Shown here: piece after piece, positions 1 through 64,000 of the stretch | How positions within the stretch are numbered: position 1 is the stretch's first letter | How the letters are laid out: the number at the start of each line of letters is the position of its first letter | Source: Nitrospira sp. CR1.3 | GTDB lineage: Bacteria > Nitrospirota > Nitrospiria > Nitrospirales > Nitrospiraceae | Assembly (NCBI GenBank): GCA_014055525.1 | Contig: WIAH01000002.1 | Span: 1-64,000 of the forward strand | DNA: 64,000 nt | Direction: 5' to 3' | Translations under genes and position numbers: made by a program | The notes under the pieces: model-generated | Told to the model about the DNA's origin: nothing | The model's input: the letters and a program-made list of their open reading frames with translations, nothing else | Databases searched by the model: none

Positions 1-51
1 CGTCTCGCGCGAAGAAGGTACTGGGGTCGTCAGCGTTTCTGCTAGCTCCAT
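1..51 (-). CDS. N-terminus of the IS transposase (istA-like), partial
   Basis: An ATG at 51 is preceded by a good ribosome-binding site (GGAGAGG about 7 bases upstream) and opens a frame of 17 codons running off the left edge (MELAETLTTPVP...). Only the start is present, so the family is inferred from its position just inside the IS end, not from protein motifs. Confidence 0.45.
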   Translation of the reverse strand, partial: MELAETLTTPVPSSRET

Positions 52-127
52 GTGTGTCCTCTCCTGGTTGTGGGAGAGGGGTCAATTTCACATGATGACA
101 GGGGTCAATTTGGCATGATTACTGACA
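1..127 (-). mobile_element. End of an IS21-like insertion sequence (partial)
   Basis: The inner part lies off the window. The end near 127 carries two imperfect tandem copies of a motif beginning GTCAATTT and finishing in TGACA (about 81-100 and 104-127). Read inward, the element starts TGTCAGT. Multiple subterminal repeats and a TG...CA end are typical of IS21-family elements, and the gene inside reads away from the end as istA does. The reading frame of the next gene is cut exactly here. The family assignment is an inference from the end structure; the transposase body is not visible. Confidence 0.5.
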
Positions 128-328
128 GCCGCGGACAAAGCCAAAGAGAAAGCGAAAGAAGAGGAACGCAAACGCAAACAGGAAGAGTCGCGGCGCAATG
201 CGAAGCCCAAATCCACCGCTAAGACCACGGCGGTTCGAACCATCACAGAAGCCGCCTCCACACCGGCCGCTGGTCCGGTGGTGCCGGCGCCGCCAGCAGA
301 GGTCGTGTCCCAATCCACTCTCTTTTAA
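119..328 (+). pseudogene. C-terminal remnant of a PRTRC-operon gene cut by the IS
   Basis: This open frame is a Lys/Glu-rich, helix-prone stretch followed by a Pro/Ala-rich tail ending ...VSQSTLF and TAA at 326-328. A stop codon sits just before it at 116-118, inside the IS end, and there is no start codon or ribosome-binding site, so the 5' part of the gene has been lost or displaced by the insertion. It lies 21 bp ahead of the PRTRC C-like gene in the same direction, so it was probably an upstream operon member. No family can be named from this fragment. Confidence 0.55.
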
Positions 329-349
329 CCACACACCAAAGGACGTCCG

Positions 350-787
350 ATGATCACCTTACAGATTGAGGGCCAGACCCTCGAACTTCCTCCCGACGTG
401 GCCGTGAGCGATGATGCGATTCGGCGCGTAATCGCCCCACTGTTTCCGCAGGCCGCGAACGCGACCATTCAACGTGCCACCGATGGCAACGGCGTCACCA
501 CGATCAAACTCACGAAACAAGCGGGCACCAAAGGTACCTACGCCACGATCCTCGATCGGCTCAAGCGCAGCAAGCCGCACGTCAACCCAGCCTTCATGCT
601 CTATCAACAACTACACGCTGCATCGGCGCTGGAACGCTATAAACCAGAAGAGATTCTGACACTCCAACAACGCGTCAAACAGGCCATCTCAGTAGGCGAA
701 CAGGAACTCCAAGCCACCCATGACTTTCTCAAACGTCTCCAAGCGGCCCCTGGGCATGCCAGCAGCATCCCGCCCGTCGGGTTCTGA
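350..787 (+). CDS. PRTRC system protein C-like protein with C-terminal extension
   Basis: 145 aa. Residues 1-65 resemble PRTRC protein C: an acidic pattern, a PLFPQAANATIQ segment like the family's QYPEL region, and a closing ...KQAGTKG motif. Ordinary PRTRC C is about 70 aa; here a second half of about 80 residues, mainly helical (YKPEEILTLQQRVKQAISVG), is added. PRTRC genes (named for ParB-Rep-ThiF-Radical-like co-occurrence clusters) are conserved on plasmids and integrative elements, with unknown biochemical role. The order here (C-like, unknown, B, A, ThiF) supports the call. The start ATG follows AAAGGACG. Confidence 0.6.
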   Translation: MITLQIEGQTLELPPDVAVSDDAIRRVIAPLFPQAANATIQRATDGNGVTTIKLTKQAGTKGTYATILDRLKRSKPHVNPAFMLYQQLHAASALERYKPEEILTLQQRVKQAISVGEQELQATHDFLKRLQAAPGHASSIPPVGF

Positions 788-1583
788 TCGCCCTTCGGTG
801 TCACTGGCACAGGCAGTCGCCTATTTAAAGGCACAGAGCGAACTCACGGTCGCTTCTGCCCTCGACAATCTCAAGACCCTCGACCGCTCGCTCGGCATCA
901 CCACGGTCTACCAGGAATGTTTTCCACGCGAGTACCGGCGGCGTCTTGCGCAGCTGAAAAAGACCCACCCGATGGACATCTGTGAACACCTGATCGAATC
1001 CTTTACAGAGCTGGTCGGTCGGAAGTATTTCCCGGTCACTAACTGGGACCTTCAATGGCTCGTCGAGCAATTTCCCTCCATTCCGATTTCGTTAGAGAAT
1101 TTCGATGTCGAATCCGAGTTTGAGAACGTGGAGGTGCCCATCCAAATCGCGGCCGCGATTACCGGCCATTATTCGTACGCTCCCAACTGGGCCACCATCC
1201 AAGACGTCCTCGGTCCGAGCATTGTCATCCCCACCTGTTTTGTGAAGCCCGACCATCGCTGTAATTTCGACTTCGATCTCTTTACGCAACGCTGTCGGCA
1301 ACACCCGACACCCATTGCCACTTTCCCACAAATGGTCCAGATCCTTGGGCACGACACGGGCAGTATGTTCCTGGACGTTTCCTATGACTGGGATTATCAA
1401 AATTACGACTATACCTGGACCCAAAAAGACATCTTGGAACTTCATCGACAGTGGCGACTCGCCACGCGCCTCCTCCGCACCATGCAGCGGACGGTCGCAC
1501 AGCTTAAGGCCCGCCCCCAAGCGTGGTCAGTTATCTTTGGCTGTTGGGAAGCCACCTGCCAACACACGAGGACAAGCTCATGA
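756..1583 (+). CDS. PRTRC-operon protein of unknown function
   Basis: About 275 aa from the ATG at 756. The frame is also open from an ATG at 720 and from a GTG at 798, and no ribosome-binding site decides between them. A hydrophilic protein with no recognised domain; aromatic-rich stretches (DVSYDWDYQNYDYTW) and a Cys/His pair (CFVKPDHRC) are visible. Its stop overlaps the start of the PRTRC B gene (ATGA), so it is translated within the same operon. By position it could correspond to the poorly conserved PRTRC protein F, but the sequence does not let me claim that. Confidence 0.6.
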   Translation: MPAASRPSGSDRPSVSLAQAVAYLKAQSELTVASALDNLKTLDRSLGITTVYQECFPREYRRRLAQLKKTHPMDICEHLIESFTELVGRKYFPVTNWDLQWLVEQFPSIPISLENFDVESEFENVEVPIQIAAAITGHYSYAPNWATIQDVLGPSIVIPTCFVKPDHRCNFDFDLFTQRCRQHPTPIATFPQMVQILGHDTGSMFLDVSYDWDYQNYDYTWTQKDILELHRQWRLATRLLRTMQRTVAQLKARPQAWSVIFGCWEATCQHTRTSS

Positions 1584-2278
1584 ATCACCACAACACCACC
1601 GCCGAGGCCACGCTCCACTTTTTCGCCGGCCAGCTGCTCCTCGAATACAAAGACTCCAAAGGCGCAATCATCAAGAAATGTATCTCGCCACAGGCCGCCC
1701 GCGCGGCGTTTGCGACAGAACCCATCGACACCGACTGGCTCCCGCCGCATACCTGCCGATATGGCGAAGGTCCAAAGGGCATGTGGATCATGCTGAAATA
1801 TCAGCCGGCCTCCTATGAGGTTTTGTTAGCTGATCCGCTGACCGTAACAGGACATAAAGAACCACTGAGAGCCCTGTCGATCCCATTACCGGGCCTGCTG
1901 ATGCTCGGCATCGAACGGCACTATTTCCTGTGGGCGTTTAAAACCTGGAAGGACAACAGCACGACGCTCTATGAAGTGCCGCTCCCGAATGTCCATCCGA
2001 ACGGCGCCGTCTGCTTTGGGAATGCCACGGCCCCGATCGCGTCTGGCAAGACGATCCAGAAAGCCTGGAGCTTATTTTGGGAGAGCCACTTTTCCAACGA
2101 ACTGACGAGCGGCAAATCCAGACGACAGCGCGAGAACATCCTCCTGCTCTTAGGCGAGCTCCACTACGACCAGGCGCGGACCTATCCCTTTGACGATCTC
2201 GTGCGCACGCGCATGACCCTTCCCAAAATCATCGAGCAAGTGACTAAGGCGCGAGGAGACGACCCCTATGACACTTAA
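1580..2278 (+). CDS. PRTRC system protein B
   Basis: 232 aa. The C-terminal half holds the family signature: LPNVHPNGAVCFGN followed by a W..FWESHFSNEL segment, matching the PRTRC B pattern of a VC-G motif and an aromatic W...FF.S.F box. The start at 1580 is chosen because it overlaps the previous stop as ATGA and has GAGGACAAG just upstream; the longer open frame from 1523 would overlap its neighbour by 60 bases. Role unknown; it is always found with the ThiF-like and JAMM-like PRTRC partners, as here. Confidence 0.75.
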   Translation: MNHHNTTAEATLHFFAGQLLLEYKDSKGAIIKKCISPQAARAAFATEPIDTDWLPPHTCRYGEGPKGMWIMLKYQPASYEVLLADPLTVTGHKEPLRALSIPLPGLLMLGIERHYFLWAFKTWKDNSTTLYEVPLPNVHPNGAVCFGNATAPIASGKTIQKAWSLFWESHFSNELTSGKSRRQRENILLLLGELHYDQARTYPFDDLVRTRMTLPKIIEQVTKARGDDPYDT

Positions 2279-2894
2279 TCCCTTCGTACGACATACCATC
2301 GCCACAGAGCCGATGCCACCATGCCCGGCGGCCTTGTACGAATACGTCTTTGCCGGCAACGGCATCTTTCTTCGAGCCCAACGAGAAGGACTTTCCGTGC
2401 GGTTCCCTGTCCTGTCGTACCCGATCCTCGGACTTCCGATTCTCACGCCAGAGATCGAACTGACGGTCCCCCGCATTCCCCAAACGCTGATAGAGCAAAT
2501 GCTCGGCGAGGCCTTCGACGCCTGGCAAGCTCCGAGCGGTCCGCTTGAAAGCTTGTTTCATTTCACGTGGGACGAGACCTGGATGCTCACCATCCCCGAG
2601 CAAATTCGGACAGCCGTCTCGGTCCAACCGGCGGATCCCGAGCACTGTCCGTCGTATCAAAGCTGTCTTGTGGAAATTCACTCCCATCACGAAATGCGGC
2701 CTCAGTTCTCCAGTATGGATGATGAGGAGGAAACCGGTTTCCGGATCTATGGCGTCTGCGGCTCGTTTAAGAAGCAACCCTCGATCTCGTTCCGTATCGG
2801 GCTCTACGGGCACTTCGTGCCCATTCCCGCAAGCTTGATCGCTGAACTGCCTCCAGGCCTCCACGACACCTATCGAGAGGACGCCGAGCCATGA
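2268..2894 (+). CDS. PRTRC system protein A, JAMM/MPN metalloprotease-like
   Basis: 208 aa. Contains a JAMM-type signature, EIHSHH followed ten residues later by SMDDEE (H-x-H...S-x2-D), as in JAB1/MPN Zn isopeptidases; the glutamate of the motif would be further upstream. PRTRC A is classed in this superfamily. The gene overlaps PRTRC B by 11 bases and the ThiF gene by 4 (ATGA), so all three are co-translated. A JAMM peptidase beside an E1-like enzyme is the arrangement seen in ubiquitin-like protein processing, so the PRTRC pair may handle a Ub-like tail (inference). Confidence 0.7.
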   Translation: MTLNPFVRHTIATEPMPPCPAALYEYVFAGNGIFLRAQREGLSVRFPVLSYPILGLPILTPEIELTVPRIPQTLIEQMLGEAFDAWQAPSGPLESLFHFTWDETWMLTIPEQIRTAVSVQPADPEHCPSYQSCLVEIHSHHEMRPQFSSMDDEEETGFRIYGVCGSFKKQPSISFRIGLYGHFVPIPASLIAELPPGLHDTYREDAEP

Positions 2895-3784
2895 CGACAC
2901 GGAGACGCAGCAGGCCGTCCAACCCAAGCACCGCGCCGGCGCCTCAGCCGCTCCTCGATCTCGGTCATCTGCATGCGGCACGCGTGCTACCAAAACTATG
3001 CGCGGCCCTCCGTCTGATCCAAGTCGGCTGTGGCGGGATCGGCGGCTTCCTCGCCACCAGCACTGCACGCCTCGCACGCGAATGCCAGTCACTGTATGAA
3101 GAGGTCACCGTCCAGTTTTTTGATGGAGATACCGTCGAGGAACGCAACATTCGCCGGCAGAATTTCTGCTTGGCGGAAGTAGGGCAGAACAAAGCGGAAA
3201 CGCTCGCCTATCGCCTCAACATGGCCTGGGGACTCACCATCGAAGCCTATCCCCGCCATTTTAAATCAGGAGATGCGCGTCCGTCGCCCAACACGCTCAC
3301 CGTGCTCCTCGGCTGCGTCGATAACGGACAGGCGCGACGCGCACTGCACACGAGTCTCTCCGAGAACGGACAGCAGGACGACTCGCAATGTTGGTGGATT
3401 GACGGGGGGAACCTGACCGCTCACGGCCAGGCAGTGATCGGCAACCTTTCCCGCGTTGATAAGCTCGATAAGAGTTTTCCCCTCCGCACCATCTGTCAGT
3501 CGCTCCCTTCGCCAGCACTCCTGCATCCGGAGCTCCTCAGCACACAGACGGATGACCTGCCTCGACCCAAACAATCGTGCGCCGAACTCGCCGCGATCGA
3601 TCCGCAGTCACTCACGATTAACGCCATCATCGCGTCGCACATGGCCGACTATCTCTTGCGACTGCTCATCACGAAAGATCTCCGGCGTTTCGCCACCTAC
3701 ATTGATATGAACACCGGCTCGGCACGCTCACTGCCCACTACACCAGAGCAAGTCGCGCAGGCCCTGGGCCAATCCGAGGGTTAA
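2891..3784 (+). CDS. PRTRC system ThiF-family (E1-like) adenylyltransferase
   Basis: 297 aa. The Rossmann nucleotide loop VGCGGIGG lies at about 45-52, followed by the ThiF/E1 acidic and arginine signature FFDGDTVEERNIRRQNF that binds ATP-Mg and by LLGCVDN. There is no obvious catalytic-Cys domain or CxxC zinc pair, which is usual for the PRTRC branch. ThiF-fold enzymes adenylate the C-terminus of Ub-like or ThiS-like proteins; the PRTRC substrate is not known. It is the last clear gene of the plus-strand PRTRC operon. Confidence 0.8.
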   Translation: MTTRRRSRPSNPSTAPAPQPLLDLGHLHAARVLPKLCAALRLIQVGCGGIGGFLATSTARLARECQSLYEEVTVQFFDGDTVEERNIRRQNFCLAEVGQNKAETLAYRLNMAWGLTIEAYPRHFKSGDARPSPNTLTVLLGCVDNGQARRALHTSLSENGQQDDSQCWWIDGGNLTAHGQAVIGNLSRVDKLDKSFPLRTICQSLPSPALLHPELLSTQTDDLPRPKQSCAELAAIDPQSLTINAIIASHMADYLLRLLITKDLRRFATYIDMNTGSARSLPTTPEQVAQALGQSEG

Positions 3785-3793
3785 GGGGCGAGA

Positions 3794-3895
3794 GTGACAG
3801 CCTACGCGCCGCCGACTTCCTGCAGCAGCTTCAACCGCCGGCGACGGAGCAGGCCGCCTAACAGCGGCACGCTCCTTTCTCATTTGGAAGAATGA
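3794..3895 (+). pseudogene. Possible 5' stub of a gene interrupted by the ubiquitin-like module
   Basis: A GTG-initiated 33-codon frame follows the ThiF stop by 9 bases with a G/A-rich stretch before it, then ends abruptly. The 3' part of an unrelated-looking frame without a start resumes at 7003. These may be the two ends of one PRTRC-operon gene split by the 3.1-kb insert; this rests on position only. A weak stem-loop (TCTCAT...ATGAGA, 3878-3897, then TGGTTTT) could terminate the operon. Nothing else is seen in 3785-4027. Confidence 0.25.
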
Positions 3896-4027
3896 GATGG
3901 TTTTCCTAATTTCCTACCAAATATTTGATCTTTTAAGGCGAGGGCCCTGCGATCGGAGAAGCACAAACCTGACAAATGGCAAGGAATCGGTCACGTCTTC
4001 AGATTCAACAATGGTCCGGTTCTTGTG

Positions 4028-4477
4028 TTATCGGTCCTCCGATTGGTCGGACGAGAACCATTTCTGGATCTTCTTCCAGACACGTTCCTTTGCGCTCAAT
4101 ACCGGCGAGGCACTTGGCGCAGGGGGCGGCGTCTCAGCGTAATATCTCTCCCTCACTTTAGCTTCCCGCGCCCGGCCCCGTGCAATTTGCTTCTTCGTCC
4201 ACTTCCGTGCCCAGATCACTTTGTTATTCGTTATGAAGTAGTGTGACTGGCAGGGGAGACTCCAACTTCCTATCGAGGGGTAAAGCGAAACAGCTTTACC
4301 GTCGAAAGTCAGTTGCCAGCCCGTCGGTGACAGTGGTGTTACGACTTCCCGCCCGCATCCACAGCAGCATTTGTGCACGGCTGTGCAATAGGTTTGCGAG
4401 ACGTAAAGCGTCCGCTCCTTGAGTTCGTCTGGAATGAACTCCACGAACTCATGGGCGAGCACGATCTCATGCTCCAT
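4028..4477 (-). CDS. DUF6527-family protein of a ubiquitin-like module
   Basis: 149 aa. N-terminal segment with a Cys cluster (HKCCCGCGREV), a central LSPTGWQL, and SWSLPCQSHYFI, the pattern of DUF6527 proteins. The Cys/His residues suggest a bound metal. The C-terminus is basic. It overlaps the E1-like gene by 11 bases and is the last gene of a three-gene minus-strand operon (multiubiquitin, E1, DUF6527). DUF6527 genes are regularly next to such ThiF genes; their biochemical role is unknown. Confidence 0.75.
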   Translation of the reverse strand: MEHEIVLAHEFVEFIPDELKERTLYVSQTYCTAVHKCCCGCGREVVTPLSPTGWQLTFDGKAVSLYPSIGSWSLPCQSHYFITNNKVIWARKWTKKQIARGRAREAKVRERYYAETPPPAPSASPVLSAKERVWKKIQKWFSSDQSEDR

Positions 4478-5669
4478 GTAAATCCTCGGATATGAGTTGG
4501 TTCGATCTTATCGTATATGCGCAGTAATGCTCGTTCATCACGTCGTCAAAATATCCACAAAGTTTCTTCCATTTAATGACTGCGAGGGCCGCGTTCAACG
4601 CGTTCAGTTCCGAAATCTGGACGTTCTGCGAATACTCATTGGGTGCTTCGCCGTCGGAGAATGCTGTGCGACTGCGCAGGTGGTCTCGCTTGTTCGCAGT
4701 GCTGGTCGTAACCGTGACGATGCCTCCAAGCGTATTGTCTTCTCCGAGCTGGATTCCCATTCCAACATCGATGAACGGCAGGCCCCAATCCTCCAGCCGC
4801 TCAACGATTAGCCGCTTGGCCGTACCCTTGTCGATACAGATAAAGACGAAGCTCATCTCCTTCAATTGATCAATCGTGAGTTCATCGATGAAGCAGTCGT
4901 GGGCGATAATGTTTTTCCGCATCCGGGAGTAGATGCTCGCAAGGTAATTGACCTTCATCTGCTTTTTGCTCAGGTCATCGAGCGATGGCGCGCTGGGAGA
5001 CCTAAATGCATTGTGGTTCAGGAAAAGATCGTGGTCAAACAGGTGAATTTCTGCGACGGGGGTCTTGGCAATGAAGTCAAGCACGTAGCTGCCTATTGCG
5101 CCGGCGCCGACTATAGCGATCTTGTGTCTCTCCAGCTTGCGATTGGCCGTGACGATGCCGGCCTTGGTGGACGCAGTATCGAGATAGTTGAAGACCGAAT
5201 CGTCCTCGTCGTCGGGCACGACAACGGGATACATACAGGGGGTAACGGTACCATCGATTGCCTGTGCCGGACTGCAAATGATCGCAATGGTCGTTTTGAT
5301 CTTTTCGTAGTAATCGGCGTACTTGCCAGGAGTCGGTCCCGTAGTAGGCTTCCTAGATATCTGGTGATTGGGGACAAGGCCCTCGCCGAGCGCCTGATTT
5401 GTGTTCGGACTAACTCCGGGCAACACGGAGCCTTGTTCATTACAAGGGGGATCGCCCACGAAGAAGACGACATGCGATTCAGGAGGAACTGTCGTCTCTC
5501 CAGCAAGATCGAGGACGGATGCAATAATCCCACGCTTGATCTCCTTGGCGGCGTTCACATATGGAACGTCCCGGACGAACAAGTGCTTCGACTTGCCAAC
5601 GTAGATATCTAACCCTTCGGCGCGGAGCCGGCTCAGGTCGGAATTAAGACTGACCAGTTTCTGTGACAT
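4467..5669 (-). CDS. E1-like ThiF-family protein with N-terminal E2/DUF6791-type domain
   Basis: 400 aa from the ATG at 5669; a longer open frame to 5864 exists but runs through the whole multiubiquitin gene, so the internal start is preferred. Residues 1-150 form a separate N-terminal domain with HVVFFVGDPPCNEQG (Cys76), like the DUF6791/E2-related regions fused to these enzymes. Residues 184-400 are the ThiF/E1 domain: IVGAGAIGSY (186-195), HLFDHDLFLNHNAFRSP, then FVFICIDKGTAKR. The E1 would activate the Ub-like protein encoded just upstream. Such modules were described by Aravind and co-workers as prokaryotic antecedents of ubiquitin signalling. Confidence 0.8.
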   Translation of the reverse strand: MSQKLVSLNSDLSRLRAEGLDIYVGKSKHLFVRDVPYVNAAKEIKRGIIASVLDLAGETTVPPESHVVFFVGDPPCNEQGSVLPGVSPNTNQALGEGLVPNHQISRKPTTGPTPGKYADYYEKIKTTIAIICSPAQAIDGTVTPCMYPVVVPDDEDDSVFNYLDTASTKAGIVTANRKLERHKIAIVGAGAIGSYVLDFIAKTPVAEIHLFDHDLFLNHNAFRSPSAPSLDDLSKKQMKVNYLASIYSRMRKNIIAHDCFIDELTIDQLKEMSFVFICIDKGTAKRLIVERLEDWGLPFIDVGMGIQLGEDNTLGGIVTVTTSTANKRDHLRSRTAFSDGEAPNEYSQNVQISELNALNAALAVIKWKKLCGYFDDVMNEHYCAYTIRSNQLISEDLHGA

Positions 5670-5883
5670 CGAACTTGGTTCCATTCTTGATCGGAACGCT
5701 CTTACCGGGAGTGAGGCTGCCACCTTCGTTGCCGTGGCTCCAAGTAACTGTAAAGAAAGCATTTGAAGGAACGGGATTAAATGCCAGCGCCACGACCTGT
5801 TCGAAGGAGATCGATGGCCCCGACACTTTCTTCGGTCGTCCATTGACGATGATGTTGATGTCACCCTGTTGCGTCTGACTCAT
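5644..5883 (-). CDS. Multiubiquitin-family (single-domain ubiquitin-like) protein
   Basis: 79 aa. One beta-grasp-like domain: INIIVNGRPKKVSGPSISFEQVVALAFNP then FTVTWSHGNEGGSLTPGKSVPIKNGTKFDV, the classic multiubiquitin domain pattern. Most family members carry several tandem domains; this has one. It ends TETGQS with no diglycine, so if conjugated it would need trimming or an atypical terminus. A strong ribosome-binding site (GAGGAGGG) precedes the ATG. It is first in the operon and overlaps the E1-like gene by 26 bases. Expected to be the modifier activated by the E1-like protein. Confidence 0.8.
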   Translation of the reverse strand: MSQTQQGDINIIVNGRPKKVSGPSISFEQVVALAFNPVPSNAFFTVTWSHGNEGGSLTPGKSVPIKNGTKFDVTETGQS

Positions 5884-6007
5884 ATTCCCTCCTCATGTTG
5901 TAAATGTCGAACGCCGTTTCCAATACGCAATCTTATACCACAGGCATTCTTCGTGTTGCAATAGTCGAACAGTGATGCTAAACAGAATGGCATGAAAGGA
6001 GGTGCGT
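5884..6007 (+). promoter_or_regulatory. Divergent control region of the ubiquitin-like operon and XRE/ImmA pair
   Basis: AT-richer 124-bp region between diverging genes. It holds two 18-bp direct repeats, TGTTGTAAATGTCGAACG (5896-5913) and TGTTGCAATAGTCGAACA (5954-5971), identical at 14 positions and 58 bp apart. They are candidate operators for the neighbouring XRE protein. Confidence 0.45.
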
Positions 6008-6367
6008 ATGCCTGAGACGACCATAAATGTGGAGGCACTTTACGATGCTGTCGACGGTAAGCGGGAAGCCAAGGGATTCAGTTGGCGAGAGCTTGCCCAT
6101 CAGCTCGGCATTACACCTTCAACATTTACAAGAATGGCCCAAGGGAGACGCCCGGACGTCGATACCTTCGCCACACTCTTACGATGGCTGGGAATGCCCG
6201 CAGACGCATTTACGCATTCCGAAAGGAGGAAGGTGGAAGAAGCAGAGCCAATGGCGATGATTTCAAGCTATCTTCGCTCAGCGAAGAATGTCTCTGCGCA
6301 GGAGGCTGAAGCTTTGGAGGACATAGTGAAGGCCGCATACCGACACATAAAAGGGAAAAAGAAATAG
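6008..6367 (+). CDS. XRE-family helix-turn-helix regulator
   Basis: 119 aa from the ATG at 6008, chosen because AAAGGAGG ends 5 bases upstream (a GTG two codons earlier would overlap the ribosome-binding site). HTH at about 18-60: FSWRELAHQLGITPSTFTRMAQGRRPDVDTFATLL. Charged helical C-terminus. It abuts the ImmA/IrrE gene directly (stop then ATG). XRE plus ImmA pairs act as repressor and anti-repressor protease in phage and ICE control, so it likely represses the diverging ubiquitin-like operon and its own gene (inference). Confidence 0.85.
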   Translation: MPETTINVEALYDAVDGKREAKGFSWRELAHQLGITPSTFTRMAQGRRPDVDTFATLLRWLGMPADAFTHSERRKVEEAEPMAMISSYLRSAKNVSAQEAEALEDIVKAAYRHIKGKKK

Positions 6368-6949
6368 ATGCCGACAACACTTCGGCGCGGCTTTAAAGCG
6401 GATGCGGAAAGAATTTGCCTTGAGATCCGGAAGGAGATCGGATTAACGGCGCATGATCGGTTGGATTGCATGATTCTGGCCGAGGCACTAGACGTGCCTG
6501 TTGTTAAGCTTTCTGATCTCGTGTCGAGTGGGGCATCCTCGACGAGTGTTGGTATTTTAATGCGCCGTAACGCTCAGTTCTCGGCTCTGACTGTAGCCGA
6601 TGGTAGCCGAAGATTGATTGTCTACAATGAGCGGCATCCTTCTGGACGCCAGGCCAACTCCTTGGCGCATGAAATCTCCCACATCGTGCTTGAACATCCT
6701 CCAGTTCCAGCTTTAGGAGAAGGTGGATGTAGATACTGGAATTCTGTGCACGAGGAGGAGGCCGATTGGCAAGCTGGAGCGCTTCTTGTGCCGCGAGAGG
6801 GAGCTCTGCGGTGGCTGTATGATGGTGGAACCAATGCAGATGGGGCCGAACATTTTGGCGTAAGCCTCGCGCTGTTTGAATGGCGGATTAATCATTCGGG
6901 CGCTTTGAGGCAAGTTCAAAACGGCTTGCGAAAACGATTTCGAATTTAA
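6368..6949 (+). CDS. ImmA/IrrE-family metallo-endopeptidase
   Basis: 193 aa. Zn-binding HEISH at 101-105 with a downstream EEADWQAGALLVP, the standard ImmA/IrrE (peptidase M78) pattern whose second Glu is the third ligand. These peptidases cleave XRE-type repressors to derepress a linked promoter. Here the partner would be the XRE protein immediately upstream. Probable trigger for expression of the divergent ubiquitin-like genes. Confidence 0.88.
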   Translation: MPTTLRRGFKADAERICLEIRKEIGLTAHDRLDCMILAEALDVPVVKLSDLVSSGASSTSVGILMRRNAQFSALTVADGSRRLIVYNERHPSGRQANSLAHEISHIVLEHPPVPALGEGGCRYWNSVHEEEADWQAGALLVPREGALRWLYDGGTNADGAEHFGVSLALFEWRINHSGALRQVQNGLRKRFRI

Positions 6950-7002
6950 CAAAGTAGGCAGAGCAATTTGCCTTCCGAGGGCAAGATTCAGTCCGTATGT
7001 AA

Positions 7003-7500
7003 CAACGTTTTGGACAACTTTACGCTCAAAATGCAGCATACAGCAAAATCCCGGAAGTCACGAAAGACCGAGACGACCTCCTCCTGATTCCACTTCTCCC
7101 CTTGGACGACGAACACTTTCTGGCGACGGTCGTCGTGGATCTCCTGATGCACGGACTCCCCTACTTTGAGATTCGGCAACGGTATCATCTTCCGTCGAGT
7201 CGGCGCCGGGAAGACTACATCCAGCTCGTCGTCGCGCGCGGGCGGCGCATCTACGCCTCGTCCTCCTCGCCGACCAACCCCCGACCGTGTCTCGTCACGC
7301 ACGCGTGGAACTTGCCCGATCTCCCGCTTCCCGGCGAAACGGTCGCAGCCTATAGCGAGCGCACCGGTTGCCTCAAGGAACTCGCACAGATCGCCCTCGA
7401 CCAGCTCCAGTCACAACCCCTCGTCGCACGACCCACGCCGACTCTCCAGCCCCGGCCCGCCCCGCGCACGGGCAAGCGACGGATTTTTTCATCTGCCTAA
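7003..7500 (+). pseudogene. 5'-truncated gene of the PRTRC element
   Basis: A frame open from just after a stop at 7000-7002 reads plausible protein (YSKIPEVTKDRDDLLLIPLLPLDDEHFLATVVVDLL...) but has no ATG/GTG with a ribosome-binding site; the first possible start is a TTG at 7102, inside what looks like continuous coding. The missing 5' end coincides with the right edge of the ubiquitin-like module. The C-terminus (RPAPRTGKRRIFSSA) resembles that of the DUF6915 gene at 31.9 kb. No domain recognised. Confidence 0.5.
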
Positions 7501-7556
7501 CCTATTGAATTGTCGGCTGCCAGCCGATATGCCGCAGGCACGTAATACTTGGATAG
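7440..7556 (+). repeat. Copy 1 of a repeated gene-end/spacer segment
   Basis: The end of the preceding gene and its downstream spacer resemble 31860-31973. In the spacer, TTGAATT, then a 32-bp interval containing CCGATA, then GCACGTAATA align at the same spacing; about two thirds of 48 positions match. A similar AAGGAGA ribosome-binding site and ATG follow in both copies. It may carry a shared promoter or other control element. Confidence 0.45.
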
Positions 7557-7634
7557 AGAACTCTCTATACAGGAGCTCTGAGCGCAGTTCATAGAAATGA
7601 AGATCCATTGAACGCCAGAGCAAAGGAGACTGCG

Positions 7635-8051
7635 ATGTATGCGTTTGTCTTCCTGGTCGCATTGAGCCTTCCGTTCACGGTGATGACCTCGCATCTCGCG
7701 GCAGCTCAGTCCGCGGGCCAACAGAAGCCGTCCGACAAGAACACCAAGAAAACAGCCGACAGATGGCAATTACTCGGGCGCGATGGCCATTGTTCCTCGT
7801 TTAAGAGTCTTAAACAGACTTTCTCGGACATTCCGCCGATCAACACACCACAAGCCTTGCAGCAATACCTCAAGACCCATGAGGGGACACCTCTTCTGTA
7901 TCCCATCGATGATCCCGAATTCCCCGACCTGAAAGGCTATTCGCTCTTCGACCCGGCGCATCAGCTCTCGTTTATTATTTTGCCGGCGGCACACTGTAAG
8001 GGCCAGTTCATGGCACACGAGCAGACGCCCTCAGTACAGGACTCGCATTAA
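7635..8051 (+). CDS. Small exported protein of unknown function
   Basis: 138 aa from the ATG at 7635 (AAAGGAGA ends 5 bases upstream; an in-frame start at 7608 lacks a ribosome-binding site). Residues 1-25 form a signal peptide, MYAFVFLVALSLPFTVMTSH, with an AAAQS cleavage region. The mature part has two Cys (GHCSSF and HCKGQ) that could form a disulphide in the periplasm. No recognised family. Confidence 0.7.
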   Translation: MYAFVFLVALSLPFTVMTSHLAAAQSAGQQKPSDKNTKKTADRWQLLGRDGHCSSFKSLKQTFSDIPPINTPQALQQYLKTHEGTPLLYPIDDPEFPDLKGYSLFDPAHQLSFIILPAAHCKGQFMAHEQTPSVQDSH

Positions 8052-8413
8052 CAACGAGAGCGTATCGTCGGATTATCGCGGCGTCTCAGCATCTTCGGCA
8101 TGGATCAAACAGGGTGGCGACGAACACACACTCGTGGACACGATGAACGACTCAGCTCCTCGGTTCGAAAGCCCGCACTCACAACTTTGATGACCGTACG
8201 CAAGGAGCAGACATGCGCTCTTACCTCGGAGCCAACGCCTGACCACCTGCCCACCACCGCCTTATGCATGGAGCCCGTGACCGGTTTCCTCCCGCGCTGT
8301 TTCCCGTGACACTCCTCGACTACCGCTCTCCGAGCGTGCGGGCTTGGCGGACGACGGCCGCGACCACTTCAGGAACGGTTAGTTGCGTGATCGCCACAAC
8401 TTCTTTCACATAC
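8052..8413 (+). other. Gap without a supported gene
   Basis: Short frames here (for example 8100-8309) lack ribosome-binding sites and coding-like composition. I see no RNA gene or clear repeat. It probably contains the promoter of the downstream RadC-type gene. Confidence 0.4.
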
Positions 8414-8950
8414 ATGACTATGACACCCACTGCACCGGACACTCCCCAGGCTCACCTGTATCCTCGCTCTACGAGAAAAGCTCTCTCCGCAAAGCGGCAG
8501 CCAGCCCACCATGCCTATGCGATTCCCCGCTATCGAGTGATGCTGGTGAAGGAGAGTCTGGCACATGCCTCGCCCGTTACGATCAGGGATTCCCAGACCG
8601 CATACCGGCTGCTTGAGCCGCTCTTCGATGGACTCGATCGCGAGCATTTCATGATCCTAGCCCTTGACGCGAAACATAGCGTCATCGGCATCAACACCGT
8701 GAGCATCGGATCGGTCACCCTGAGCATCGTCCACCCCCGCGAAGTCTTCAAGCCGCTCATCCTCATGAACGCCAGTGCGGTCCTGTTGGCCCACAACCAT
8801 CCCAGCGGCGATGCGACCCCCAGTCAAGAAGATCGCGCTCTGACTCGGCGCCTCAAAGACGGTGGCGACCTGCTCGGGATCACCGTGCTGGACCATCTGG
8901 TGCTGGGCGAAGACCGGTATCACAGCTTTGCGGACCACCAAGAACTGTAG
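8414..8950 (+). CDS. RadC-type JAB-domain protein
   Basis: 178 aa from the ATG at 8414 (a second ATG lies at 8420; the frame is open to 8264 but without coding-like sequence). The C-terminal ~120 residues are the RadC/JAB domain: MILALDAKHSVIGINTVSIGS, then LLAHNHPSGDATPSQED, which holds the H-x-H...S-x2-D metal-binding motif. The N-terminal HhH domain of chromosomal RadC is absent, which is the usual form on plasmids, ICEs and PRTRC elements, where the function is unknown. Confidence 0.88.
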   Translation: MTMTPTAPDTPQAHLYPRSTRKALSAKRQPAHHAYAIPRYRVMLVKESLAHASPVTIRDSQTAYRLLEPLFDGLDREHFMILALDAKHSVIGINTVSIGSVTLSIVHPREVFKPLILMNASAVLLAHNHPSGDATPSQEDRALTRRLKDGGDLLGITVLDHLVLGEDRYHSFADHQEL

Positions 8951-9004
8951 GGAGAATCAGTGCTCCCCAGACAGTCCCCTACTGTCCTGTTTCTGGTAGG
9001 CAGG

Positions 9005-9355
9005 CTAGCGTTGACGGTCGGGAAAAGTGTTCAGCGGTCTGAAAGGCGTGTTTGGGTTGTAGCGATTGATGGGGTTCAGAGGATTATTCGGGTTGACCTC
9101 GTTGATGGGGTTAAAGGGATTGTTCGGGTTGACGCGATTGATGGGATTCGCGGGATTTCCGGGATCGACGCTGTTGATGGGATTGAAGGGGTTCCTGGGA
9201 TCCACCGAATTGATCGGGTTCAGGGGATTGTCAGGGCGGAGTTGATTGATCGGGTTGAAGATGTTGTAGTCGCGTTCGTACTTCTCGTCGAACCCGAGTT
9301 CAGCCAAGGCCGGAGCGGCGAAAAGGAGAAATCCGATAAGCCATAGAAGCCACAT
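9005..9355 (-). CDS. Exported Asn-Pro repeat protein
   Basis: 116 aa. Signal peptide 1-19 (MWLLWLIGFLLFAAPALA). The mature protein is almost entirely a tandem repeat of about 11 residues built on NPxNPINxVxP (for example NPFNPINSVDPGNP), seven or so copies, with matching repeats in the DNA. Low-complexity, probably extended and periplasmic or surface located. A related-looking NPF repeat protein lies at 28374-28805, on the other side of the defence operon. Function unknown. Confidence 0.75.
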   Translation of the reverse strand: MWLLWLIGFLLFAAPALAELGFDEKYERDYNIFNPINQLRPDNPLNPINSVDPRNPFNPINSVDPGNPANPINRVNPNNPFNPINEVNPNNPLNPINRYNPNTPFRPLNTFPDRQR

Positions 9356-9431
9356 GGCGGCCCCCTCGCATCGAGTATCAGGATTAGGCTACTCCTCCAC
9401 TCTGGTCTGGCTCAAGCCATTGATTCGAGCA

Positions 9432-10742
9432 TCAACTGCTCGATATGAGTCGTAAGAAACCTGTGACCCATGCAGACTTTACAAGAGATGACTTGAACAG
9501 AACCAGATCACTTTGCGAATACTGCCTTGATCTGGAAACCGGATGCTCACTCCAGTTCCTATGATCACGCAACGATCTTAATTGTCGGACATTCTTATCT
9601 GCCAAAATATGGCGTTGGCCTCCCATGTGCTCAAGCGCTTCGCTAATAGCAGCTCTAATGCCTGGTTCCCATGAGAGGTTCCTTTGAAATTCGATCAGGA
9701 GAGAAATAGGAGAATGCACTTTTAGGTGATCCAGTATTGTCTTGTCCAAGAGCCCCCGAGGCTTAAAAAGACGATGGGTCAACTCCGAATTAATGGCTCT
9801 ATACAAGGCCCATGCAGGCACATCTGGATGCACGATAGATAAAGGCTCTTGGCTAAAGGTATGGCTTAACGCCAAATACCGCCTTGTCTGTGGCTCGAGT
9901 CTGCCCCAGAGATTGCCAAATTGGGCGGATAACTCCGTACCAGCTTGTTGAACGGGCATTTTATATTCGTGTTGAGAAGTTAACGTTTCAAGCCTGGATT
10001 CAAGCTGCTGGATCTTCCGATCACGGTCATTAATGGTGTCCCAATGTAGCTTTAGTACACGATTTGTCTCTTCTTCCTTGTCTTTTTCGATCTTGTTGAT
10101 CGTTTGTACCATCTCTCGCACTGGTTCGAAGTCTTCTAGGCTCAAACGGCCACTCTGGAATTCTAATTCAAGCACTTGAGCAAGAAACTTTGACCGCTCT
10201 GCCAACCTCAATCCATACGACAGGTAAAAGGCATTCAGTGCAGAATCTTTGAATACTTCAGAGAACTCTGGATCGTTCTGCCATCCCCACAGCTCTTGGA
10301 TCAAATATTCGTAGATCGCCGCAGCATGTGCGACCATGTGGTTTAGACCGAATGATTCAATCTCGCGTTGATCAAAGTACCAATAGGCCAGCGCCTCCAG
10401 AACCGGATAGTCTGTCCGACATAGTTCTCTGCCCGTTCGTGCCTGAAAATTCCGCCATGCTCGAGGGATGTCGGTTTCGGAAATTGGGAGAGAAGTAAAG
10501 GACAGATTCCTTACTAGCCACGGGGTATCTGTGAAGCAGTCCGTTGAGCAAACCAGGTCAAACCGGTTCCACAAGCCATCTAGTATCTCTCCATCGGAAA
10601 CACCCGTTGAACCTTTGAGCCGATCCTCTAACAGACTCAATTCTGCTAAAAGCGTGTTTCGATGCTTTTCAGCTTCGGGATCTTCCGGCAGATGACTGGC
10701 AAGGTCTTCCAGTTCCATATTGGTTTTTCTATCCAAACCCAT
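9432..10742 (-). CDS. Uncharacterised protein with HEPN-like C-terminus
   Basis: 436 aa from the ATG at 10742, which overlaps the upstream S24 stop as ATGA. Mostly helical; a coiled-coil segment lies around INKIEKDKEEETNRVLK...DRDRKIQQLESRLETL in the middle. Near the C-terminus RSLRDHRNWSEHP fits an R-x(4-6)-H motif as in HEPN ribonucleases, set in a helical domain; this is suggestive only. Coupled to an S24-type protein at the end of a defence operon, it could be an effector or accessory, but no family is recognised. Confidence 0.6.
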   Translation of the reverse strand: MGLDRKTNMELEDLASHLPEDPEAEKHRNTLLAELSLLEDRLKGSTGVSDGEILDGLWNRFDLVCSTDCFTDTPWLVRNLSFTSLPISETDIPRAWRNFQARTGRELCRTDYPVLEALAYWYFDQREIESFGLNHMVAHAAAIYEYLIQELWGWQNDPEFSEVFKDSALNAFYLSYGLRLAERSKFLAQVLELEFQSGRLSLEDFEPVREMVQTINKIEKDKEEETNRVLKLHWDTINDRDRKIQQLESRLETLTSQHEYKMPVQQAGTELSAQFGNLWGRLEPQTRRYLALSHTFSQEPLSIVHPDVPAWALYRAINSELTHRLFKPRGLLDKTILDHLKVHSPISLLIEFQRNLSWEPGIRAAISEALEHMGGQRHILADKNVRQLRSLRDHRNWSEHPVSRSRQYSQSDLVLFKSSLVKSAWVTGFLRLISSS

Positions 10743-11101
10743 CAATCTGGTCTTAGGACTTCCACTAACTCTGCAATCACGCATATGTCTTCTTCGCCAG
10801 TCAGTACAATTGGTTCGTAAGCGGGATTAATTGGTCGAAGGTAGATATTTCCGGTTCTCTCAGTGCTGTCCTTGCCAGTCACCTCGGAACTATCGAACTG
10901 TTTCACCGTAAAACTGCCTCCGGTTTCCGAATCGGCAGTGTCCCGATGTTGGACGAGCAAGATTTGACCCGTTCGACTGCCTACGACTGGGGCCACAAAA
11001 AAGCAAAAGGCGCCGTCCGGAGCTAGGGGTTCCATAGAATGACTGACGACCTGAGCAACAAACATTCCGTCCCGCGGCTGGCGCTTGGTATTTGGTTCCA
11101 C
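10742..11101 (-). CDS. S24-type (LexA/UmuD-like) peptidase domain, probably 5'-truncated
   Basis: 119 aa from a GTG at 11101 with no clear ribosome-binding site. The catalytic Ser22 (SHSMEPLAPDG) and Lys67 (FTVKQF) of the S24 fold are both present. Coding-like sequence continues upstream in frame (SSDAAETLDW) until a TGA near 11141, suggesting that this is the C-terminal domain of a formerly longer protein such as an XRE-S24 repressor or S24-tailed helicase. The gene overlaps the next one as ATGA. The 165 bp upstream (11142-11306) shows no gene. Confidence 0.6.
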   Translation of the reverse strand: MEPNTKRQPRDGMFVAQVVSHSMEPLAPDGAFCFFVAPVVGSRTGQILLVQHRDTADSETGGSFTVKQFDSSEVTGKDSTERTGNIYLRPINPAYEPIVLTGEEDICVIAELVEVLRPD

Positions 11102-11306
11102 CCAATCGAGAGTTTCGGCGGCATCCGATGATCCACACCCTCAAGCAGCCGCTTTGACACTAACGAGCAGCGAGAGAGTGGTTTCTGACCCTTATCTCAC
11201 CCGACATTGCCAAAACTCTCAGACACTACCGAGGAATTTGTCGTTCCCGTCTTCCAGCCCACCGTTGCTCCGCCGCACGGGTCACAAACGCAAGACCATG
11301 ATCGCT

Positions 11307-11588
11307 TCAGATATCTTCTAGAGGAATGGCTGGATCTTTCAGATTTCGTAGGTCTACCGCCGCGTTCTTCATAAAGGTCACAATCCCTCGGTCCAGGGCT
11401 TGTCTAGAGACAACTAATCCCCCTCGAACTATCTGCGAAGGGGCGCAACGCCCGCACAAGAATACCTCAGAAAGTGAGTCCGGCCGGATAAAGAAGAATT
11501 GAATCCCTGTGCGACGAGGAGAAAAGGCCTTTGCATGACGAAGGCACAGACAGTGGCCGTGAATTGGGTCGCTTATTGGTTTCTTCAT
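11307..11588 (-). CDS. Small Cys-containing protein at the end of the ssp operon
   Basis: 93 aa. Cys/His residues HGHCLCLRH near the N-terminus and FLCGRCAP in the middle could form one Zn site. It starts 26 bp after the methyltransferase-like gene on the same strand, so it is probably co-transcribed. No family recognised; the spacing and the paired Cys motifs argue that it is real. Confidence 0.55.
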   Translation of the reverse strand: MKKPISDPIHGHCLCLRHAKAFSPRRTGIQFFFIRPDSLSEVFLCGRCAPSQIVRGGLVVSRQALDRGIVTFMKNAAVDLRNLKDPAIPLEDI

Positions 11589-11614
11589 TCGGTCCCAGCT
11601 TGTTTGGTAGGGAG

Positions 11615-13090
11615 TTATGTTGGTGCTACATTTAGGAGATTATGATTCTCTATTCTCAATCCTCGTGCAAGTAGAAGGTTATCCCAGAGCCGCCGATATC
11701 CAATATCAGGAGCTGACAGTAGGCCAAGTGTCTCCTCCTGCTCACTTAGTCGTTTGAATGTTTGGAAATGCGGATAATTTGGCAGAACGAAGGTCTCCTT
11801 TCTATGAAGGATTGGAGGATTGTCGGAAGCGAAATACTCTCGAACGTCAAATGTGGCTTTAGGCAAAAACACCTTTACACTGCGAAGCAACGCCGGGTGT
11901 GGGTCTCCATCAAAGTCTTTGTATAGAAGTAAGGACACCGCTCTTCCGTCTTTAGCGAACTTCACGAGATCATACGGAACCTCTCCAACAATTCGCTTCG
12001 CACCGAAGAGGAGCACTCGCAGCAAAGGGGGGAGCTCATCTTCAGCAGAACGGTGAACGTACAGGTGGGATGGAAGATGCTTTCCTACAGGGCAGGTCGC
12101 ACACATGTTAGCGACAACTTCTGGCTTTCCAATGGTGAAAAGGAACTCCTCACCCTCTTTTAAGGCTTCACCATAGGTTTTCCAAATAGCCTTAATATCG
12201 CTTTGGATCGAGACAGGGAGTTTGGCAATGGGAGGAGGCTTAATATTCTCCAATCTCAGCATGGCAAGATAGGTCAGAATATCTTCGCGCCGTTGGTCCC
12301 TTGAGCCCTGGAACGCTGAGTGATTAATCAGCCCGAGAGTTAAACGCTCAATCCGCTTGGGAGATCCGAAACTCTCGAGGAGCTTTGGGTACTTGGGGAA
12401 TTCTTCTGCTAAAGGAAGACGGCCTAAACGATTCGCCAAATTCACAAAGTGCTTCGCGACATTGTTTTTCTTGAAATCCGCGATGAGGTCTGTCCTGTAT
12501 TCCAGACGGCGTGTGAACGCTCGGCTTGCGACGTAGCGAGCCTCGGCTTCCTCATCCTTAAAGACATAAACGACACCTAACGCCGCAACATGTGTTCTCT
12601 TCTGCAATTTGGTCTCAACATACTCTCTGAATTCCGCCTGACCGTATATCTTTTGAAATGTCCCTCGGCTAGTGAGAATTCCATCGGCGTATTCATCCCC
12701 ATCGAGGACCGGACTTTCTACTCTCACGGCAATGATGAGCACCTGCTTGGCAAGGGCGAATGCCTGGAGCAAAGTTTCGTCTCGTTCTGCGAGACTTTCT
12801 ATTACATTTAAGACATAGCTAAGATTGACAACCTGGGCAGGTGTGGCCTTCTCTTCTGGTCGATAGTGAGGGTCCCACCCATCCGCATGAATGTGATTTG
12901 CTCGCAAGAATCGAATATCGGACCCATGACCACATCCATAATCAAATACGTCACTTGTCTTGGTTATGATTCCATCTGCGAGAGCCAGCGCTATGGGACG
13001 CGAGCAAGACACCCTACGGATGGCTGTCTGCCCCCGGCGGATCAATAGGGTTGACTCTAGTTGGTTGTGCGGGGCAGATCCGGAGCTCAT
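11615..13090 (-). CDS. DNA phosphorothioation-associated putative methyltransferase
   Basis: 491 aa. Matches the dnd-associated methyltransferase-like family (TIGR04096 as I recall it): IRRGQTAIRRVSCSRPIALAL near the N-terminus, the SAM-binding loop DVFDYGCGHGSDIRFL at about 47-62, then GWDPHYRP and VVNLSYVLNVIES. The C-terminal two thirds is specific to the family and has no known activity. These genes occur with phosphorothioation modification and restriction clusters. Here it follows the FtsK-type gene by 66 bp, so it may belong to the same transcript. Substrate (DNA, RNA or protein) unknown. Confidence 0.82.
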   Translation of the reverse strand: MSSGSAPHNQLESTLLIRRGQTAIRRVSCSRPIALALADGIITKTSDVFDYGCGHGSDIRFLRANHIHADGWDPHYRPEEKATPAQVVNLSYVLNVIESLAERDETLLQAFALAKQVLIIAVRVESPVLDGDEYADGILTSRGTFQKIYGQAEFREYVETKLQKRTHVAALGVVYVFKDEEAEARYVASRAFTRRLEYRTDLIADFKKNNVAKHFVNLANRLGRLPLAEEFPKYPKLLESFGSPKRIERLTLGLINHSAFQGSRDQRREDILTYLAMLRLENIKPPPIAKLPVSIQSDIKAIWKTYGEALKEGEEFLFTIGKPEVVANMCATCPVGKHLPSHLYVHRSAEDELPPLLRVLLFGAKRIVGEVPYDLVKFAKDGRAVSLLLYKDFDGDPHPALLRSVKVFLPKATFDVREYFASDNPPILHRKETFVLPNYPHFQTFKRLSEQEETLGLLSAPDIGYRRLWDNLLLARGLRIENHNLLNVAPT

Positions 13091-13156
13091 AACGTGTCCA
13101 GAGGCCCGTTGCGGGGGACTTGCAACTACTGTTTATGTCTTAGCTGGCTTAAGAAC

Positions 13157-16100
13157 TTAACCGAATATCCCAATAAGTTCGCCAACAATCGCTTGTAGAC
13201 CCTCAGTGGAAAGAATCGGTACCTGCGCGTGCACCAAGCCTTCCACGCCTTCGAGTCTAGCAGCCAGGTGCCCCTTGCCTAACAGACGTTCCGCACCTTT
13301 CTCACCTAATGCAATTTCTGACGTGCCCTCACTGTCGACACGAAGGACCAGACGATTGCCGAGATTAGCCCTGAGCTGCATCGGCATTACATTCGCATCC
13401 GGACGTTGAGCCGCGAAGACTAACGAGATTCCTGCCGCCCGCGCTTTGACCCCCAAACGACCCACAACGTCCGACACCGCCTCTGCGTAATCAGGGGTCA
13501 TCATCCACTCTGCAAACTCGTCGTGGATAACCCACAGGAATGGCAACCGCTCTGTTGGGTTTTCTTTAGTATTCAGCTCAAAGATGTTAGACACTTTGTT
13601 AGCTTTTAAAATGGCATATCGACGGTTCATTTCGTCAACGAGTTCGCTCAGAACACGAATGGCACTCTCCGTATCGTCAATTATGCCTCCTTGCAAGTGC
13701 GGCAAGCCATCAAAGGCAAAGTAGTCCACGCCTAGCTTTGGATCAACTAGGATAATCCTGGCCTGCACGGGCGTATTCGTACACGCAATGCCTAAGATGA
13801 TGTTTTGCATCAGCACCGACTTTCCGCTGCCCGTAGAACCGGCAATTAACGTATGTGGCGCGTTAAACCTCGGCGAGAGAAACAGTGGGCTATTGTCATC
13901 TTCTCTTACGGCGATCAACAGTTGATGATTACCATGTGTGCAATCAGGCTTCCACAGCTTCCAAACATCGGCCAAATGTAACACGCGACGATTTGGACGA
14001 GCGATGGCGATGACTACAATCCCTGGTTCTCCCTGGACAGATATTATGCCCAACCCGTGCGTTGTCAAAAATTCTGATCGCCGCTTAAGCACTTGATCGA
14101 TCGTTAAATTTGCGCTGCCTTGAAATTTGAGTAGCGCTGCGTTTGGCGTAAGTGTCTTACCCAGCAACTTAGATTGAAGTTGGAATTGCTGCAGGGCACC
14201 CTTACACCGACTTTCAACCTGCTTAAGCCACTCTTCATCAGCAGTTGTGTCTTCGGAGCCTCGCTCGTAGCGAGCAATTATATGTCCAATTCTGGGATCA
14301 ACCCAGCAACTACCAGGAACTTGTGGCGTCACTGATGTAGGAGACACAGGTGAACTGCCAGATGGGGTTCTCATTATAGGGCTGGGCGTCACGGACTGCT
14401 TCTTTGGAGCATCATGGTCATTTTTCTTTGCTACTTCAGGAGAAGCTACTTCGCTTTTACGACGCTGAACTATCTGAATGCGTTCTGATGGCTTTTGGTA
14501 CGTTTGTTCTTTCCAGATATCCTCACCAGCAATAGCCCTACGGATATTGATCGGATCCGCTCCTTTAGCATAGGCAATCGTCAGTTGACGCAACCGTGAG
14601 CGCGAGAATACCTCCTGCCAGGACCCCTTGGCTTCTGCCACCGTTACGAAGTCTGAACATTCCGGTGAATCGGATGGTCCGGACACGAAGATATGTGAGT
14701 ACCCACGCATATGGATGGCACATTCGCCTTCACGTACAGCTCTGCGCCATGCAGCCAAATCAATTGGCGAATTCGCGGGGAACGGAATGCCATTCAGTAT
14801 GAGGTCAGAAAATCTCGACAGCCAAAGGTCTCGGTCGAGCCGCTTCGGATCACCGAAAATGGCGTCGTCGATGCGACGTACTGTATCGCGCAGTTGCTTC
14901 TGTGATTCCTTTCGCTTTGTACCGAGGCTGGCATAATCAATATATTTAGATTCAGATATGATAACGGCAAGTTGGAGTTTGCCGTCCTTGGTCTCTTCTG
15001 GTGCGAGAGTTAGGACGTCAGCAATCTGTTCTTCTCGCTGTCCAAGCCACTCTGCATAGTCATCAAGAAAGTACCAGCCAAATCGCCGAGCAGAGCCTAG
15101 CTCATGGCGAATCATGTGCCGACTAAGAACCACCCCCATGAGTTCACTGGCATTGCGTCCTCGTTTTGCCGCACGCAGGACGAGGTCCCCGGAAATCTCG
15201 TTGGCATCGTTAATGAATCTTTCCGTAAGATCGCGGTACTCCGCGTCGCTGAATTCAAGGTTCAAGTCCTTCACTCGCCCAAGCACCATTGAGCGCAGAA
15301 GGTTCAAAGGTGCGGTAGAGGAAATGAGCATGTTTCTTCCCTGCGTCGCCCCCTGTTTGTAGCGGATCACCTTTACATTTTGGTTCACAAGTTGGCGGCG
15401 ATCGAGTAACTCGTCGTAATTCACGACCCAAGTGCCTAAATTGTGAATCTCTTTGAATATGCTCGCAGTAAGGGGGTCATTGAAGTCGAGTTTCCGCGCG
15501 GGGAGAAGGCGTGGGTTTTCAATTCCATCCCAATCGCCTTTAACGAATGTCGTAAGAGCGGTGATGAATGACCACCCTTCGTTTGTCTGTACCGGGCAAC
15601 ACAGATAAACGACTGACTTCATATCGTCCGTGGCCGATGGACGCCGCCGCGCCCACCGCGCAGGGATGAAGGTCCCCGAGTCGACTCGCACACAGCTTTC
15701 AGGATACCACTCAAGACCCGCGTGTCTTGCAATGACATCTTTGAGGAACACTATGTCAGCCACTGGCCCATCCTTGGGATCGGGCACAGGTGCTTGGTCT
15801 GCCATAATGGCAATACGTAGACGCGCCATAAAATCTTTTGCCGCTTCGCTGGACACGAAGGAGTCCGCGTCTGCCTCTGAAGATTCAATGATCTTTTCGT
15901 ATAATTCCCGCAATCTCATCCCATCACGATGACGAAGAATGATCTGACAGCGCATGTCTTCTTCGTCTCCATTAAGTTCGTTCATTTTGTCAACTAGTGC
16001 ATAGGGAAGTCGTGCGGAATCACAGTTGTAGAGAACAACTGAAAAGTTCGCCCGCTCGTGAGGATAGAGCGACAGAAATCGTTTCGACAAATCCACGATG

Positions 16101-18406
16101 AGCGCGGAGGTTTCCGATGGGCTCTCATTCGTTTCGTCGAAACCGTCGCTGCTTATGATCGGCGACTCATATAGGCTATAGTCGAGATAATTGTCGGTGA
16201 GTGAAAGCAGCTCGGGTTTCTTGCCGTACCAACCCAAAACGATTTCCGGATAGTAAGGATGCGATAGTTCTTCCTTGAGTTCCTTGAAGAACAATGGTGG
16301 GTCGCCGAAAAAGATTTCGTCAGCACTCAACAGGTACTTGACCAGCCCGGCTACCTGCAGCGCTTTATTCGCCATCGCGGACAGCCTGAGCGGGTGCCAT
16401 GGCGCGACGATGGCTGTGACGCGTCCTCCATCAACCGCAACTGTCCCAATACCCAACAACGGTCGCAGAAGATTCTCTCGGTTCCTATCACCCTTTGCAT
16501 CACGACAAATGGCCTCGAGTAATGCGCCGAAATCCTCGCCCTGTTTCACCAAGACAGAGCAAGAGAGGCCTTCTTCAAGAAAACCCTTAACGGCTGCCTC
16601 GTAGCTCTGACGAAACGTTTGGAAGGCATCCATAAGCTTCAAAGCAACCGTCTCGGACAAGAATCCTTCCTCCTTTGCCTTCGCAAGGTTGAACGTCCAA
16701 ACAAGAGAAACATCCTGCTCCTTCTTGTACATAGGTACCAATGAACCCCGGTCTTGCCCATATGCGGCATACAACGTTTGAATATTCCGGAGATCGAGAG
16801 ATTCAACCCGTCCCTTGGCGCCTACTGGCTCACGATTGACACGGCAAAACACTAATGAATGTTCACCCAATCGTTTCCAATCGTTGGGAAATTCGCTGGC
16901 GATAGCATTCGGATCGTACTTCCAGACAAGTTGTTTAAAGTATGTTTCAGTCGAACCAGTGGAAAGCTTTACCTCCAACTCCAACAGAAATTTCAGTTGA
17001 AGAGCCGATTTTGCGACTGACCGATTGACATACGGCTTTGCCGCCCTTCTCCACTGGTTGCTCAATGCCTCAAAATTCATCAATTCGCCGACGTCCCACA
17101 AAACACGGGTACCGAAGAGAGCTTTCAATCCGCGATACCGCGTGGCGAAAAACAGACCCGCGTCTTCATTCAGATCTTTGAAATCTTTCTTTGTGCGACG
17201 GTCGCAGGTAATCTTTAACTGCCGCTTTGAAGTTGGCATGTCCTGGTCGAATAAGAATTCCAAGCTAATCGCGATACCCAACAGAAAATCTTCGGTCTCG
17301 ATAGGGGTACCAAAAATGAACCTATCCCATTTAGCTTTAAGTGATGGCTGCTCTTTAAGTTCGTTACGGTGCTGCCGATAAAAGTCTTCATCCTCCTCCT
17401 GCGCTTCGGTGTAGTTTCTGTTACTTAATCGTTCGAGATAATCCTGTTCATCCCTTGTTAGTAGATCAGCCTGGCGCTCCGCATAAAACTCACGCGTCGC
17501 TATGCCGAGATTGAACTTCTCCCTCTTTAGCCCGTCGAACAGCGGCTTAACTAACTCCCATTCGCACAAAGCAAGGTCAGCAGCTTCCTTATTCCAACCG
17601 CTGTTCGCGTGGATAAAGGAGTTTATCGTCGGATGGATTTCTTCTGGGATGGCATCTTTCACTTTCTCGAATGCGTTGACTAGATCCTCCTCCAATAGGA
17701 GCGCCTGAGTTGGCGTCTGCTTTACGAGGTAACATCCGCGTTTCTTGATGGCTTGAGCGTAGAGTGTCTTCCATTTTGATAAGTGGCCGGCGGTCTTTTC
17801 ATTCACATTGGCGAAGAAGGCGGTGTCTCTTGGTACGTGAAGTGCAGGAAACGCAGCACCCAGCGCAAATATAATCGGCTGGCCATTTATGATTGCGTCC
17901 CTGGTTTGGAGGATGTACTCAGCGAAGCGATCCAGGGCAAACGTTCGCACTTCTAATAAACCTGTCAAGGCCTTCGTCCACCATGCTTTGTGTTGGTCGG
18001 TAATTGGCAACCCTTCAGCGGCGATCATTACCCAAATTTCGGGGTGCGCTACTAATTGAGGAGCACCAATAGGAACCAGCTCCTTAAGCGATTGTTCTTC
18101 GTCATCACCCGTATTTGCCACAAGCAATGCGGACTTCTCACATGCAGCATTGCGGAAATACGTCGTACGTTCCTCAGTAAGAATCTGTGGAGGCAGCCCA
18201 TGACCTCCAACAAAATGAATAGGCAGTTTGATTTCGACCAAGCTCGACACATTACGGTCCGTCAAGACAGCCTTCGCAACTGCCGCAGTCTGATCGGCAG
18301 TCAAGCAGTCAAGTAGGTACCGCGCTATGCCCGCCGCATCGTCTTCGGTAAGACGATAGCGGAGGTAGCAGGCCCCCACCATTCCAATGAGTTCATCGCC
18401 TGTCAT
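13157..18406 (-). CDS. SspH/DndH-like restriction protein with C-terminal FtsK/HerA-type ATPase
   Basis: 1749 aa. The N-terminal ~1340 residues have no clear motif. A Pro/Ser/Thr-rich linker follows at about 1350-1400, then an FtsK/SpoIIIE-type motor: Walker A GSTGSGKS near 1523-1530, ILVDPKLG, Walker B LWVIHDEFAEW near 1624, and AAQRPD. This architecture is that of DptH/DndH, the large subunit of phosphorothioation-dependent restriction. It overlaps the upstream gene by 4 bases (ATGA). In the published SspFGH system, restriction damages unmodified DNA and blocks phage replication; this is the likely DNA-translocating subunit. Confidence 0.75.
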   Translation of the reverse strand: MTGDELIGMVGACYLRYRLTEDDAAGIARYLLDCLTADQTAAVAKAVLTDRNVSSLVEIKLPIHFVGGHGLPPQILTEERTTYFRNAACEKSALLVANTGDDEEQSLKELVPIGAPQLVAHPEIWVMIAAEGLPITDQHKAWWTKALTGLLEVRTFALDRFAEYILQTRDAIINGQPIIFALGAAFPALHVPRDTAFFANVNEKTAGHLSKWKTLYAQAIKKRGCYLVKQTPTQALLLEEDLVNAFEKVKDAIPEEIHPTINSFIHANSGWNKEAADLALCEWELVKPLFDGLKREKFNLGIATREFYAERQADLLTRDEQDYLERLSNRNYTEAQEEDEDFYRQHRNELKEQPSLKAKWDRFIFGTPIETEDFLLGIAISLEFLFDQDMPTSKRQLKITCDRRTKKDFKDLNEDAGLFFATRYRGLKALFGTRVLWDVGELMNFEALSNQWRRAAKPYVNRSVAKSALQLKFLLELEVKLSTGSTETYFKQLVWKYDPNAIASEFPNDWKRLGEHSLVFCRVNREPVGAKGRVESLDLRNIQTLYAAYGQDRGSLVPMYKKEQDVSLVWTFNLAKAKEEGFLSETVALKLMDAFQTFRQSYEAAVKGFLEEGLSCSVLVKQGEDFGALLEAICRDAKGDRNRENLLRPLLGIGTVAVDGGRVTAIVAPWHPLRLSAMANKALQVAGLVKYLLSADEIFFGDPPLFFKELKEELSHPYYPEIVLGWYGKKPELLSLTDNYLDYSLYESPIISSDGFDETNESPSETSALIVDLSKRFLSLYPHERANFSVVLYNCDSARLPYALVDKMNELNGDEEDMRCQIILRHRDGMRLRELYEKIIESSEADADSFVSSEAAKDFMARLRIAIMADQAPVPDPKDGPVADIVFLKDVIARHAGLEWYPESCVRVDSGTFIPARWARRRPSATDDMKSVVYLCCPVQTNEGWSFITALTTFVKGDWDGIENPRLLPARKLDFNDPLTASIFKEIHNLGTWVVNYDELLDRRQLVNQNVKVIRYKQGATQGRNMLISSTAPLNLLRSMVLGRVKDLNLEFSDAEYRDLTERFINDANEISGDLVLRAAKRGRNASELMGVVLSRHMIRHELGSARRFGWYFLDDYAEWLGQREEQIADVLTLAPEETKDGKLQLAVIISESKYIDYASLGTKRKESQKQLRDTVRRIDDAIFGDPKRLDRDLWLSRFSDLILNGIPFPANSPIDLAAWRRAVREGECAIHMRGYSHIFVSGPSDSPECSDFVTVAEAKGSWQEVFSRSRLRQLTIAYAKGADPINIRRAIAGEDIWKEQTYQKPSERIQIVQRRKSEVASPEVAKKNDHDAPKKQSVTPSPIMRTPSGSSPVSPTSVTPQVPGSCWVDPRIGHIIARYERGSEDTTADEEWLKQVESRCKGALQQFQLQSKLLGKTLTPNAALLKFQGSANLTIDQVLKRRSEFLTTHGLGIISVQGEPGIVVIAIARPNRRVLHLADVWKLWKPDCTHGNHQLLIAVREDDNSPLFLSPRFNAPHTLIAGSTGSGKSVLMQNIILGIACTNTPVQARIILVDPKLGVDYFAFDGLPHLQGGIIDDTESAIRVLSELVDEMNRRYAILKANKVSNIFELNTKENPTERLPFLWVIHDEFAEWMMTPDYAEAVSDVVGRLGVKARAAGISLVFAAQRPDANVMPMQLRANLGNRLVLRVDSEGTSEIALGEKGAERLLGKGHLAARLEGVEGLVHAQVPILSTEGLQAIVGELIGIFG

Positions 18407-19935
18407 GCAACTTCCACCAGGTAAGGGTTGATCACGTAGGCGCAGCCATCCGAGAGGCGCCTTAGAAGTCCGACGCTTGCAAGGCGTTGTTCCAGTCGTC
18501 GCGAGTTCGCCTGAAACGCCTTCTTGTCGAACTCGTCCTTCGGCAAGACTCGCTCCCCATCCTTATCGCCAAAGACAAGTCCATATCGGCGGTGTAGCTT
18601 TTCCAGGAATTGATGCAACTCGCTGCGGTTTTCCACATTGGCAAACACGAGGGTTTTGAGCAGTGTGTCGGTGGGCGCATATCGTAACTTCAGAGCTCCG
18701 CGCTTCGAAACAAGCCCTATTTCTCGCCCATAGTTGCGGTGAATATTGGCAACGTGCTGACGATGGCGCTTCATCGCTGCCTGCTTTAGTGAAGCAAACA
18801 ATTCTATCGGATCGTTCGGGCCTTCATAGTCCTCCCCCCAGCGGACTTTCTCTCGAAGAATCTGCTTGCCCTTCTCAAACGCACCGTTAGCGGTCAGGGC
18901 CTGCTGCCACTCCGCACCCATCTCAATATTCGCGAGATATTTTTCGATAGCCTGTGCGGGCAGGAGGTTATTTTCTTGATAACAATCGGAAGAGATCTCG
19001 CGAACAAGTGTCTTTTTCGGGGCGACGACTTCGCAGACTAAACTTAGAGGTGTCAACCCGAGGACCTGACGCGACACTCCTAGCTGATACTTGATCAAGT
19101 GAAGTCCCGCCAGATTGACTAGATGTGGGAAGACGTCGAAGCCGGGAATATTTAAGCGCAAAATAGCAAGCCAATCCTCGGCCAATTCGTCGAAACTCTG
19201 ATGCTGCTCGTAAGGCAAGAAAGCATTGGCCCGTTCTCCGCTCATTTCTTCTTCGTCGCTCGGTTGAAGGCATTTGATGATGGAGTCCCATGACGATTCA
19301 GTCTTCTTTAGCCGCTTCACCAGTGCTGCAAGCAACTCTCGCTTGCGCTGCGCTCGGCAAAGCATCAGATAAAGTATTTCCCCCGTCCGTCCAAAAAAAC
19401 GCCGGTCATTTGTGCTGGCAGTGTTGTCTAGGTCTTCATAGAGACAGTCTTTCCCATAAGGGAATACGAATTTGGATGTCCAACGCTTGTTACTGTTGAC
19501 TTCCAAGCTCGTCGAACGAATGAGCGACACGACTTCACAAAAATCCCCAAACGTATGGAAGTGACCTTTCACATAGTTAAATTGCGGGTGAATAATACCG
19601 ATCGATGACCTCATGCGTTTCAACCACTCATCCCAACGGTTACTGTCATTAGGATAATTCAGTTGGATTTCCGCAAAATGCGGGTTGTTAAAGAGAATAT
19701 TTCGCAGGTAGAGCCGATGGGCCGCTCTATATTTCAGCATATTCAGCCCATTCGGTTCCTCGAAAGCCCGGTTCTTTTCCACTTCGTGGATATAAACATT
19801 GAGGAACTCAAGAAATACCATCCATGGCAACTGCTCATCATAGAGTCGGTGGCCCCAAATCGCTTCATCCACCCACATCGAGGAGGATTGATCAAAGGTG
19901 TCCGGCGGCGGTAACGGTTGCGGTACTGGGGTCAT
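18403..19935 (-). CDS. SspG/DndG-like restriction subunit (by position)
   Basis: 510 aa, largely helical and basic. No catalytic motif that I can name; the C-terminal ~100 residues look like a winged-helix region (TLVFANVENRSELHQFLEKLHRRYGL...SNSRRLEQRLASVGLLRRL). Translationally coupled on both sides (ATGA at each junction). Its place between an F-like ATPase and an H-like FtsK motor, and its size, fit the G subunit of Dnd/Ssp restriction complexes. Assignment rests on context more than sequence. Confidence 0.6.
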   Translation of the reverse strand: MTPVPQPLPPPDTFDQSSSMWVDEAIWGHRLYDEQLPWMVFLEFLNVYIHEVEKNRAFEEPNGLNMLKYRAAHRLYLRNILFNNPHFAEIQLNYPNDSNRWDEWLKRMRSSIGIIHPQFNYVKGHFHTFGDFCEVVSLIRSTSLEVNSNKRWTSKFVFPYGKDCLYEDLDNTASTNDRRFFGRTGEILYLMLCRAQRKRELLAALVKRLKKTESSWDSIIKCLQPSDEEEMSGERANAFLPYEQHQSFDELAEDWLAILRLNIPGFDVFPHLVNLAGLHLIKYQLGVSRQVLGLTPLSLVCEVVAPKKTLVREISSDCYQENNLLPAQAIEKYLANIEMGAEWQQALTANGAFEKGKQILREKVRWGEDYEGPNDPIELFASLKQAAMKRHRQHVANIHRNYGREIGLVSKRGALKLRYAPTDTLLKTLVFANVENRSELHQFLEKLHRRYGLVFGDKDGERVLPKDEFDKKAFQANSRRLEQRLASVGLLRRLSDGCAYVINPYLVEVA

Positions 19936-21836
19936 GGGACGATTTCTACGAACTTTGGATCTGGCATACCTTGTTCGGTTAGTGCAAGAAGTTTCAGACC
20001 GATGCTAGGACCCTCTGGGGCTTGTTCCCTAGCCTGACGTTTTATGTACGCCGCAATAAGTTGGCTCTTGAACGCCAGCAAGTCCTCATAGCACTCCTTC
20101 GAGAAACTCGCAGGAAGCGCACCTTCTAAGGCCACGCGTGAAAGGAACTCGTAGCGAATCAGAGTAAGATTGAAGTCCACCCAAATGTCTGGGGCGAAGA
20201 ATACTGACAGCACAACGCGCCCACTAGGTCCGTCGAAACGGATTACGATCTTTTCGCCCTTGCTCGGGTCAACAGAGACTTGCTCAAGAAGAAGGCGGCT
20301 AACTTTAGCCTGGGAATAGTTTCCTCCCGTCGCGAGGTAAAGATGGCGGTCACTATTAATGAGCATCCCCGTGAACACGCGATTCAAACCTTTAACAAGA
20401 CGCAACACGATTGGCCGCTTTACTATTCCTTGAGTCTTCACAACGCTCAGAACGCTGTTTAGATACTCACCAGAGAACTTGAAGACAGTAAGCTCCCAAA
20501 GACCAAGTTCTTCTTCTTTATCATTGGGAATCTTGAAGTATAATCCCCGACGTTGACTCACCAGCATATCCATGAATTCGCTGGCGTTGTCCTTACTTTC
20601 ATTAGTCCCCTCGATGTACTCATTCTTGGCAGCGTAGAATCTGTTATCAGCTCCATAAAAGCGATCTTTGACAAGAAGCTCCTCAAAGTACTGCCCCAGA
20701 TGCTCATCGCCTTCGCCAAAAATCAGCATGTTGTCGATACGATTTGATGTTTCATAGCCGATTTGGAAACGTTCCAAATAATCAAAGATGGTGATTGTTT
20801 GCCGTCGGATATCCGAGAGATTGCCGCCAAAAATGTTGCTGAACAGACTGGCCTTTGAAACCGTTCCGTCTGCTATGACTTTTGGCACATCTCCGGGGAC
20901 CATTAGATGGTCTTTTACTTCAGGGTGGCCAAGGACGGAGTTTGTCAGCAGAAGTAGTATCTGTCTGATTGGGACATGCAAGCCGTTGTAGTCACATAGT
21001 TCTAGCAACGCGCGCAATCTCGAGCACACTAGCTCAGTTTGCAATAATTCGTAGTTGCGTCTTATCGGACACTTCGGCCCGAAGAGCTCGTTCTGACCCG
21101 GAGTACTTTCCGCCAATTCTCGCCAACCAGGGTGCCGTAAAAATGCTGCAATCGCCCTGTCGAAAAGATCGGCCGAACTGGCCCGGCTCAGGTTGAAGAA
21201 TTTTAGGCGGGCACCAGATCGCTGTTTCTTATCTTCGACAAGCAGTTCCTCGAAAACTTGCCGGGCCCGTTTTACATCCTCGGTCTCTTTCAACCTACGC
21301 CACGATTCAATTAATTGCCCATCGTTCGCAGCGATAAGAAAGATGTCATTGGTGTCTGGATCAAAAAATGACCGACAACACTTTTCGAGCAGCTCTTCTT
21401 TCTCCGGTTCCCATTCTGCACCCTGTTGCGGTGCCCAACCGCTTAAATCACGAATGAAATGGATCTTGACAGACCGGTAAAGGGTTGGGTCATCCGAGCC
21501 CGGCCATGTCTTCCGATCTTTTGGATAACGAGAGTAGAGAGTTAGATACGGGCTGTCCGACGCCCACTCTTCCTCCTTGCCGTTGAGTGCTTTCCAGATT
21601 TGGCGACAGAGATGGGTTTTCCCGTCACCAGCAGTGCCAGTAAGAATTACGGAAACAGGGTCCAATGTCACACGGCTAAAGCAGTTAACTATTTCGGCCT
21701 GCAGCGGATGCTCAAACTCAATCGGCTTAATTCCTTGTCGCCGTGCCGATCTTTGAATCGTCTCGTCATACATATTGTCATTCCGGGGAACTGGCCCGTA
21801 ATGACGGAGAAACTGAATCCATTTCGAATTCGTCAT
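19932..21836 (-). CDS. SspF/DndF-like P-loop ATPase
   Basis: 634 aa. The P-loop GTAGDGKT lies at 67-74, followed by HLCRQIW; the GDGK(S/T)HL form is that of DptF/DndF proteins. A candidate Walker B is DIFLIAANDGQL near 165-177. The C-terminal half is unassigned. Starts as ATGA over the membrane-NDT gene and ends as ATGA into the next gene. Likely partner ATPase of the G- and H-like proteins in a phosphorothioation-sensing restriction complex. Confidence 0.65.
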   Translation of the reverse strand: MTNSKWIQFLRHYGPVPRNDNMYDETIQRSARRQGIKPIEFEHPLQAEIVNCFSRVTLDPVSVILTGTAGDGKTHLCRQIWKALNGKEEEWASDSPYLTLYSRYPKDRKTWPGSDDPTLYRSVKIHFIRDLSGWAPQQGAEWEPEKEELLEKCCRSFFDPDTNDIFLIAANDGQLIESWRRLKETEDVKRARQVFEELLVEDKKQRSGARLKFFNLSRASSADLFDRAIAAFLRHPGWRELAESTPGQNELFGPKCPIRRNYELLQTELVCSRLRALLELCDYNGLHVPIRQILLLLTNSVLGHPEVKDHLMVPGDVPKVIADGTVSKASLFSNIFGGNLSDIRRQTITIFDYLERFQIGYETSNRIDNMLIFGEGDEHLGQYFEELLVKDRFYGADNRFYAAKNEYIEGTNESKDNASEFMDMLVSQRRGLYFKIPNDKEEELGLWELTVFKFSGEYLNSVLSVVKTQGIVKRPIVLRLVKGLNRVFTGMLINSDRHLYLATGGNYSQAKVSRLLLEQVSVDPSKGEKIVIRFDGPSGRVVLSVFFAPDIWVDFNLTLIRYEFLSRVALEGALPASFSKECYEDLLAFKSQLIAAYIKRQAREQAPEGPSIGLKLLALTEQGMPDPKFVEIVP

Positions 21837-23011
21837 GCTAATTTTCTATATTCTTCCAAGAAGTTGATACCCTCTTGCAGGGTTTTGAAAGTAACTTGAG
21901 CTGCCTCTGTCAACATTTCCAAATACCGAGCGCCCTCACTATCGACTGACGATTTCTCCTCAACAAGAATGACAAACTTACCGAGCGCCTTTGCAAAACC
22001 CACCTCCACTGACAGAGCGTAACCACCCGGATTGGTTGCTTCCAAATAAGCAAAAATGCAATCGCTACGCCGAACCGCCTCCAAATCCCACGCAGAGTAT
22101 TCAGCCTTCGCCTTTAGGCCGTGTAAGCGTGGATCGAAGTAATCGAGTGAAGGAACGGACCGCTTAACGGTTTCCTGCCAGCCTGACTGGAATCCTCCGG
22201 CTAAGTAAACTTTCAGTCTTTGTCCTGTTGTTAGAGGCGTTGATGCAGGACCCTTAACGTCACTAGCGGGCTTACTCGAGCCTTGTGGAGTCGCGAGGTC
22301 GAGCTTGGCGACAGCCATTGAAAATGGCAGTTGAAACGCAATCCTTGAAAAATAATAGAACCTCTCCAAAAACAGAGCCGACGCTATAAACATGATTGGA
22401 AGCAAGAAATTGAAGCCAATTACCTCAACGGATGCTCCCAAGCCTTTCGCAAGTCGTAGCCCAATCCATGCAATATTGATTGAAATTAGGACAGTCGCAA
22501 TACCAAGGTTCAGAAGGGAAAGGAATGTAAACCTGTATACAATGTGACTGTGCTCTTGAGCGATACTGAGCGCCAAGCTTCTCCAAGTTCGGAAGTTCGT
22601 AACCTGATTGGCATCGGCAGCCACAGATGGAATGCGTTTGAGTAGTGAGGCAAGAAATGCTTTGAAAATGGGGTCTTGTTCGAGCTTGTCGGAGAGCTCC
22701 TTTTCAGGCATGACAAACGGGAGCAGCCTTTCTTTGTGTTTTCTGACCACCTTGCTGTGGTAAACGATCTCCACCAATTTTCTTATGAGATTACCCAGGC
22801 TAGTAACTCCATGACCGAGGATGTAAGAGCAACCAATCAGCAGGACCCACTCATACTCACTGGTCCGATTCAGGAGGGTCTGGGAGAAGCTAACGAATGG
22901 CTTTTCAGTGACGTAACAAATCCCGACTATCATCGCCAATCCAGGCAAAATCGTCCCGATAACGTCGAGAAAGAATCTCTCTAATGCCTCGATCAAGTCC
23001 CCTGCTTTCAT
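21833..23011 (-). CDS. Four-helix membrane protein fused to a nucleoside 2-deoxyribosyltransferase-like domain
   Basis: 392 aa. Hydrophobic helices lie at about 14-35, 55-75, 160-184 and 196-216, then a Ser/Pro linker, and a soluble domain from about 267. That domain begins VYLAGGFQSGWQ and contains YFDPR, RRSDCIFAYLEATNPGGYAL and SVEVGFAKALGKFVILVEE, matching the NDT/deoxyribohydrolase fold; Glu337 is the likely catalytic residue and Asp317 a substrate ligand. NDT and TIR-like domains act on nucleotides or NAD in several phage-defence systems. It sits between SspD-like and SspF-like genes, 13 bp after the former and ATGA-coupled to the latter, so it is an integral operon gene. Such a gene is not part of the SspBCD or SspFGH sets as I know them. 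Confidence 0.8.
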   Translation of the reverse strand: MKAGDLIEALERFFLDVIGTILPGLAMIVGICYVTEKPFVSFSQTLLNRTSEYEWVLLIGCSYILGHGVTSLGNLIRKLVEIVYHSKVVRKHKERLLPFVMPEKELSDKLEQDPIFKAFLASLLKRIPSVAADANQVTNFRTWRSLALSIAQEHSHIVYRFTFLSLLNLGIATVLISINIAWIGLRLAKGLGASVEVIGFNFLLPIMFIASALFLERFYYFSRIAFQLPFSMAVAKLDLATPQGSSKPASDVKGPASTPLTTGQRLKVYLAGGFQSGWQETVKRSVPSLDYFDPRLHGLKAKAEYSAWDLEAVRRSDCIFAYLEATNPGGYALSVEVGFAKALGKFVILVEEKSSVDSEGARYLEMLTEAAQVTFKTLQEGINFLEEYRKLA

Positions 23012-23024
23012 CGCACGGGACTCC

Positions 23025-23831
23025 CTAAAGTTGACATATCAGACAAGCCTTGGGCTCATCATCCTCATCGTCCATCGCACCCAAGACATGGATGAGTCTT
23101 TTGTTGCGTTTGTTCGCCTTTCTTTGCTCCTCTGACTCAGCGTAGCGCCGTTTGATCTCCGCAACGTTTTCTGGCTTACGAAGCTCACTCAATGAGAACC
23201 TCTCATTCCAGGTAAAGGATTTGCCGTCAGCGGAGACCTTCTCGTATTTCTCAGCGGCTTCAAACTGCTCGGGATGCGTTTCAAGCAATCGCACCCATTC
23301 GATCGATCGCTGGAAGAAACAAAAGTAGCAACCTGAATGAGTTCTACCCCATTTGAGATAGGGAGGCATTCCTATCCCACTGTCCTCCAGAATCTTCATC
23401 ACTCCTGCGTAATCGATGCCATCTTCCTTGAATGGAAATACCGCCTTAATGTTTGGCTTTGTACTGATGTAACCAACCCTATCTTCATCGGCGCGTAACC
23501 CAACGTAGCTAATGACCGGCTCGTCCCCTACATACTCCTCGAACGGCTTCAGTTTAAGGAGCCTAGTGCACCACCGCATTTGAGGTGACGGGAGATAGCC
23601 CCCAAACACATCTAACCAGTGGTCAAATCCTGCCCTGTCGTTGAGGCGCACAATCTTCTTACCCAAAAACGCTTCAACACGATTCAAATATTCGTATGTC
23701 TCAGTCAACTCCTTATCTGTGTCACAAAAGACGTACTCTATCTCCTTTACGCGGTCGCGCATATAAAGTGCGAGTGCTGTACTGTCCTTGCCACCTGACA
23801 TACAGAGGATGTGCCGAGTATGTTGGCTCAT
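23025..23831 (-). CDS. SspD/DndC-like ATP pyrophosphatase (PAPS-reductase family)
   Basis: 268 aa from the ATG at 23831, which overlaps the preceding stop as ATGA; a longer frame to 23867 is not needed. PP-loop SGGKDST at 12-18. Cys88, Cys168, Cys171, Cys263 and Cys266 could bind an Fe-S cluster, as in DndC. The N-type ATP pyrophosphatase would activate the DNA backbone phosphate for sulphur insertion. It is about half the length of DndC, closer to SspD. Belongs to the modification half of the operon with the SspB- and SspC-like proteins. Confidence 0.8.
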   Translation of the reverse strand: MSQHTRHILCMSGGKDSTALALYMRDRVKEIEYVFCDTDKELTETYEYLNRVEAFLGKKIVRLNDRAGFDHWLDVFGGYLPSPQMRWCTRLLKLKPFEEYVGDEPVISYVGLRADEDRVGYISTKPNIKAVFPFKEDGIDYAGVMKILEDSGIGMPPYLKWGRTHSGCYFCFFQRSIEWVRLLETHPEQFEAAEKYEKVSADGKSFTWNERFSLSELRKPENVAEIKRRYAESEEQRKANKRNKRLIHVLGAMDDEDDEPKACLICQL

Positions 23832-26800
23832 ACGTCTGTTTTCCCTTCTTTCACCAAGTTTGCCCAAATTGCTCTCGATGCAGCGACTAGACCAAGACGT
23901 TTGTCCCTGGTTAACAGAGTTTCGAACTGCGTCTGCAGATCACGCAGTTGATCCTCTTCGTTCGGGGTAAAGTGCACTACTTGTTCGTGCTCGACGCCAT
24001 TGGCCTGAGTAATTGCCAATCGGACACCGACAGCCTTGGTAGATGATTTGCTGCCTGCAAAGGCAATACTTTCCACACGATGAAATCTTGTGGAGTACTG
24101 AACTAGCTCCTGATTGAAGAGGTCCTCCTCGGAGTCATGCCACCTCGATGGAGGCTTAAGCGCAAGATAGCTACCGATCGATTCGAGCCACTCCGCTTCC
24201 GGAAGTTTGTCATCCATCAATCTCAGACAAAACGCGCGCAGTTTCGGCTCGGTTACTGTGAGCATGATTCGCTCAGAGCGGGCTGCGAGTGCCGCCCTGA
24301 ACTGTTGGAAACTGCCAGGTAAGTCGAACACATCTCGAAGTTGGCTTCGCAATCTTCCCTCTAGTTCTGGAAAAGCCGCTCTCAAGTCATCTAGTGCAGA
24401 CTTTAATGTCCTCACGAAAGCCTGCAATGCCCTACTGGCTGTGGCATCGGGCAGAATCGGCTGGAATCCGCATGCTGTCGGCAATTCCGTAAACAGCAGC
24501 TTGGCAGGCTCCCTGGCATTTAGGACCACGTCGCGCACGGCCAATGCAGTCGGCGACAATCTCTTCGTGTTCAACACATAGCTCGGAAGTTGCCCCACAA
24601 ATACACATAGCTTCCTAACAACGTCGAGTAGCTCGACCTTACGCTCTTCCGAAGATTTGACTTCCAACACGGTCAGGAGCCGTTCGAACAGTTCCGCACG
24701 CACGCCTTCAATCTTGCAGTATTGAATCTCAAATCGCTCTGGAGCCTTTGTCAGGACGAGCATCGCTTCCCCGTTGAGCTCGCGGAGAAATGTTCCGTCT
24801 TTGTAGAAAGCGACATCTTTTTCATGCGCGATAGCAAACACCGTTAGTAGCAATGGGATAAGTCCGTCACGAAGACCATAAGGAGGTTGACGGAGTTCGG
24901 CAAAAAGCGCAGCAATGTTTACCCGGCTATCCTGCTCCCTTTGCACAATCTCTCGAATTTTCCGCAATGCCGGAAGAACACCACATTTCTCGTCAGTCTT
25001 GTAGTGAGGCTCGCCAATACGCCATGTGTTCCCGTGCCTTTGATGCAGCCCGGTGTTCTTCAGGACCGAAAGGTACATGCTCATCTCAGGTGGTGTCTTG
25101 CTGGCACTCAAACCTAGCAACTCAGTGCTTGCGTTCGTGAACATCAGCTTGATGAGCCGCATCCGCGCTGCAGCCGCAGCTGAGCTAAGGTTACGGCGAT
25201 TCACGAGTTCGTTATGAATGCGTGGGGCAAGTTCGTACGTTTTGCTAAAGATTCGAGACAACACTGACAGTAGCTCACGGCCATCTGCAACTTGTAGCGG
25301 ACGACCTTCGTGAAACCATTCGAGCGTCATTTGCCCGGTGAGCTGTTTGAAGCCCATGTAACTTTGGATTCGTTTCTCCAATTGCAATCGCGCTGCAGCA
25401 TTTTGGCGAGAAACTTCTTCTCTCGCAAACTTATCAGCATTCAGTTCCAGCGTATTCTTGGCAACCCACTCCCATCGCTGGACTTCATGAACGAGGCTCG
25501 CAAGATTATTGAGCGGCTGGGGAATTGCTAGGAGCCAGTTTGAGCGCTGCTTGACTATAGGCTGCTTTATGAATTCTAACGCCGTGACACGCTCGGTTGG
25601 CGTTTCGCACAATGGCACTATGATCAAACCATCGGCCCTTTGAGGTTCATCTTCACACAGGCCAGGCAGTTCCATAACTGAACAATACCTAACGTCAAAG
25701 TGACGTAGGTTACCGGTCTCGATGTAATGACGGCGAGCGACGATGGGACGGGATTCGAGGAAATCTTTGATGATGGTGGAGACATGCTCGGGCGTGTCTA
25801 TGGCACGGCGCGCGTCGTCGTAAGCTTTCTCGAGATCAACACACGTGTGGGGCCATAAACATAATCCCCGCGCCCGGCCACGATCATAAAGAACGCGCTT
25901 CCCCTTGTGTAATTTCTCTATAGTGGAGTGAACTTGCCTTCTGGCCGTCTGATCAGTCCCGGCCAGCGCGCAAGCAAGCGCTTCCTCAGTCGGCACGAGA
26001 TCACAGTCGTTGATAAGGTTTAGAATACCAACCGTCTTGAGCACTTTGATCTGAAGTTCGTCCTCCGTAGCAAAACTTTCGATTACTGAGTCGATGAGGT
26101 TCCAATGACTACGGTAGCTCTGAACGGCAAGCCGATGACCAAAGTTGGTCCGTACATAATCATAGAAGTCGTGCAATCTATATAGGTCGCCATCACGCAG
26201 GCTTGTCCTAGAGAACGCCTGTAAGCCGAACGGTTCATTTGAGACGAGAAAACTGAAGAGTGATCGCTCGTTCTGGCCGAAACGTCGGAATGTGCGAATA
26301 AGAATCGGTGGCACAGTTGGATGAAGCGGGTAGAGCCGAGTCGCCAATTCCGAGAGTGACTTGGCAGGAGCAGAGCCGAACCACCCTAACCCGATGGTTC
26401 GTTCCATGGCTCCTCTTAGCTCGAAGGACTGAGGTCTTGGAACTTCCTCTGTACTGACATTAAGAGCGGACGCGATAAGGTTGGCTATTTGCTCGACTGG
26501 CTGATTAAAGACGATTTCTTCAAATCGTCCGGCGACTTTTTCCCACTCGCGTTGAGCAGACTGATTAAGCTGATCCGCATAAGCATTGAAACCTTGATGC
26601 AGCAGGGTGACCACAAACAATGGTTCATCCGCACTCCGCGACGCTGCTTCTGCTAAACGTTGCAACAGGAACACATCCTGCCGTTCTGGATGGAGCGCGG
26701 CAAACTCCAAGAATTTTCCAAGCTCATCAAGAATTAAAAGCAACCCCTTGCCTTTCGAGTCCGTAATCATCCGAGAATTAACTTCGCAAACGATTCGTAA

Positions 26801-27292
26801 GACTTGGTCCTCGGTTGGCTCCTGCTTGCCATCGAGCAAGCTCTCCACCGACAAGGCCAGCTTTGATTTGGTGCTTTGCGCACCACTCAAGCTGAGGGCC
26901 CGATAGAGAGATTTAAGAATGGAAATACTCAATGGTTGACGGGAGCATGTCACCAAGATGGGAACAAAATGTGGTCGCAGAACCCCGTACTGGTGAAAGT
27001 CTATAGCCTTGCGAATCTGCGAAGGAAGGGCACTGTCACGGCCGGCAAACCAGTGGGCGAGCAAGAGCGCAAACGTCGACTTCCCGGTGCCATAGTCGCC
27101 GGTCATTCGCCATGCTCGCTGGGCGGAATGTGGCTTTAAGCCGTTTGCCACTCTCCCCAAGCAGGAGCGGGTGAAATCAGTCAGAACATATCCAGATAAA
27201 CCGGCAGGGTCCTCGAAATCCCGCTCAAGATGTGCCGATCGAAGAAAGCGGCTTCTGATTCTGATCAGATCTCCGACTACTTTCTCAGGCAT
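23828..27292 (-). CDS. SspC-like large P-loop ATPase
   Basis: 1154 aa. Walker A GDYGTGKS at 65-72 and Walker B LLLILDELGKF near 183-193, followed by a sensor-like VVTLLHQGF. The long C-terminal part is helical with no named domain; overall it resembles BrxC/PglY-class defence ATPases and SspC. It overlaps the DUF4007 gene by 16 bases and the SspD-like gene by 4. In SspABCD systems the ATPase is required for single-strand phosphorothioate insertion. Confidence 0.75.
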   Translation of the reverse strand: MPEKVVGDLIRIRSRFLRSAHLERDFEDPAGLSGYVLTDFTRSCLGRVANGLKPHSAQRAWRMTGDYGTGKSTFALLLAHWFAGRDSALPSQIRKAIDFHQYGVLRPHFVPILVTCSRQPLSISILKSLYRALSLSGAQSTKSKLALSVESLLDGKQEPTEDQVLRIVCEVNSRMITDSKGKGLLLILDELGKFLEFAALHPERQDVFLLQRLAEAASRSADEPLFVVTLLHQGFNAYADQLNQSAQREWEKVAGRFEEIVFNQPVEQIANLIASALNVSTEEVPRPQSFELRGAMERTIGLGWFGSAPAKSLSELATRLYPLHPTVPPILIRTFRRFGQNERSLFSFLVSNEPFGLQAFSRTSLRDGDLYRLHDFYDYVRTNFGHRLAVQSYRSHWNLIDSVIESFATEDELQIKVLKTVGILNLINDCDLVPTEEALACALAGTDQTARRQVHSTIEKLHKGKRVLYDRGRARGLCLWPHTCVDLEKAYDDARRAIDTPEHVSTIIKDFLESRPIVARRHYIETGNLRHFDVRYCSVMELPGLCEDEPQRADGLIIVPLCETPTERVTALEFIKQPIVKQRSNWLLAIPQPLNNLASLVHEVQRWEWVAKNTLELNADKFAREEVSRQNAAARLQLEKRIQSYMGFKQLTGQMTLEWFHEGRPLQVADGRELLSVLSRIFSKTYELAPRIHNELVNRRNLSSAAAAARMRLIKLMFTNASTELLGLSASKTPPEMSMYLSVLKNTGLHQRHGNTWRIGEPHYKTDEKCGVLPALRKIREIVQREQDSRVNIAALFAELRQPPYGLRDGLIPLLLTVFAIAHEKDVAFYKDGTFLRELNGEAMLVLTKAPERFEIQYCKIEGVRAELFERLLTVLEVKSSEERKVELLDVVRKLCVFVGQLPSYVLNTKRLSPTALAVRDVVLNAREPAKLLFTELPTACGFQPILPDATASRALQAFVRTLKSALDDLRAAFPELEGRLRSQLRDVFDLPGSFQQFRAALAARSERIMLTVTEPKLRAFCLRLMDDKLPEAEWLESIGSYLALKPPSRWHDSEEDLFNQELVQYSTRFHRVESIAFAGSKSSTKAVGVRLAITQANGVEHEQVVHFTPNEEDQLRDLQTQFETLLTRDKRLGLVAASRAIWANLVKEGKTDV

Positions 27293-28242
27293 GAATGACC
27301 ACTGTAGATATTCTTGAGAAGCTCGATGCTGTCACGATCGCCGTTTTTCTGAATGTGCTGCTGGCTGGCTGTTTCGTAATACTTAAGAAACCCATTGGTT
27401 TGCTTTGCCAATTCATCCACCCGAGCACGGATATCATCCTCGGGGAGTTTAAAAACCTGTCCGGGACTGCCATGCCCATGAGTAACTTCTTTCAACGTCA
27501 TGGTTGATTCGACAGGGTGATATTTACGCCAAAAATCGTAAAGGCAATACACAAACAACTCTGGTGTGACCTCAGGTTTCTCCTCACGTCGAAATGCAAA
27601 AATTAGCTCGCGTTTCCCGGAAGGGCGATCGACTTCACGTTCCCCCACTTTAGCAATGAGATCTAACTCAACAAGAGGACAATCAAGATTGTCTTCTTGA
27701 ACATCACCCTTGCGGCCTCGAGTTGGAATGTACGTATGGAGAAATGTGTCGAAGTGTTGTTCAATGGTTACCGCTGACAGATCGCCATCCTGCTTCTCTG
27801 CCTCCTTTCGGAGCGCCTTGATAGCTGCGCTTCGCACAAGTTCAGGTTCCTGCCAGCGATTAAGGAGGTAATCCCATGCCAACAGGGGATTCTCCTTGTT
27901 GGTAGAAAGTTTCCAGTGGATGAGCCATAGCGTACGGATGTCTTCAAGGAAGGGATCTGGGCCTCGTTCTCCAAGCAGCGAATTCCCTAGCTTTGTGAGT
28001 GAAAGTCCGCGCCCCTTAGGTTCAACGCTCGCTATTCCAGAGGCTAGTGACCAAAAGCGAATTGAACGAACCATATTCTTGCCGACACCCAGGGCCACCA
28101 TTGCATTTGACTCATCTGAAAACAGTGTTGGATTCTCACGCAAACCTTTCACTGCTTTGGGTAGCCAGGTATAGCGACATGGAAACGTTTCATGACCTGA
28201 AATTCGATAAATCCGTTCCTTCGCTGTGCGAGTCTCAGGCAT
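27277..28242 (-). CDS. SspB-like DUF4007-family protein
   Basis: 321 aa. The N-terminus has the DUF4007 signature RISGHETFPCRYTWLPKAV (13-31) and continues VALGVGKNMVRSIRFWSLASG, then DNLDCPLVELDLI. SspB, the nickase that opens the strand for sulphur incorporation, is as I recall a DUF4007 protein. First gene of the long minus-strand operon, so its promoter should lie in 28243-28373; I see no convincing -35/-10 pair there. No cysteine desulphurase (SspA/DndA) gene is nearby. Confidence 0.78.
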   Translation of the reverse strand: MPETRTAKERIYRISGHETFPCRYTWLPKAVKGLRENPTLFSDESNAMVALGVGKNMVRSIRFWSLASGIASVEPKGRGLSLTKLGNSLLGERGPDPFLEDIRTLWLIHWKLSTNKENPLLAWDYLLNRWQEPELVRSAAIKALRKEAEKQDGDLSAVTIEQHFDTFLHTYIPTRGRKGDVQEDNLDCPLVELDLIAKVGEREVDRPSGKRELIFAFRREEKPEVTPELFVYCLYDFWRKYHPVESTMTLKEVTHGHGSPGQVFKLPEDDIRARVDELAKQTNGFLKYYETASQQHIQKNGDRDSIELLKNIYSGHSCLRK

Positions 28243-28373
28243 CTTCTTTATCTCGATTCCTACGACCTTTCCTCAACTGCCCGCAAGGAGTCAAATGGGC
28301 CAAAAGTGCTGCTGCAGGATACGCTTTTTCATTTCAGAAATCACTGGGTCCTGAAGGTGATAATGTCATCGTC

Positions 28374-28805
28374 TTACCTGCCCTCGATTCTCCATCCCTT
28401 GCCATAAGGATTATTGGGCGAATCAGGCCGATACGGATTCCCGGCGCCGAAGGGATTGCTCAGTGAATCGGGAGAAAACGGAGACCCGTATCGGCCGAAT
28501 TGGTTGCTGGTCGAGTCGGGATCGAACGGATTGGCACTCAACTTTCCGCGGTAGTTCCCTTGCTGGTCGTAGAGCCGAGGCGCGTCGGTGGCAAAGGGGT
28601 TGGTCGCCGATGCGTTGCTGAATGGACTGCCGTAGGGGCTGAACGGATTGTTGATGCCTTCTGGGGCAAAAGGACTCCCTTTGCCGAAGGGATTCGCAAT
28701 CGAATCGGCATCGAAGGGATTCGCACTGAGGTTGCCGAGGTCTTCGGCGGAGGCCGTGGGTAGAGTCCACAGCATTGCGAGCACCAGCAATGAAAGAATT
28801 GTCAT
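28374..28805 (-). CDS. Exported NPF-repeat protein
   Basis: 143 aa. Signal peptide 1-20 (MTILSLLVLAMLWTLPTASA). The mature protein is a degenerate tandem repeat of SANPFDPDSTSNQFGRYGSPFSPDS type (about 11 to 12 residues per unit, NPF/NPY/GSPF cores). This repeat family is found widely as small secreted proteins in environmental bacteria and mobile cassettes; function unknown. Its counterpart with NPINxVDP repeats lies across the ssp operon at 9005-9355, same strand. Confidence 0.75.
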   Translation of the reverse strand: MTILSLLVLAMLWTLPTASAEDLGNLSANPFDADSIANPFGKGSPFAPEGINNPFSPYGSPFSNASATNPFATDAPRLYDQQGNYRGKLSANPFDPDSTSNQFGRYGSPFSPDSLSNPFGAGNPYRPDSPNNPYGKGWRIEGR

Positions 28806-28864
28806 GGCATACCCCCTTCAATAGAACGATGGTCCGTTCACACGAGGAGCAGCGCTTCCAGCCC

Positions 28865-29518
28865 TCAGTTGCCCTTTTTAGACTCAGCCGCGTCTTGTCT
28901 GGAGGAGGACTTGCTGCGTCCAGACCGACCACGGCGATAGAGGGCTGTCGTCTCTGACAGATGATCGAACGTCTTGCCGATGTCTCGCTTGCAGAAGGAC
29001 AGCCTGTTATCCTGTCCAATCCCAAGCGACTCCCCAGCCGCCCACACGTCGTGGTCGGCTCCCAGATAGAGAAAGGTCCAGCCTTGTTGCTCGCAGGCCT
29101 TGATCAGATCGAAGACCTGCGCTCGCGTGTATTCCCGGGAGGCATTTTCCAAGCCATCCGTCAGGATCACGCCAAGTTTCTTCGCCTCGGCCAGGGCCTC
29201 TTGCCTCGCAGCGTTCAATGTGCGGCCAATCGCATCGTACAGCGGCGTCGTGTCGTGAGGCCGATAGGTTTCCACGTCCAGCTCCCGGACGGCTGAGACC
29301 GGCACACCACGATAGCGCACTTCCGTTTTGCTGGAATTGAAGAGCGTAAGTGTAAACCGCGTCTCCGCCGGCTCCTGGCGCAACGTGGCGATGTACTGAT
29401 TGAAGCCTGCGATCGCCGCGCCCTTGCACGATTGCATAGAGCCGGCTTCGTCGAGAATCAGCGTGACATAGAGCGGCTGGGGATTCGTGGCTGGCTGCCC
29501 GTTCTGCTTGTTGGTCAT
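28865..29518 (-). CDS. VWA-domain protein
   Basis: 217 aa from the ATG at 29518, chosen because GGAGG lies 8 bases upstream (an in-frame TTG at 29533 would include the ribosome-binding site). A von Willebrand A fold: MIDAS loop LILDEAGSMQSC (DxAxS variant), a conserved Thr in HDTTPLYDAIG, and GVILTDGLENAS. The C-terminus is Arg/Ser/Lys-rich. A cytoplasmic metal-dependent protein-binding module; partner unknown. It lies between two copies of a 17-bp palindrome and downstream of a WYL regulator. Confidence 0.85.
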   Translation of the reverse strand: MTNKQNGQPATNPQPLYVTLILDEAGSMQSCKGAAIAGFNQYIATLRQEPAETRFTLTLFNSSKTEVRYRGVPVSAVRELDVETYRPHDTTPLYDAIGRTLNAARQEALAEAKKLGVILTDGLENASREYTRAQVFDLIKACEQQGWTFLYLGADHDVWAAGESLGIGQDNRLSFCKRDIGKTFDHLSETTALYRRGRSGRSKSSSRQDAAESKKGN

Positions 29519-29569
29519 GGCGATCACCTCCAAATAGAATTGAGATGACCGCTATCTTATTGGAGGCGC

Positions 29570-29586
29570 GTGACAACCGAGGTCAC
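29570..29586. promoter_or_regulatory. 17-bp palindromic site, copy 1
   Basis: GTGACAACCGAGGTCAC: half-sites GTGAC/GTCAC around a 7-bp centre. It lies about 50 bp upstream of the VWA gene start. A second copy, differing by one base, is at 29671. Likely operator for the adjacent WYL regulator. Confidence 0.55.
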
Positions 29587-29670
29587 ACCCAAGACCGTAC
29601 GCTGGATCACAAGAAGCCATGAAGATCCAATGAGTTATGCAAAGATGGATCAGGGAAGTCTTGGTTGTCC

Positions 29671-29687
29671 GTGACATCCGAGGTCAC
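29671..29687. promoter_or_regulatory. 17-bp palindromic site, copy 2
   Basis: GTGACATCCGAGGTCAC, one base different from copy 1 and 101 bp away. It overlaps the stop codon of the WYL gene. The pair brackets the VWA promoter region. Confidence 0.55.
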
Positions 29688-30670
29688 CGCCGGGCAAGAA
29701 GTTTTTTCGCTTCCTGCCGAACCGCTTCCCGCAAATGCTCGGGCTTGAGCACGTGGACGCCGCTACCGAAGCTCAGAATCCATCCGAGCAGTTCGCGGGA
29801 ATCGGCAACCTGAAGCGTCATGAGGAGTTGCCCGTCTTTCAACGGCGTCATCTGTTGGCTGGGATGCCAGATCCGGTCCTTCACCCAGGCAGCGGTGCGC
29901 TTGTCGAACTTCAGTTCGACGGTAATCCGCTCGCCTCGCATAATGACGAGCGCGTCTTCCACATAGGCGTCGATGTCAAAGTGCAAGGGCATTTGATAGG
30001 GATGGTCGGTGGGTGTGAGGGACTTGATCCGCTCCACCGCGAACATGCGCACGTCTTTTCGCCAATGGCAATAGGCGATCAGATAAAGGCCTCCATCCAC
30101 ATAGCGCAACCGATACGGGTCCACTTCCCGTCGCGTGGTGACATTCCGGCCGGCGGAAAAGTACCGCATCTGTACTGTGCGGCGGTGGGCGACGGCGTGG
30201 GACAGGATATCAATGGTCTCACGATGGTGACGATAGTTCTTGTGCGGGCCAAGGCCGACCGAGAACCATTGGTCCAACCGTTGCAGATACTCTGACGCCT
30301 CGGACGGAATGGCAGCCGTAATCTTGGAGAGGGCCGAATTGAGAGACCTTGCGATGAGCGTACCTTGGAGTGGGGTAAGCAACTGCCGGCTGAAAGCCAG
30401 TGCCATCAGTTCCGTCGGAGAAAGGCTTAGGCTCGGAATGTTCCGGAAACCATCTAAAAGGCGCCACCGAACCTCGCCATTCACGCGCTCAGTGAGCAGC
30501 GGGAAGTGCGACGCTTCGAGCGCCGCCAGATCCCGGCGGACCGTTCGAGGATGGCGGCTCAATTCTGGAGGAATTGCGTCTACCAATTGAGCCAGCGTGA
30601 GACCCTGCCGTGCCCCACTCAGCCGCTGGAGCAAATGCCACTGACGTGTGACCTGGTCATTGCGAGGCAT
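29684..30670 (-). CDS. WYL-domain transcriptional regulator
   Basis: 328 aa. N-terminal winged helix (LAQLVDAIPPELSRHPRTVRRDLAALEASHFPLL), central WYL domain with YRLRYVDGGLYLIAYCHWRKDVRMFAVERIKSL, and a C-terminal WCX-like region. WYL proteins sense nucleic-acid or nucleotide ligands and often control defence genes such as BREX, CBASS or CRISPR. Downstream on the same strand lie the VWA gene, the NPF gene and the ssp operon, so it is a candidate regulator of any of these. Confidence 0.88.
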   Translation of the reverse strand: MPRNDQVTRQWHLLQRLSGARQGLTLAQLVDAIPPELSRHPRTVRRDLAALEASHFPLLTERVNGEVRWRLLDGFRNIPSLSLSPTELMALAFSRQLLTPLQGTLIARSLNSALSKITAAIPSEASEYLQRLDQWFSVGLGPHKNYRHHRETIDILSHAVAHRRTVQMRYFSAGRNVTTRREVDPYRLRYVDGGLYLIAYCHWRKDVRMFAVERIKSLTPTDHPYQMPLHFDIDAYVEDALVIMRGERITVELKFDKRTAAWVKDRIWHPSQQMTPLKDGQLLMTLQVADSRELLGWILSFGSGVHVLKPEHLREAVRQEAKKLLARR

Positions 30671-31008
30671 GCCCTATCCTCACTGTAGATCGATAGCGGC
30701 GGACCCGTTTTCTCCCTGCGACCGGACCATACATTGCCACAACTCGCTCACAGAGGAAAATCCCACACAGTAGGTGTCTTGCCTTACTTCGAAAGCGGCA
30801 AAGGAACAGGCTCCGCGTGAACCAGAGCCGGCATGATACAGCATTGATCACCATCGAACCAGAAGAACGCCGACTGGTGGTATAGATTTGCGAGCTTCGT
30901 AGCGTCTTCACGGGTGACTTCGACCACGACGCCTCATTCAGAGAACGTGATCCGTCTGAGTGTCTCTCCTCGCTTCGTACCCACATTCCCATCTTCAAGG
31001 AGGCTCCC
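30671..31008. other. Divergent spacer between WYL and DUF6878 genes
   Basis: No supported gene. It should contain both promoters. An AAGGAGG ribosome-binding site lies just before the ATG at 31009. No obvious repeat or RNA gene. Confidence 0.4.
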
Positions 31009-31467
31009 ATGACCGATTTCCTCGACACCATGGCGCAACACAAACACCGCGTTCACGCGCGCCTCATGGCGAACAAACAGCCACTCCTGGCCGCACTTCG
31101 CCAGCTCGGCGCGAAGAGCGTGGTCATCACCTACGCGGGAAGCGGCGATTCCGGACAAATCGAAAGCCTGACGGTCCGTGATTCCCAGGAGCAAGAGCTC
31201 AATCTTGACGCCCCAACCGTCACCGTGCTTCAGTCAGAAGGCATCTTCGGCGACGATGGTTTTCGCGAACGAACCGAACCCCGCACCCAGCCTCTCAAAG
31301 AGGCGCTCGAGTCCTTTGTCTACGATTGGCTGGAAGACACGCAACCCGGCTGGGAAATCAACGACGGCTCATCGGGCGAATGCACCATTGACGTCGAAGA
31401 CGCCCGCTTCAACCTGGATCACACCAATTACTATACCGAGTCGTCCTCGCACGGGTATTCCCTATGA
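31009..31467 (+). CDS. DUF6878-family protein
   Basis: 152 aa. Shows the family pattern SVVITYAGSGDSGQIESLTV, FVYDWLEDTQPGWEINDGSSGECTIDVEDARF. AAGGAGG lies 7 bases before the ATG. Its stop overlaps the DUF6915 start as ATGA, and the two genes are a frequent pair on plasmids and integrative elements. Function unknown. Confidence 0.8.
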   Translation: MTDFLDTMAQHKHRVHARLMANKQPLLAALRQLGAKSVVITYAGSGDSGQIESLTVRDSQEQELNLDAPTVTVLQSEGIFGDDGFRERTEPRTQPLKEALESFVYDWLEDTQPGWEINDGSSGECTIDVEDARFNLDHTNYYTESSSHGYSL

Positions 31468-31919
31468 GTCACCCACTGCATCATGCGGCGGTGTCCGTCA
31501 AGCTGTGGGGCGGAGTTGTCGACGATTACCTGCACATCCACGACTGGCTCGATAGCACCAAAGAAAGCTTCGCCGATTTCCGACATCGCGCCTTGCGTCA
31601 TCATTCGCAGGGGATCTTTGAAGCCGAGCGCGTCTTCGGTCACGCCATTCGCAACACCGACGGCAAACTCGTGCCCGTCCGCTATATCTGCGAACAGCAC
31701 ATAAAAGAGGACTGCGGCGGGTTCATTCCGACGGTCGCCGACTGGTTCCGCAACATCAGGCCTGAGAGCTGGATGTCACGCGGCTATCGGATCGAGCCGG
31801 CCGCCGAACCGTGCACGCCGATCCTACCGACGCGCCGACTGCTGACGGCGCGACCACGCCGCAGCGGCACCAACCCCGCACCCAGAACCGGCAACCGGCC
31901 GATTCGAACATCCAGCTAA
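31464..31919 (+). CDS. DUF6915-family protein
   Basis: 151 aa. Family pattern: MSHPLHHAAVSVKLWGGVVDDYLHIHDWLDSTK, DFRHRALRHHSQGIFEAERVFG, VPVRYICEQHIKEDCGGFIPTVADW. His-rich segments suggest a metal or nucleotide site, but no activity is known. The Arg/Pro-rich tail (NPAPRTGNRPIRTSS) resembles the end of the truncated gene at 7003-7500, and the downstream spacer is also shared. Confidence 0.8.
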   Translation: MSHPLHHAAVSVKLWGGVVDDYLHIHDWLDSTKESFADFRHRALRHHSQGIFEAERVFGHAIRNTDGKLVPVRYICEQHIKEDCGGFIPTVADWFRNIRPESWMSRGYRIEPAAEPCTPILPTRRLLTARPRRSGTNPAPRTGNRPIRTSS

Positions 31920-31973
31920 CCCGTTGAATTCTCAACTCCATACCGATACACCGCTCGCACGTAATATAGAGAT
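31860..31973 (+). repeat. Copy 2 of the repeated gene-end/spacer segment
   Basis: Aligns with 7440-7556: same TTGAATT, CCGATA and GCACGTAATA blocks at the same spacing, followed by AAGGAGA and an ATG at 32003. Confidence 0.45.
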
Positions 31974-32002
31974 ACGCGCTTCTCTCGCAGAAGGAGATTG
32001 CA

Positions 32003-32092
32003 ATGACCCTCACGCCGCTGTCGGCGACGAAACTTAGGTCGAGGAAGCAGGATATCGACAGGTCACATTCAATGTTTTCTAAGGAAATATGA
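32003..32092 (+). CDS. 29-codon leader or truncated gene ahead of the excisionase-like gene
   Basis: ATG with AAGGAGA 6 bases upstream; 29 aa (MTLTPLSATK...), stop overlapping the next gene as ATGA. In copy 1 of the repeated segment the same signals precede a 138-aa exported protein, so this may be a gene cut short when the integrase module arrived, or a short leader peptide. Confidence 0.35.
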   Translation: MTLTPLSATKLRSRKQDIDRSHSMFSKEI

Positions 32093-32430
32093 CAATGCCG
32101 TCGTTTCGCAGGGTAGCGCTCGCCATGACTCGTTCGCCTAACGAGCAGTCCGGAGATCAGTACATGACCGTACAGCAGCTTGCACATCGACTGCAGGTCA
32201 CTCCTGACTTCCTGTACAGCGATGTCCTCGGGCAACCTGGCGGGATACCCGCAATCAGATTAGGAAAAGGCCGCCGTGCTCGATGGCGCATCCATCCGAG
32301 CGATGTCGTGCAGTGGGAAGAACGGCAACGCAGCTCTTATGATTCAGCGCCGCCAACAGCGGCCAAGATCAAGAAAGTAAGGTCTGTTACGAAACAAGTC
32401 GACTCCAAGGCTGTTGATGCAGTCAACTAA
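32089..32430 (+). CDS. Excisionase-like helix-turn-helix protein
   Basis: 113 aa; the start at 32089 overlaps the previous stop as ATGA, and a further ATG at 32164 with GGAGA upstream would give the core domain only. MerR/AlpA-type winged HTH: MTVQQLAHRLQVTPDFLYSDVLGQPGGIPAIRLGKGRRARWRIHPSDVVQWEE. Basic tail. Sits 14 bp before the tyrosine integrase, the usual place of a directionality factor or integrase regulator. Confidence 0.75.
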   Translation: MTMPSFRRVALAMTRSPNEQSGDQYMTVQQLAHRLQVTPDFLYSDVLGQPGGIPAIRLGKGRRARWRIHPSDVVQWEERQRSSYDSAPPTAAKIKKVRSVTKQVDSKAVDAVN

Positions 32431-32444
32431 ACTGAAGGGGATCC

Positions 32445-33623
32445 ATGGGGAGGACATCGGGAGGCGGTACGGTTACGCGGCTTGGGGAGAAACGTTATCT
32501 CATAAAGTGGCACCAAGGCCGTGGCCGGCCAAACATCCGCAAGATCATTTATGGAACGCGAGAGACAGCGAACCGTGCGCTCCAGACCTTGCGCGAGCGA
32601 TTCTATAGTGGGATCTTTGGCTGGCCACAGCAAATGGAGACCAAAGTCGCCGAGTTGACTCAACTCGTGGTTGCTGATTACAGGGCCAATAACTACAAGT
32701 CGGTGAGGAGTGCCGAGCAGCTTCAGGCCTTTTGGAACGCTTTCGCGGGGAACATGCTCGCTGAGACAGTGACCGCGACAGATCTTCGTGCTTGGTCAAC
32801 TGAGTGGCGCGAGAACGGATTGAGTACGGCACGTGTCAATAGACGGGTGTCTTTCTTGCTTCGTGCCTACCGCCTTGGAGCTGCTGAGAAGCCGCCACTC
32901 GTCACCTCGATCCCGCAGTGGTCTAAATTGAAGGAGGCCCCCCCACGCTCTGGCTACCGCACATGGGATGAATTTGTGAAGGTCCGAGCCCTCTTGCCGC
33001 CACACGCTCGCGTCCCGGTCACGATTGAGTATTGGCTGGGAACACGCCAGGCCGAGACTATGAGCCTCGAGTGGCCACAAGTTTACTTCAATCACCAGGG
33101 CCGCACCGTTGAGATCCGGCTCGCCTCCGAGGATACAAAGACGGAAGAGGAGCGCGTGGCGGTGATGGGTGGGGACCTTTACGATGTCCTCGGCGAATGG
33201 TATAAACACACGCGGAAGGTCCATCCGGATTGCCGCTGGGTCTGTCATCTCAAGGGACGGAAGCTGGCCTCAATCAAGAGTTCCTGGCGAACAGCCTGCG
33301 TCGCAGCGGGACTCGGGCGCTTTGACAATCCCAAGGGACGTTTTGTAGGAAATCGGCGCTATCGTGGGGCGTTGATCCATGACTTTCGCCGAACGGCGGT
33401 TAGTAATATGGAAGATGCCGGAGTTCCAAGGAAGGTCGCGATGGCGATCAGTGGCCATAAGACGGACTCTGTCTATCGCCGGTATCACATTGTGAAAAAG
33501 TCAGATCTCATTGAGGCCGGGCGCAGGCTTCTGGAGCACCACCAGCGGGAGCACGGTCACGGTGAACAGTTGGTGAACAGTCCTCGGCTAGAGAGATCCG
33601 CGCATACGAAGAGAAACACTTAG
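32445..33623 (+). CDS. Tyrosine-family integrase
   Basis: 392 aa. Catalytic set visible: Arg201 (LGTRQAE), Lys232, His312 and Arg315 (HDFRRT), His338 (GHKTD) and Tyr347 (YRRY), all in order, so it should be active. The N-terminal AT-rich SAM-like arm is at about 65-145. The gene ends 13 bp before the 5' end of a tRNA gene in the same direction, so the two may be co-transcribed. Integrases normally lie beside the 3' end of their target tRNA; this one is on the 5' side, so its element lies to the left or the order has been rearranged. Confidence 0.9.
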   Translation: MGRTSGGGTVTRLGEKRYLIKWHQGRGRPNIRKIIYGTRETANRALQTLRERFYSGIFGWPQQMETKVAELTQLVVADYRANNYKSVRSAEQLQAFWNAFAGNMLAETVTATDLRAWSTEWRENGLSTARVNRRVSFLLRAYRLGAAEKPPLVTSIPQWSKLKEAPPRSGYRTWDEFVKVRALLPPHARVPVTIEYWLGTRQAETMSLEWPQVYFNHQGRTVEIRLASEDTKTEEERVAVMGGDLYDVLGEWYKHTRKVHPDCRWVCHLKGRKLASIKSSWRTACVAAGLGRFDNPKGRFVGNRRYRGALIHDFRRTAVSNMEDAGVPRKVAMAISGHKTDSVYRRYHIVKKSDLIEAGRRLLEHHQREHGHGEQLVNSPRLERSAHTKRNT

Positions 33624-33636
33624 AAATCAATGACGT

Positions 33637-33712
33637 GGCGGTGTAGCTCAGTTGGTAGAGCAGCGGACTCATAAGCCGCGGGTCACCCGTTCGATCCGGG
33701 TCACCGCCACCA
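33637..33712 (+). tRNA. tRNA with anticodon CAU (tRNA-Met, or Ile2 if lysidine-modified)
   Basis: 76 nt cloverleaf: acceptor GGCGGTG pairs with CACCGCC, D-arm GCTCAGTTGGTAGAGC, anticodon loop CTCATAA (CAU), T-arm CCCGTTCGATCCGGG, discriminator A and encoded CCA. The last pair of the anticodon stem is an A-G mismatch. The 3' end forms part of the 16-bp att core of the downstream satellite. Confidence 0.92.
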
Positions 33713-35375
33713 ATTTTAGTTTGGCCTCCCCCAGCAGCGGAACGACCCCCGCGTAATTGCCTGCTAACTCCGCCGTCAAGTAGCGTTCCGCCCCGTCCGA
33801 GGCGGGATAGAGCGGGATCTCGCCGACCAACTCCCGCAGGATGCCCCGCGCCTTGTCCACCTGCTGCGGCGTCACCGTGCCCAGCGCCTCTACCAGCTTC
33901 CTAAACCGCCCAATCGCATTCGGGAGGAACGTCGCCACGGGCTCGACCGGCCTCGCCTTCACGAGGGGCAGAAGCCGCGCCCGTTCCGCCTCAGCCTTCT
34001 CCAGCGCCGCCTTCGTCGTCGGCGTCAGAATCCCTCGTTTGATCGCCTCCATGATAGCGGTGATCTCCCGCTCGACCGCCTTGAGCTGCCTGGCGGCCTG
34101 CTCCTGATCGGGCTTCTGCGTGCGTCGGTGCTCCGCCAGTAGCCGCGCGACTTCTTTCTTGAACACCGCGAAGCCCTCCTCCGTAAACAGGTCGCGCTGG
34201 ATCGGCGCCAGGAGCAGCGACTCGACGAGACGGCGCTCGACCTTGAGCCCGTTGGAGCACGTCCGGTCCGATTCGCCGCGCGTGCGGAAGGTCGAGCACC
34301 CGTACTTCGTGCTCTCGCAGATGACGAACGGTTGCCGGCACACGCCGCATCGCAGGAGGCCGCTGAATAAATACTTCGGGCCGCGTCCGGTACTCCGCGC
34401 GCGACAATGGAGCGAGGCGCGCAGCGCGGCCACACTCTCGCTGACCTTCCGGCGGCGCTCCTGCGCGCGCGCCCAGAGCTCGTCCGGCACAATCCGGAGC
34501 TGCGGCACGCGCTCCTCGATCCACTCCTCCCGAGGCCGCCAGATATTGACCTGGCGGCCCGTGTCGGGGTCCTTCTCGCGTCGGCTGCGGTTCCAGAGAT
34601 ACACGCCGTGGTAGAGCTGATTGTTGAGCAAGCCGGTCCCCCGGCTGATCTCACCGTGCAGGGCCAAGGCGCTCCAGCTGGGCCCGTTCGGGTAGTGCCG
34701 GTTCTTGTACGCCGCGCCAGGAGAGGGCACGTGGCGCCGGTTCAGCTCCGTCACGATCTTTAACGGCGAGCGCCCGTCGGCGTACTGCTCGAAAATCCAG
34801 CGCACCCAGCGCGCTTGTTCCGCGTCGATTTCCAAGCGCGTGCCGATCTTGGCCGGTTCTCCGTAGCAGTTCTTCTTCGTCGGATCGTATTCCGGCACCA
34901 GTCGATAGCCGTAGACTCTGCCGCCCTGCCAGAAGGTCCGCTCGGCCTGCCCGATCATGCCCCGCTTAATTTTCTCCTTGAGATCGTCGAGGAAGTGCTC
35001 GTTCTGCATGGCCTTGAAGCCCATGTGAATCTTGTGGCCCTTGCTGGCCGTGTCGATTCCATCGCTACACCCGATTAGGCGAATGCCGTAGAACACCATC
35101 CGACGGCGGGTTTGCTCCGCTTCGATTGTGTCGCGCGAGAGGCGCGAGAAATCGTCCACCAGCAGCGCGTCGAACTGCCGGGCCTTCGCATCCTTGAGCA
35201 TCTGCTGATACCCAGGGCGCTCCGTCGTGGTGCCGCTAAGGGCCTGATCCTTGTAGCGCGCCGTGATCGTCCACCCTTCGCGCGCCGCCCATTGCTCGCA
35301 ATTCCGGAACTGGTCGGTGATGGAACTTTCCTTCTGGTGCTCGCTGGAATAGCGGGCATAGCACGCGACGTTCAT
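33669..35375 (-). CDS. Large serine recombinase (integrase) overlapping the tRNA
   Basis: 568 aa. Catalytic domain 1-150 with YARYSSEHQ (Ser10), DDFSRLSRD and the Arg-rich TRRRMVF; Recombinase domain to about 290; Zn ribbon CGVCRQPF...CSTFRTRGESDRTC at about 345-385; a coiled coil (AEHRRTQKPDQEQAARQLKAVEREI) follows. The last 12 codons run through the att core and antisense to the tRNA (VAVTRIERVTRGL). In the excised circle the frame would continue differently (see 42977-43077). Drives integration of the satellite. Confidence 0.92.
   Translation of the reverse strand: MNVACYARYSSEHQKESSITDQFRNCEQWAAREGWTITARYKDQALSGTTTERPGYQQMLKDAKARQFDALLVDDFSRLSRDTIEAEQTRRRMVFYGIRLIGCSDGIDTASKGHKIHMGFKAMQNEHFLDDLKEKIKRGMIGQAERTFWQGGRVYGYRLVPEYDPTKKNCYGEPAKIGTRLEIDAEQARWVRWIFEQYADGRSPLKIVTELNRRHVPSPGAAYKNRHYPNGPSWSALALHGEISRGTGLLNNQLYHGVYLWNRSRREKDPDTGRQVNIWRPREEWIEERVPQLRIVPDELWARAQERRRKVSESVAALRASLHCRARSTGRGPKYLFSGLLRCGVCRQPFVICESTKYGCSTFRTRGESDRTCSNGLKVERRLVESLLLAPIQRDLFTEEGFAVFKKEVARLLAEHRRTQKPDQEQAARQLKAVEREITAIMEAIKRGILTPTTKAALEKAEAERARLLPLVKARPVEPVATFLPNAIGRFRKLVEALGTVTPQQVDKARGILRELVGEIPLYPASDGAERYLTAELAGNYAGVVPLLGEAKLKLVAVTRIERVTRGL
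33698..33713 (+). repeat. attachment-site core, left copy
   Basis: GGGTCACCGCCACCAA: tRNA 3' end including CCA plus AA-side base. Identical to 43078-43093. Lies inside the coding sequence of the serine recombinase. Confidence 0.85.
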
Positions 35376-35471
35376 GGCTCAATCCTCCTCTCCTTATCCT
35401 CGCCAATCAGGCTGTATCGCGCCGAACCATGGCTGTTCCTTCGCGTCGGCGCCAATTGCCGAGGGATTCCT

Positions 35472-36413
35472 TTATCCACGCAGCACCCTCCACCAAGACA
35501 GCGCTATGAGCTGCCCAATAGATCCAAGTAAGAAGATGAGAGCTAGAAACATGCAGTGCCTCATCCAGGTCAGCGCACCATTGGCTTTCTCGGGGTTCTG
35601 CTTCACATCCCACATCTTGTATTCATGTTTGAGGTAGGCCGCGACCAACGCGAGAGACAGCGCGATAAGTGCTCCTGTTAACAGTACGAGCAAGGGGATG
35701 GCACCTGCGAGTGAGCCGAGGGCCTGAGTTTGAGCCAGGGACGCGACCACCACACCGCCAGCGACAGCTTGAAGCATGCCAATAACGAACGATTCGTTCG
35801 AGAACAGAATATTGCGGTCTGGATGCACTGCCGAAGTCGAATTTGTCATGTCGGTCCCTCCTGCCGATGTAGCATTGCCTTCTTCGCCACGCATCGCGGC
35901 GGTCAGTCCAGCGATCACTTCCTTGTCGCGAGACGTTCTTAGGATGGGCCTTCCCAATGGCTTCACTTCCTCGTCGAGCACTTTCCCTAGATACTCTATG
36001 ACACGGCGCAGCTGATCGATCATTGGCTTCAGCTCTGCGGGAGGTGGAAGAGGAGGCTGAGATAGGATGTTCTGAATAGCGCGCCGTGAAGTCGCTAGGG
36101 TTATTAGGCAGGTGCGCAGTCCGTAGGGTGCTCGCTCTAGAAAGGCGGGACTTATGAGCGCGGCGTCCAGGGCCGGTGCTTCCATCGACAACAGGGCCGC
36201 TCTTACCTGGTTTGTTCCAATATTTGCTGCTGCATGCCTGCAAATCACTCCAAGGTTTGCAAGATCGGCCCTGATCGAGTTCAGAGCATCGCCGTAGGCT
36301 GACTTCGCGCGACGCTCCCGCTGGTGATACTCCAGGAGGAACGCCAACCCCACGCCAACGGACGTGCCGGTCAAAGTGACAAATAGATCCACTACCCAGC
36401 CGGAATCACTCAT
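35472..36413 (-). CDS. Membrane protein of unknown function
   Basis: 313 aa. One helix near the N-terminus (WVVDLFVTLTGTSVGVGLAF), a soluble middle of about 180 residues, and three helices near the C-terminus (FVIGMLQAVAGGVVVASLA; IPLLVLLTGALIALSLAL; MFLALIFLLGSIGQLIAL). Coupled to the XRE gene by ATGA. Membrane cargo beside the integrase and repressor of a satellite could act in superinfection exclusion or abortive defence; this is a guess from position. Confidence 0.65.
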   Translation of the reverse strand: MSDSGWVVDLFVTLTGTSVGVGLAFLLEYHQRERRAKSAYGDALNSIRADLANLGVICRHAAANIGTNQVRAALLSMEAPALDAALISPAFLERAPYGLRTCLITLATSRRAIQNILSQPPLPPPAELKPMIDQLRRVIEYLGKVLDEEVKPLGRPILRTSRDKEVIAGLTAAMRGEEGNATSAGGTDMTNSTSAVHPDRNILFSNESFVIGMLQAVAGGVVVASLAQTQALGSLAGAIPLLVLLTGALIALSLALVAAYLKHEYKMWDVKQNPEKANGALTWMRHCMFLALIFLLGSIGQLIALSWWRVLRG

Positions 36414-36601
36414 CGGACCAACTCCGCCACCGAGACCTTCAACGCCTTCGCCAGCCGACGCAGCACCGACAGGGACGGATCTTGCTGCAGCCCGCTTTCC
36501 AGCTGCGCGATATAGCCTTGCGTGACCTGGACGCGTGCCGCCAGGGCCACTTGCGTCAGGCGGCGCGCGGTGCGCAATCGTTTCAGGCGGCGCGCGAACA
36601 T
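36410..36601 (-). CDS. XRE-family repressor of the satellite
   Basis: 63 aa from the ATG at 36601. HTH: RRLTQVALAARVQVTQGYIAQLESGLQQDPSLSVLRRLAKAL. A longer frame from a TTG at 36640 would begin inside the -35 box of the promoter described next, so the shorter form is preferred. Little or no leader precedes the ATG. Coupled to the membrane protein gene (ATGA). Confidence 0.8.
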   Translation of the reverse strand: MFARRLKRLRTARRLTQVALAARVQVTQGYIAQLESGLQQDPSLSVLRRLAKALKVSVAELVR

Positions 36602-36611
36602 CGTGACCGGT

Positions 36612-36640
36612 ATTATATTAACTCCACTAATAGAAGGCAA
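36612..36640 (-). promoter_or_regulatory. Sigma-70 promoter of the satellite repressor
   Basis: On the minus strand: TTGCCT (36640-36635), a 17-bp spacer, then a perfect TATAAT (36617-36612). The ATG begins 10 bases after the -10 box, so the transcript would be nearly leaderless. Confidence 0.65.
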
Positions 36641-36783
36641 GCGCCTCTCCCCGCCCTTCAGCCTCAGCGGACACGGCTCCTCGTCCGACGAGGAATTCCC
36701 AATCGCGTGGCGACGTGAGAGAGGACACGTTCCGTCAGCCGTCCCCCGTCGGGGTGGACCGTCGCTCGATCTGGGCCTTCACG

Positions 36784-36894
36784 TCACAAGCGCTCCGTGC
36801 CGGGCTCGACGGGTTGCTCCCCATCCGACCAGCGCACGCGCCGTCGCCGCATCCGGGCCAGCGCCATGAGGGCGCGGAGGGCCTGGGGAGTCAT
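36784..36894 (-). CDS. 36-aa basic peptide coupled to the Zn-finger gene
   Basis: Starts as ATGA over the preceding stop. Sequence is Arg-rich (LARMRRRRVRW). No family. The coupling is the main support; the 36641-36783 stretch beside it holds nothing else. Confidence 0.4.
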   Translation of the reverse strand: MTPQALRALMALARMRRRRVRWSDGEQPVEPGTERL

Positions 36895-37175
36895 CGCTCC
36901 TCGTCCTCCTGGCGTGCTCCATGATCCGTGAGGAGCGGCAGGGCGTCATCGAGGGCTTCGCGGGCCGTCCGGAGCAGGAGCCGCACCTGTGCGTCGCGCT
37001 CCGCCTGCTCCCCGACCCGCCGGTCCCGAGACCGGGCCGCCCGGCATTTCGCCGAACACACCGTCTGGGTGCTCCGTAACGGGGCCCCGCAGACCGGGCA
37101 GGCCCCCTCCGGGAATGGCGTACGTACGCGTGCTCGTGAACGATCGGGGGTCGGGATGGGGGGAACCTTGGGCAT
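36891..37175 (-). CDS. Small Zn-finger protein
   Basis: 94 aa. ACPVCGAPLRSTQTVCSAKCRAARSRDRR gives a four-Cys Zn site, followed by a helical acidic tail. The CxxCG...CSxxC(R)AA form is common in small phage and plasmid proteins that recognise nucleic acid or serve as HNH-like scaffolds; no HNH motif is present here. Confidence 0.65.
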   Translation of the reverse strand: MPKVPPIPTPDRSRARVRTPFPEGACPVCGAPLRSTQTVCSAKCRAARSRDRRVGEQAERDAQVRLLLRTAREALDDALPLLTDHGARQEDEER

Positions 37176-37208
37176 GGACGGGATCTCCGAGTTGAGGGAT
37201 CGATGCGA

Positions 37209-37454
37209 TTAGTCGCTTAAATCTTCGGCCTCGTACCGCGCGTCCAATTCACCGGGGAGGAACCGCCGACACAACGCCTCGGCGATCGTCAGCCGTCGTC
37301 GATAGTTCGCGAATACGGCTGGCACCGCCCGTTCCGGATCGAACCTCCCGTCCCGCCGTTGGGGAATCAGGCCCGCGCGGACGAGTCGGCGCAGCTGCCG
37401 AGGGGAAATATCGAGGACGTGCGCGAGGTGCCGTCCGCTGACGGGGCTATCCAT
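37209..37454 (-). CDS. Small HTH protein (excisionase-like)
   Basis: 81 aa. LAHVLDISPRQLRRLVRAGLIPQRRDGRFDPERAVPAVFANYRRRL is a winged HTH of the MerR/Nu1 type. Could be the recombination directionality factor of the serine recombinase or a small terminase-like DNA-binding protein. Confidence 0.6.
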   Translation of the reverse strand: MDSPVSGRHLAHVLDISPRQLRRLVRAGLIPQRRDGRFDPERAVPAVFANYRRRLTIAEALCRRFLPGELDARYEAEDLSD

Positions 37455-37536
37455 ATTTTTCTCCTACCGCTAGCGCGTTTCCGCGCCCGCGCTGACCCGC
37501 TGTCCACAACACCGGGGAAGGACCCCGTGCGTGCCA

Positions 37537-37788
37537 TCACTGAGGAATTATTCTTCGCGCATCAGTTTCAGCTTCGTGCATCAGTTTCAGCGTGGCACGA
37601 ATCGCCCAATTGGGTTTGGGTCCCATGCGTCGGGCATTCAGCTTGGCCGTCAATGAGCGATAGCAGCGGTCGCACAGATCGTGATCGTCCGGCGCTTCAC
37701 ATCCGTAGCGAAGGAGCCGCGCCGAATGTCCTTGCTTCGCACTGAAGAGCAGGTAGACGTGTTTGTCGCAATTCCCGCAGTACCGCAT
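37537..37788 (-). CDS. Small Zn-ribbon protein
   Basis: 83 aa. YCGNCDKHVYLLF near the N-terminus and HDLCDRCYRSL about 25 residues later form a C4 Zn ribbon; basic C-terminal helix. Two bases separate it from the upstream 83-aa gene. No family recognised. Confidence 0.6.
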   Translation of the reverse strand: MRYCGNCDKHVYLLFSAKQGHSARLLRYGCEAPDDHDLCDRCYRSLTAKLNARRMGPKPNWAIRATLKLMHEAETDARRIIPQ

Positions 37789-37790
37789 GG

Positions 37791-38042
37791 TTAGTCCTCA
37801 ATGCGTTCGGCGCGCCCCATCGCGACGAGGCCCTGTGCGGCGTACGCCTCCATCGTGACGACTTCTCTCAGTTCGACGGCCCGGCCGTGACACATGAAGC
37901 CGCGCCCAATGCGTTTGATTTTCACACGCGCAGACATCCAGGCTGGATTCACGACTTCTGGGGCCTGTTCTCGTTCGTGCCCGCCGAAGACAAAACGGGA
38001 GGGTCGTGCCTCTCGATGCCAACGATGGGTGGTGTTGAACAT
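37791..38042 (-). CDS. Small protein next to the capsid gene
   Basis: 83 aa, basic N-terminus, then AWMSARVKIKRIGRGFMCHGRAVELREVVTMEAYAAQGLVAMGRAERIED. Nine bases downstream of the capsid gene. The position is where phages often place a head completion or connector protein, but the sequence does not show it. Confidence 0.55.
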   Translation of the reverse strand: MFNTTHRWHREARPSRFVFGGHEREQAPEVVNPAWMSARVKIKRIGRGFMCHGRAVELREVVTMEAYAAQGLVAMGRAERIED

Positions 38043-38051
38043 GGTCGCTCC

Positions 38052-39218
38052 TTAGTCGATCGTCGCAATGACAGTGAACGATTCAGGATGGAGCACGAAC
38101 ACGTCAAGGGCGTAGAGGGCTCGGACGCCCACAATGCCCGATCTGAAATCTTGAAACGGATTCACTTCAACCGCCAGCACGCCCCATTCGCCAATCGCGC
38201 ATTGCGAGAAATCGCCGTAGATCATCGTGGCCGACGGCAGCTGTTTCGTGGACAGCGCCCGCACGCCTTCGATCTCGCCTTGATGAATGGCCCCTGCCCA
38301 GAGCGGCGAATCTGTGCCCGTAAATCGCTGGCGGCCTTTCAACAGTTGCGCCACCGTCGGCGTCGTCACATAGCCGAGGCTGTTGGGATCAAGCACGGCG
38401 TTGGAGTGCGCAATGTCGTGTTGCGCCTTGACCAAGCCTATGTAACTCAAGCTGGCACCAGACACCGAGCCGACGCCGTTCGTCCCGATGATGCCTTGCG
38501 GCTGGCCGTTCGCCCCCGATCCGGCAAACACGGCTTGATCCGCAGCCACGGCCACGTCTGCCGCGAGGCCCCGCAGGATCACGCTTTCTGCGGCGGTGTT
38601 GTCCGTCTGGAGCAGCAGTTGCCGCGAGATTTCCGAAAAGGCGGCGCAGATCTTTGGGCTGCCAGAGATTTGCTCGAAGGTCGCGGCGCTTTCGCTCGCC
38701 GCTCCCGCTTCATTTTGGAACCACACGATGGTGGATTGTCCGGCCTGTCGAGGAATTTTCACGAGTTCTTTTTGTCCCGGCATGCGCTGCGCGCCGAGGC
38801 GAAAGGCCGCAGAGAAATTTCTGAGGGCATCCACGAAGCTCCCGTTCTTGGTGCCGACGAGATACCCGCCTTGCCCCGCATTCGCGACATTCAGATCGCG
38901 ATAGAGCACATCGGCGGGGATAAGGACGGTCCCTTGATGGGCCGGTTCGCCAAAGCGCGTGACGAGTTCCTGATGACTTTCCTTTTCGACGCCGCCGAAG
39001 CCGCCGGTCTGGTAGCCAGTCGCCCGCCCCAGAATTTCGTCGAGCTTCCCGCGAATGGCGCGCAAGACGGAGTAGCCGCGAAGCTCGCTCGGCGAGAGGC
39101 CGAGAAAGCCGCCGCTGGCCTGCGCGTCGTTCTCGCGGCTGATGGCGTGTTGCAGCCGCACGGCCTCCGTGACTTTCTCTCGGATTTGTTGTTCCACAAT
39201 TCGCGCGGTCGTGTGCAT
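38052..39218 (-). CDS. HK97-family major capsid protein
   Basis: 388 aa. The N-terminal ~90 residues are helical and charged (delta/scaffold-like). The rest follows the HK97 fold: QGGYLVGTKNGSFVDALRNFS, VKIPRQAGQSTIVWFQNEAGAASESAATFEQI, LLQTDNTAAESVILRGLAADVAVAADQAVFAGSG (E-loop/spine), YGDFSQCAIGEWGVLAVEV. No separate prohead protease is present. Capsid genes in an element without portal or tail are a mark of capsid-forming satellites or phiRv1-like elements. Confidence 0.9.
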   Translation of the reverse strand: MHTTARIVEQQIREKVTEAVRLQHAISRENDAQASGGFLGLSPSELRGYSVLRAIRGKLDEILGRATGYQTGGFGGVEKESHQELVTRFGEPAHQGTVLIPADVLYRDLNVANAGQGGYLVGTKNGSFVDALRNFSAAFRLGAQRMPGQKELVKIPRQAGQSTIVWFQNEAGAASESAATFEQISGSPKICAAFSEISRQLLLQTDNTAAESVILRGLAADVAVAADQAVFAGSGANGQPQGIIGTNGVGSVSGASLSYIGLVKAQHDIAHSNAVLDPNSLGYVTTPTVAQLLKGRQRFTGTDSPLWAGAIHQGEIEGVRALSTKQLPSATMIYGDFSQCAIGEWGVLAVEVNPFQDFRSGIVGVRALYALDVFVLHPESFTVIATID

Positions 39219-39252
39219 CGTCTCGTCCTTTCGTTACAGTGACGCGAGCATC

Positions 39253-39729
39253 TTACCCGACGCGCGCGGTTTCGCTTGCGATCCGAAAGAGGCGTACAGC
39301 GGCATCCGGCAGTTTCTCATCGTCGGGCCACTGTTCGCAGATCCGGAGGTGCAGATATTTCCACAACAAGAAGAACAGCCCTGCCGCTTGCTCTTCCGTG
39401 AGAGAGAGCAGGTGATGGAGCGGCAGCCCCGCTTCTGATGAACTGCGCTTCAAGGCATCGAGCAACAGGGCGGCCAGTTCGTCCATCTCGCGCCGATCCG
39501 CCTGCGCCTGGACCGCAGGCAAGCGACGGTTGGCGTACCACCGCGCCAACCGTTCGGGACTGACGCGGGAGCCGTGCCCTTTGGCGCTGCGCCCGAGCGC
39601 TTCGACGGGCGCGCCGTTCCGAATCCAGCTCCGTACCGTAGCCGGATGCCGCCCGAGCCGCCTCGCGGCCTGCTCGATAGAGAGGCCCCTAGGGTTGTTG
39701 ATCTTCGCCGACGCTGGATGCGCGCTCAT
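39253..39729 (-). CDS. Nu1-like DNA-binding protein (possible small terminase)
   Basis: 158 aa. LSIEQAARRLGRHPATVRSWIRNGAPVEALGRSAKGHGSRVSPERLARWYANR is a winged HTH like phage Nu1/TerS; the C-terminal half is helical. Overlaps the upstream gene by 4 bases (ATGA). Next to the capsid gene, it could redirect packaging to satellite DNA, the usual trick of satellites (inference). Confidence 0.6.
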   Translation of the reverse strand: MSAHPASAKINNPRGLSIEQAARRLGRHPATVRSWIRNGAPVEALGRSAKGHGSRVSPERLARWYANRRLPAVQAQADRREMDELAALLLDALKRSSSEAGLPLHHLLSLTEEQAAGLFFLLWKYLHLRICEQWPDDEKLPDAAVRLFRIASETARVG

Positions 39730-40130
39730 CGTAATTCCCGAACCGGTTCGACCATCCTGACGGGCGATTGCGTGTCAAACGCCTGCTTGTTCCGCAGCCG
39801 ATCCGCCCTGATCCAACGCGGAAGCCCTTCCCGGGCGACGACCACCCAGAAGTCCGTGCGTGGAAGGCCAGGGCCGACCTGAGCCAGAAATTCCGGTTGG
39901 GCTGGTCCGAGAATTCGACCGATGGCATCCTGCCAGTAGACAGGCCGCGCCGTCGGTGAAGCCGCCTCCAGCACGACCGTTGCGATCCGGACTTGGCCTG
40001 CGGCCCGTTCGAGGAGGTCTTTGGCTTGAACGTCCGGCAGCTCCACGGGAGGCCCGCCGGGGCGGAGAACCACTTCCCGGCCATCTTTGAATCGGTAGAG
40101 GATGGGCCTATCGACGGCTTCAAGTAGCAT
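39726..40130 (-). CDS. Hypothetical satellite protein
   Basis: 134 aa with no recognised domain; RFKDGREVVLRPGGPPVELPDVQAKDLLERAAGQVRIA resembles a small beta-rich head. The ATG follows the ATPase stop codon directly (TAGATG), and its own stop overlaps the Nu1-like gene. Confidence 0.6.
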   Translation of the reverse strand: MLLEAVDRPILYRFKDGREVVLRPGGPPVELPDVQAKDLLERAAGQVRIATVVLEAASPTARPVYWQDAIGRILGPAQPEFLAQVGPGLPRTDFWVVVAREGLPRWIRADRLRNKQAFDTQSPVRMVEPVRELR

Positions 40131-41444
40131 CTACTGCTCCTCAAACGCGGCTTCTTCGGTAGCGTCGGTAGCGTCCGTAGCGCTTTCCTCGGGAGGGGAA
40201 TCGGGCTCCGGAGTAGCGTCGGTAGCGTCGGTAGCGTCCGTAGCGCTTTCCTCGGGAGGGGAATCGGGCTCCGGAGTAGCGTCGGTAGCGTCGGTAGCGT
40301 CCGTAGCGCTTTCCTCGGGAGGGGAATGGACATACCGCGTCCACGCATCAAGGAGGTCGTCGCGCCGGTATCCCCTTTGATTGATGTTGTCGAGTTTGAT
40401 CTGTTTAGAACTGACCCCGTACGGGCGTAACAGAGCTGCTAAACGACGATCTGATAAGGGTTTCCCTCGAAGATCCCCCCAGGGGGATTCCGGTAAGGCC
40501 ACAAGCTTCTCTATGATCCTTTCCGTCCATAGCGCGGCGTCATCCCTAAAAATCGTCTTGAGGTCGGCCAGTAGGGTAACGCCGAGGCTGCCTTGGCCTC
40601 CATGAGCGACCGCTACGAGCGCTACTGCCGCTACCCTCGCCCGTTCTGGCCAACTTCCACCCGCGGCATCGGCCACAGCAAGTAAAGCCTCCCAGACATC
40701 GGCGTTTCGGTCCGTGATTCCTTCGGGCATCGTCGGGTTGGTCGAGAGGTTGGGCCGGAGGTGCTCGGCCCAGACAGCGAGGCGATCGCGGAGCAGGTTT
40801 CCCTCTGGGCCATGCACGCGCCGCCGGTAGGGCTCCACTGTTTCCGTTGGCGCGCGCCGCCGCATCCGAATAATTACGGCCCGGCTGAAAATCGTTTCCG
40901 GGAGAGATCCCAGGCCCGCGAGCGCGACAGCGGCATAGGCCGGCAGTTCTTCCGTCACGACGGTCTTCCCCTTCACGAGACAACGGCCCGCCATGCCCCC
41001 GCGCCGGTGTCCGGCATTGATGATCGCGCGAATTTCCTCATGCTCCTGCGCCCGCGGTCCGAACAAGCTATCGATTTCGTCAAAGAGAATCGTGGGCAGT
41101 CCGACCGGATCGGACACCTTGCGAAAGAGATATGCGGGGGTACAGTTGATCGCTTCCACTGGGCGCGGTACTAAGGTTTCCGTGAGTTCCAATGCGCGCG
41201 TCTTTCCTGACCCCGGTTCTGGCGAGAGGAAGGCAAGACGCGGCGTGGAATCCCATTCGTCCATGAGGTGAGTATGCGCGACCCATAATGTATGGGCACC
41301 GTGTTCATGTTCGGTCGGATACGCCACGAAACGCCCCAGGAACTGATATACCTCGTCGAGCAGCTGGACCCCATCGACGATCGGGGTGAATGGCCCCAAT
41401 GGTGCGCTGGCAGCGGCCGCAAGTTCCGCAAGCTCGTTGTTCAC
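40131..41444 (-). CDS. DUF3631-type P-loop ATPase (replication helicase-like)
   Basis: 437 aa. Walker A SPEPGSGKTRAL at about 74-85, Walker B PTILFDEIDSLFG near 118-130, then RRGGMAGRC and an arginine-finger-like ETIFSRAVIIRMRRR; the C-terminal part with WGDLRGKPLSDRRLAALLRPYGVSSKQIK is DUF3631. Such proteins accompany primases on satellites and plasmids. The last ~70 residues are three copies of a 21-residue Ser/Pro/Glu/Asp/Ala/Thr repeat of unknown role. Confidence 0.82.
   Translation of the reverse strand: MNNELAELAAAASAPLGPFTPIVDGVQLLDEVYQFLGRFVAYPTEHEHGAHTLWVAHTHLMDEWDSTPRLAFLSPEPGSGKTRALELTETLVPRPVEAINCTPAYLFRKVSDPVGLPTILFDEIDSLFGPRAQEHEEIRAIINAGHRRGGMAGRCLVKGKTVVTEELPAYAAVALAGLGSLPETIFSRAVIIRMRRRAPTETVEPYRRRVHGPEGNLLRDRLAVWAEHLRPNLSTNPTMPEGITDRNADVWEALLAVADAAGGSWPERARVAAVALVAVAHGGQGSLGVTLLADLKTIFRDDAALWTERIIEKLVALPESPWGDLRGKPLSDRRLAALLRPYGVSSKQIKLDNINQRGYRRDDLLDAWTRYVHSPPEESATDATDATDATPEPDSPPEESATDATDATDATPEPDSPPEESATDATDATEEAAFEEQ
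40159..40327. repeat. In-frame 63-bp tandem repeat
   Basis: Nearly three copies of a 63-bp unit, itself partly made of GTAGCGTCG nonamers, encoding (EES)ATDATDATDATPEPDSPP in the ATPase C-terminus. Copies are nearly identical, so it is recent and likely variable in number. Confidence 0.85.
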
Positions 41445-41938
41445 GGGCGGCTCCTTTCAAGGAAGCGACGAACGCGCACGGTGTCCGCGACATGCTCGAA
41501 CACGTCGGCCCGGTCTGCGTCGGTATAGGCTTGAGCGACGAGTGTGATGGCGCGAGCGAGTTCTTCGTCATTCAGGGTTGCGACAGTGACCTTCCTCCCG
41601 GCTTCAATGATCCGGTCGGCACGCAGCCGCCGATCCAGCGCGGCCAGTTCCAACCGGAAGGCCAATGCGGCACGGTCAAGGCGAGGGGGTATCGGTCGGC
41701 GGTTCCCCTTTCTTGGACTGAGCGCATCGTCAAACAAGTCCCGAAGCGTCAGGCCCATCACTGTCACAATGGCTGACACCGAACAGCCCGCGAAGTCGTG
41801 GATCAGCAGGCGCCCGTCCTCCGCCTCACGAATACTTAAGGATGGCGACTTGTCGTGATGGGCCGGACATTGCGCACTCCAGCCCCGAGCGGTGCGCCGT
41901 ACCCCATCGAGGCGCGCAAGGAAATCGTGGACCGTCAT
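41441..41938 (-). CDS. Primase-type CHC2 Zn-binding domain protein
   Basis: 165 aa from the ATG at 41938 (the frame is open to 42013, but that overlaps its neighbour fully). GWSAQCPAHHDKSPSLSI...GRLLIHDFAGCSV fits the CHC2/DnaG-type Zn site. The C-terminal TOPRIM catalytic domain is missing, so it is a Zn-binding half-primase that may work with the adjacent ATPase. ATGA-coupled on both sides. Confidence 0.75.
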   Translation of the reverse strand: MTVHDFLARLDGVRRTARGWSAQCPAHHDKSPSLSIREAEDGRLLIHDFAGCSVSAIVTVMGLTLRDLFDDALSPRKGNRRPIPPRLDRAALAFRLELAALDRRLRADRIIEAGRKVTVATLNDEELARAITLVAQAYTDADRADVFEHVADTVRVRRFLERSRP

Positions 41939-42084
41939 CGTCGCGCCTCCTTCGCTTCCGTAAGCGGCTCCTCTTCGCGCAGGTACTCGTCCACCGCGAC
42001 TTCGGCGAGCCATCGGAGCAGTTGCCGATGCCCCTCGGTCAAGGGCGTCGTGCCGCGCGGCAGCGTCTCGGGCTTATCGCGCAC
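41935..42084 (-). CDS. Small acidic protein
   Basis: 49 aa from the GTG at 42084, chosen because GAGGTGG lies 8 bases upstream; a longer frame runs across the HTH gene. Helical (HRQLLRWLAEVAVDEYLREEEPLTEAKEARR). Overlaps both neighbours by a few bases. No family. Confidence 0.5.
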   Translation of the reverse strand: MRDKPETLPRGTTPLTEGHRQLLRWLAEVAVDEYLREEEPLTEAKEARR

Positions 42085-42283
42085 GGTCCGCCACCTCCAG
42101 CTCGATCGCCCGCATGATCCGCTGGGCGACTTTTTGGCTGAGCGGTTCGCGCTCGCGCAGCAGCCGCGAGAGCGTAACGGGGTGGACGCGGGCACGTCCG
42201 GCGATGATGTAGTTGGCGATTTGAGCCCGTGCGAGGGCGGCGCGGAGATCGCCTGCCGTGAGTTCGAGCGTAGGCATGCTCAC
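42074..42283 (-). CDS. Small HTH protein
   Basis: 69 aa. LRAALARAQIANYIIAGRARVHPVTLSRLLREREPLSQKVAQRIMRAI is an XRE/Cro-like helix-turn-helix. First gene of the replication block, so it may regulate it. Upstream 42284-42383 contains a G/C-rich inverted repeat (about 42317-42342) without a T-run. Confidence 0.65.
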   Translation of the reverse strand: MSMPTLELTAGDLRAALARAQIANYIIAGRARVHPVTLSRLLREREPLSQKVAQRIMRAIELEVADRAR

Positions 42284-42383
42284 TTTTAGCCCTTAGGCCG
42301 TGAGCGGGGTAGTCTAAACAACTCCCCCCGTGAGGAGGGGGTTATGTTATCGGGGGCGCTACGTAGGAAATACTTTTGGTGGC

Positions 42384-42896
42384 TTATGTGAGAGTCTTGA
42401 GGGCGCGAATCCGGGCGGTAAGCTCCCCATGTTCCGCTGCCTTCGTGGACGGCTTTACGAGGGGGGCGGCAGGCGAATCCCCTAGCAGGCCAAGCAAGGT
42501 CGTGGCATGAAGGCCGCTCATGTCGGGGGCATCGAGGGCGCGGCGCAGAAACGCCGGAAGCCGGTCCCGCTGCGGCCGGGTCATGCCGCGACGGTATCGG
42601 AGGTACGCCTGCATGTGCCGTCGGATCGTGGCCGTCGTGGGGGCGACGAACTGCCCTGGAAATTTCTGCTGCCAGTCGCGCAGGACGGTTCTCGTTGCGT
42701 CGATGAGGCGTCCTTGCGTGAAGGGGTCGGGCAGCTTCGTCGCCGCCACCTGGCACGCGATCCAGACTTCCAGGACCAGATCGGGACGCCCATTCGCTTT
42801 CGGGTACGCCTGTTTCCAGACGCGCGAGGCGTTCTCCAGGAAGGCGTCGAGGGACTCCGCAACGGGGACGGGAAGAACCCGGCGGGCGTTCGTCAT
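42384..42896 (-). CDS. Hypothetical satellite protein at the right end
   Basis: 170 aa from the ATG at 42896, which has AAGGAGA 6 bases upstream; the open frame extends to 43121 across the att core and is not credible there. Basic and helical: LVLEVWIACQVAATKLPDPFTQGRLIDATRTVLRDWQQKFPGQ, then RRHMQAYLRYRRGMTRPQRDRLP. It could bind DNA at the satellite's replication or packaging site, but no family is recognised. Confidence 0.6.
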   Translation of the reverse strand: MTNARRVLPVPVAESLDAFLENASRVWKQAYPKANGRPDLVLEVWIACQVAATKLPDPFTQGRLIDATRTVLRDWQQKFPGQFVAPTTATIRRHMQAYLRYRRGMTRPQRDRLPAFLRRALDAPDMSGLHATTLLGLLGDSPAAPLVKPSTKAAEHGELTARIRALKTLT

Positions 42897-42976
42897 GCGC
42901 GTCTCCTTCGCGCTCTCCAAGAAAGAGGGGCCGCAGCCGGTGGAGAAATCCGGAGTTCGGGGTTGCAATCCCCTAG

Positions 42977-43077
42977 CGGCCCGAATGCTTATCTTACGCT
43001 CCTCGCGCGCCGCGCGCCTAGTCCACGAGCGGGCCGCAGCGGCACATGGATTTTCGGGCCAAAATAAAATCTTCTCT
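42977..43077 (-). other. Alternative C-terminal coding tail of the serine recombinase (used in the excised circle)
   Basis: When the two att cores recombine, the recombinase frame passes from the core into this segment: codons QRRFYFGPKIHVPLRPARG... to a TAA. It gives about 29 residues after VAVT, replacing the 9 residues supplied by the tRNA antisense. This frame is open without a stop right through the core, which supports it as the native end of the gene. Confidence 0.6.
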
Positions 43078-43093
43078 GGGTCACCGCCACCAA
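43078..43093 (+). repeat. attachment-site core, right copy
   Basis: GGGTCACCGCCACCAA, same orientation as the left copy; flanking bases differ on both sides, so the identity is exactly 16 bp. No tRNA surrounds this copy, as expected for the duplicated end. Confidence 0.85.
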
Positions 43094-43117
43094 ACCGCAC
43101 ATTGCAAGAGTGGAGCC

Positions 43118-43137
43118 CCACGGCTTAACAGCCGTGG
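43118..43137 (+). repeat. Perfect stem-loop beyond the right att site
   Basis: CCACGGC TTAACA GCCGTGG: seven-pair stem with a six-base loop, no T-run after it. Resembles hairpins at IS200/IS605 ends and REP-like elements. The rest of 43094-43368 shows no gene. Confidence 0.5.
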
Positions 43138-43368
43138 CTTCCTGCGCAGGCGGGTGAAAACTCTCGACAACTCTTGATAGGCTCACTCCTGAAACCATCT
43201 CATAATCAAAGCAATTTCCAGCCAGAATCGATCGCGAGCATTCCTCTTATGTTTGAACCGAACCGCCAGCAAAAAATCTAACTACAGACTGAGTATCTTG
43301 AAACCCGAATGTGTTAGCAATGGGCGTCTCGAACTACACTCATTTTTGTCCTATCACTCAACATGCCG

Positions 43369-43818
43369 TCAGTCTTCTAACAACGCGCGGCGAAAGCCGG
43401 CGAGAAATTCTGCCGGGGTCACAATGCGAAAAGAAACGAACTCCTGGACCGGCTTCTTGTGAAAATGCCTGGTGTTCCACGTGATCAAATAGTCAACACG
43501 AGCCGCAATCGCTGCAGCCAGAATAGGAGCATCAGCGTGATGAATTACGCTCGCCGCACGTTCAACTGCCTCACGGCTGGGATCCTCTATGACATGTGGC
43601 GACAAACGATGAAGAAAATCATGATACTCGTCGAGAAGCGCGGGCAACTTAGCAGTCAGATTTCGATCTGCTTCAACCAACACCTGGCGAGAGATGATCA
43701 GTTCAACGATGCCAACCTCAAACAAACGGAGGACCTCATGGGCACTGCCTGTGGGAGAAAACAAGCCTGCAATCAGAGCGCTGGTGTCGAGAAATGCTCG
43801 CCAGGACCTACGAGCCAT
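43369..43818 (-). CDS. PIN-domain toxin (VapC-like)
   Basis: 149 aa. PIN ribonuclease fold: FLDTSALIAGLF near the N-terminus (first acidic residue), EADRNL, HHADAPILAAAIAARVDYLITWNTRHF (the DAxxLAAA acid cluster and final Asp/Asn). Overlaps the antitoxin gene by 11 bases. Typical of toxin-antitoxin pairs that cleave tRNA or rRNA. Confidence 0.87.
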   Translation of the reverse strand: MARRSWRAFLDTSALIAGLFSPTGSAHEVLRLFEVGIVELIISRQVLVEADRNLTAKLPALLDEYHDFLHRLSPHVIEDPSREAVERAASVIHHADAPILAAAIAARVDYLITWNTRHFHKKPVQEFVSFRIVTPAEFLAGFRRALLED

Positions 43819-44071
43819 ACCGCTCTTTGTTGTAACGCATACGCTGGCGATTGAGATCGTCGAGGACGTCTTGCAAGGAAAGTCCGCGCTTTTTCAACTC
43901 CCGTTGGGCTTCTTTCGCTAGAGTATCTGCCCGCAGGAGACGAGGCGTCATCAAGAGCACATTGCCAGCCTTAACAACCGTCAGTGTGGTCTCTTCGCCA
44001 ATGCGAAGATCCTTTCGCAGCGACAATGGAATTGTCACTTGTCCACGCCCTCGCACTTTGACCACCGCCAT
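43808..44071 (-). CDS. AbrB/SpoVT-type antitoxin
   Basis: 87 aa. Swapped-hairpin AbrB domain: VKVRGRGQVTIPLSLRKDLRIGEETTLTVVKAGNVLLMTP; the C-terminal helix likely covers the PIN toxin. First gene of the pair and probable autorepressor. The 150-bp spacer upstream (44072-44222) is AT-rich and probably holds the promoter. Confidence 0.87.
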   Translation of the reverse strand: MAVVKVRGRGQVTIPLSLRKDLRIGEETTLTVVKAGNVLLMTPRLLRADTLAKEAQRELKKRGLSLQDVLDDLNRQRMRYNKERYGS

Positions 44072-44222
44072 AGATCACCTCATTTGTCTACTTCTAAAAA
44101 TAAGAATAAATCGGTAAATCGCATTTTGTCAAACCGTCAACAGCTTGACTGTGAGGCGCTATTTATCTCGATAAAAATCAGTCCGCGCGAAAAGATGGCT
44201 CACCAGTTTCTGCTTCGCTATG

Positions 44223-44939
44223 CTACTCTAATGCGGTGCGAACCACTTCCCATGACTGGCCATCTGCGGAGTTTTCCTCCTGAAGCCGCACGACACCCTG
44301 TTCCTCCCGTACGCGAATCACGCGATCGGCCTGGCCCCGCAACTGATCGAGGCAGCGCTGACTCGTGCGCGTCAGGATCGGAGCCGGCGGGCAGAGACAG
44401 AGCACCGTATAGCCTTGCTGCGTCAATCGCCTGATCGCTTCCATCATGCGGCCGAACAGCCGCAACGTTTCGGGCTCCGGAATCGCCTGGTCATAGAACG
44501 TGTCGAAGAGACCGGACAATATGGCAATGCGGGCTTGATACCGGTCGAGCGCGGCGCTTAGACAATCGGACACCAACCGTTCCATCTGATGACAGGTGAA
44601 GGCGCGGGCCACATGGATCATCGTCAGCACTTGACGTGGTTGTCGGCGATGGGCACGGGCTAATCGCCCAACCACGAAAGGATCGAACGTATTGGCTCCG
44701 TCGAGATACAAAACGGGCTCTCCGGCCAGGACTCGCTCTGTCGCCGCAAAAAGCCCCAGCCGAAACACAAGCGGATGCCCATAGAGAAACAGCAACCGGT
44801 CATCCGGATGAAACGGCACCCTGGCATGGCGAAGCGCAAGAAACCAATCTTGCGAAGGCTCGTTCCCTGTCTGCCTCGTCGCATCGCCCTTTCGACGCTC
44901 GGAAAACGGCAATGTCGTTGTTTCTACAACCGCCCGCAT
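44223..44939 (-). CDS. RecA/ImuA-like protein lacking a clear P-loop
   Basis: 238 aa. The pattern LLFLYGHPLVFRLGLFAATERVLAGEPVLYLDGANTFDP...RQVLTMIHVARAFTCHQMERLV follows RecA/RadA strand-helix order, but the Walker A lacks GKT (GHPLVFRLG). Lies 12 bp after a small Zn-ribbon gene, in an operon headed by a LexA-like repressor. A degenerate RecA-fold partner (ImuA/SulA-like) in the SOS response is the best guess. Confidence 0.6.
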   Translation of the reverse strand: MRAVVETTTLPFSERRKGDATRQTGNEPSQDWFLALRHARVPFHPDDRLLFLYGHPLVFRLGLFAATERVLAGEPVLYLDGANTFDPFVVGRLARAHRRQPRQVLTMIHVARAFTCHQMERLVSDCLSAALDRYQARIAILSGLFDTFYDQAIPEPETLRLFGRMMEAIRRLTQQGYTVLCLCPPAPILTRTSQRCLDQLRGQADRVIRVREEQGVVRLQEENSADGQSWEVVRTALE

Positions 44940-44951
44940 CGAACACCTCTC

Positions 44952-45131
44952 TTATCCGCAGCAGCCGCTGGAAAAAACCTGGCGCTGCCGGTAGGCATTC
45001 CAACAGACTTCACACAACTCCAGCCTGGAATGCGTCATCCTGTCCACACATTCGACGAGCCGCATCGCCATCGTTCCGCAATCGGAACAGAATCCCGTGG
45101 CCTCAATCTTAATGTCCTGTTGTACCAACAT
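44952..45131 (-). CDS. 59-aa Zn-ribbon protein
   Basis: ATG at 45131 with AAGGTGG upstream. CSDCG near the N-terminus and LCEVCW 20 residues later make a C4 Zn ribbon; two more Cys lie at the end (GCCG). Overlaps the preceding gene by 23 bases and precedes the RecA-like gene by 12. Codon use and operon fit support it. Confidence 0.65.
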   Translation of the reverse strand: MLVQQDIKIEATGFCSDCGTMAMRLVECVDRMTHSRLELCEVCWNAYRQRQVFSSGCCG

Positions 45132-45366
45132 GGTTCACCACCTTCATGTTCGGACGCGCGCGCCTGTTGCAGACCGCCGACATAAACTCGCTTCCCTGGC
45201 GGGGGCTCATCAGATTCTTCCAAAGCCGCTCCGTCAGCGAACAGGTTTTTGCTTGCCGCAGTTCCCACTGCATGTCCCGCAACCGACCGTTTAAAGCATT
45301 CACGGTTCGCTCGAGGTCCATCAATCGCTCTTTCGATGCTGTGCTTCGTTCTGTCACATTCATCAT
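45109..45366 (-). CDS. Small coiled-coil protein of the LexA-like operon
   Basis: 85 aa from the ATG at 45366 (GGAGG 7 bases upstream; tandem ATGs). A coiled coil with heptads, LMDLERTVNALNGRLRDMQWELRQ, then a basic tail. Follows the LexA-like gene by 13 bp. No family. Confidence 0.6.
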   Translation of the reverse strand: MMNVTERSTASKERLMDLERTVNALNGRLRDMQWELRQAKTCSLTERLWKNLMSPRQGSEFMSAVCNRRARPNMKVVNHVGTTGH

Positions 45367-45379
45367 CTTGCCTCCTTCC

Positions 45380-45925
45380 TTACACCGCACAATGTCGAAT
45401 GACGCCGATTAACACTCCTTCGATGTGAAATGCGTCCGAAGGCTGTACGACGATCGGTTGCATCGCCGCATTCGCCGGATGCAGTTCAATATGGGTTCCC
45501 TTCTTGATATACGTTTTGATCGTCGCTTCGTGATTGACCAAGGCCACCACCGTCTGCCCGTTCTGCGCTGTCTCCTGCTTGCGCACCACCACCACATCGC
45601 CCGGAAGAATCCCGTCGTCCTTCATCGACTCCCCCTTCACGCGCAGCGCGAACGTCGTGCCTCCTCGCAACATGCTGGGCGGCACATCGATCAATTCCGA
45701 CTGTGGCACCGGTTCAATCGGCGAACCGGCCGCGACTATTCCGGCCATCGGAATGTCCGACGACCGGCTCAATTGATCCATCGCAACTTTCACCATGCCG
45801 GGAATGCGACGCATGCCTGCTTCATATCGCGCCACCGACACGCGCGTCGTGCGCAGCGCATCAGCGAGCTGCTGCTGCGTCAGCCCCAACTGTTCTCGCA
45901 CTCGTCTCAGATCGTCCGGCTTCAT
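45380..45925 (-). CDS. LexA-like repressor (XRE HTH plus S24 peptidase)
   Basis: 181 aa. XRE HTH at 4-55 (LGLTQQQLADALRTTRVSVARYEAG) in place of LexA's winged helix, then a self-cleavage site Ala66-Gly67 (IVAAGSP), Ser100 (KGESMKDDG) and Lys137 (IKTYIK), the full S24 set. Expected to self-cleave on RecA filaments and release its operon. A perfect palindrome overlaps its own promoter, consistent with autoregulation. It heads an operon with two small proteins and the RecA-like protein. Confidence 0.9.
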   Translation of the reverse strand: MKPDDLRRVREQLGLTQQQLADALRTTRVSVARYEAGMRRIPGMVKVAMDQLSRSSDIPMAGIVAAGSPIEPVPQSELIDVPPSMLRGGTTFALRVKGESMKDDGILPGDVVVVRKQETAQNGQTVVALVNHEATIKTYIKKGTHIELHPANAAMQPIVVQPSDAFHIEGVLIGVIRHCAV

Positions 45926-45926
45926 G

Positions 45927-45965
45927 ATGTAACCAATGGTTACATACTCTGCGAGACCTTGTCAA
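45927..45965 (-). promoter_or_regulatory. Autoregulated promoter and operator of the LexA-like gene
   Basis: ATGTAACCAATGGTTACAT (45927-45945) is a perfect 9+1+9 palindrome one base from the start codon. A consensus TTGACA lies at 45965-45960 on the minus strand, which puts the -10 region inside the palindrome. Binding there would block initiation. Unlike the E. coli SOS box (CTG-N10-CAG). Confidence 0.75.
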
Positions 45966-46438
45966 GCCCCCCCTGACCTGCCTCTCTATAAATGGAGAGG
46001 AAACGCCTCTGTCAGCGTGGGCTCTGTGAATAACTTTCCTGGAAACGCTGCGCCCGACAAGCCGATACGTCAGATCCACGTTGAAATACCGCTCCCAGCT
46101 TGTCCATAACCATTTGTCCGCTTTCTTCTGAAAGAACCACAAGATATGGGGGCGAAATCGCAGGGTGACCCAATGCCCAAAAAATAGGCAAACAGGTCGT
46201 CTGAGGGGTGAAACGGCTGCTTTCATCACTGGAGTTCCAGGTATGCACAGGGTTATCCACAAAAGCTGGGGAAGAAATTATGAAGCATCAATAGACCTAC
46301 CCCAGCGGGCTTCAAACTGGGGATGTGGCCGTCAAGGACGGTTGCTTTTGCCTGATTTCTTAGGCTTTGGCAGGGAGGAAAAGAGAGCCGATCCCTCGGG
46401 TCGAAGAGCGCGTAGGGCCGACAGAAGAGACGCCTTGT
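45966..46438. other. 473-bp intergenic region with DnaA-box-like sites
   Basis: Contains TTATCCACA at 46253-46261 (perfect DnaA box) and, inverted, TTATTCACA at 46025-46033 and TTATGGACA at 46101-46109. A minus-strand frame of 82 codons (46012-46260, GTG start, no ribosome-binding site) has fair codon use but is not well supported. No other gene is seen. Confidence 0.35.
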
Positions 46439-48520
46439 TTATTTTGACGATGACGTTTGGTCACTCACCTCTTTCAGCGTAAAGACGCTCTCGTCCTCGC
46501 AGTGGTCGCCGCAATGACCTCTGAGCACTTTCGTCGCCACCACACCGTTTCTGCCGACGTACGTCCAGCCTTTCAAAAGATTGAATTCGTCGGCGCCGCG
46601 AGCGACGGCGTACATTGAATAAAAGAATGGATAGGGGAATACCTTTCCCGGAACGCACTCGTAATTCACATAGGCGACGGGTCGTTCCGTTTCATTTGTC
46701 GGATGAATCAGGTAGTGCAACTCAATGTCGGCGGAACCAGTCTGGTGACCAGCGCTGTCGGTTCTCTCAGAGAGTTTGATGGACATGCCAGCCACATCGA
46801 AAGGCGTGGTTCCATGACCCATGACGAGAGTCGTACAAGGGTCGCGGTTTGGCGGTGGACCGGTCTGATAACCGAGCATGCCGCTCCCGCGATACCATCC
46901 CTCCTTTCCCTCGACCGGCGTCAAGACGACTCTCCCTGCGGCAACCGACTCGACCGGCTCAGTGGGCTCACTCGAGACGATCCTCGACTGGAACTCCAAC
47001 ACATAGGACGCATCCGCCAATTCCCATTCTCCATCTTTGGCTTCCGCGACGCCCGCGCGGGAGACCGCACCGACCCAGAATCCGCTGTGCTTCACCCTGT
47101 TCGCCGGAGCCTGGTAGGTGAATGTCGCCGGGATGGTGGGCTGCGACTCCTTCTCCCTTGGCGACACACGACCATTACCCTCCCTCGGCCGCTCTCTCGC
47201 CTCCTTGAACTTCGCGGGAACCAGCGCTCGCTCCTTCTTGGTGCGAAGTTCCGTCATCACCGGAGTCGATTCGCTGGGAACAAACTTTTTTGTCTTGGTG
47301 GCCGGCGTGAAGGTGATCTCCACGCAGGTGTTGGCGGTTGTCCATTGGAGTTCGGCATCCAAGTAAATCGGCCCAGAGAATATCGTCACCGCCAGCATCA
47401 ACATCGTCATGGAGTCGCCTTCGGTCGCGCCGACCAGCTCAGAGCTCCATTCCGAGACGGACCAATTGGAGAACTGCGACGGCAGTCCCGAGGCCTGGCG
47501 ATCAGGCACAAACCGGACATGCTGGCGCTGACGGGAAAACAACGTAGGCCGATCAGTTCCTCCGCGTCCAATCCCTAATGTGGCATCGAGATCCACATAT
47601 TGGAGCTTGGCGTCATCGCCGACTTGGCCTTTTAGCTTGGCATGTACACGCCGCGCGTTGTACACCGTTCGACTCGTCCCGGACTCGGTGGTCGTTTGGT
47701 GCACGATCAAGGAAAACTCATAGTCTCCTTCCACGATACCTTCCGATGTGGGGCATTTTTTGGCATAACCGCCATTGACGAGCGTAAAGCCGTTGCGGTT
47801 GCCGGCCGTGCTCGGTGTGTTCCCCTCCTCAATTCTCCATTCCCTACTCTTCCTCCCTACCGAATCGGGAGGGATGTTGATGTTCACTGAGCCTTTCGTG
47901 GTGGCATACCCCTCTCGTTCACCTCCTGGCACTGTGGCCTGCGCAAGTTGAAACGAGCCATGGGATGACCCTGTGGCGAGCATAAGATGAGGCTGCTGAA
48001 GCATATCGTCCACGCTGCTCTTGCGCGCGGGCGTGGGCGCTGGCGATGGACAATCGACAGCGCCCGGACCGAGCTGCTGCTTGAAGGTCTCGAAGAGCTG
48101 CTGGTCTAAGGATTGGGCCAATGACTCAGCTCGTGTACCCAGCAATTTCTTGAGCGCTTGTCCTTCCGCGCCGGCGAAGAGCTGTGCGCTGCCAAGGCCC
48201 TGCACGATCTTCGACAGGGCTTCGCAAGTACCCTTGATCCCCTTGAAGAGCGGCAGCGAGTCCGAGTTGACCGGCACCTTCTTCCATTCGCCTTTTTCAT
48301 TCGGCCATGGTTCGAGCGAGGGCAAATCAATGGACGGTTGCTCCGGCTCGGCTGGCTTGGCCACTGCTGGCGCACTGGGCGGCGCAACCGGCGTCGTATA
48401 GACCTTCTTCGGATCGTACTCCGGCGGGTTCGACGACGGCAGGTGCTTGTCCCCGCCGCCGCAACCAGCATTGGCCAGGTGCAACGCGATCATCAACACC
48501 AGCAGGAAGCGGATGGGCAT
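46439..48520 (-). CDS. Large lipoprotein of unknown function
   Basis: 693 aa. Signal peptide with lipobox LANAGC (Cys19), then a Gly/Asp/Pro-rich tether, so it is anchored in a membrane. A central region looks beta-rich (NINIPPDSVGRKSREWRIEEGN; TLVNGGYAKKCPTSEGIVEGDYEFSLIVHQTT). Short Cys motifs near the end (RGHCGDHCEDESVF). No domain recognised. Transcribed divergently from the TraT genes. Confidence 0.75.
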   Translation of the reverse strand: MPIRFLLVLMIALHLANAGCGGGDKHLPSSNPPEYDPKKVYTTPVAPPSAPAVAKPAEPEQPSIDLPSLEPWPNEKGEWKKVPVNSDSLPLFKGIKGTCEALSKIVQGLGSAQLFAGAEGQALKKLLGTRAESLAQSLDQQLFETFKQQLGPGAVDCPSPAPTPARKSSVDDMLQQPHLMLATGSSHGSFQLAQATVPGGEREGYATTKGSVNINIPPDSVGRKSREWRIEEGNTPSTAGNRNGFTLVNGGYAKKCPTSEGIVEGDYEFSLIVHQTTTESGTSRTVYNARRVHAKLKGQVGDDAKLQYVDLDATLGIGRGGTDRPTLFSRQRQHVRFVPDRQASGLPSQFSNWSVSEWSSELVGATEGDSMTMLMLAVTIFSGPIYLDAELQWTTANTCVEITFTPATKTKKFVPSESTPVMTELRTKKERALVPAKFKEARERPREGNGRVSPREKESQPTIPATFTYQAPANRVKHSGFWVGAVSRAGVAEAKDGEWELADASYVLEFQSRIVSSEPTEPVESVAAGRVVLTPVEGKEGWYRGSGMLGYQTGPPPNRDPCTTLVMGHGTTPFDVAGMSIKLSERTDSAGHQTGSADIELHYLIHPTNETERPVAYVNYECVPGKVFPYPFFYSMYAVARGADEFNLLKGWTYVGRNGVVATKVLRGHCGDHCEDESVFTLKEVSDQTSSSK

Positions 48521-48668
48521 CCGACGTTCTCCTGAAAGGGGCAGCCCGATCGGCTGATATACACACCATGCTAGCTGAGGCCATTCGGCACTTCAACCGC
48601 TCCTTAAGGTAGTTGCCGTAGTTGAGGAAGATGGCGTACAATTCGCGTCACCATTCGGAGGATGATCC

Positions 48669-49367
48669 ATGCGCTACCTTGTCCTGCCTACCGTCCTCTG
48701 TTTTCCTCTTCTCTCCTATGCCGGAAACATCAAAGACACGGATCTGATCACGAGCAACACCTTCTTCTTGCCGCCCAGCACAGCCAAGACCGTGTTCGTC
48801 CAGGCGCGGAATTCATCCGACAACCAGGGCGTTTCGCTGAACGATCTCGGATCCCGATTGACTGCCAAAGGCTATCAGATCGTTCAGGATCCGAGCACGG
48901 CGCATTACGTTCTGTTGGCCAACATTGTCTATTGCAACGTGACCAGACCGGAGATGCCGGTTGAAGCAATGGTCGCGAGCGGTTACGGAGGAGGGTTCGG
49001 ATCGACGATGATGGGCGGGCTACACAGCCTTGCCGGAATGGCCAGCATGGCCGGACCGCAGGGGGCCCTCGCCGGCACCGCGGCATCCATGGGTCTTGGC
49101 GCCATCGAGGGTATCGGTAACCTGTTCAGTTCATCCCCCTCAGCTCCAAAGATGCCTGATGACGCCAACTACGCCTGTGTCGCAGACCTTCAGATCACGG
49201 AACAGAGTGCGGCGGAGTCCGCCTCTGCGAAATCGGACACGGACCGGCAACCGGGCGTCTACCAGGCGCGCCTCGCTGCCGATGTGCATCAGAAAAAACT
49301 GGATGAAGCCGAGGCCACTCCTCTGCTGCAGCAGCGATTGAGCGCGGCCGTCGCAGGAAATTTTTGA
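48669..49367 (+). CDS. TraT-family protein 1
   Basis: 232 aa. Signal peptide (MRYLVLPTVLCFPLLSYAG) without a lipobox Cys. TraT signature: LITSNTFFLPPSTAKTVFVQARNSSDNQGVSLNDLGSRLTAKGYQIVQDPSTAHYVLLANIVYC, a Gly-rich membrane hairpin (GYGGGFGSTMMGGLHSLAGMASM), and a C-terminal VADLQITEQ domain. TraT forms outer-membrane rings that block mating or complement. GGAGG precedes the ATG. Confidence 0.85.
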   Translation: MRYLVLPTVLCFPLLSYAGNIKDTDLITSNTFFLPPSTAKTVFVQARNSSDNQGVSLNDLGSRLTAKGYQIVQDPSTAHYVLLANIVYCNVTRPEMPVEAMVASGYGGGFGSTMMGGLHSLAGMASMAGPQGALAGTAASMGLGAIEGIGNLFSSSPSAPKMPDDANYACVADLQITEQSAAESASAKSDTDRQPGVYQARLAADVHQKKLDEAEATPLLQQRLSAAVAGNF

Positions 49368-49398
49368 AAGGCTACGGTTGAGGTTGAGGCTAAGGTCG

Positions 49399-50247
49399 AT
49401 GACTAGATACCGCAACGGATTGGCTCCGGCATCGCCGGTGTCTGATTCACTCACTTCCTGGGACAGTCGCCGGTTGGAAGGTCGACAGCCTCCAGAGCTG
49501 CTCAGAACGCCCTTAACCTCAGCCTTGATCTTAATCTTACTGTTTGCGACCGGTTGTTCCAACATTATTCGGTCCGGCTTGATGAACAGCAACACGGTCT
49601 TTCTCGATCCAAGCATGAATCGCACCGCGTACCTTCAACTGAGGAACATCTCGGAAAACCAGAGCGTCACGCTCAACGATATCAAAGCGAAACTGACCGG
49701 CAAGGGCTACCAACTCATCAACGATCCTGAGCAGGCCAACTATTGGATTCAAGTCAAGGTGGTGTACTGCCACAAAGGCGCAGATGGCGTCACACCTGAA
49801 AGCGTGGCGAAAGCCGGCTTCGGCGCCGGGGTCAGCAGCGGCGGCACGGCGATGGCTTCAGCCTCAAGTGTCGATGCGGGAGGCATGGGCGGGATGCCGA
49901 TGGGCGGAAGCATGCCGGACATGAACGCCATGATGAGGCAGGCCATGGCCATGAGCGGCGGACGAGGCGGTTTCGGCGGTATGCAGATGCCCCAGGCTCC
50001 GAAAGAGGACGGCGTGATCTATCTCTGCGTGGCCGACGTACAGATTACCGATCGGAAGATGGGCAAACCATTAGGTCGACCGACCGGCATGACGGGGACA
50101 GTCACCGAGCGGAAGGGTGACAATCCCCTGCCGAAAGTGCAGCAGATGCGGATGGTGGGCCACGTCCGTCAAAAGGATCTGGACATTCCAGAAGCGACGC
50201 CGATCATTCAAGAAAAGATTTCCACCGGCATCGCCGGACTGTTTTAA
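49399..50247 (+). CDS. TraT-family lipoprotein 2
   Basis: 282 aa from the ATG at 49399; the unusually long stretch before the signal sequence (LTSALILILLFATGC, lipobox) suggests that the true start is a non-ATG codon nearer 49500. MNSNTVFLDPSMNRTAYLQLRNISENQSVTLNDIKAKLTGKGYQLINDPEQANYWIQVKVVYC is TraT-like and parallel to the previous gene, so a tandem duplication. Met/Gly-rich insert (MGGMPMGGSMPDMNAMMRQAMAM). Confidence 0.82.
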   Translation: MTRYRNGLAPASPVSDSLTSWDSRRLEGRQPPELLRTPLTSALILILLFATGCSNIIRSGLMNSNTVFLDPSMNRTAYLQLRNISENQSVTLNDIKAKLTGKGYQLINDPEQANYWIQVKVVYCHKGADGVTPESVAKAGFGAGVSSGGTAMASASSVDAGGMGGMPMGGSMPDMNAMMRQAMAMSGGRGGFGGMQMPQAPKEDGVIYLCVADVQITDRKMGKPLGRPTGMTGTVTERKGDNPLPKVQQMRMVGHVRQKDLDIPEATPIIQEKISTGIAGLF

Positions 50248-50251
50248 CCGC

Positions 50252-50338
50252 AGAGCGTATGGCATATAGCTTATGGCAGTAACAAGAGGCTACTCGTTTA
50301 TCCTTGGTTCGTACTATAAGCCATTAGCTATACGCTCT
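50252..50338. repeat. Imperfect 25-bp inverted repeat between convergent genes
   Basis: AGAGCGTATGGCATATAGCTTATGG (50252 onward) pairs imperfectly with the inverse at 50313-50338 (ending AGCTATACGCTCT). Probably a REP-like or bidirectional terminator element between TraT2 and modC. Confidence 0.45.
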
Positions 50339-50351
50339 TGAGCGCTATCGC

Positions 50352-51443
50352 TTAGGAAGATCTCGGCACCAGATGTACCGCCCCCGCCTTGATCGCCGCG
50401 ACGACCGAAGAGCCGGCCTTCAACTGTAAATCCTCCATCGCCCCGCGCGTCACCATCGCGGTGAGCGGGAAGCCGCAATCCATCTTCACCTGAACCATGA
50501 CGCCATAAGCAGCAACTTCCGTCACGGTGCCGATAAGATGGTTGCGCGCACTCGTCATGCCGCTTCCCGCCTGTTCTAACACCACATCCTCCGCACGAAT
50601 ACAGACATAGACGCCTGTTCCGCAAAGGCCTTGCCCCAGCCCTTTCAACGTGATTCCATTCACCGCGACCGTTGCCAATCCATTGTCATTCGCCACCACC
50701 TGACCCTGTACGACAGTTTCAACTCCGACCACCTTGGCGACTTCCGCATTGGCAGGGCGGCTGAAGACGTCCTGCGGCGCCCCCAGTTGCAACACCGTCC
50801 CCTCGCTCATCACCGCCATCACATCGCCCAAGGTCAGCGCTTCCTCCCAATCGTGCGTGACGATCATCGACGGCAAGGCCAATTGCTTCAGCAGACTTCT
50901 GAGTTCTCCCCGAAGCTGGAGCCTGGTCGGCGCGTCCAACGCCGACAGGGGTTCGTCGAGCAACAGGAGCTGAGGTCTCGGCGCAACCGCTCTCGCCAGC
51001 GCAACTCGTTGCTGCTGCCCGCCTGAGAGTTCGCGCGGTCTGGCCGATTCCAACCCGCGCAATTGGAACAGATCCACCAGTTCATCCACTCTTTTCTTCC
51101 GGTCTGTTGGCGTCAGGCATCCAAGCCCATAGGCGATGTTGCCCTCCACCGTGTGGCTGGGGAACAATGCATATTCCTGCGGCATGTACCCGATCTGCCG
51201 ATCCTGGGGAGACACCCTGATATTAGACGCGGTATCCAGCCAGGTCCTTGAGATAAAACGAATCGCGCCTTCGTCCGGCCACTCCAATCCGGCCACTGAA
51301 CGAAGCATCGTGGTCTTGCCTGAGCCGGATGGCCCGAACAGGATCAACACCGTCGAGGCCTCGACCGGATATCGAATCTGTGCGCGGATGATCGCGCGGC
51401 CGGGAAATGTCTTCCTGATGTCGATGGCTATTTCCGCGGCCAT
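50352..51443 (-). CDS. modC: Molybdate ABC transporter ATP-binding protein
   Basis: 363 aa from the ATG at 51443 (a GTG at 51452 is also possible). ABC ATPase 1-230: Walker A GPSGSGKTT, Q-loop MPQEYALFP, signature LSGGQQQRVALARA, Walker B LLLLDEPLSALD, switch THDWEEA. C-terminal TOBE/MOP domain about 290-360 that senses oxyanion. Overlaps modB by 16 bases. Powers molybdate (or tungstate) import with ModB and ModA. Confidence 0.9.
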   Translation of the reverse strand: MAAEIAIDIRKTFPGRAIIRAQIRYPVEASTVLILFGPSGSGKTTMLRSVAGLEWPDEGAIRFISRTWLDTASNIRVSPQDRQIGYMPQEYALFPSHTVEGNIAYGLGCLTPTDRKKRVDELVDLFQLRGLESARPRELSGGQQQRVALARAVAPRPQLLLLDEPLSALDAPTRLQLRGELRSLLKQLALPSMIVTHDWEEALTLGDVMAVMSEGTVLQLGAPQDVFSRPANAEVAKVVGVETVVQGQVVANDNGLATVAVNGITLKGLGQGLCGTGVYVCIRAEDVVLEQAGSGMTSARNHLIGTVTEVAAYGVMVQVKMDCGFPLTAMVTRGAMEDLQLKAGSSVVAAIKAGAVHLVPRSS

Positions 51444-52102
51444 GCTATCCACATGTTCCGGTTGATCGCGTAGACCAGCAGCAGCACCAGGTATGAAACG
51501 ACCAGAAGAAACGCGGCGGTTTTGGCGGCGCCGGTATAGTTCAAGGCTTGCACTTCATCATAGATGTCGATGGAGACCGTTCGAGTCACACCTTCGATAT
51601 TGCCCCCGACCATCAGGACAACGCCGAATTCGCCGAGCGTGTGCGCGAAACTCAGAACTGCGCCGGTGATGAGCCCCGCGGTCGAGAGCGGCACGATGAG
51701 CTTGAAGAAGGTCTTCAGCTTCGAGAGTCCCAACGTCCAGGAGGCCTCGATCAGTTTTCGATCGACCTGATCGAACGCCGACGCGAATGGTTGAACGGCG
51801 AAGGGCAGACTGTAGAGGATGGATGCGAGCAGCAATCCTTGAAAACTGAAGGGCAGCGGCTGGCCGACGACATCCGTATAGAATCGGCCGATAGGACTAT
51901 GGGGCCCGATTGCGACGAGAATGTAGAATCCCAGGACGGTCGGTGGGAGCACCAGCGGGAGGGCTACCACCGACTCAACCAAGAATTTCCATCGCCACCG
52001 TGAATAGGTCAGCCAATAGGCGATCGGCAGGCCGATCACGAGCAGAGCTACGGCCGTCAGACTCGCCAGTTTGAAGGTCACCCAAATCGCAGTCCAGTTC
52101 AT
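51428..52102 (-). CDS. modB: Molybdate ABC transporter permease
   Basis: 224 aa with five to six membrane helices and the ModB signature LPLVLPPTVLGFYILVAIGPHSPIG plus the EAA loop FDQVDRKLIEASWTLGLSKLKTFFKLIVPLS. Inner membrane. Separated from the upstream lipoprotein gene by a 137-bp spacer with an inverted repeat. Confidence 0.92.
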   Translation of the reverse strand: MNWTAIWVTFKLASLTAVALLVIGLPIAYWLTYSRWRWKFLVESVVALPLVLPPTVLGFYILVAIGPHSPIGRFYTDVVGQPLPFSFQGLLLASILYSLPFAVQPFASAFDQVDRKLIEASWTLGLSKLKTFFKLIVPLSTAGLITGAVLSFAHTLGEFGVVLMVGGNIEGVTRTVSIDIYDEVQALNYTGAAKTAAFLLVVSYLVLLLVYAINRNMWIAWPRK

Positions 52103-52106
52103 GGCA

Positions 52107-52226
52107 TTACATGTTGATTTGGTTTATCTGGTTTGTTTGGTTCATTTAGTTGGCCTGATTGTATCGTTTACAGGACTACTCTGCGATCAACCGAACAAAC
52201 GAAACAAACCAAAGCAACAACATGAA
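52107..52226. repeat. Inverted repeat in the modB upstream spacer
   Basis: A T/G-rich 35-40-bp arm (starting ACATGTTGATTTGG, rich in GGTTTGTTTGG) is imperfectly complementary to the C/A-rich arm ending AAAGCAACAACATG. The low-complexity arms would form a long hairpin between lipoprotein and modB genes, possibly an attenuator or mRNA-stability element. Confidence 0.45.
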
Positions 52227-52239
52227 CCGACTTCTTGCG

Positions 52240-52566
52240 CTACTTGCATCGGAACTGCATTCCCCAGCGCCGTCCGGTAATTTCCCCTTCGTGGCCCTCC
52301 ATGCTCGACATGCTCGAATAGCCCCTCACTTCGCCGTCTCGCACGACGGTATATCCGGACGGACACTTTTTCTCGATCGTGCTCAGTGCCTCTTTTCGAT
52401 GAGGTGACCCCATCGGACCACCCCGATCCTCCTTGTATAGATACGTAACGACCCCGCCGCCCGGGGTTTCATGCGTCAACTGAACCGCGTCCGAACAGCC
52501 GGCGCAGATAAGCAGGATCGCGGCGAGCCAGATCGAGATCTGACTAACCGGGTAACGTAAATCCAT
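52240..52566 (-). CDS. Small lipoprotein in the mod cluster
   Basis: 108 aa. Signal with lipobox LLICAGC (Cys24). Mature part VQLTHETPGGGVVTYLYKED...SGYTVVRDGEVRGYSSM, a small beta-rich fold as in many outer-membrane lipoproteins. Overlaps the end of modA by 23 bases, so it is part of the operon. Function unknown. Confidence 0.7.
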   Translation of the reverse strand: MDLRYPVSQISIWLAAILLICAGCSDAVQLTHETPGGGVVTYLYKEDRGGPMGSPHRKEALSTIEKKCPSGYTVVRDGEVRGYSSMSSMEGHEGEITGRRWGMQFRCK

Positions 52567-53317
52567 AGCGCCTCATAATCTCCTGCCCTTTTTCACCCTT
52601 GAGAAATTCCAGGAACTCCCGGGCGGACTGCTGATGCTGTGAAGATTTCAGAATGACCGCTCCCTGCTCGAGCGCCGGATGGGTGTCCGCCGGAACTTCC
52701 CAATACATGCCCTTACTCTTCATGGTCGGGGCAAGCGCGAGAGACAGTGCGATGATTCCGATGTCGCAGGCTCCGGATTCGATGAACTGGGCGGCCTGCG
52801 ATATGTTCTCTCCCAACACCAGCCTGTCCTTTACCTGTTCGTAGACCTTAAAATGCTCCATCGCGGCAACCGCAGCGCGTCCGTACGGAGCATGTTTGGG
52901 ATTCGCGATGGCGATTTTCTTGATGCCGGGCTCGCGCAACGCATCGAACCCTTTGGCCACATTGATATGCGTTTCGTACCCGGTCCAGATCACGATCCGT
53001 CCTACTGCATAGCGATACAACGATCCGGGCAGGGTCAAACCGGCCTCTTCAAGCTTCTTAGGATATCCGATATCCGCGGAAAAATAGAGATCGAAAGGAG
53101 CACCGTTTTGGATTTGAGAATAGAAGTTCCCGGAAGATCCCAATGACAGCTTCACATGATGGCCGGATGATTTTTCGAACTCGCCTACGAGATCCTTGAA
53201 CGCAAAATTCAGGTCGGACGCGGCGGCAATCGTAATCTCGCCCGCCCAACTCGAGCCGGCAAGGCCGATAAGCATCGTTGATACTACGACACACGCGGTT
53301 CCAAATAGCTTTAACAT
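52544..53317 (-). CDS. modA: Molybdate-binding periplasmic protein
   Basis: 257 aa from the ATG at 53317, with GGGGAG upstream; a longer frame to 53449 overlaps the porin. Signal peptide 1-24 (...LAGSSWAG), then ITIAAASDLNFAFKDLVGEFEKSSGHHVKLSLGSSGNFYSQIQNGAPFDLYFSAD, the ModA oxyanion-binding motif (SDL, SSG), and YAVGRIVIWT. Delivers molybdate or tungstate to ModBC. Confidence 0.92.
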   Translation of the reverse strand: MLKLFGTACVVVSTMLIGLAGSSWAGEITIAAASDLNFAFKDLVGEFEKSSGHHVKLSLGSSGNFYSQIQNGAPFDLYFSADIGYPKKLEEAGLTLPGSLYRYAVGRIVIWTGYETHINVAKGFDALREPGIKKIAIANPKHAPYGRAAVAAMEHFKVYEQVKDRLVLGENISQAAQFIESGACDIGIIALSLALAPTMKSKGMYWEVPADTHPALEQGAVILKSSQHQQSAREFLEFLKGEKGQEIMRRYGFTLPG

Positions 53318-53373
53318 GTTGCACTCCCCACGGTTCATAATCTGACCTCCCATATCGTCATGACGTCCATGCC

Positions 53374-55155
53374 TCAGAAGAAGATCTGGAATTGTATTCG
53401 AATCACATTTTCGATCAAGGTGCCTCCCCGGGCATCCAACGGCACGCATCCGGAGGGGAAGGTGGCGGGACAGGGTACTGTGTTTTGGGAACCTCCTGTG
53501 CTCGGCAAGGGGCTACTGCGACCGATCGCATAGCCTCCCGTCCCCATCGCCATATTCGAATAGGTCAACATGACTTGGTAGTCGTAGGTCCCGAAGGGAA
53601 ACCAATTGAGCGAGGCATCCACCTGCTTGATTAGATCGCCGGCTGCATTCGTATCGGGATCCCAATAGGAATAGCGCGCTGCAACTTCCAGTTTGCGAGG
53701 AATCAAGTAATAGCCGCTTTGCACATACCAGCCGGTGGAATTGCCCAGTAGACCTGGCGCAATTGTCGTGCAAGGACCTCCGACACCCGCCGTCTGGAGG
53801 CAGGGACTTCCTTTGAAAGTTCGCTCGATGTTCTTGAAGTAGTATTCGCCTTGCAAAGAGAATCCCCGGTATTTGTATACGGCGTCGAATGCGTGAGTGA
53901 AGTAATTCACGACGCCCCATCCTAACTGCCGTCCGTTGCCGAACGTCGCTAGCTGCCTGCGAAAGTTCAAATTGGCCAGATCGATCCCGACGAAGGCATT
54001 ATCGGTGCTCGTATTGATTCCCGGATTGTAAGCCACTCCGCCCCCGACCGCCATTTGCGGCGTCTCCGAGTAGGCAAGATCGCCTTCACCGTAGCCGGGC
54101 CGGCCAAGAATATTCCATTGCAGGCGACCGGCATACATCAACTTGTCGATCTCATTCCGAAAGTTCGCGTTGAGGTTGCGCGTGTTGGCCGGACAATTGG
54201 CTGGAGAAGGAAAGGGATTGCCGCCGGTCTGGCCGCCCGGACATCCGGCAGTGGCTTCTTCGCTGTCGTAGGTTCCGTAGCGGTTGAACAGCGGCCCGGC
54301 CCCGTTGAAAATTCCCAAATAATAGTTCACCGGATAGATTTCATCGTCGTTCATGAGCGTGATGCCGACATCCCGTCGGTTGAGTCCGCTCGCAGTAAAC
54401 GCGTCCATCACCGGCGCGCGTTCGGCAAATTGCATCGAAGCCGTATTGTTGATCTGGGACCGGTTGAAGAACACCTTGTATTGGCCGGCCTGGACATTGA
54501 ACAGAGAAAAATGTGTGCTCAAGAAATAGTAATCGAGTAAGTTGGCGGACCCCGGAGTCTGCGCATTCTCTGCCGTCTCAAACCCGATCTGAAGGAAGTA
54601 TTTAAAGTCCGGATTGATCAGATGTCCGAGGAATAGTAACCGGGCTCTTCGCAAGTTAAATTGAGAGGCAAAATCCTCGGAACGATTGGCGCGATAGTCT
54701 CCGAACACCCCTAACAGTTCAGGAAAATTCTTCGCATCCCCGGGGTTCCGCCAGGCATCGTTTCGCCAACGCGTCGTTTCCCGCAGCTGAAGACGGCCTC
54801 GAATCTTGAGCAGGAAGGCATTGTCGTTCATCGAGAAATTAAAGCCCCGGTCGTACCAGAGCTTAAAGCTCGGTTGCATGAGATAGGCGCGCGCTTCGGA
54901 CTCCTTGATGGCTTTGTCGCGCTCGTCTTGCGTGATGATGCCCTTCTCATAGGCCCGTTCCAGCAACAGCCTTGTCGCCGGATCCATGCTTTCGACGAAC
55001 ACGTACTCTCCGTTCTTCTCCACTAATTTCCCCGAGTCCACAGCCCGGGCAGGAACCGCGGTCACGCTCATCACGAACAGCGCACTTATCGCGACGACCA
55101 TCAGAGGGTTGCGCCCCGAGCCTCTTGTTGCGTTGAGCATCATCTGCAAGACCAT
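53374..55155 (-). CDS. Phosphate-selective-type porin (OprO/OprP family)
   Basis: 593 aa. Signal peptide (MVVAISALFVMSVTAVPARAV), a helical N-terminal segment with LLERAYEKGIITQDERDKAIK, then a beta-barrel with FKLWYDRGFNFSMNDNAFLLKIRGRLQLR and a terminal Phe (IRIQFQIFF), as OM porins. Porin O/P proteins pass anions. Within this cluster it would admit oxyanions to ModA (inference). Confidence 0.85.
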   Translation of the reverse strand: MVLQMMLNATRGSGRNPLMVVAISALFVMSVTAVPARAVDSGKLVEKNGEYVFVESMDPATRLLLERAYEKGIITQDERDKAIKESEARAYLMQPSFKLWYDRGFNFSMNDNAFLLKIRGRLQLRETTRWRNDAWRNPGDAKNFPELLGVFGDYRANRSEDFASQFNLRRARLLFLGHLINPDFKYFLQIGFETAENAQTPGSANLLDYYFLSTHFSLFNVQAGQYKVFFNRSQINNTASMQFAERAPVMDAFTASGLNRRDVGITLMNDDEIYPVNYYLGIFNGAGPLFNRYGTYDSEEATAGCPGGQTGGNPFPSPANCPANTRNLNANFRNEIDKLMYAGRLQWNILGRPGYGEGDLAYSETPQMAVGGGVAYNPGINTSTDNAFVGIDLANLNFRRQLATFGNGRQLGWGVVNYFTHAFDAVYKYRGFSLQGEYYFKNIERTFKGSPCLQTAGVGGPCTTIAPGLLGNSTGWYVQSGYYLIPRKLEVAARYSYWDPDTNAAGDLIKQVDASLNWFPFGTYDYQVMLTYSNMAMGTGGYAIGRSSPLPSTGGSQNTVPCPATFPSGCVPLDARGGTLIENVIRIQFQIFF

Positions 55156-55217
55156 CGCGCATCCTCCACGAATGAATAGTGAAGTGATTCGGTCAATCCC
55201 AAATCCTCGCTCGGGTG

Positions 55218-55889
55218 TTATCTCGCGGCAGGTGAAACGGGCGACTTCAAGAATTCTCGAAGCTGTACGGAGGGTCGATCGGTCACCGGGTCGGTTTCCC
55301 AGAAACGTCCGGGCTCGAAATACAGGAGGAAGGTTCCGGGCTCAGGCGGAAGGGCGGGGTAGCGGAGGTCCCACTGCTCGGATTTTCTGACGGGAAATTG
55401 CGCATGAAAGTGTTCGAGCGTGAGATGGAAATAGGGCTCGTGCACGGCGATCCAACCGGCTGTCGTATCGCGCTCGTACGCCGGATTCATCCCCGGAGCC
55501 AGGACTTGAAAGTAGACGCGCTCATCGGGGCCTGCTTTCTGCAGCGCGTCAACAATGGGGGGAACCACCGCCTGTAATTCATCACTTCGGAAAATCTGTT
55601 TCGGCGGCACTTCTTCGGCATACCACCGGAGAGGCAGTCGTTGTTTTTCACGGAACGAGAAACCGGCCAGCACTGCGCTGAGTTCCTCTGCCCGAAGCTC
55701 CACGGGATGACTGTAGGATGCGGGCTTCGGCTCGCGTTGCAGAGCCACGAACACCCGCCGATCGTCCTGCACAACTTGCGTCGTATAAGGAAGACGCGCA
55801 CAGCCTCCCGCTGCAATGACAAGGAGCGGAACAGCAAGCAACAGGCCGCCCCACGCCCGAAAATCGATGATTCGTCCATCACCTGACAT
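55218..55889 (-). CDS. Lipoprotein of unknown function
   Basis: 223 aa from the ATG at 55889, chosen because GAGGAG lies 7 bases upstream; an ATG at 55934 would couple as ATGA to the preceding gene. Signal with VIAAGGC lipobox. Beta-rich: VFVALQREPKPASYSHPVELRAEELSAVLAGFSF, RVYFQVLAPGMNPAYERDTTAGWIAVHEPYFHLTLEHF. Found between a binding protein and the porin, so probably works in the envelope with them. Confidence 0.7.
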   Translation of the reverse strand: MSGDGRIIDFRAWGGLLLAVPLLVIAAGGCARLPYTTQVVQDDRRVFVALQREPKPASYSHPVELRAEELSAVLAGFSFREKQRLPLRWYAEEVPPKQIFRSDELQAVVPPIVDALQKAGPDERVYFQVLAPGMNPAYERDTTAGWIAVHEPYFHLTLEHFHAQFPVRKSEQWDLRYPALPPEPGTFLLYFEPGRFWETDPVTDRPSVQLREFLKSPVSPAAR

Positions 55890-55930
55890 CAGGTTTCTCC
55901 TCATGAAATGGATTTGTGAACGGCCGGCAC

Positions 55931-56797
55931 TCATGGATTGTCCCCGAGGGAACTGCCGGAGCCAGCTGAGGCGTAACCCAATCGATTGAGTGCAGCCTGT
56001 GCATCGGGAGACCGAATAAAGTCGAGAAATTCTGTGCAGAGCGCACGATTCGGACAAAAGCGTTCCATCGCCATGGAATGGACGATCGGCATGACCACCT
56101 CGCGCCGAGAGACTGCTACGATGCGAATCCGTTGACTTTCCATCACCGCATCGGGCCCAAGCAAAATCCCGGCATTGGCCTGTCCGTTCAAGATGTGATC
56201 CACTACCGATCGGGGGTCAGACGCCTTGTCCAATCGGCCCTGCACTTGCTCCCAGATTCCGAGCGCAACCAGGAGATCTTTGGTCTTTTGCCCGAGTACT
56301 GTCAGATCCGGGTCTCCGACGGCAATTCGCAAGCTGCTGTCTTTCGCCAATGCGTCGAACGAAGCGGGAGCTTCCACCAGTGATTCCGGAACGACCATAA
56401 CCAGCCGCTCCTCCGCATAGGGCCGTCTCGTGCCGGGCAGCACATAATATTTCTGCTCCAAGCGGGTAATCAGCTCGTCGCCGCCTGGAGCAATAAGATG
56501 GATGGGGCCGGAGCCGATGAAGTATTTCCCTTGCGTGCTGTTTTCCATGCCGGCGATCGTTCGTCGGAGATCGAGGCCGGAATCGAAGTAGAGTCGGACG
56601 CGGACATTCCGGTGCGATGACTCGAAGAGACGTCCCAGGGCGGTGAGCGGACTTGCAAGGCTCGGCGAGGCCGCGATGACCAGTTGCTCCAAGGCCAATG
56701 CCGATGACGCTATAGAGCCCACGAGCATGACCACGCAACACAGTACCCGATTCGCCTTTGCAGCAATGTCTCCACTGTGATCGTGCTTCATGATCAC
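55931..56797 (-). CDS. Second ModA-like periplasmic binding protein
   Basis: 288 aa from the GTG at 56797 (AAAGGTG 8 bases upstream; overlaps the regulator stop). Signal peptide, then LVIAASPSLASPLTALGRLFESSHRNVRVRLYFDSGLDLRRTI, resembling ModA but with the binding-site SDL/SSG replaced (ASPSLASP, DSGLDLRR), so ligand preference may differ. C-terminal CTEFLDFIRSPDAQAALNRLGY is typical of this class. Confidence 0.8.
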   Translation of the reverse strand: MIMKHDHSGDIAAKANRVLCCVVMLVGSIASSALALEQLVIAASPSLASPLTALGRLFESSHRNVRVRLYFDSGLDLRRTIAGMENSTQGKYFIGSGPIHLIAPGGDELITRLEQKYYVLPGTRRPYAEERLVMVVPESLVEAPASFDALAKDSSLRIAVGDPDLTVLGQKTKDLLVALGIWEQVQGRLDKASDPRSVVDHILNGQANAGILLGPDAVMESQRIRIVAVSRREVVMPIVHSMAMERFCPNRALCTEFLDFIRSPDAQAALNRLGYASAGSGSSLGDNP

Positions 56798-57960
56798 AGT
56801 GCCTGCACCTTTCCCGTGTCACTCGTGTCATAGCCCCCCAGCGCCTGGATCTCGTTGCGAAACGGCCGGCTCACGATGGTTTCAAACAGATGGGCCAACG
56901 TAGGATGGGACTTCAAATAAGACTTGGGAACGACAAGGTCGTAGCGAGCCGACTGAATCGGCACAAAGTCGAGTTCGAAGATCTGTGCCGCAGACCTGAT
57001 GCCGATACCGGCATCTGCCTGATGTTCCTTGACCGCTCGCGCCACTTCGAAATGCGAGGACATGACCCGTTCATATCCGCGAATACGTGCTGGGTCGGTT
57101 CCGGAGACGCGCAATTGCTGATCGAGGAGCAGGCGAGCCCCCGCCCCTTGCTCTCGATTCACCATGGTCACGGAAGGCTCAGCCAGATCCGCGACCGATC
57201 GAATCGATTTGGGATTCCCAGGCCGGACAAGAATTCCTTCTTCCCAGGTGGCAAATGTCACGACTTCATAGCCTGATCCTTTGAGCGCTTGGCGAAGGAA
57301 CGGCAGGTTGGACTCGCCGGTCGTCGGATCGAACAGATGCAGTCCGGCAACATGTACCTCTCCATTCTGCAAGGCTCGAAGCGCCGCCATGCTGCCCATT
57401 GTCCACCCAACCACGGATGTCTGGTCTTTCCTACGACGCAAGTGTTCGCCCGCAAGGAAAATGGCGGGGTCGCAACCAGCGACAGAGATTTCCTGCTCGA
57501 TAGCCTGACGATCTCGCGATAGTCGCACGCGAACCTTTACAGTCGAAGAACCATGAGCTTCGTCGATTACGTACCCGTCCGCCGGCACTGTGAACGACAA
57601 AACGGCGCCCAGATCAGTCACCGGTCGCGCAACGGTTTGCTTTCCGATCACGGCAAGCTTCACACGTACGGAGGGCGTGCCCTGCCGGGTCGGCAGAGCG
57701 CCGAGGACGGTGGCTTCGACGGTGTCGTCAGATTCAGCGAGGCTGAACAAATCCTCAACACGGCATGCGAGGATTGAAGCGAGTCGGAGGGCTACAGCCG
57801 TCGTGGGCAAATAGAGATTGGACTCGATGGACGAAACAGCCTGCCTGGTGATACCGGCCTTTTCGGCTAATTCACCCTGCGTGAAGCCGCGCGCCACACG
57901 GAGATTCTTGAGGAGATTGCGGAAGTGTTGGAGAGACTCTGCTTCGTGTTTGTGCCCCAT
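56794..57960 (-). CDS. XRE HTH regulator with periplasmic-binding-like sensor domain
   Basis: 388 aa. XRE HTH at 12-68 (RVARGFTQGELAEKAGITRQAVSSIESNLYLPTTAVALRLASIL). From about 180: a PBP-like domain (WTMGSMAALRALQNGEVHVAGLHLFDPTTGESNLPFLRQAL...LVRPGNPKSI). Such HTH-PBP_like proteins are known regulators of molybdate uptake and Mo-enzymes. First gene of the cluster; direct repeats lie in its promoter, so it likely autoregulates and controls the genes behind it. Confidence 0.85.
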   Translation of the reverse strand: MGHKHEAESLQHFRNLLKNLRVARGFTQGELAEKAGITRQAVSSIESNLYLPTTAVALRLASILACRVEDLFSLAESDDTVEATVLGALPTRQGTPSVRVKLAVIGKQTVARPVTDLGAVLSFTVPADGYVIDEAHGSSTVKVRVRLSRDRQAIEQEISVAGCDPAIFLAGEHLRRRKDQTSVVGWTMGSMAALRALQNGEVHVAGLHLFDPTTGESNLPFLRQALKGSGYEVVTFATWEEGILVRPGNPKSIRSVADLAEPSVTMVNREQGAGARLLLDQQLRVSGTDPARIRGYERVMSSHFEVARAVKEHQADAGIGIRSAAQIFELDFVPIQSARYDLVVPKSYLKSHPTLAHLFETIVSRPFRNEIQALGGYDTSDTGKVQAL

Positions 57961-57977
57961 GGCGTCATGCTGTGTAG

Positions 57978-58005
57978 CAAGTATATATGTCTTATGTCAA
58001 GTATA
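57978..58005. promoter_or_regulatory. Direct repeats upstream of the molybdate regulator
   Basis: CAAGTATA occurs at 57978-57985 and 57998-58005, exactly 20 bp apart (two helical turns), in a strongly AT-rich region, 18 bp before the regulator start. Candidate operator. Confidence 0.5.
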
Positions 58006-58107
58006 CTGTTTATTTAATGATCCATCCCTCGATTCTTGACGGATGGCAAAATCAATCTATTCGATTATCGGCTTAAATTTTCTTAAAATAATCAATAGTA
58101 ACTTTTG

Positions 58108-58135
58108 TTGACAAACTATATTCACATACTATATA
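58108..58135 (+). promoter_or_regulatory. Sigma-70 promoter of the outer-membrane protein gene
   Basis: Consensus TTGACA (58108-58113), 16-bp spacer, TATATA (58130-58135); transcription start expected near 58142, 30 bp before the ATG at 58171. Confidence 0.6.
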
Positions 58136-58170
58136 CATGAATCAATTAATTCTGATCGGAATACTCGTAT

Positions 58171-59244
58171 ATGAGTACATTGCACGCACATACCTCAAGG
58201 CGACCCAAGCAGTATCTTTCACTGCTCATGATTCTGTTTTCGACAATGACCCTCTCACCAAGAACTGCCACTTCGTTCGATTGGGTCCCGACCGATGATG
58301 AAATCAAGAAATACCGCCAGAGCTGGAATCCGTTTTCCGAGGGCCCCCTGCTCATCCAGTCGGTCGATATTCATCCGCAAGGACAACTTTCGGTCCGTCC
58401 CTTCGTCTTTTCTTCGATTTCAGAAAAGAGTTTCGGCAACACCCTAACCTTCCCTTCCAACGCCAATGCCGGTCCAGTGCACACCTACGCGGTTTCGCCA
58501 CTCGTCACGGTGACCTATGGTCTGACCAACCACGTGGAACTGGGCCTCGCCACCTCGATGATCTCGTTCTGGACGAAAGACACTCCGTCGTACAACGCAG
58601 GAAAAGGCGGGCCTTGGACGACGGATACGGGGATGGGCGATACGTCGATCATCATGAAGTATCGTCCAATCGTGCAGGACCCCGACGGCAATCGCCCTTC
58701 GCTCACTTTGTATTCGCAAATTGTGCTTCCGACCAGTCGATGGACCGACACCGATCGGCCCCCGGGAGGATTCGCCCCCCTCGGCCGCCTGCCTGCCACG
58801 AAATTCGGCGAGTTGGGATTTACCGAGGGAATCACGTTTCGAAAAAACATCAATCCCTTTCGCTTCAGCGGCGGCGTCTATTACACCTACTCCGCGCCCG
58901 GAAGTGATAACGGCACAACGACCTACACCGGAGATGTCATCAATACACGGTTTGTGTTCGAACATTTTCTCGACGATAAAAAAGGGTTGGCCTATAACCT
59001 TGAATTTTTGACCGTGAGTACGGGCACCTGGCGACTGGATGGCCATAGCATCAATCGTAACCCCATCAATGGGTCTACGGTGATTGGTATCGAGCCGGCG
59101 ATTCAGTTCAAGTTCACCGATTCTCTCGTCGGAGCGGTCGGTGTCTTGTTTACCGTGGCCGGACAGAACGCCGCCGACGCCATCTATCCCAATTTTGCGA
59201 TTCAGTGGTATTGGAATAAGACCGGTAAAGTGATCATGAGATAA
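58171..59244 (+). CDS. Outer-membrane beta-barrel protein (transporter-like)
   Basis: 357 aa. Uncleaved or weak N-terminal hydrophobic stretch (YLSLLMILFSTMTLS), then repeated amphipathic strands: VTVTYGLTNHVELGLATSMIS, TSIIMKYRPIVQDPDGNRPSLTLYSQIVLP, FRFSGGVYYTYSAPG, VIGIEPAIQFKFTDSLVGAVGVLFTV, of the kind seen in the MetA-pathway phenol-degradation/outer-membrane family. Ligand unknown. Directly precedes the sensor kinase gene on the same strand. Confidence 0.75.
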   Translation: MSTLHAHTSRRPKQYLSLLMILFSTMTLSPRTATSFDWVPTDDEIKKYRQSWNPFSEGPLLIQSVDIHPQGQLSVRPFVFSSISEKSFGNTLTFPSNANAGPVHTYAVSPLVTVTYGLTNHVELGLATSMISFWTKDTPSYNAGKGGPWTTDTGMGDTSIIMKYRPIVQDPDGNRPSLTLYSQIVLPTSRWTDTDRPPGGFAPLGRLPATKFGELGFTEGITFRKNINPFRFSGGVYYTYSAPGSDNGTTTYTGDVINTRFVFEHFLDDKKGLAYNLEFLTVSTGTWRLDGHSINRNPINGSTVIGIEPAIQFKFTDSLVGAVGVLFTVAGQNAADAIYPNFAIQWYWNKTGKVIMR

Positions 59245-59280
59245 GTGGAAGGCCTCCCTCCTCTATGGTACGGTAGCGCC

Positions 59281-60822
59281 ATGAACCGCTCTCCAATGAG
59301 CTGGTTTCGCCACCTGACGATCGGCCAGAAGTTTCTCATTTCCTTCGGGTTGATCCTGACCATTCTTGCGTTCAGCCTAACAGCGCTCTTGTTCTACCTC
59401 TCCTGGATCAACAGCTACGTCGATCGCCATAAGCGCATCACTGTCCCGGCTATTGTGACGGCAGCCAAGATGCAGCGGGATGCATACGACTTGAAGCTCG
59501 CCCTGCACCTTCACAGCGAACGGAACTCATCGGAATCGCTGAAAGAGACCCTTGTCCAACTCAACCGCCACCACGCTGAAATTATTGGCGCCCTCGACCT
59601 CTACAAGGACACGCATGCCGCCCGCACTCATCCCGTTTTGTTCGGCATGCTGACGGACCACCATCGATTGGATTTGGCGGAGCAGGAAGATCAGGCCATC
59701 GAAGAGATTGCCGCTTCGCTCAACGCGCTGACCGTGAATTGGAAGGCCCTCCTCTCTTCGTCCACACCAGTGCAACCGGTGATGGCCGAAACCGACCGAT
59801 TGATGACCCGGGTCACGGACGGGCTCAGCCGGCTCGTGGACGCCCATACGCAGATCGACATTGAAATGAAGCATGAGGGCGATCGGCTGCTCGGCCGAGC
59901 GCGTTTCATCGCTTTGTCTCTGGCGCTATTATTAGGTCTGGTTATTGCCGCCACCTATGTCCTTGCCACCAGGCACATCGCTCACCCGCTCATGGCATTG
60001 TCCGCAACCGCTGATCGCGTCGCCCACCACGACCTCACCGCCCAGTTCGAGCCCTGGCCCAGCCGCGACGAAGTCGGAGCCCTGGCCGGCTCGCTTACAA
60101 CCATGGTGGCAAGCCTGAGGGAGCACAGCACCGCGCTCATGCGAAAGACCAAAGAACTCGAAGCCTTTACCTATTCGATTGCGCATGACCTCAAAGGCCC
60201 GCTGCGCGAGATCGAAGGATTCTCCTCGTTGCTGGAAAAACAGTTCGCTGAAACGGGAGATACTCAGGTCAAACACCACATCGACGTGATCCGGTCATCC
60301 GCCCTGCGGCTGACCCACATGATCGATGCGCTATTGAGATACTCCAGGCTGGAACAACAGGAGCTGCCCAAGCAGCGGTTTAATGTGTTGGAGATGGTCC
60401 AAGGCATAGTGGCCGAGCGGATCACTTCGACACAGGACACAAAGCCTATCATTCGCATCGACCTCCCCTTTACTGATCTTTACGGAGAACCGGTCAGTAT
60501 CAGGCAGGCCCTCGCGAACCTCTTCGACAATGCCATAAAATTTTCACGCGACTCATCCCGCACGGAGATTCGAATCGGCGGGAGGCAGACCCAATCGGAA
60601 CGCGTAATTTCGATCAGCGACAACGGCATCGGCTTCGACATGGCCCAGACGGACAAGATTTTCGGACTCTTCGAGCGCATTCACAGCCCGCATGAATATG
60701 AGGGGACAGGTGTCGGTTTGGCGATCGTGAAACTGGTCATGGACAAACATCAAGGCAGAGTCTGGGCAGAATCTGCTCCAGGCCAGGGCAGCACGTTCTA
60801 TGTGGCGTTCCCGATGCGGTGA
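59281..60822 (+). CDS. Membrane sensor histidine kinase
   Basis: 513 aa from the ATG at 59281 (the frame is also open from a GTG at 59245). Two helices (FLISFGLILTILAFSLTALLF near 17-37 and FIALSLALLLGLVIAATYV near 204-222) frame a helical periplasmic sensor; HAMP follows; the phospho-acceptor His is in SIAHDLKGPLREIEGFSSLL; then HATPase N box DNAIKFSRD, G1 DNGIGFD, G2 EGTGVGLAIV. Signal unknown. Likely partner of the response regulator 136 bp downstream. Confidence 0.9.
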   Translation: MNRSPMSWFRHLTIGQKFLISFGLILTILAFSLTALLFYLSWINSYVDRHKRITVPAIVTAAKMQRDAYDLKLALHLHSERNSSESLKETLVQLNRHHAEIIGALDLYKDTHAARTHPVLFGMLTDHHRLDLAEQEDQAIEEIAASLNALTVNWKALLSSSTPVQPVMAETDRLMTRVTDGLSRLVDAHTQIDIEMKHEGDRLLGRARFIALSLALLLGLVIAATYVLATRHIAHPLMALSATADRVAHHDLTAQFEPWPSRDEVGALAGSLTTMVASLREHSTALMRKTKELEAFTYSIAHDLKGPLREIEGFSSLLEKQFAETGDTQVKHHIDVIRSSALRLTHMIDALLRYSRLEQQELPKQRFNVLEMVQGIVAERITSTQDTKPIIRIDLPFTDLYGEPVSIRQALANLFDNAIKFSRDSSRTEIRIGGRQTQSERVISISDNGIGFDMAQTDKIFGLFERIHSPHEYEGTGVGLAIVKLVMDKHQGRVWAESAPGQGSTFYVAFPMR

Positions 60823-60958
60823 GGAGCAAGGCTGGCGAGAATAGCGAGACAGGCGAGACGAGACCGCCTCATGAGGGCACTATAGCTGCCGAGTCTCGCA
60901 TTTCCCGCTCGTCGCGCCCGTTGCGCATTGACGTCGATACGAGATACAACAGGAGACC

Positions 60959-62302
60959 ATGCGCGTTCTGATCATCGATGATGAAGAATATGTCAGGTTC
61001 ATCCTTGAGCAGGCGCTCCGCGAGGAAGGCTGCGATGTGACGTCGGCCAAAAGCGGCACTGCCGGCATCGAATTGCTTCAGTCAAAGACAGTCGACTGCG
61101 TGATCACCGATCTTCGCATGCCTGGGATCGACGGGCGTGAGGTCTTGAAGTGGGTGAAACAGCATCAGCCTGATCTCGACGTGCTGATGCTGACCGGCCA
61201 TGGCGACGTCAAGGATGCGGTCGATGCGATGAAGCAAGGGGCATGGGACTTTCTGATCAAGGATACGCCGTTCGACGGTACAGCCGTCAAAGCGGCTCTG
61301 ACCCAGTTGCGCACCGTCCGCGCACTGAGAAAGGAAAATCTGGCGGCTCGACACGGCGGATTCACCCGGGACGTGATTGTTGAGGGAACAAGCCAAGTCT
61401 GGCAACAACTCAAGGGGCAGATTGCAAAAGTTGCCCCATCGAAGGTCCCTGTCCTGATTCATGGTGAGACCGGTTCAGGAAAAGAAGTCGTCGCGCGTCT
61501 ACTGCATGAACTTAGCGGTCGAGCGAAAGGACCCTTTCTCTCCATCAATTGCGGCGCTGTCAATCGCGAGCTGCTGGAAAGCGAGTTGTTCGGACACGAA
61601 AGAGGATCTTTCACCGGCGCGACAGCGACCAAGACTGGGCTTGTCGCGGCGGCGGAAGGCGGCACGCTCTTCCTCGACGAAATCGCCGAAATGTCCGGGC
61701 CCATGCAAGTCAGTCTCTTGCGATTTCTCGACCTGGGCGAATATCGACCGGTCGGAAGTACGAGGACGTGGCAGACCGATGCGCGCCTCATAGGAGCGAC
61801 AAATCAGGATATCCAGGCGCTTGTCGCGCAGGGGCGATTCCGTGAAGACCTGCTCTATCGAATCAATGCCGTCACGTTGCGCGTCCCTCCCCTTCGAGAG
61901 CGGACAGAGGACATTGCGGCCCTGACCGAGCATCTCCTGCAGAGCGTCCGGGCGCCGGGTTTACCGGCCCGCCCGCTTTCGCCTGAGGCCGTCCGGGCGC
62001 TGACCTCCTACCCGTGGCCCGGCAATATCCGCGAGCTGCGCAACGTGATCGAGCGGATCGTCATGCTGGGAACCGGCAAAGGAGCCATTGCAGCCAAAGA
62101 GGTTTCGCAAGCATTGCCGAAATACGAGGGCAGCCTTCAGCCAGGTGAGTTGTCACACTGTTCGCTGGATGAAATCGAGCGGCTGCATATCATGCGGGTG
62201 CTGGAATTCAGCCACGGCAACAAGACTCAAGCGGCCAAGACTCTTCAGATCGACTACAAGACCCTCCTCAGCAAGCTGAAGAAATACGATATCGGCCGAT
62301 AA
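60959..62302 (+). CDS. Sigma-54-dependent response regulator (NtrC family)
   Basis: 447 aa. Receiver domain 1-120 with phospho-acceptor Asp51 (VITDLRMPG); AAA+ domain with Walker A GETGSGKE, GSFTGA (the sigma-54 contact loop, GAFTGA with A to S), Walker B GGTLFLDEIAEM; Fis-type HTH at the end (NKTQAAKTLQIDYKTLLSKLK). Activates sigma-54 promoters when phosphorylated, presumably by the adjacent kinase. AGGAGACC precedes the ATG. Confidence 0.93.
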   Translation: MRVLIIDDEEYVRFILEQALREEGCDVTSAKSGTAGIELLQSKTVDCVITDLRMPGIDGREVLKWVKQHQPDLDVLMLTGHGDVKDAVDAMKQGAWDFLIKDTPFDGTAVKAALTQLRTVRALRKENLAARHGGFTRDVIVEGTSQVWQQLKGQIAKVAPSKVPVLIHGETGSGKEVVARLLHELSGRAKGPFLSINCGAVNRELLESELFGHERGSFTGATATKTGLVAAAEGGTLFLDEIAEMSGPMQVSLLRFLDLGEYRPVGSTRTWQTDARLIGATNQDIQALVAQGRFREDLLYRINAVTLRVPPLRERTEDIAALTEHLLQSVRAPGLPARPLSPEAVRALTSYPWPGNIRELRNVIERIVMLGTGKGAIAAKEVSQALPKYEGSLQPGELSHCSLDEIERLHIMRVLEFSHGNKTQAAKTLQIDYKTLLSKLKKYDIGR

Positions 62303-62332
62303 GACCGGTTCGATCTCGCACTCCCGCCTACA

Positions 62333-63604
62333 TCACCGCAGCAGTTTCTTTCCTTCCTCGATCGCCTTTAAAAGCGGCTCGGGAATGTCGACGATGTAGG
62401 GCAGGAGCGGCACCATAGGACCGAGAGCGGATCCCACGAGTTCGGAAAACGACCGCAGGTCGAACGGCACGACCCGCATCTTGTGAATATGGTCGTACAC
62501 GCGATTGAGGGCATCCAGACCGGCCAGGTCGCCTCCGCTCATCAGCTCGTAATGTCCGCTCGTGCAGGCTTTCAACCATTTCTCCTCGAACGCTTTGGCC
62601 CGCTCCATCGACCGCTCTTGAAAGACCTCCAGGGCGCGCGCCTTGGCCTGAGAGAGTTGTCTGGTGAACATGAACAGAGGCAAGGTGAACAACAAGGGCG
62701 CCCCCACGACGAAGCTTGCCGCGTAGCCCCAGACGGAAGTCACAAAGACCGTTGCTCCCTCGAATTTCAGCTTGTAGAGAATAGTGGGCGCGACATAGCT
62801 CACGCCGTACGCCAGGATAATCCATCCGAACTTCGTCTGTGCATCGCTGAGGAAGCCAATCCCGCCAGTACTGTCCGGATGTGACGGCACCAGGTTCAGT
62901 CGCAGGTTGGACACCTGATAGAGATACCAGGTCCACAGCAGCACCTTCACCGACCAACGCAGCCACCAGTATGTTGTGAGCGGTCCGACAAAGATCAGTT
63001 CCCAGGCACCGGGTAATGTCAACCTCTGTAACATCTCATGCAGGCTCTGCCACGTCATCGGCTGCGGTTGAATGTTCAGGTCCGTCGCGTGCCACGTGGG
63101 CCGACCATTGTCCATCTCCGGAATCATCCAGGCCGCGGTGATGGCATACCCGATGATGATGCAAAGCAGATCGGGCCAGATCGCGTGACGCAGTTGCTTC
63201 AGTTTCCAATTGATGCGTAAGAGTCGAGCGGCGTCTCCCACCTCCACCACGCCGGTCGTCAAAAAACATCGAGACGCTTCCCTCGTCTGCCAGTCGATCA
63301 CTCGCTCCGCGACGACAAACATCGGGAGCCCGATGATCAACTGGCCATACGCAGCGAAATCGAAGAAAAAATTCTGGCCGCGCGGTCGCGTCCAGTGGAC
63401 ACCGGACCAGATGGCGAGGACGGCGAGCACACCCCATGTCAGGGCAATGAGATAGAGACCTCGCTTGACGAGATCACCGGTGCGATAGCTTCCCATCCCG
63501 ATTCGTTGAAAAAACCGAGTCAGGAAGTCGCCCTCAAACAGGGAAAAAGGGATGTTGTCAGGGTACTCCGAATGGGCTGCTTGAAGATGGGCCATAGACC
63601 GCAC
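62333..63604 (-). CDS. Polytopic membrane protein
   Basis: 423 aa, about six hydrophobic helices (LIALTWGVLAVLAIWSGV; FAAYGQLIIGLPMFVVAERVI; WPDLLCIIIGYAITAAWMIPE; LIFVGPLTTYWWLRW; KFGWIILAYGVSYVAPTILY; AASFVVGAPLLFTLPLFMF) and a soluble C-terminus. No recognised transporter motif. Convergent with the response regulator. Confidence 0.7.
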   Translation of the reverse strand: MRSMAHLQAAHSEYPDNIPFSLFEGDFLTRFFQRIGMGSYRTGDLVKRGLYLIALTWGVLAVLAIWSGVHWTRPRGQNFFFDFAAYGQLIIGLPMFVVAERVIDWQTREASRCFLTTGVVEVGDAARLLRINWKLKQLRHAIWPDLLCIIIGYAITAAWMIPEMDNGRPTWHATDLNIQPQPMTWQSLHEMLQRLTLPGAWELIFVGPLTTYWWLRWSVKVLLWTWYLYQVSNLRLNLVPSHPDSTGGIGFLSDAQTKFGWIILAYGVSYVAPTILYKLKFEGATVFVTSVWGYAASFVVGAPLLFTLPLFMFTRQLSQAKARALEVFQERSMERAKAFEEKWLKACTSGHYELMSGGDLAGLDALNRVYDHIHKMRVVPFDLRSFSELVGSALGPMVPLLPYIVDIPEPLLKAIEEGKKLLR

Positions 63605-63803
63605 CGATGGCCGAGACGACCGGAGAATGGGACGCGACTATAGCACTTCCTCCATCGCCTTTTCATCCGGCCGGACAGCGAAGGATTCAGGCCCTATCGA
63701 GCTCTTGATCGACCATCTATCCAGACTGTAAGCTGAGGCCCCCATAAATAATCAGTGGGATCAATTGATCTCCCGGACATTCCTTCACCGCAGGAGGTCC
63801 ACC

Positions 63804-64000
63804 ATGGCCTCATCGATTCGTCTCCGGCTCACGGTCCTGCTGATCACGGCTTGCCTCGCCAGCCCTTTGCCAGCGCATGCCACTATTCCGTCAAACGCGC
63901 TGAATGCCTATGTCGATGGGCTCGATGCCTTGAACGAGGGTCGCTGGCCCGATGCCATCGCGGCCTTTACCAAAGCACTCGACACAGCAGGAGACAATCC
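63804..64000 (+). CDS. Exported TPR-like protein (N-terminal part)
   Basis: The ATG at 63804 has AGGAGG 6 bases before it. Signal peptide (MASSIRLRLTVLLITACLAS...PAHA), then NALNAYVDGLDALNEGRWPDAIAAFTKALDTAG, a TPR helix pair. Runs off the window after 65 codons. The 63605-63803 spacer holds promoters but no clear boxes that I would assert. Confidence 0.65.
   Translation, partial: MASSIRLRLTVLLITACLASPLPAHATIPSNALNAYVDGLDALNEGRWPDAIAAFTKALDTAGDN

Follow-up and report, generated by a model that had tools for sequence, protein, structure and literature searches.

The window analysed here, a stretch of 64,000 nucleotides from Nitrospira sp. CR1.3 (contig WIAH01000002.1), carries on its reverse strand a single operon in which six ssp genes surround a fusion gene, in the order sspB-sspC-sspD-fusion gene-sspF-sspG-sspH. 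The modification half consists of sspB (DUF4007; 27277..28242; PADLOC SspB, E 2.1e-107), the ATPase gene sspC (23828..27292; SspC, E 0) and sspD, which encodes a PAPS-reductase-like sulfur transferase (23025..23831; SspD, E 1.8e-113) and whose start is set at the ATG overlapping the sspC stop. The restriction half comprises sspF (19932..21836; SspF, E 6.5e-208), sspG (18403..19935; SspG, E 5.8e-190) and sspH, with a C-terminal FtsK/SpoIIIE domain (13157..18406; SspH, E 0). The SspBCD-FGH gene set is complete, each PADLOC match having an E-value of 2.1e-107 or better. A gene for a putative phosphorothioation-associated methyltransferase (TIGR04096; 439.8 bits, cut-off 150) lies on the same strand at 11615..13090. 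The initial annotation had placed a membrane-anchored enzyme gene exactly between the two halves, and the PADLOC assignments and coordinates agree: the gene (21833..23011, reverse strand, 392 aa) begins 13 bases downstream of the sspD stop and shares an ATGA overlap with sspF. No cas13b gene lies beside it.

Hydropathy analysis of the encoded protein finds four segments before residue 250 (13-31, 55-73, 163-181 and 197-215), and a fifth peak at 332-350 falls within a folded domain. In the predicted structure (pLDDT 89), four membrane helices (3-35, 52-85, 152-190 and 203-240) are followed by a Rossmann-like domain (267-391) with the fold of nucleoside deoxyribosyltransferases (NDTs). In the membrane part, residues 1-240 (22292..23011, reverse strand), a helical region separates helices 2 and 3, and residues 76-158 contain 14 lysines or arginines; the NDT-fold domain occupies residues 266-392 (21836..22216, reverse strand). 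The Pfam model Nuc_deoxyri_tr2 matches residues 266-352 with 30.9 bits (cut-off 30), and Nuc_deoxyrib_tr scores 24.5 bits, under its cut-off of 28.8. The fusion of four helices to an NDT domain, as first annotated, is thus borne out by hydropathy, structure model and Pfam. A full-length relative, 32% identical by BLAST and 36% by MAFFT, is encoded on a Candidatus Tenderia electrophaga plasmid, where its gene comes immediately after sspD. This relative, together with the conservation of the NDT-fold domain across phyla, rules out that the fusion gene arose by chance or artefact.

Our alignment contains 35 rows, 25 of which include the NDT-fold domain, and Nuc_deoxyri_tr2 matches 24 rows at E <= 0.01. 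Tyr269, Asp309, Asp317, Asn327 and Glu336 are conserved. Glu337 and Asp317 had been named as the catalytic residues; alignment with solved NDTs corrects these to Glu336 (codon 22004..22006, reverse strand), which aligns with the glutamate of the ELG motif, and Asp309, which corresponds to NDT residue 72. Both are present in 25 of 25 domain rows, whereas Asp317 is conserved in 24. The ELG glutamate we take to be the catalytic Glu98 of the Lactobacillus leichmannii enzyme. By this alignment Asp309 and Glu336 occupy the catalytic places and are intact. The comparison with the NDT active site holds for these two residues but not for the transferase's further aspartate, presumably Asp92 of NDT, six residues before the nucleophile. 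In its place is an NP.GY loop: across the 25 rows residue 329 is Gly, Ser, Ala or Tyr and residue 330 Gly or Val, never Asp. Because this aspartate is missing, we do not class the domain as a transferase; it is probably an N-glycosidase or hydrolase, and the automatic name 'nucleoside deoxyribosyltransferase' should be treated with caution. Among solved structures, sequence comparison puts a CMP N-glycosidase and NDTs closest, and fold matches add MilB and DNPH1; no retron entry occurs among the 22 PDB sequence matches or the 50 fold matches listed. Weak ThsB/TIR-like matches in five rows are consistent with a shared Rossmann-like fold. Single-row matches to Kelch, DUF4406 and MASE5 were left out of the evidence.

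The membrane half has four helices, as do proteins of the Csx27 family. Its profile matches L072, a Csx27-family protein encoded beside an E1/JAB-like gene, with an hhalign E-value of 4e-5 (0.26-0.63 for three unrelated membrane proteins) and an hmmsearch score of 20.3 bits (at most 5.7 bits for 255 shuffled or reversed sequences). Against the bona fide Csx27 protein L071 the values are E 0.015 and 4.5 bits, the latter within the shuffled range. The PADLOC Csx27 model matches three of 15 membrane rows, the best being L044 with 24.1 bits, but a histidine-kinase-like protein scores the same (23.2-24.0 bits), and these matches were dropped as stand-alone evidence. The model does not match the membrane parts of the window protein, L033, L034 or L035, and a comparison of the membrane fold with the PDB gave no match (best E 0.72). 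Taken together, these results make a distant kinship of the membrane half with Csx27 probable, although the link is weak. In L037 there was a weak match to a membrane row (E 0.008), which we left out of the evidence.

The initial annotation proposed to look for homologues beside ssp genes. A scan with NDT-based patterns, which membrane halves without an NDT would escape, gave 22 genome loci. Eighteen of them carry ssp or type-4 BREX genes, and these islands occur in several phyla. Both halves are present at 17 loci, the window and the Tenderia plasmid included, fused in six and split into neighbouring genes in eleven. The Ssp systems of Duganella flavida and Curvibacter are examples with the split form. 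All but one of the 17 lie in Ssp or type-4 BREX islands, and the exception, L036, adjoins PAPS-reductase-like, GIY-YIG-like and DndB-like genes. The two-part module was absent from all 743 SspD-less genomes in two random samples, 384 from the phylum of the window and 359 from the class of the L039 genome; in the latter sample, weak matches (11 of 13 genomes, E 8e-7 or weaker) were confined to the NDT part. The two samples rule out a fusion widespread outside ssp clusters. A search of E. coli genomes with the DNA of L051 found nothing. We did not count as evidence the locus L054 (weak, without ssp), the NDT frames of L046 and L053, both of which are broken, or the start of the L042 membrane frame, which is likewise broken.

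The module is not a core part of all Ssp systems, because most of the SspD-bearing genomes and records sampled do not have it: it was found in one of 11 such genomes in the sample of the window's phylum (the window itself), in one of 66 plasmid records with SspD, and in two of ten SspD-bearing genomes in the L039-class sample, one of them the chosen centre. Nor is a role confined to the SspFGH machine supported, since in six of 20 phosphorothioation-linked loci SspFGH was not seen in the examined sequence; the module is therefore not tied to that restriction half. Its position also varies. At four loci (the window, L002, L033 and L050) the gene comes immediately after sspD, and in seven of ten proteobacterial split-gene loci the pair stands behind sspH, in six of these on the strand opposite to sspBCD. 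The Leptolyngbya member is located between BrxL and SspA in a type-4 BREX island. In L016, a relative from the same family (sspD 87% and sspF 85% identical), GIY-YIG-like and DndB-like genes fill the slot that the fusion gene occupies in the window, and in L075 the slot is empty and the gene is placed downstream. Judged by gene content and order, the module is accessory and swappable. The NDT gene of L050 and L044 also has a membrane protein beside it, but of a different kind with a single helix; at L050, where the NDT gene is beside sspD, no four-helix partner was seen.

The enzyme half also occurs in phages. A T4-like phage (L030) carries it without a membrane partner, between the genes for an endolysin and a phage clamp loader. 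This copy is 85-88% identical to one other copy and is nested within the proteobacterial Ssp clade (starred tree supports 95/83 to 100/98). Comparison with the Curvibacter copy gives a dN of 0.075 and a dS of 0.60, which indicates purifying selection. Querying a phage collection with the window protein and the L030 and L028 NDTs returned nothing, and viral scans likewise found nothing. The observation that a phage keeps only the enzyme half, from within an Ssp-linked clade, makes a killer enzyme less likely and hints at a counter-defence role for the phage-borne copy. For the same reason, together with the purifying selection on L030, we doubt the nucleotide-depleting suicide arm that had been envisaged for this gene.

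We consider it very likely that the fusion gene is an Ssp-linked accessory module of phosphorothioation defence, with type-4 BREX included. What can be read from sequence is its two-part make-up, the intact catalytic Asp and Glu, the link to Ssp, the swapping of the slot in a close relative and the phage copy of the enzyme half. As to mechanism, our tentative proposal, in which we place less than even confidence, is a reserve effector in the membrane whose switch processes nucleotides. The four-helix part, probably a distant Csx27 relative joined to a cytoplasmic N-glycosidase-type enzyme, would be a pore- or channel-like back-up effector, called on once Ssp fails or DNA damage is spreading, and would then damage the membrane. 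The NDT part would act as its nucleotide-responsive switch, binding or cutting a nucleotide that infection or Ssp activity sets free, and a free phage NDT would be a decoy or scavenger of that nucleotide. The intact catalytic residues count against a pure sensor, which would not need them.

An alternative explanation, which we regard as fairly unlikely, is nucleotide housecleaning: the NDT domain would hydrolyse thio-nucleotides (dNMP-alpha-S) or odd dNMPs from the breakdown of phosphorothioated DNA and so bar their re-entry as false marks, a DNPH1-like role from which T4-like phages, as recyclers of host DNA, would gain as well. The solved relatives named above fit this explanation, as do the usual partnership with the modification half instead of SspFGH, the overlap of the NDT genes with PAPS-reductase-family genes in L027 and L052, and the related phage NDT of L025, which directly follows a MazG-like pyrophosphohydrolase gene. 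However, a PAPS reductase is found in only one of six phage records, many Ssp systems manage without the module, and the membrane part would be left without a reason. The reverse assignment, in which toxicity comes from the NDT domain itself, through depletion of NAD+, dNMPs or nucleosides, while the membrane part does no more than anchor or trigger it, appears unlikely to us. It has a described precedent in the NDT-like effector of Retron-Eco1, for which the title of the cited work names NAD+ hydrolysis, and it agrees with the invariance of Asp309 and Glu336 and with the 'back-up effectors' proposed for DndFGH systems (PMC10853773); nevertheless, the solitary, selectively constrained phage copy and the absence of retron entries from the PDB matches speak against it. 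The module could also tether SspBCD to incoming ssDNA at the membrane, with the NDT domain minor or structural. The probable kinship with Csx27, whose members are regarded as ssDNA channels in a published idea relayed by a review, and the position directly behind sspD in four loci would agree, but the pairs behind sspH, mostly on the opposite strand, would not, and published work on FF-93 obtained the modification in E. coli with IscS and SspBCD alone. We regard such a tether as improbable.

A bolder reading gives phosphorothioation defence a second arm, seated in the membrane, in which a Csx27-type protein is paired with an NDT-fold enzyme for reading or cutting a nucleotide signal; phages would have taken the enzyme half from Ssp loci, leaving its membrane partner behind, for use as an anti-defence protein. 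We find this reading doubtful. If true, a single family of membrane effectors would be common to CRISPR type VI-B, Ssp and type-4 BREX, and the module would link defence types through a membrane protein. The phage copy offers a handle: should it silence the module, it would become possible to find both the nucleotide that acts as trigger and what the membrane part does. Overall, the module looks like a real, if still putative, extra arm of phosphorothioation immunity. Conserved partner genes of sspBCD are wanted because most sspBCD loci, 2,211 of 2,678 as reported in PMC8092258, have no known restriction partner.

As in the SspABCD-SspFGH system (PMC8092258), sspB, C, D, F, G and H form one operon here; however, the membrane/NDT gene is undescribed there, and 'deoxyribosyl', 'nucleoside' and 'transmembrane' are absent from the main text. 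Among the papers searched, none joined phosphorothioation with a deoxyribosyltransferase, in line with the initial view that no such gene was known in these cassettes; that view is qualified by the 2019 paper on the Csx27 family (Makarova et al., FEMS Microbiol Lett fnz088), which names DNA modification in its title and may already have noted the link. With the Csx27 family of CRISPR type VI-B and its ubiquitin-linked relatives, the module shares four membrane helices and a profile similarity to the E1/JAB-linked protein, but it is tied to Ssp and an NDT domain without Cas13b, and has no safe match to the Csx27 model or the bona fide member. NDT, the CMP N-glycosidases MilB/BcmB and DNPH1 share its fold and the active-site Asp and Glu of NDT, whereas the window enzyme is joined to a membrane part and has the NP.GY loop. 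The Leptolyngbya member sits in a type-4 BREX island, although the type 4 section of PMC12839542 contains no NDT or Csx27-like component and its main text lacks 'deoxyribo'. The difference from a Retron-Eco1-type effector is that no reverse-transcriptase match occurs among nine scanned proteins of the window region. A further comparison is with embedded back-up effectors, such as PrrC in hsd loci and the DndF fusions described in PMC10853773; there, as here, the gene that stands between the modification half and the restriction half can be exchanged. Those effectors comprise RNases, nucleases, kinases and an acetyltransferase, whereas the effector role of the window module is one that we infer.

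The 392-aa gene on the minus strand at 21833-23011 stands as the initial annotation had called it, an open reading frame between sspD and sspF, and its claimed coupling to the next gene holds as well, the two overlapping by ATGA. The six other genes of this phosphorothioation (PT) defence operon, also on the minus strand, were recovered by PADLOC with E-values of 2.1e-107 or better: the modification genes sspB (27277-28242), sspC (23828-27292) and sspD (23025-23831), and the restriction genes sspF (19932-21836), sspG (18403-19935) and sspH (13157-18406). No PADLOC model matches the membrane/NDT gene, in which Pfam finds only an NDT-type (nucleoside deoxyribosyltransferase) domain, barely over the cut-off in one model and under it in the other. 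sspB and sspC share 16 bases, further ATGA overlaps occur at sspC/sspD, sspF/sspG and sspG/sspH, and a gap of 13 bases separates sspD from the membrane/NDT gene. A TIGR04096 methyltransferase-like gene lies 66 bases beyond sspH. Because a putative tyrosine-integrase-like gene in the region 32445-33712 abuts a tRNA-Met gene (33637-33712), stopping 13 bases ahead of it, the operon probably belongs to an island integrated at this tRNA gene. SspG and SspH (13157-19935) also weakly resemble MADS proteins 7 and 8, from the methylation-associated defence system of that name.

Four long helices followed by a C-terminal, Rossmann-like domain of the NDT type, the architecture first proposed for this protein, are indicated both by hydropathy and by an AlphaFold model (mean pLDDT 89.3, pTM 0.67) that was computed from a 35-row alignment. 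Since 14 lysines and arginines lie between helices 2 and 3, this region and the NDT domain should be cytoplasmic under the positive-inside rule. The nearest PDB sequences are a CMP N-glycosidase and NDTs (best E 2.5e-5); the fold search returned putative NDTs, the CMP N-glycosidases BcmB and MilB, and DNPH1, with every E-value above 1e-3. In the alignments inspected, the conserved Asp and Glu of solved NDTs line up with Asp309 and Glu336; against 1f8x, the table places Asp309 at residue 72, and Glu336 corresponds to residue 98 by count only. Asp309, Glu336 and Trp308 are conserved in all 25 rows that have an NDT domain, Asp317 in 24 of them and Tyr269 in 23 (one row has Phe, and the available sequence of another lacks the position). 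Asp72, Asp92 and Glu98 are active-site residues of NDT. At residues 329 and 330, which correspond to Asp92, none of the 25 rows has an Asp, and because of this absence we term the domain a putative N-glycosidase-like enzyme. The earlier designation as a deoxyribosyltransferase is borne out for the fold, but not for the Asp92 position, and the NDT-like Asp and Glu are Asp309 and Glu336 instead of the Asp317 and Glu337 named there.

When plasmids were searched with the window protein, one record was found, from Candidatus Tenderia electrophaga (32% identity by BLAST over the full length); the gene lies directly behind sspD, and sspHGF converge on it. A profile search of genome contigs, using an alignment of two membrane-type proteins and four phage NDTs, gave 22 loci. 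In the surrounding DNA examined, ssp genes lie near the module or the NDT in 17 of them (L033, L035, L038-L051 and L053), and an 18th, in Leptolyngbya (L034), has SspA adjoining and SspD 13 kb away, so that the proposed association with ssp genes is found in 18 of the 22 scanned loci and on the Tenderia plasmid. The Leptolyngbya island also contains a BrxC-like ATPase, a PglW-like kinase, PglZ and BrxL. Recorded from Leptolyngbya as L074, the type-4-BREX-like island comprises SspC-like, SspD, SspB-like, BrxC-like ATPase (1826 aa), PglW-like kinase, PglZ, BrxL and SspA, and its fused gene sits between BrxL and SspA. The remaining four loci are a 6.5-kb contig with PAPS-reductase-like, GIY-YIG-like and DndB-like genes alongside (L036), a locus beside a methyltransferase fragment in a genome in which SspD was not found (L037), a prophage-like locus adjoining a PAPS-reductase-family gene (L052), and a weak match (L054).

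Fifteen of the 22 loci have both halves, and adding the window and the Tenderia plasmid brings the number to 17. The halves are fused in six of these (the window, Tenderia, L033, L034, L035 and L036) and encoded by split but adjacent genes in the other 11 (L038-L045, L048, L049 and L051); in L042 the reading frame of the membrane gene is broken at its beginning. Elsewhere, L047 ends at a contig edge, the NDT frames of L046 and L053 are broken, and L050 carries, next to sspD, an intact NDT whose neighbour is a one-helix protein. Such one-helix proteins of 210-212 aa lie beside the NDT or other Ssp genes in L044 (11007-11639) and L050 (6092-6730), and another is contained in a 437-aa ORF of L020 (17580-18893); identity between these loci is 29-33%. 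Among the 20 PT-linked loci (the 18 genome loci, the window and Tenderia), the DNA examined contains sspF, sspG or sspH at 14; none of the three was found in that DNA at six (L033, L034, L042, L044, L050 and L053). L033 (11255-16174) and L042 (5584-9988), which have SspBCD and no SspFGH found nearby, carry genes that read as HATPase-like and phospholipase-D-like, together with one of about 548 aa; these may form a further partner set for orphan sspBCD. In L033, from a metagenome-assembled genome, sspC appears split into two ORFs (5682-9200) by sequencing error or decay.

The operons closest to that of the window differ precisely at the slot of the membrane/NDT gene. A relative from the same family (L016), whose sspD and sspF are 87% and 85% identical to those of the window, has between them, at 7153-8921, a GIY-YIG-like gene that scores below Pfam's cut-off, together with a DndB-like gene (PF14072). 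In an acidobacterial locus (L075, the same locus as L035) sspD is directly beside sspF, and the fused gene lies downstream of the methyltransferase. The GIY-YIG-like/DndB-like pair recurs in L036 (1353-3084) and L045 (11094-12871), each of which also has the membrane/NDT module; the three Ssp-type loci with this pair come from distant bacteria.

The 395 sampled genomes from the phylum of the window include 11 with SspD (E <= 1e-20) and a single one with the module, the window's own; the module search there used a two-row profile and may have missed distant relatives. BLAST with the window protein found no relative in the 10 other SspD regions, several of which end at contig edges. In the class of the L039 genome (369 genomes, 35-row profile), SspD occurs in 10 and strong matches to the whole module in two, the chosen centre and a genome with the coordinates of the Tenderia plasmid, both of which have SspD. 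The module was found in none of the 743 genomes without SspD (384 from the phylum and 359 from the class) and in one of the 66 plasmid records that carry an SspD relative. These counts lead us to regard the module as an accessory, rare but specific.

Soluble NDT relatives occur in six viral records (L025-L030) and in the short record L080; L029 and L030, which share 99.8% identity across 4.5 kb, were counted as one phage. L030 encodes a phage DNA polymerase and clamp loader, and we read it as a probable T4-like phage. Its NDT is nested within the proteobacterial Ssp clade, where starred supports reach 100/98. Compared with the NDT of a Curvibacter Ssp locus, it is 88% identical across the columns used for the tree and 85% identical end to end (112 of 131 residues), with a dN/dS of about 0.12; tblastn over the surrounding 20 kb of the 140-kb record found no membrane half. 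The NDT of a second phage, L028, groups with a Nitrosomonas Ssp copy (support 94/96, not starred) and retains a 26-residue stretch resembling the segment after helix 4 (50% identical, E 0.005); no ORF bearing membrane helices is joined to it. The nesting of the one and the pairing of the other suggest that the enzyme half was transferred between Ssp loci and phages at least once, probably twice, with the direction read from the nesting. In phage L025 (9475-10417) the NDT directly follows a MazG/PRA-PH-like pyrophosphohydrolase, and this predicted pair suggests a route from dNTP through dNMP to the base. The NDT gene overlaps a PAPS-reductase-family gene in phage L027 (198-1159) and in prophage-like L052 (9217-10402), where sspB and sspC were not seen.

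Pfam assigns no family to the membrane half in any row, save for one stray MASE5 match. The PADLOC Csx27 model matches three of 15 membrane rows (L044, E 9.9e-6 over 178 of 206 positions; L036, 0.0037; L039, 0.005). In a sample of 198 genomes from the class to which the L052 genome belongs, the Csx27 model had one strong match and two weak ones; the labels Cas13b, E1, JAB and histidine kinase used for these and their neighbours were assigned by reading the sequences. One weak match, L073 (796-1866), appears to be a histidine-kinase-like membrane gene and scores 23.2 bits against 24.1 for L044; because such a protein reaches 23-24 bits with this PADLOC model (PDLC01605), Csx27-model matches near that score are unsafe alone. 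The second weak match, L072/L077, is a protein of the four-helix type whose gene follows an E1/JAB-like gene; the Csx27 model covers most of this protein and scores 30.7 bits. Against L072 the module's own membrane profile scores 20.3 bits, with an hhalign E of 4e-5 across 62 columns. None of 255 shuffled or reversed controls exceeds 5.7 bits, and hhalign E lies between 0.26 and 0.63 for three unrelated membrane proteins. The strong match (L071/L078), which lies next to an array-like repeat and a 1115-aa ORF similar in size to Cas13b, matches the module profile at no better than E 0.015 and 4.5 bits. From these sequence comparisons the membrane half is likely, though not proven, to be a distant member of a wider Csx27 family.

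The initial annotation had proposed a toxic, nucleotide-depleting enzyme. However, the retention of a functional NDT by a phage speaks against lethality of the enzyme on its own and suggests that it may benefit the phage, and we consider this proposal unlikely, ranking it third. Together with the exchangeable slot and the probable kinship to Csx27, the phage-kept enzyme leads us to favour, tentatively, a module that would act as a back-up effector at the membrane, with a switch that cuts nucleotides. Housecleaning of thio-nucleotides ranks second and is itself rather doubtful, and a role as a tether, in fourth place, seems improbable.

Our literature search found no paper joining phosphorothioation and deoxyribosyltransferase, and the portions consulted of the SspFGH, Dnd-reappraisal, BREX and retron literature and of a review contain no description of the membrane/NDT module. 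A Csx27 subfamily is reportedly part of a membrane-associated DNA-modification system. By its title, the paper of Makarova et al. (2019) connects a membrane-protein family with CRISPR VI-B and DNA modification. The Csx27 subfamily just mentioned may be the membrane/NDT module described here, and in view of this possible overlap we present the module as something other than a wholly new kind of system.
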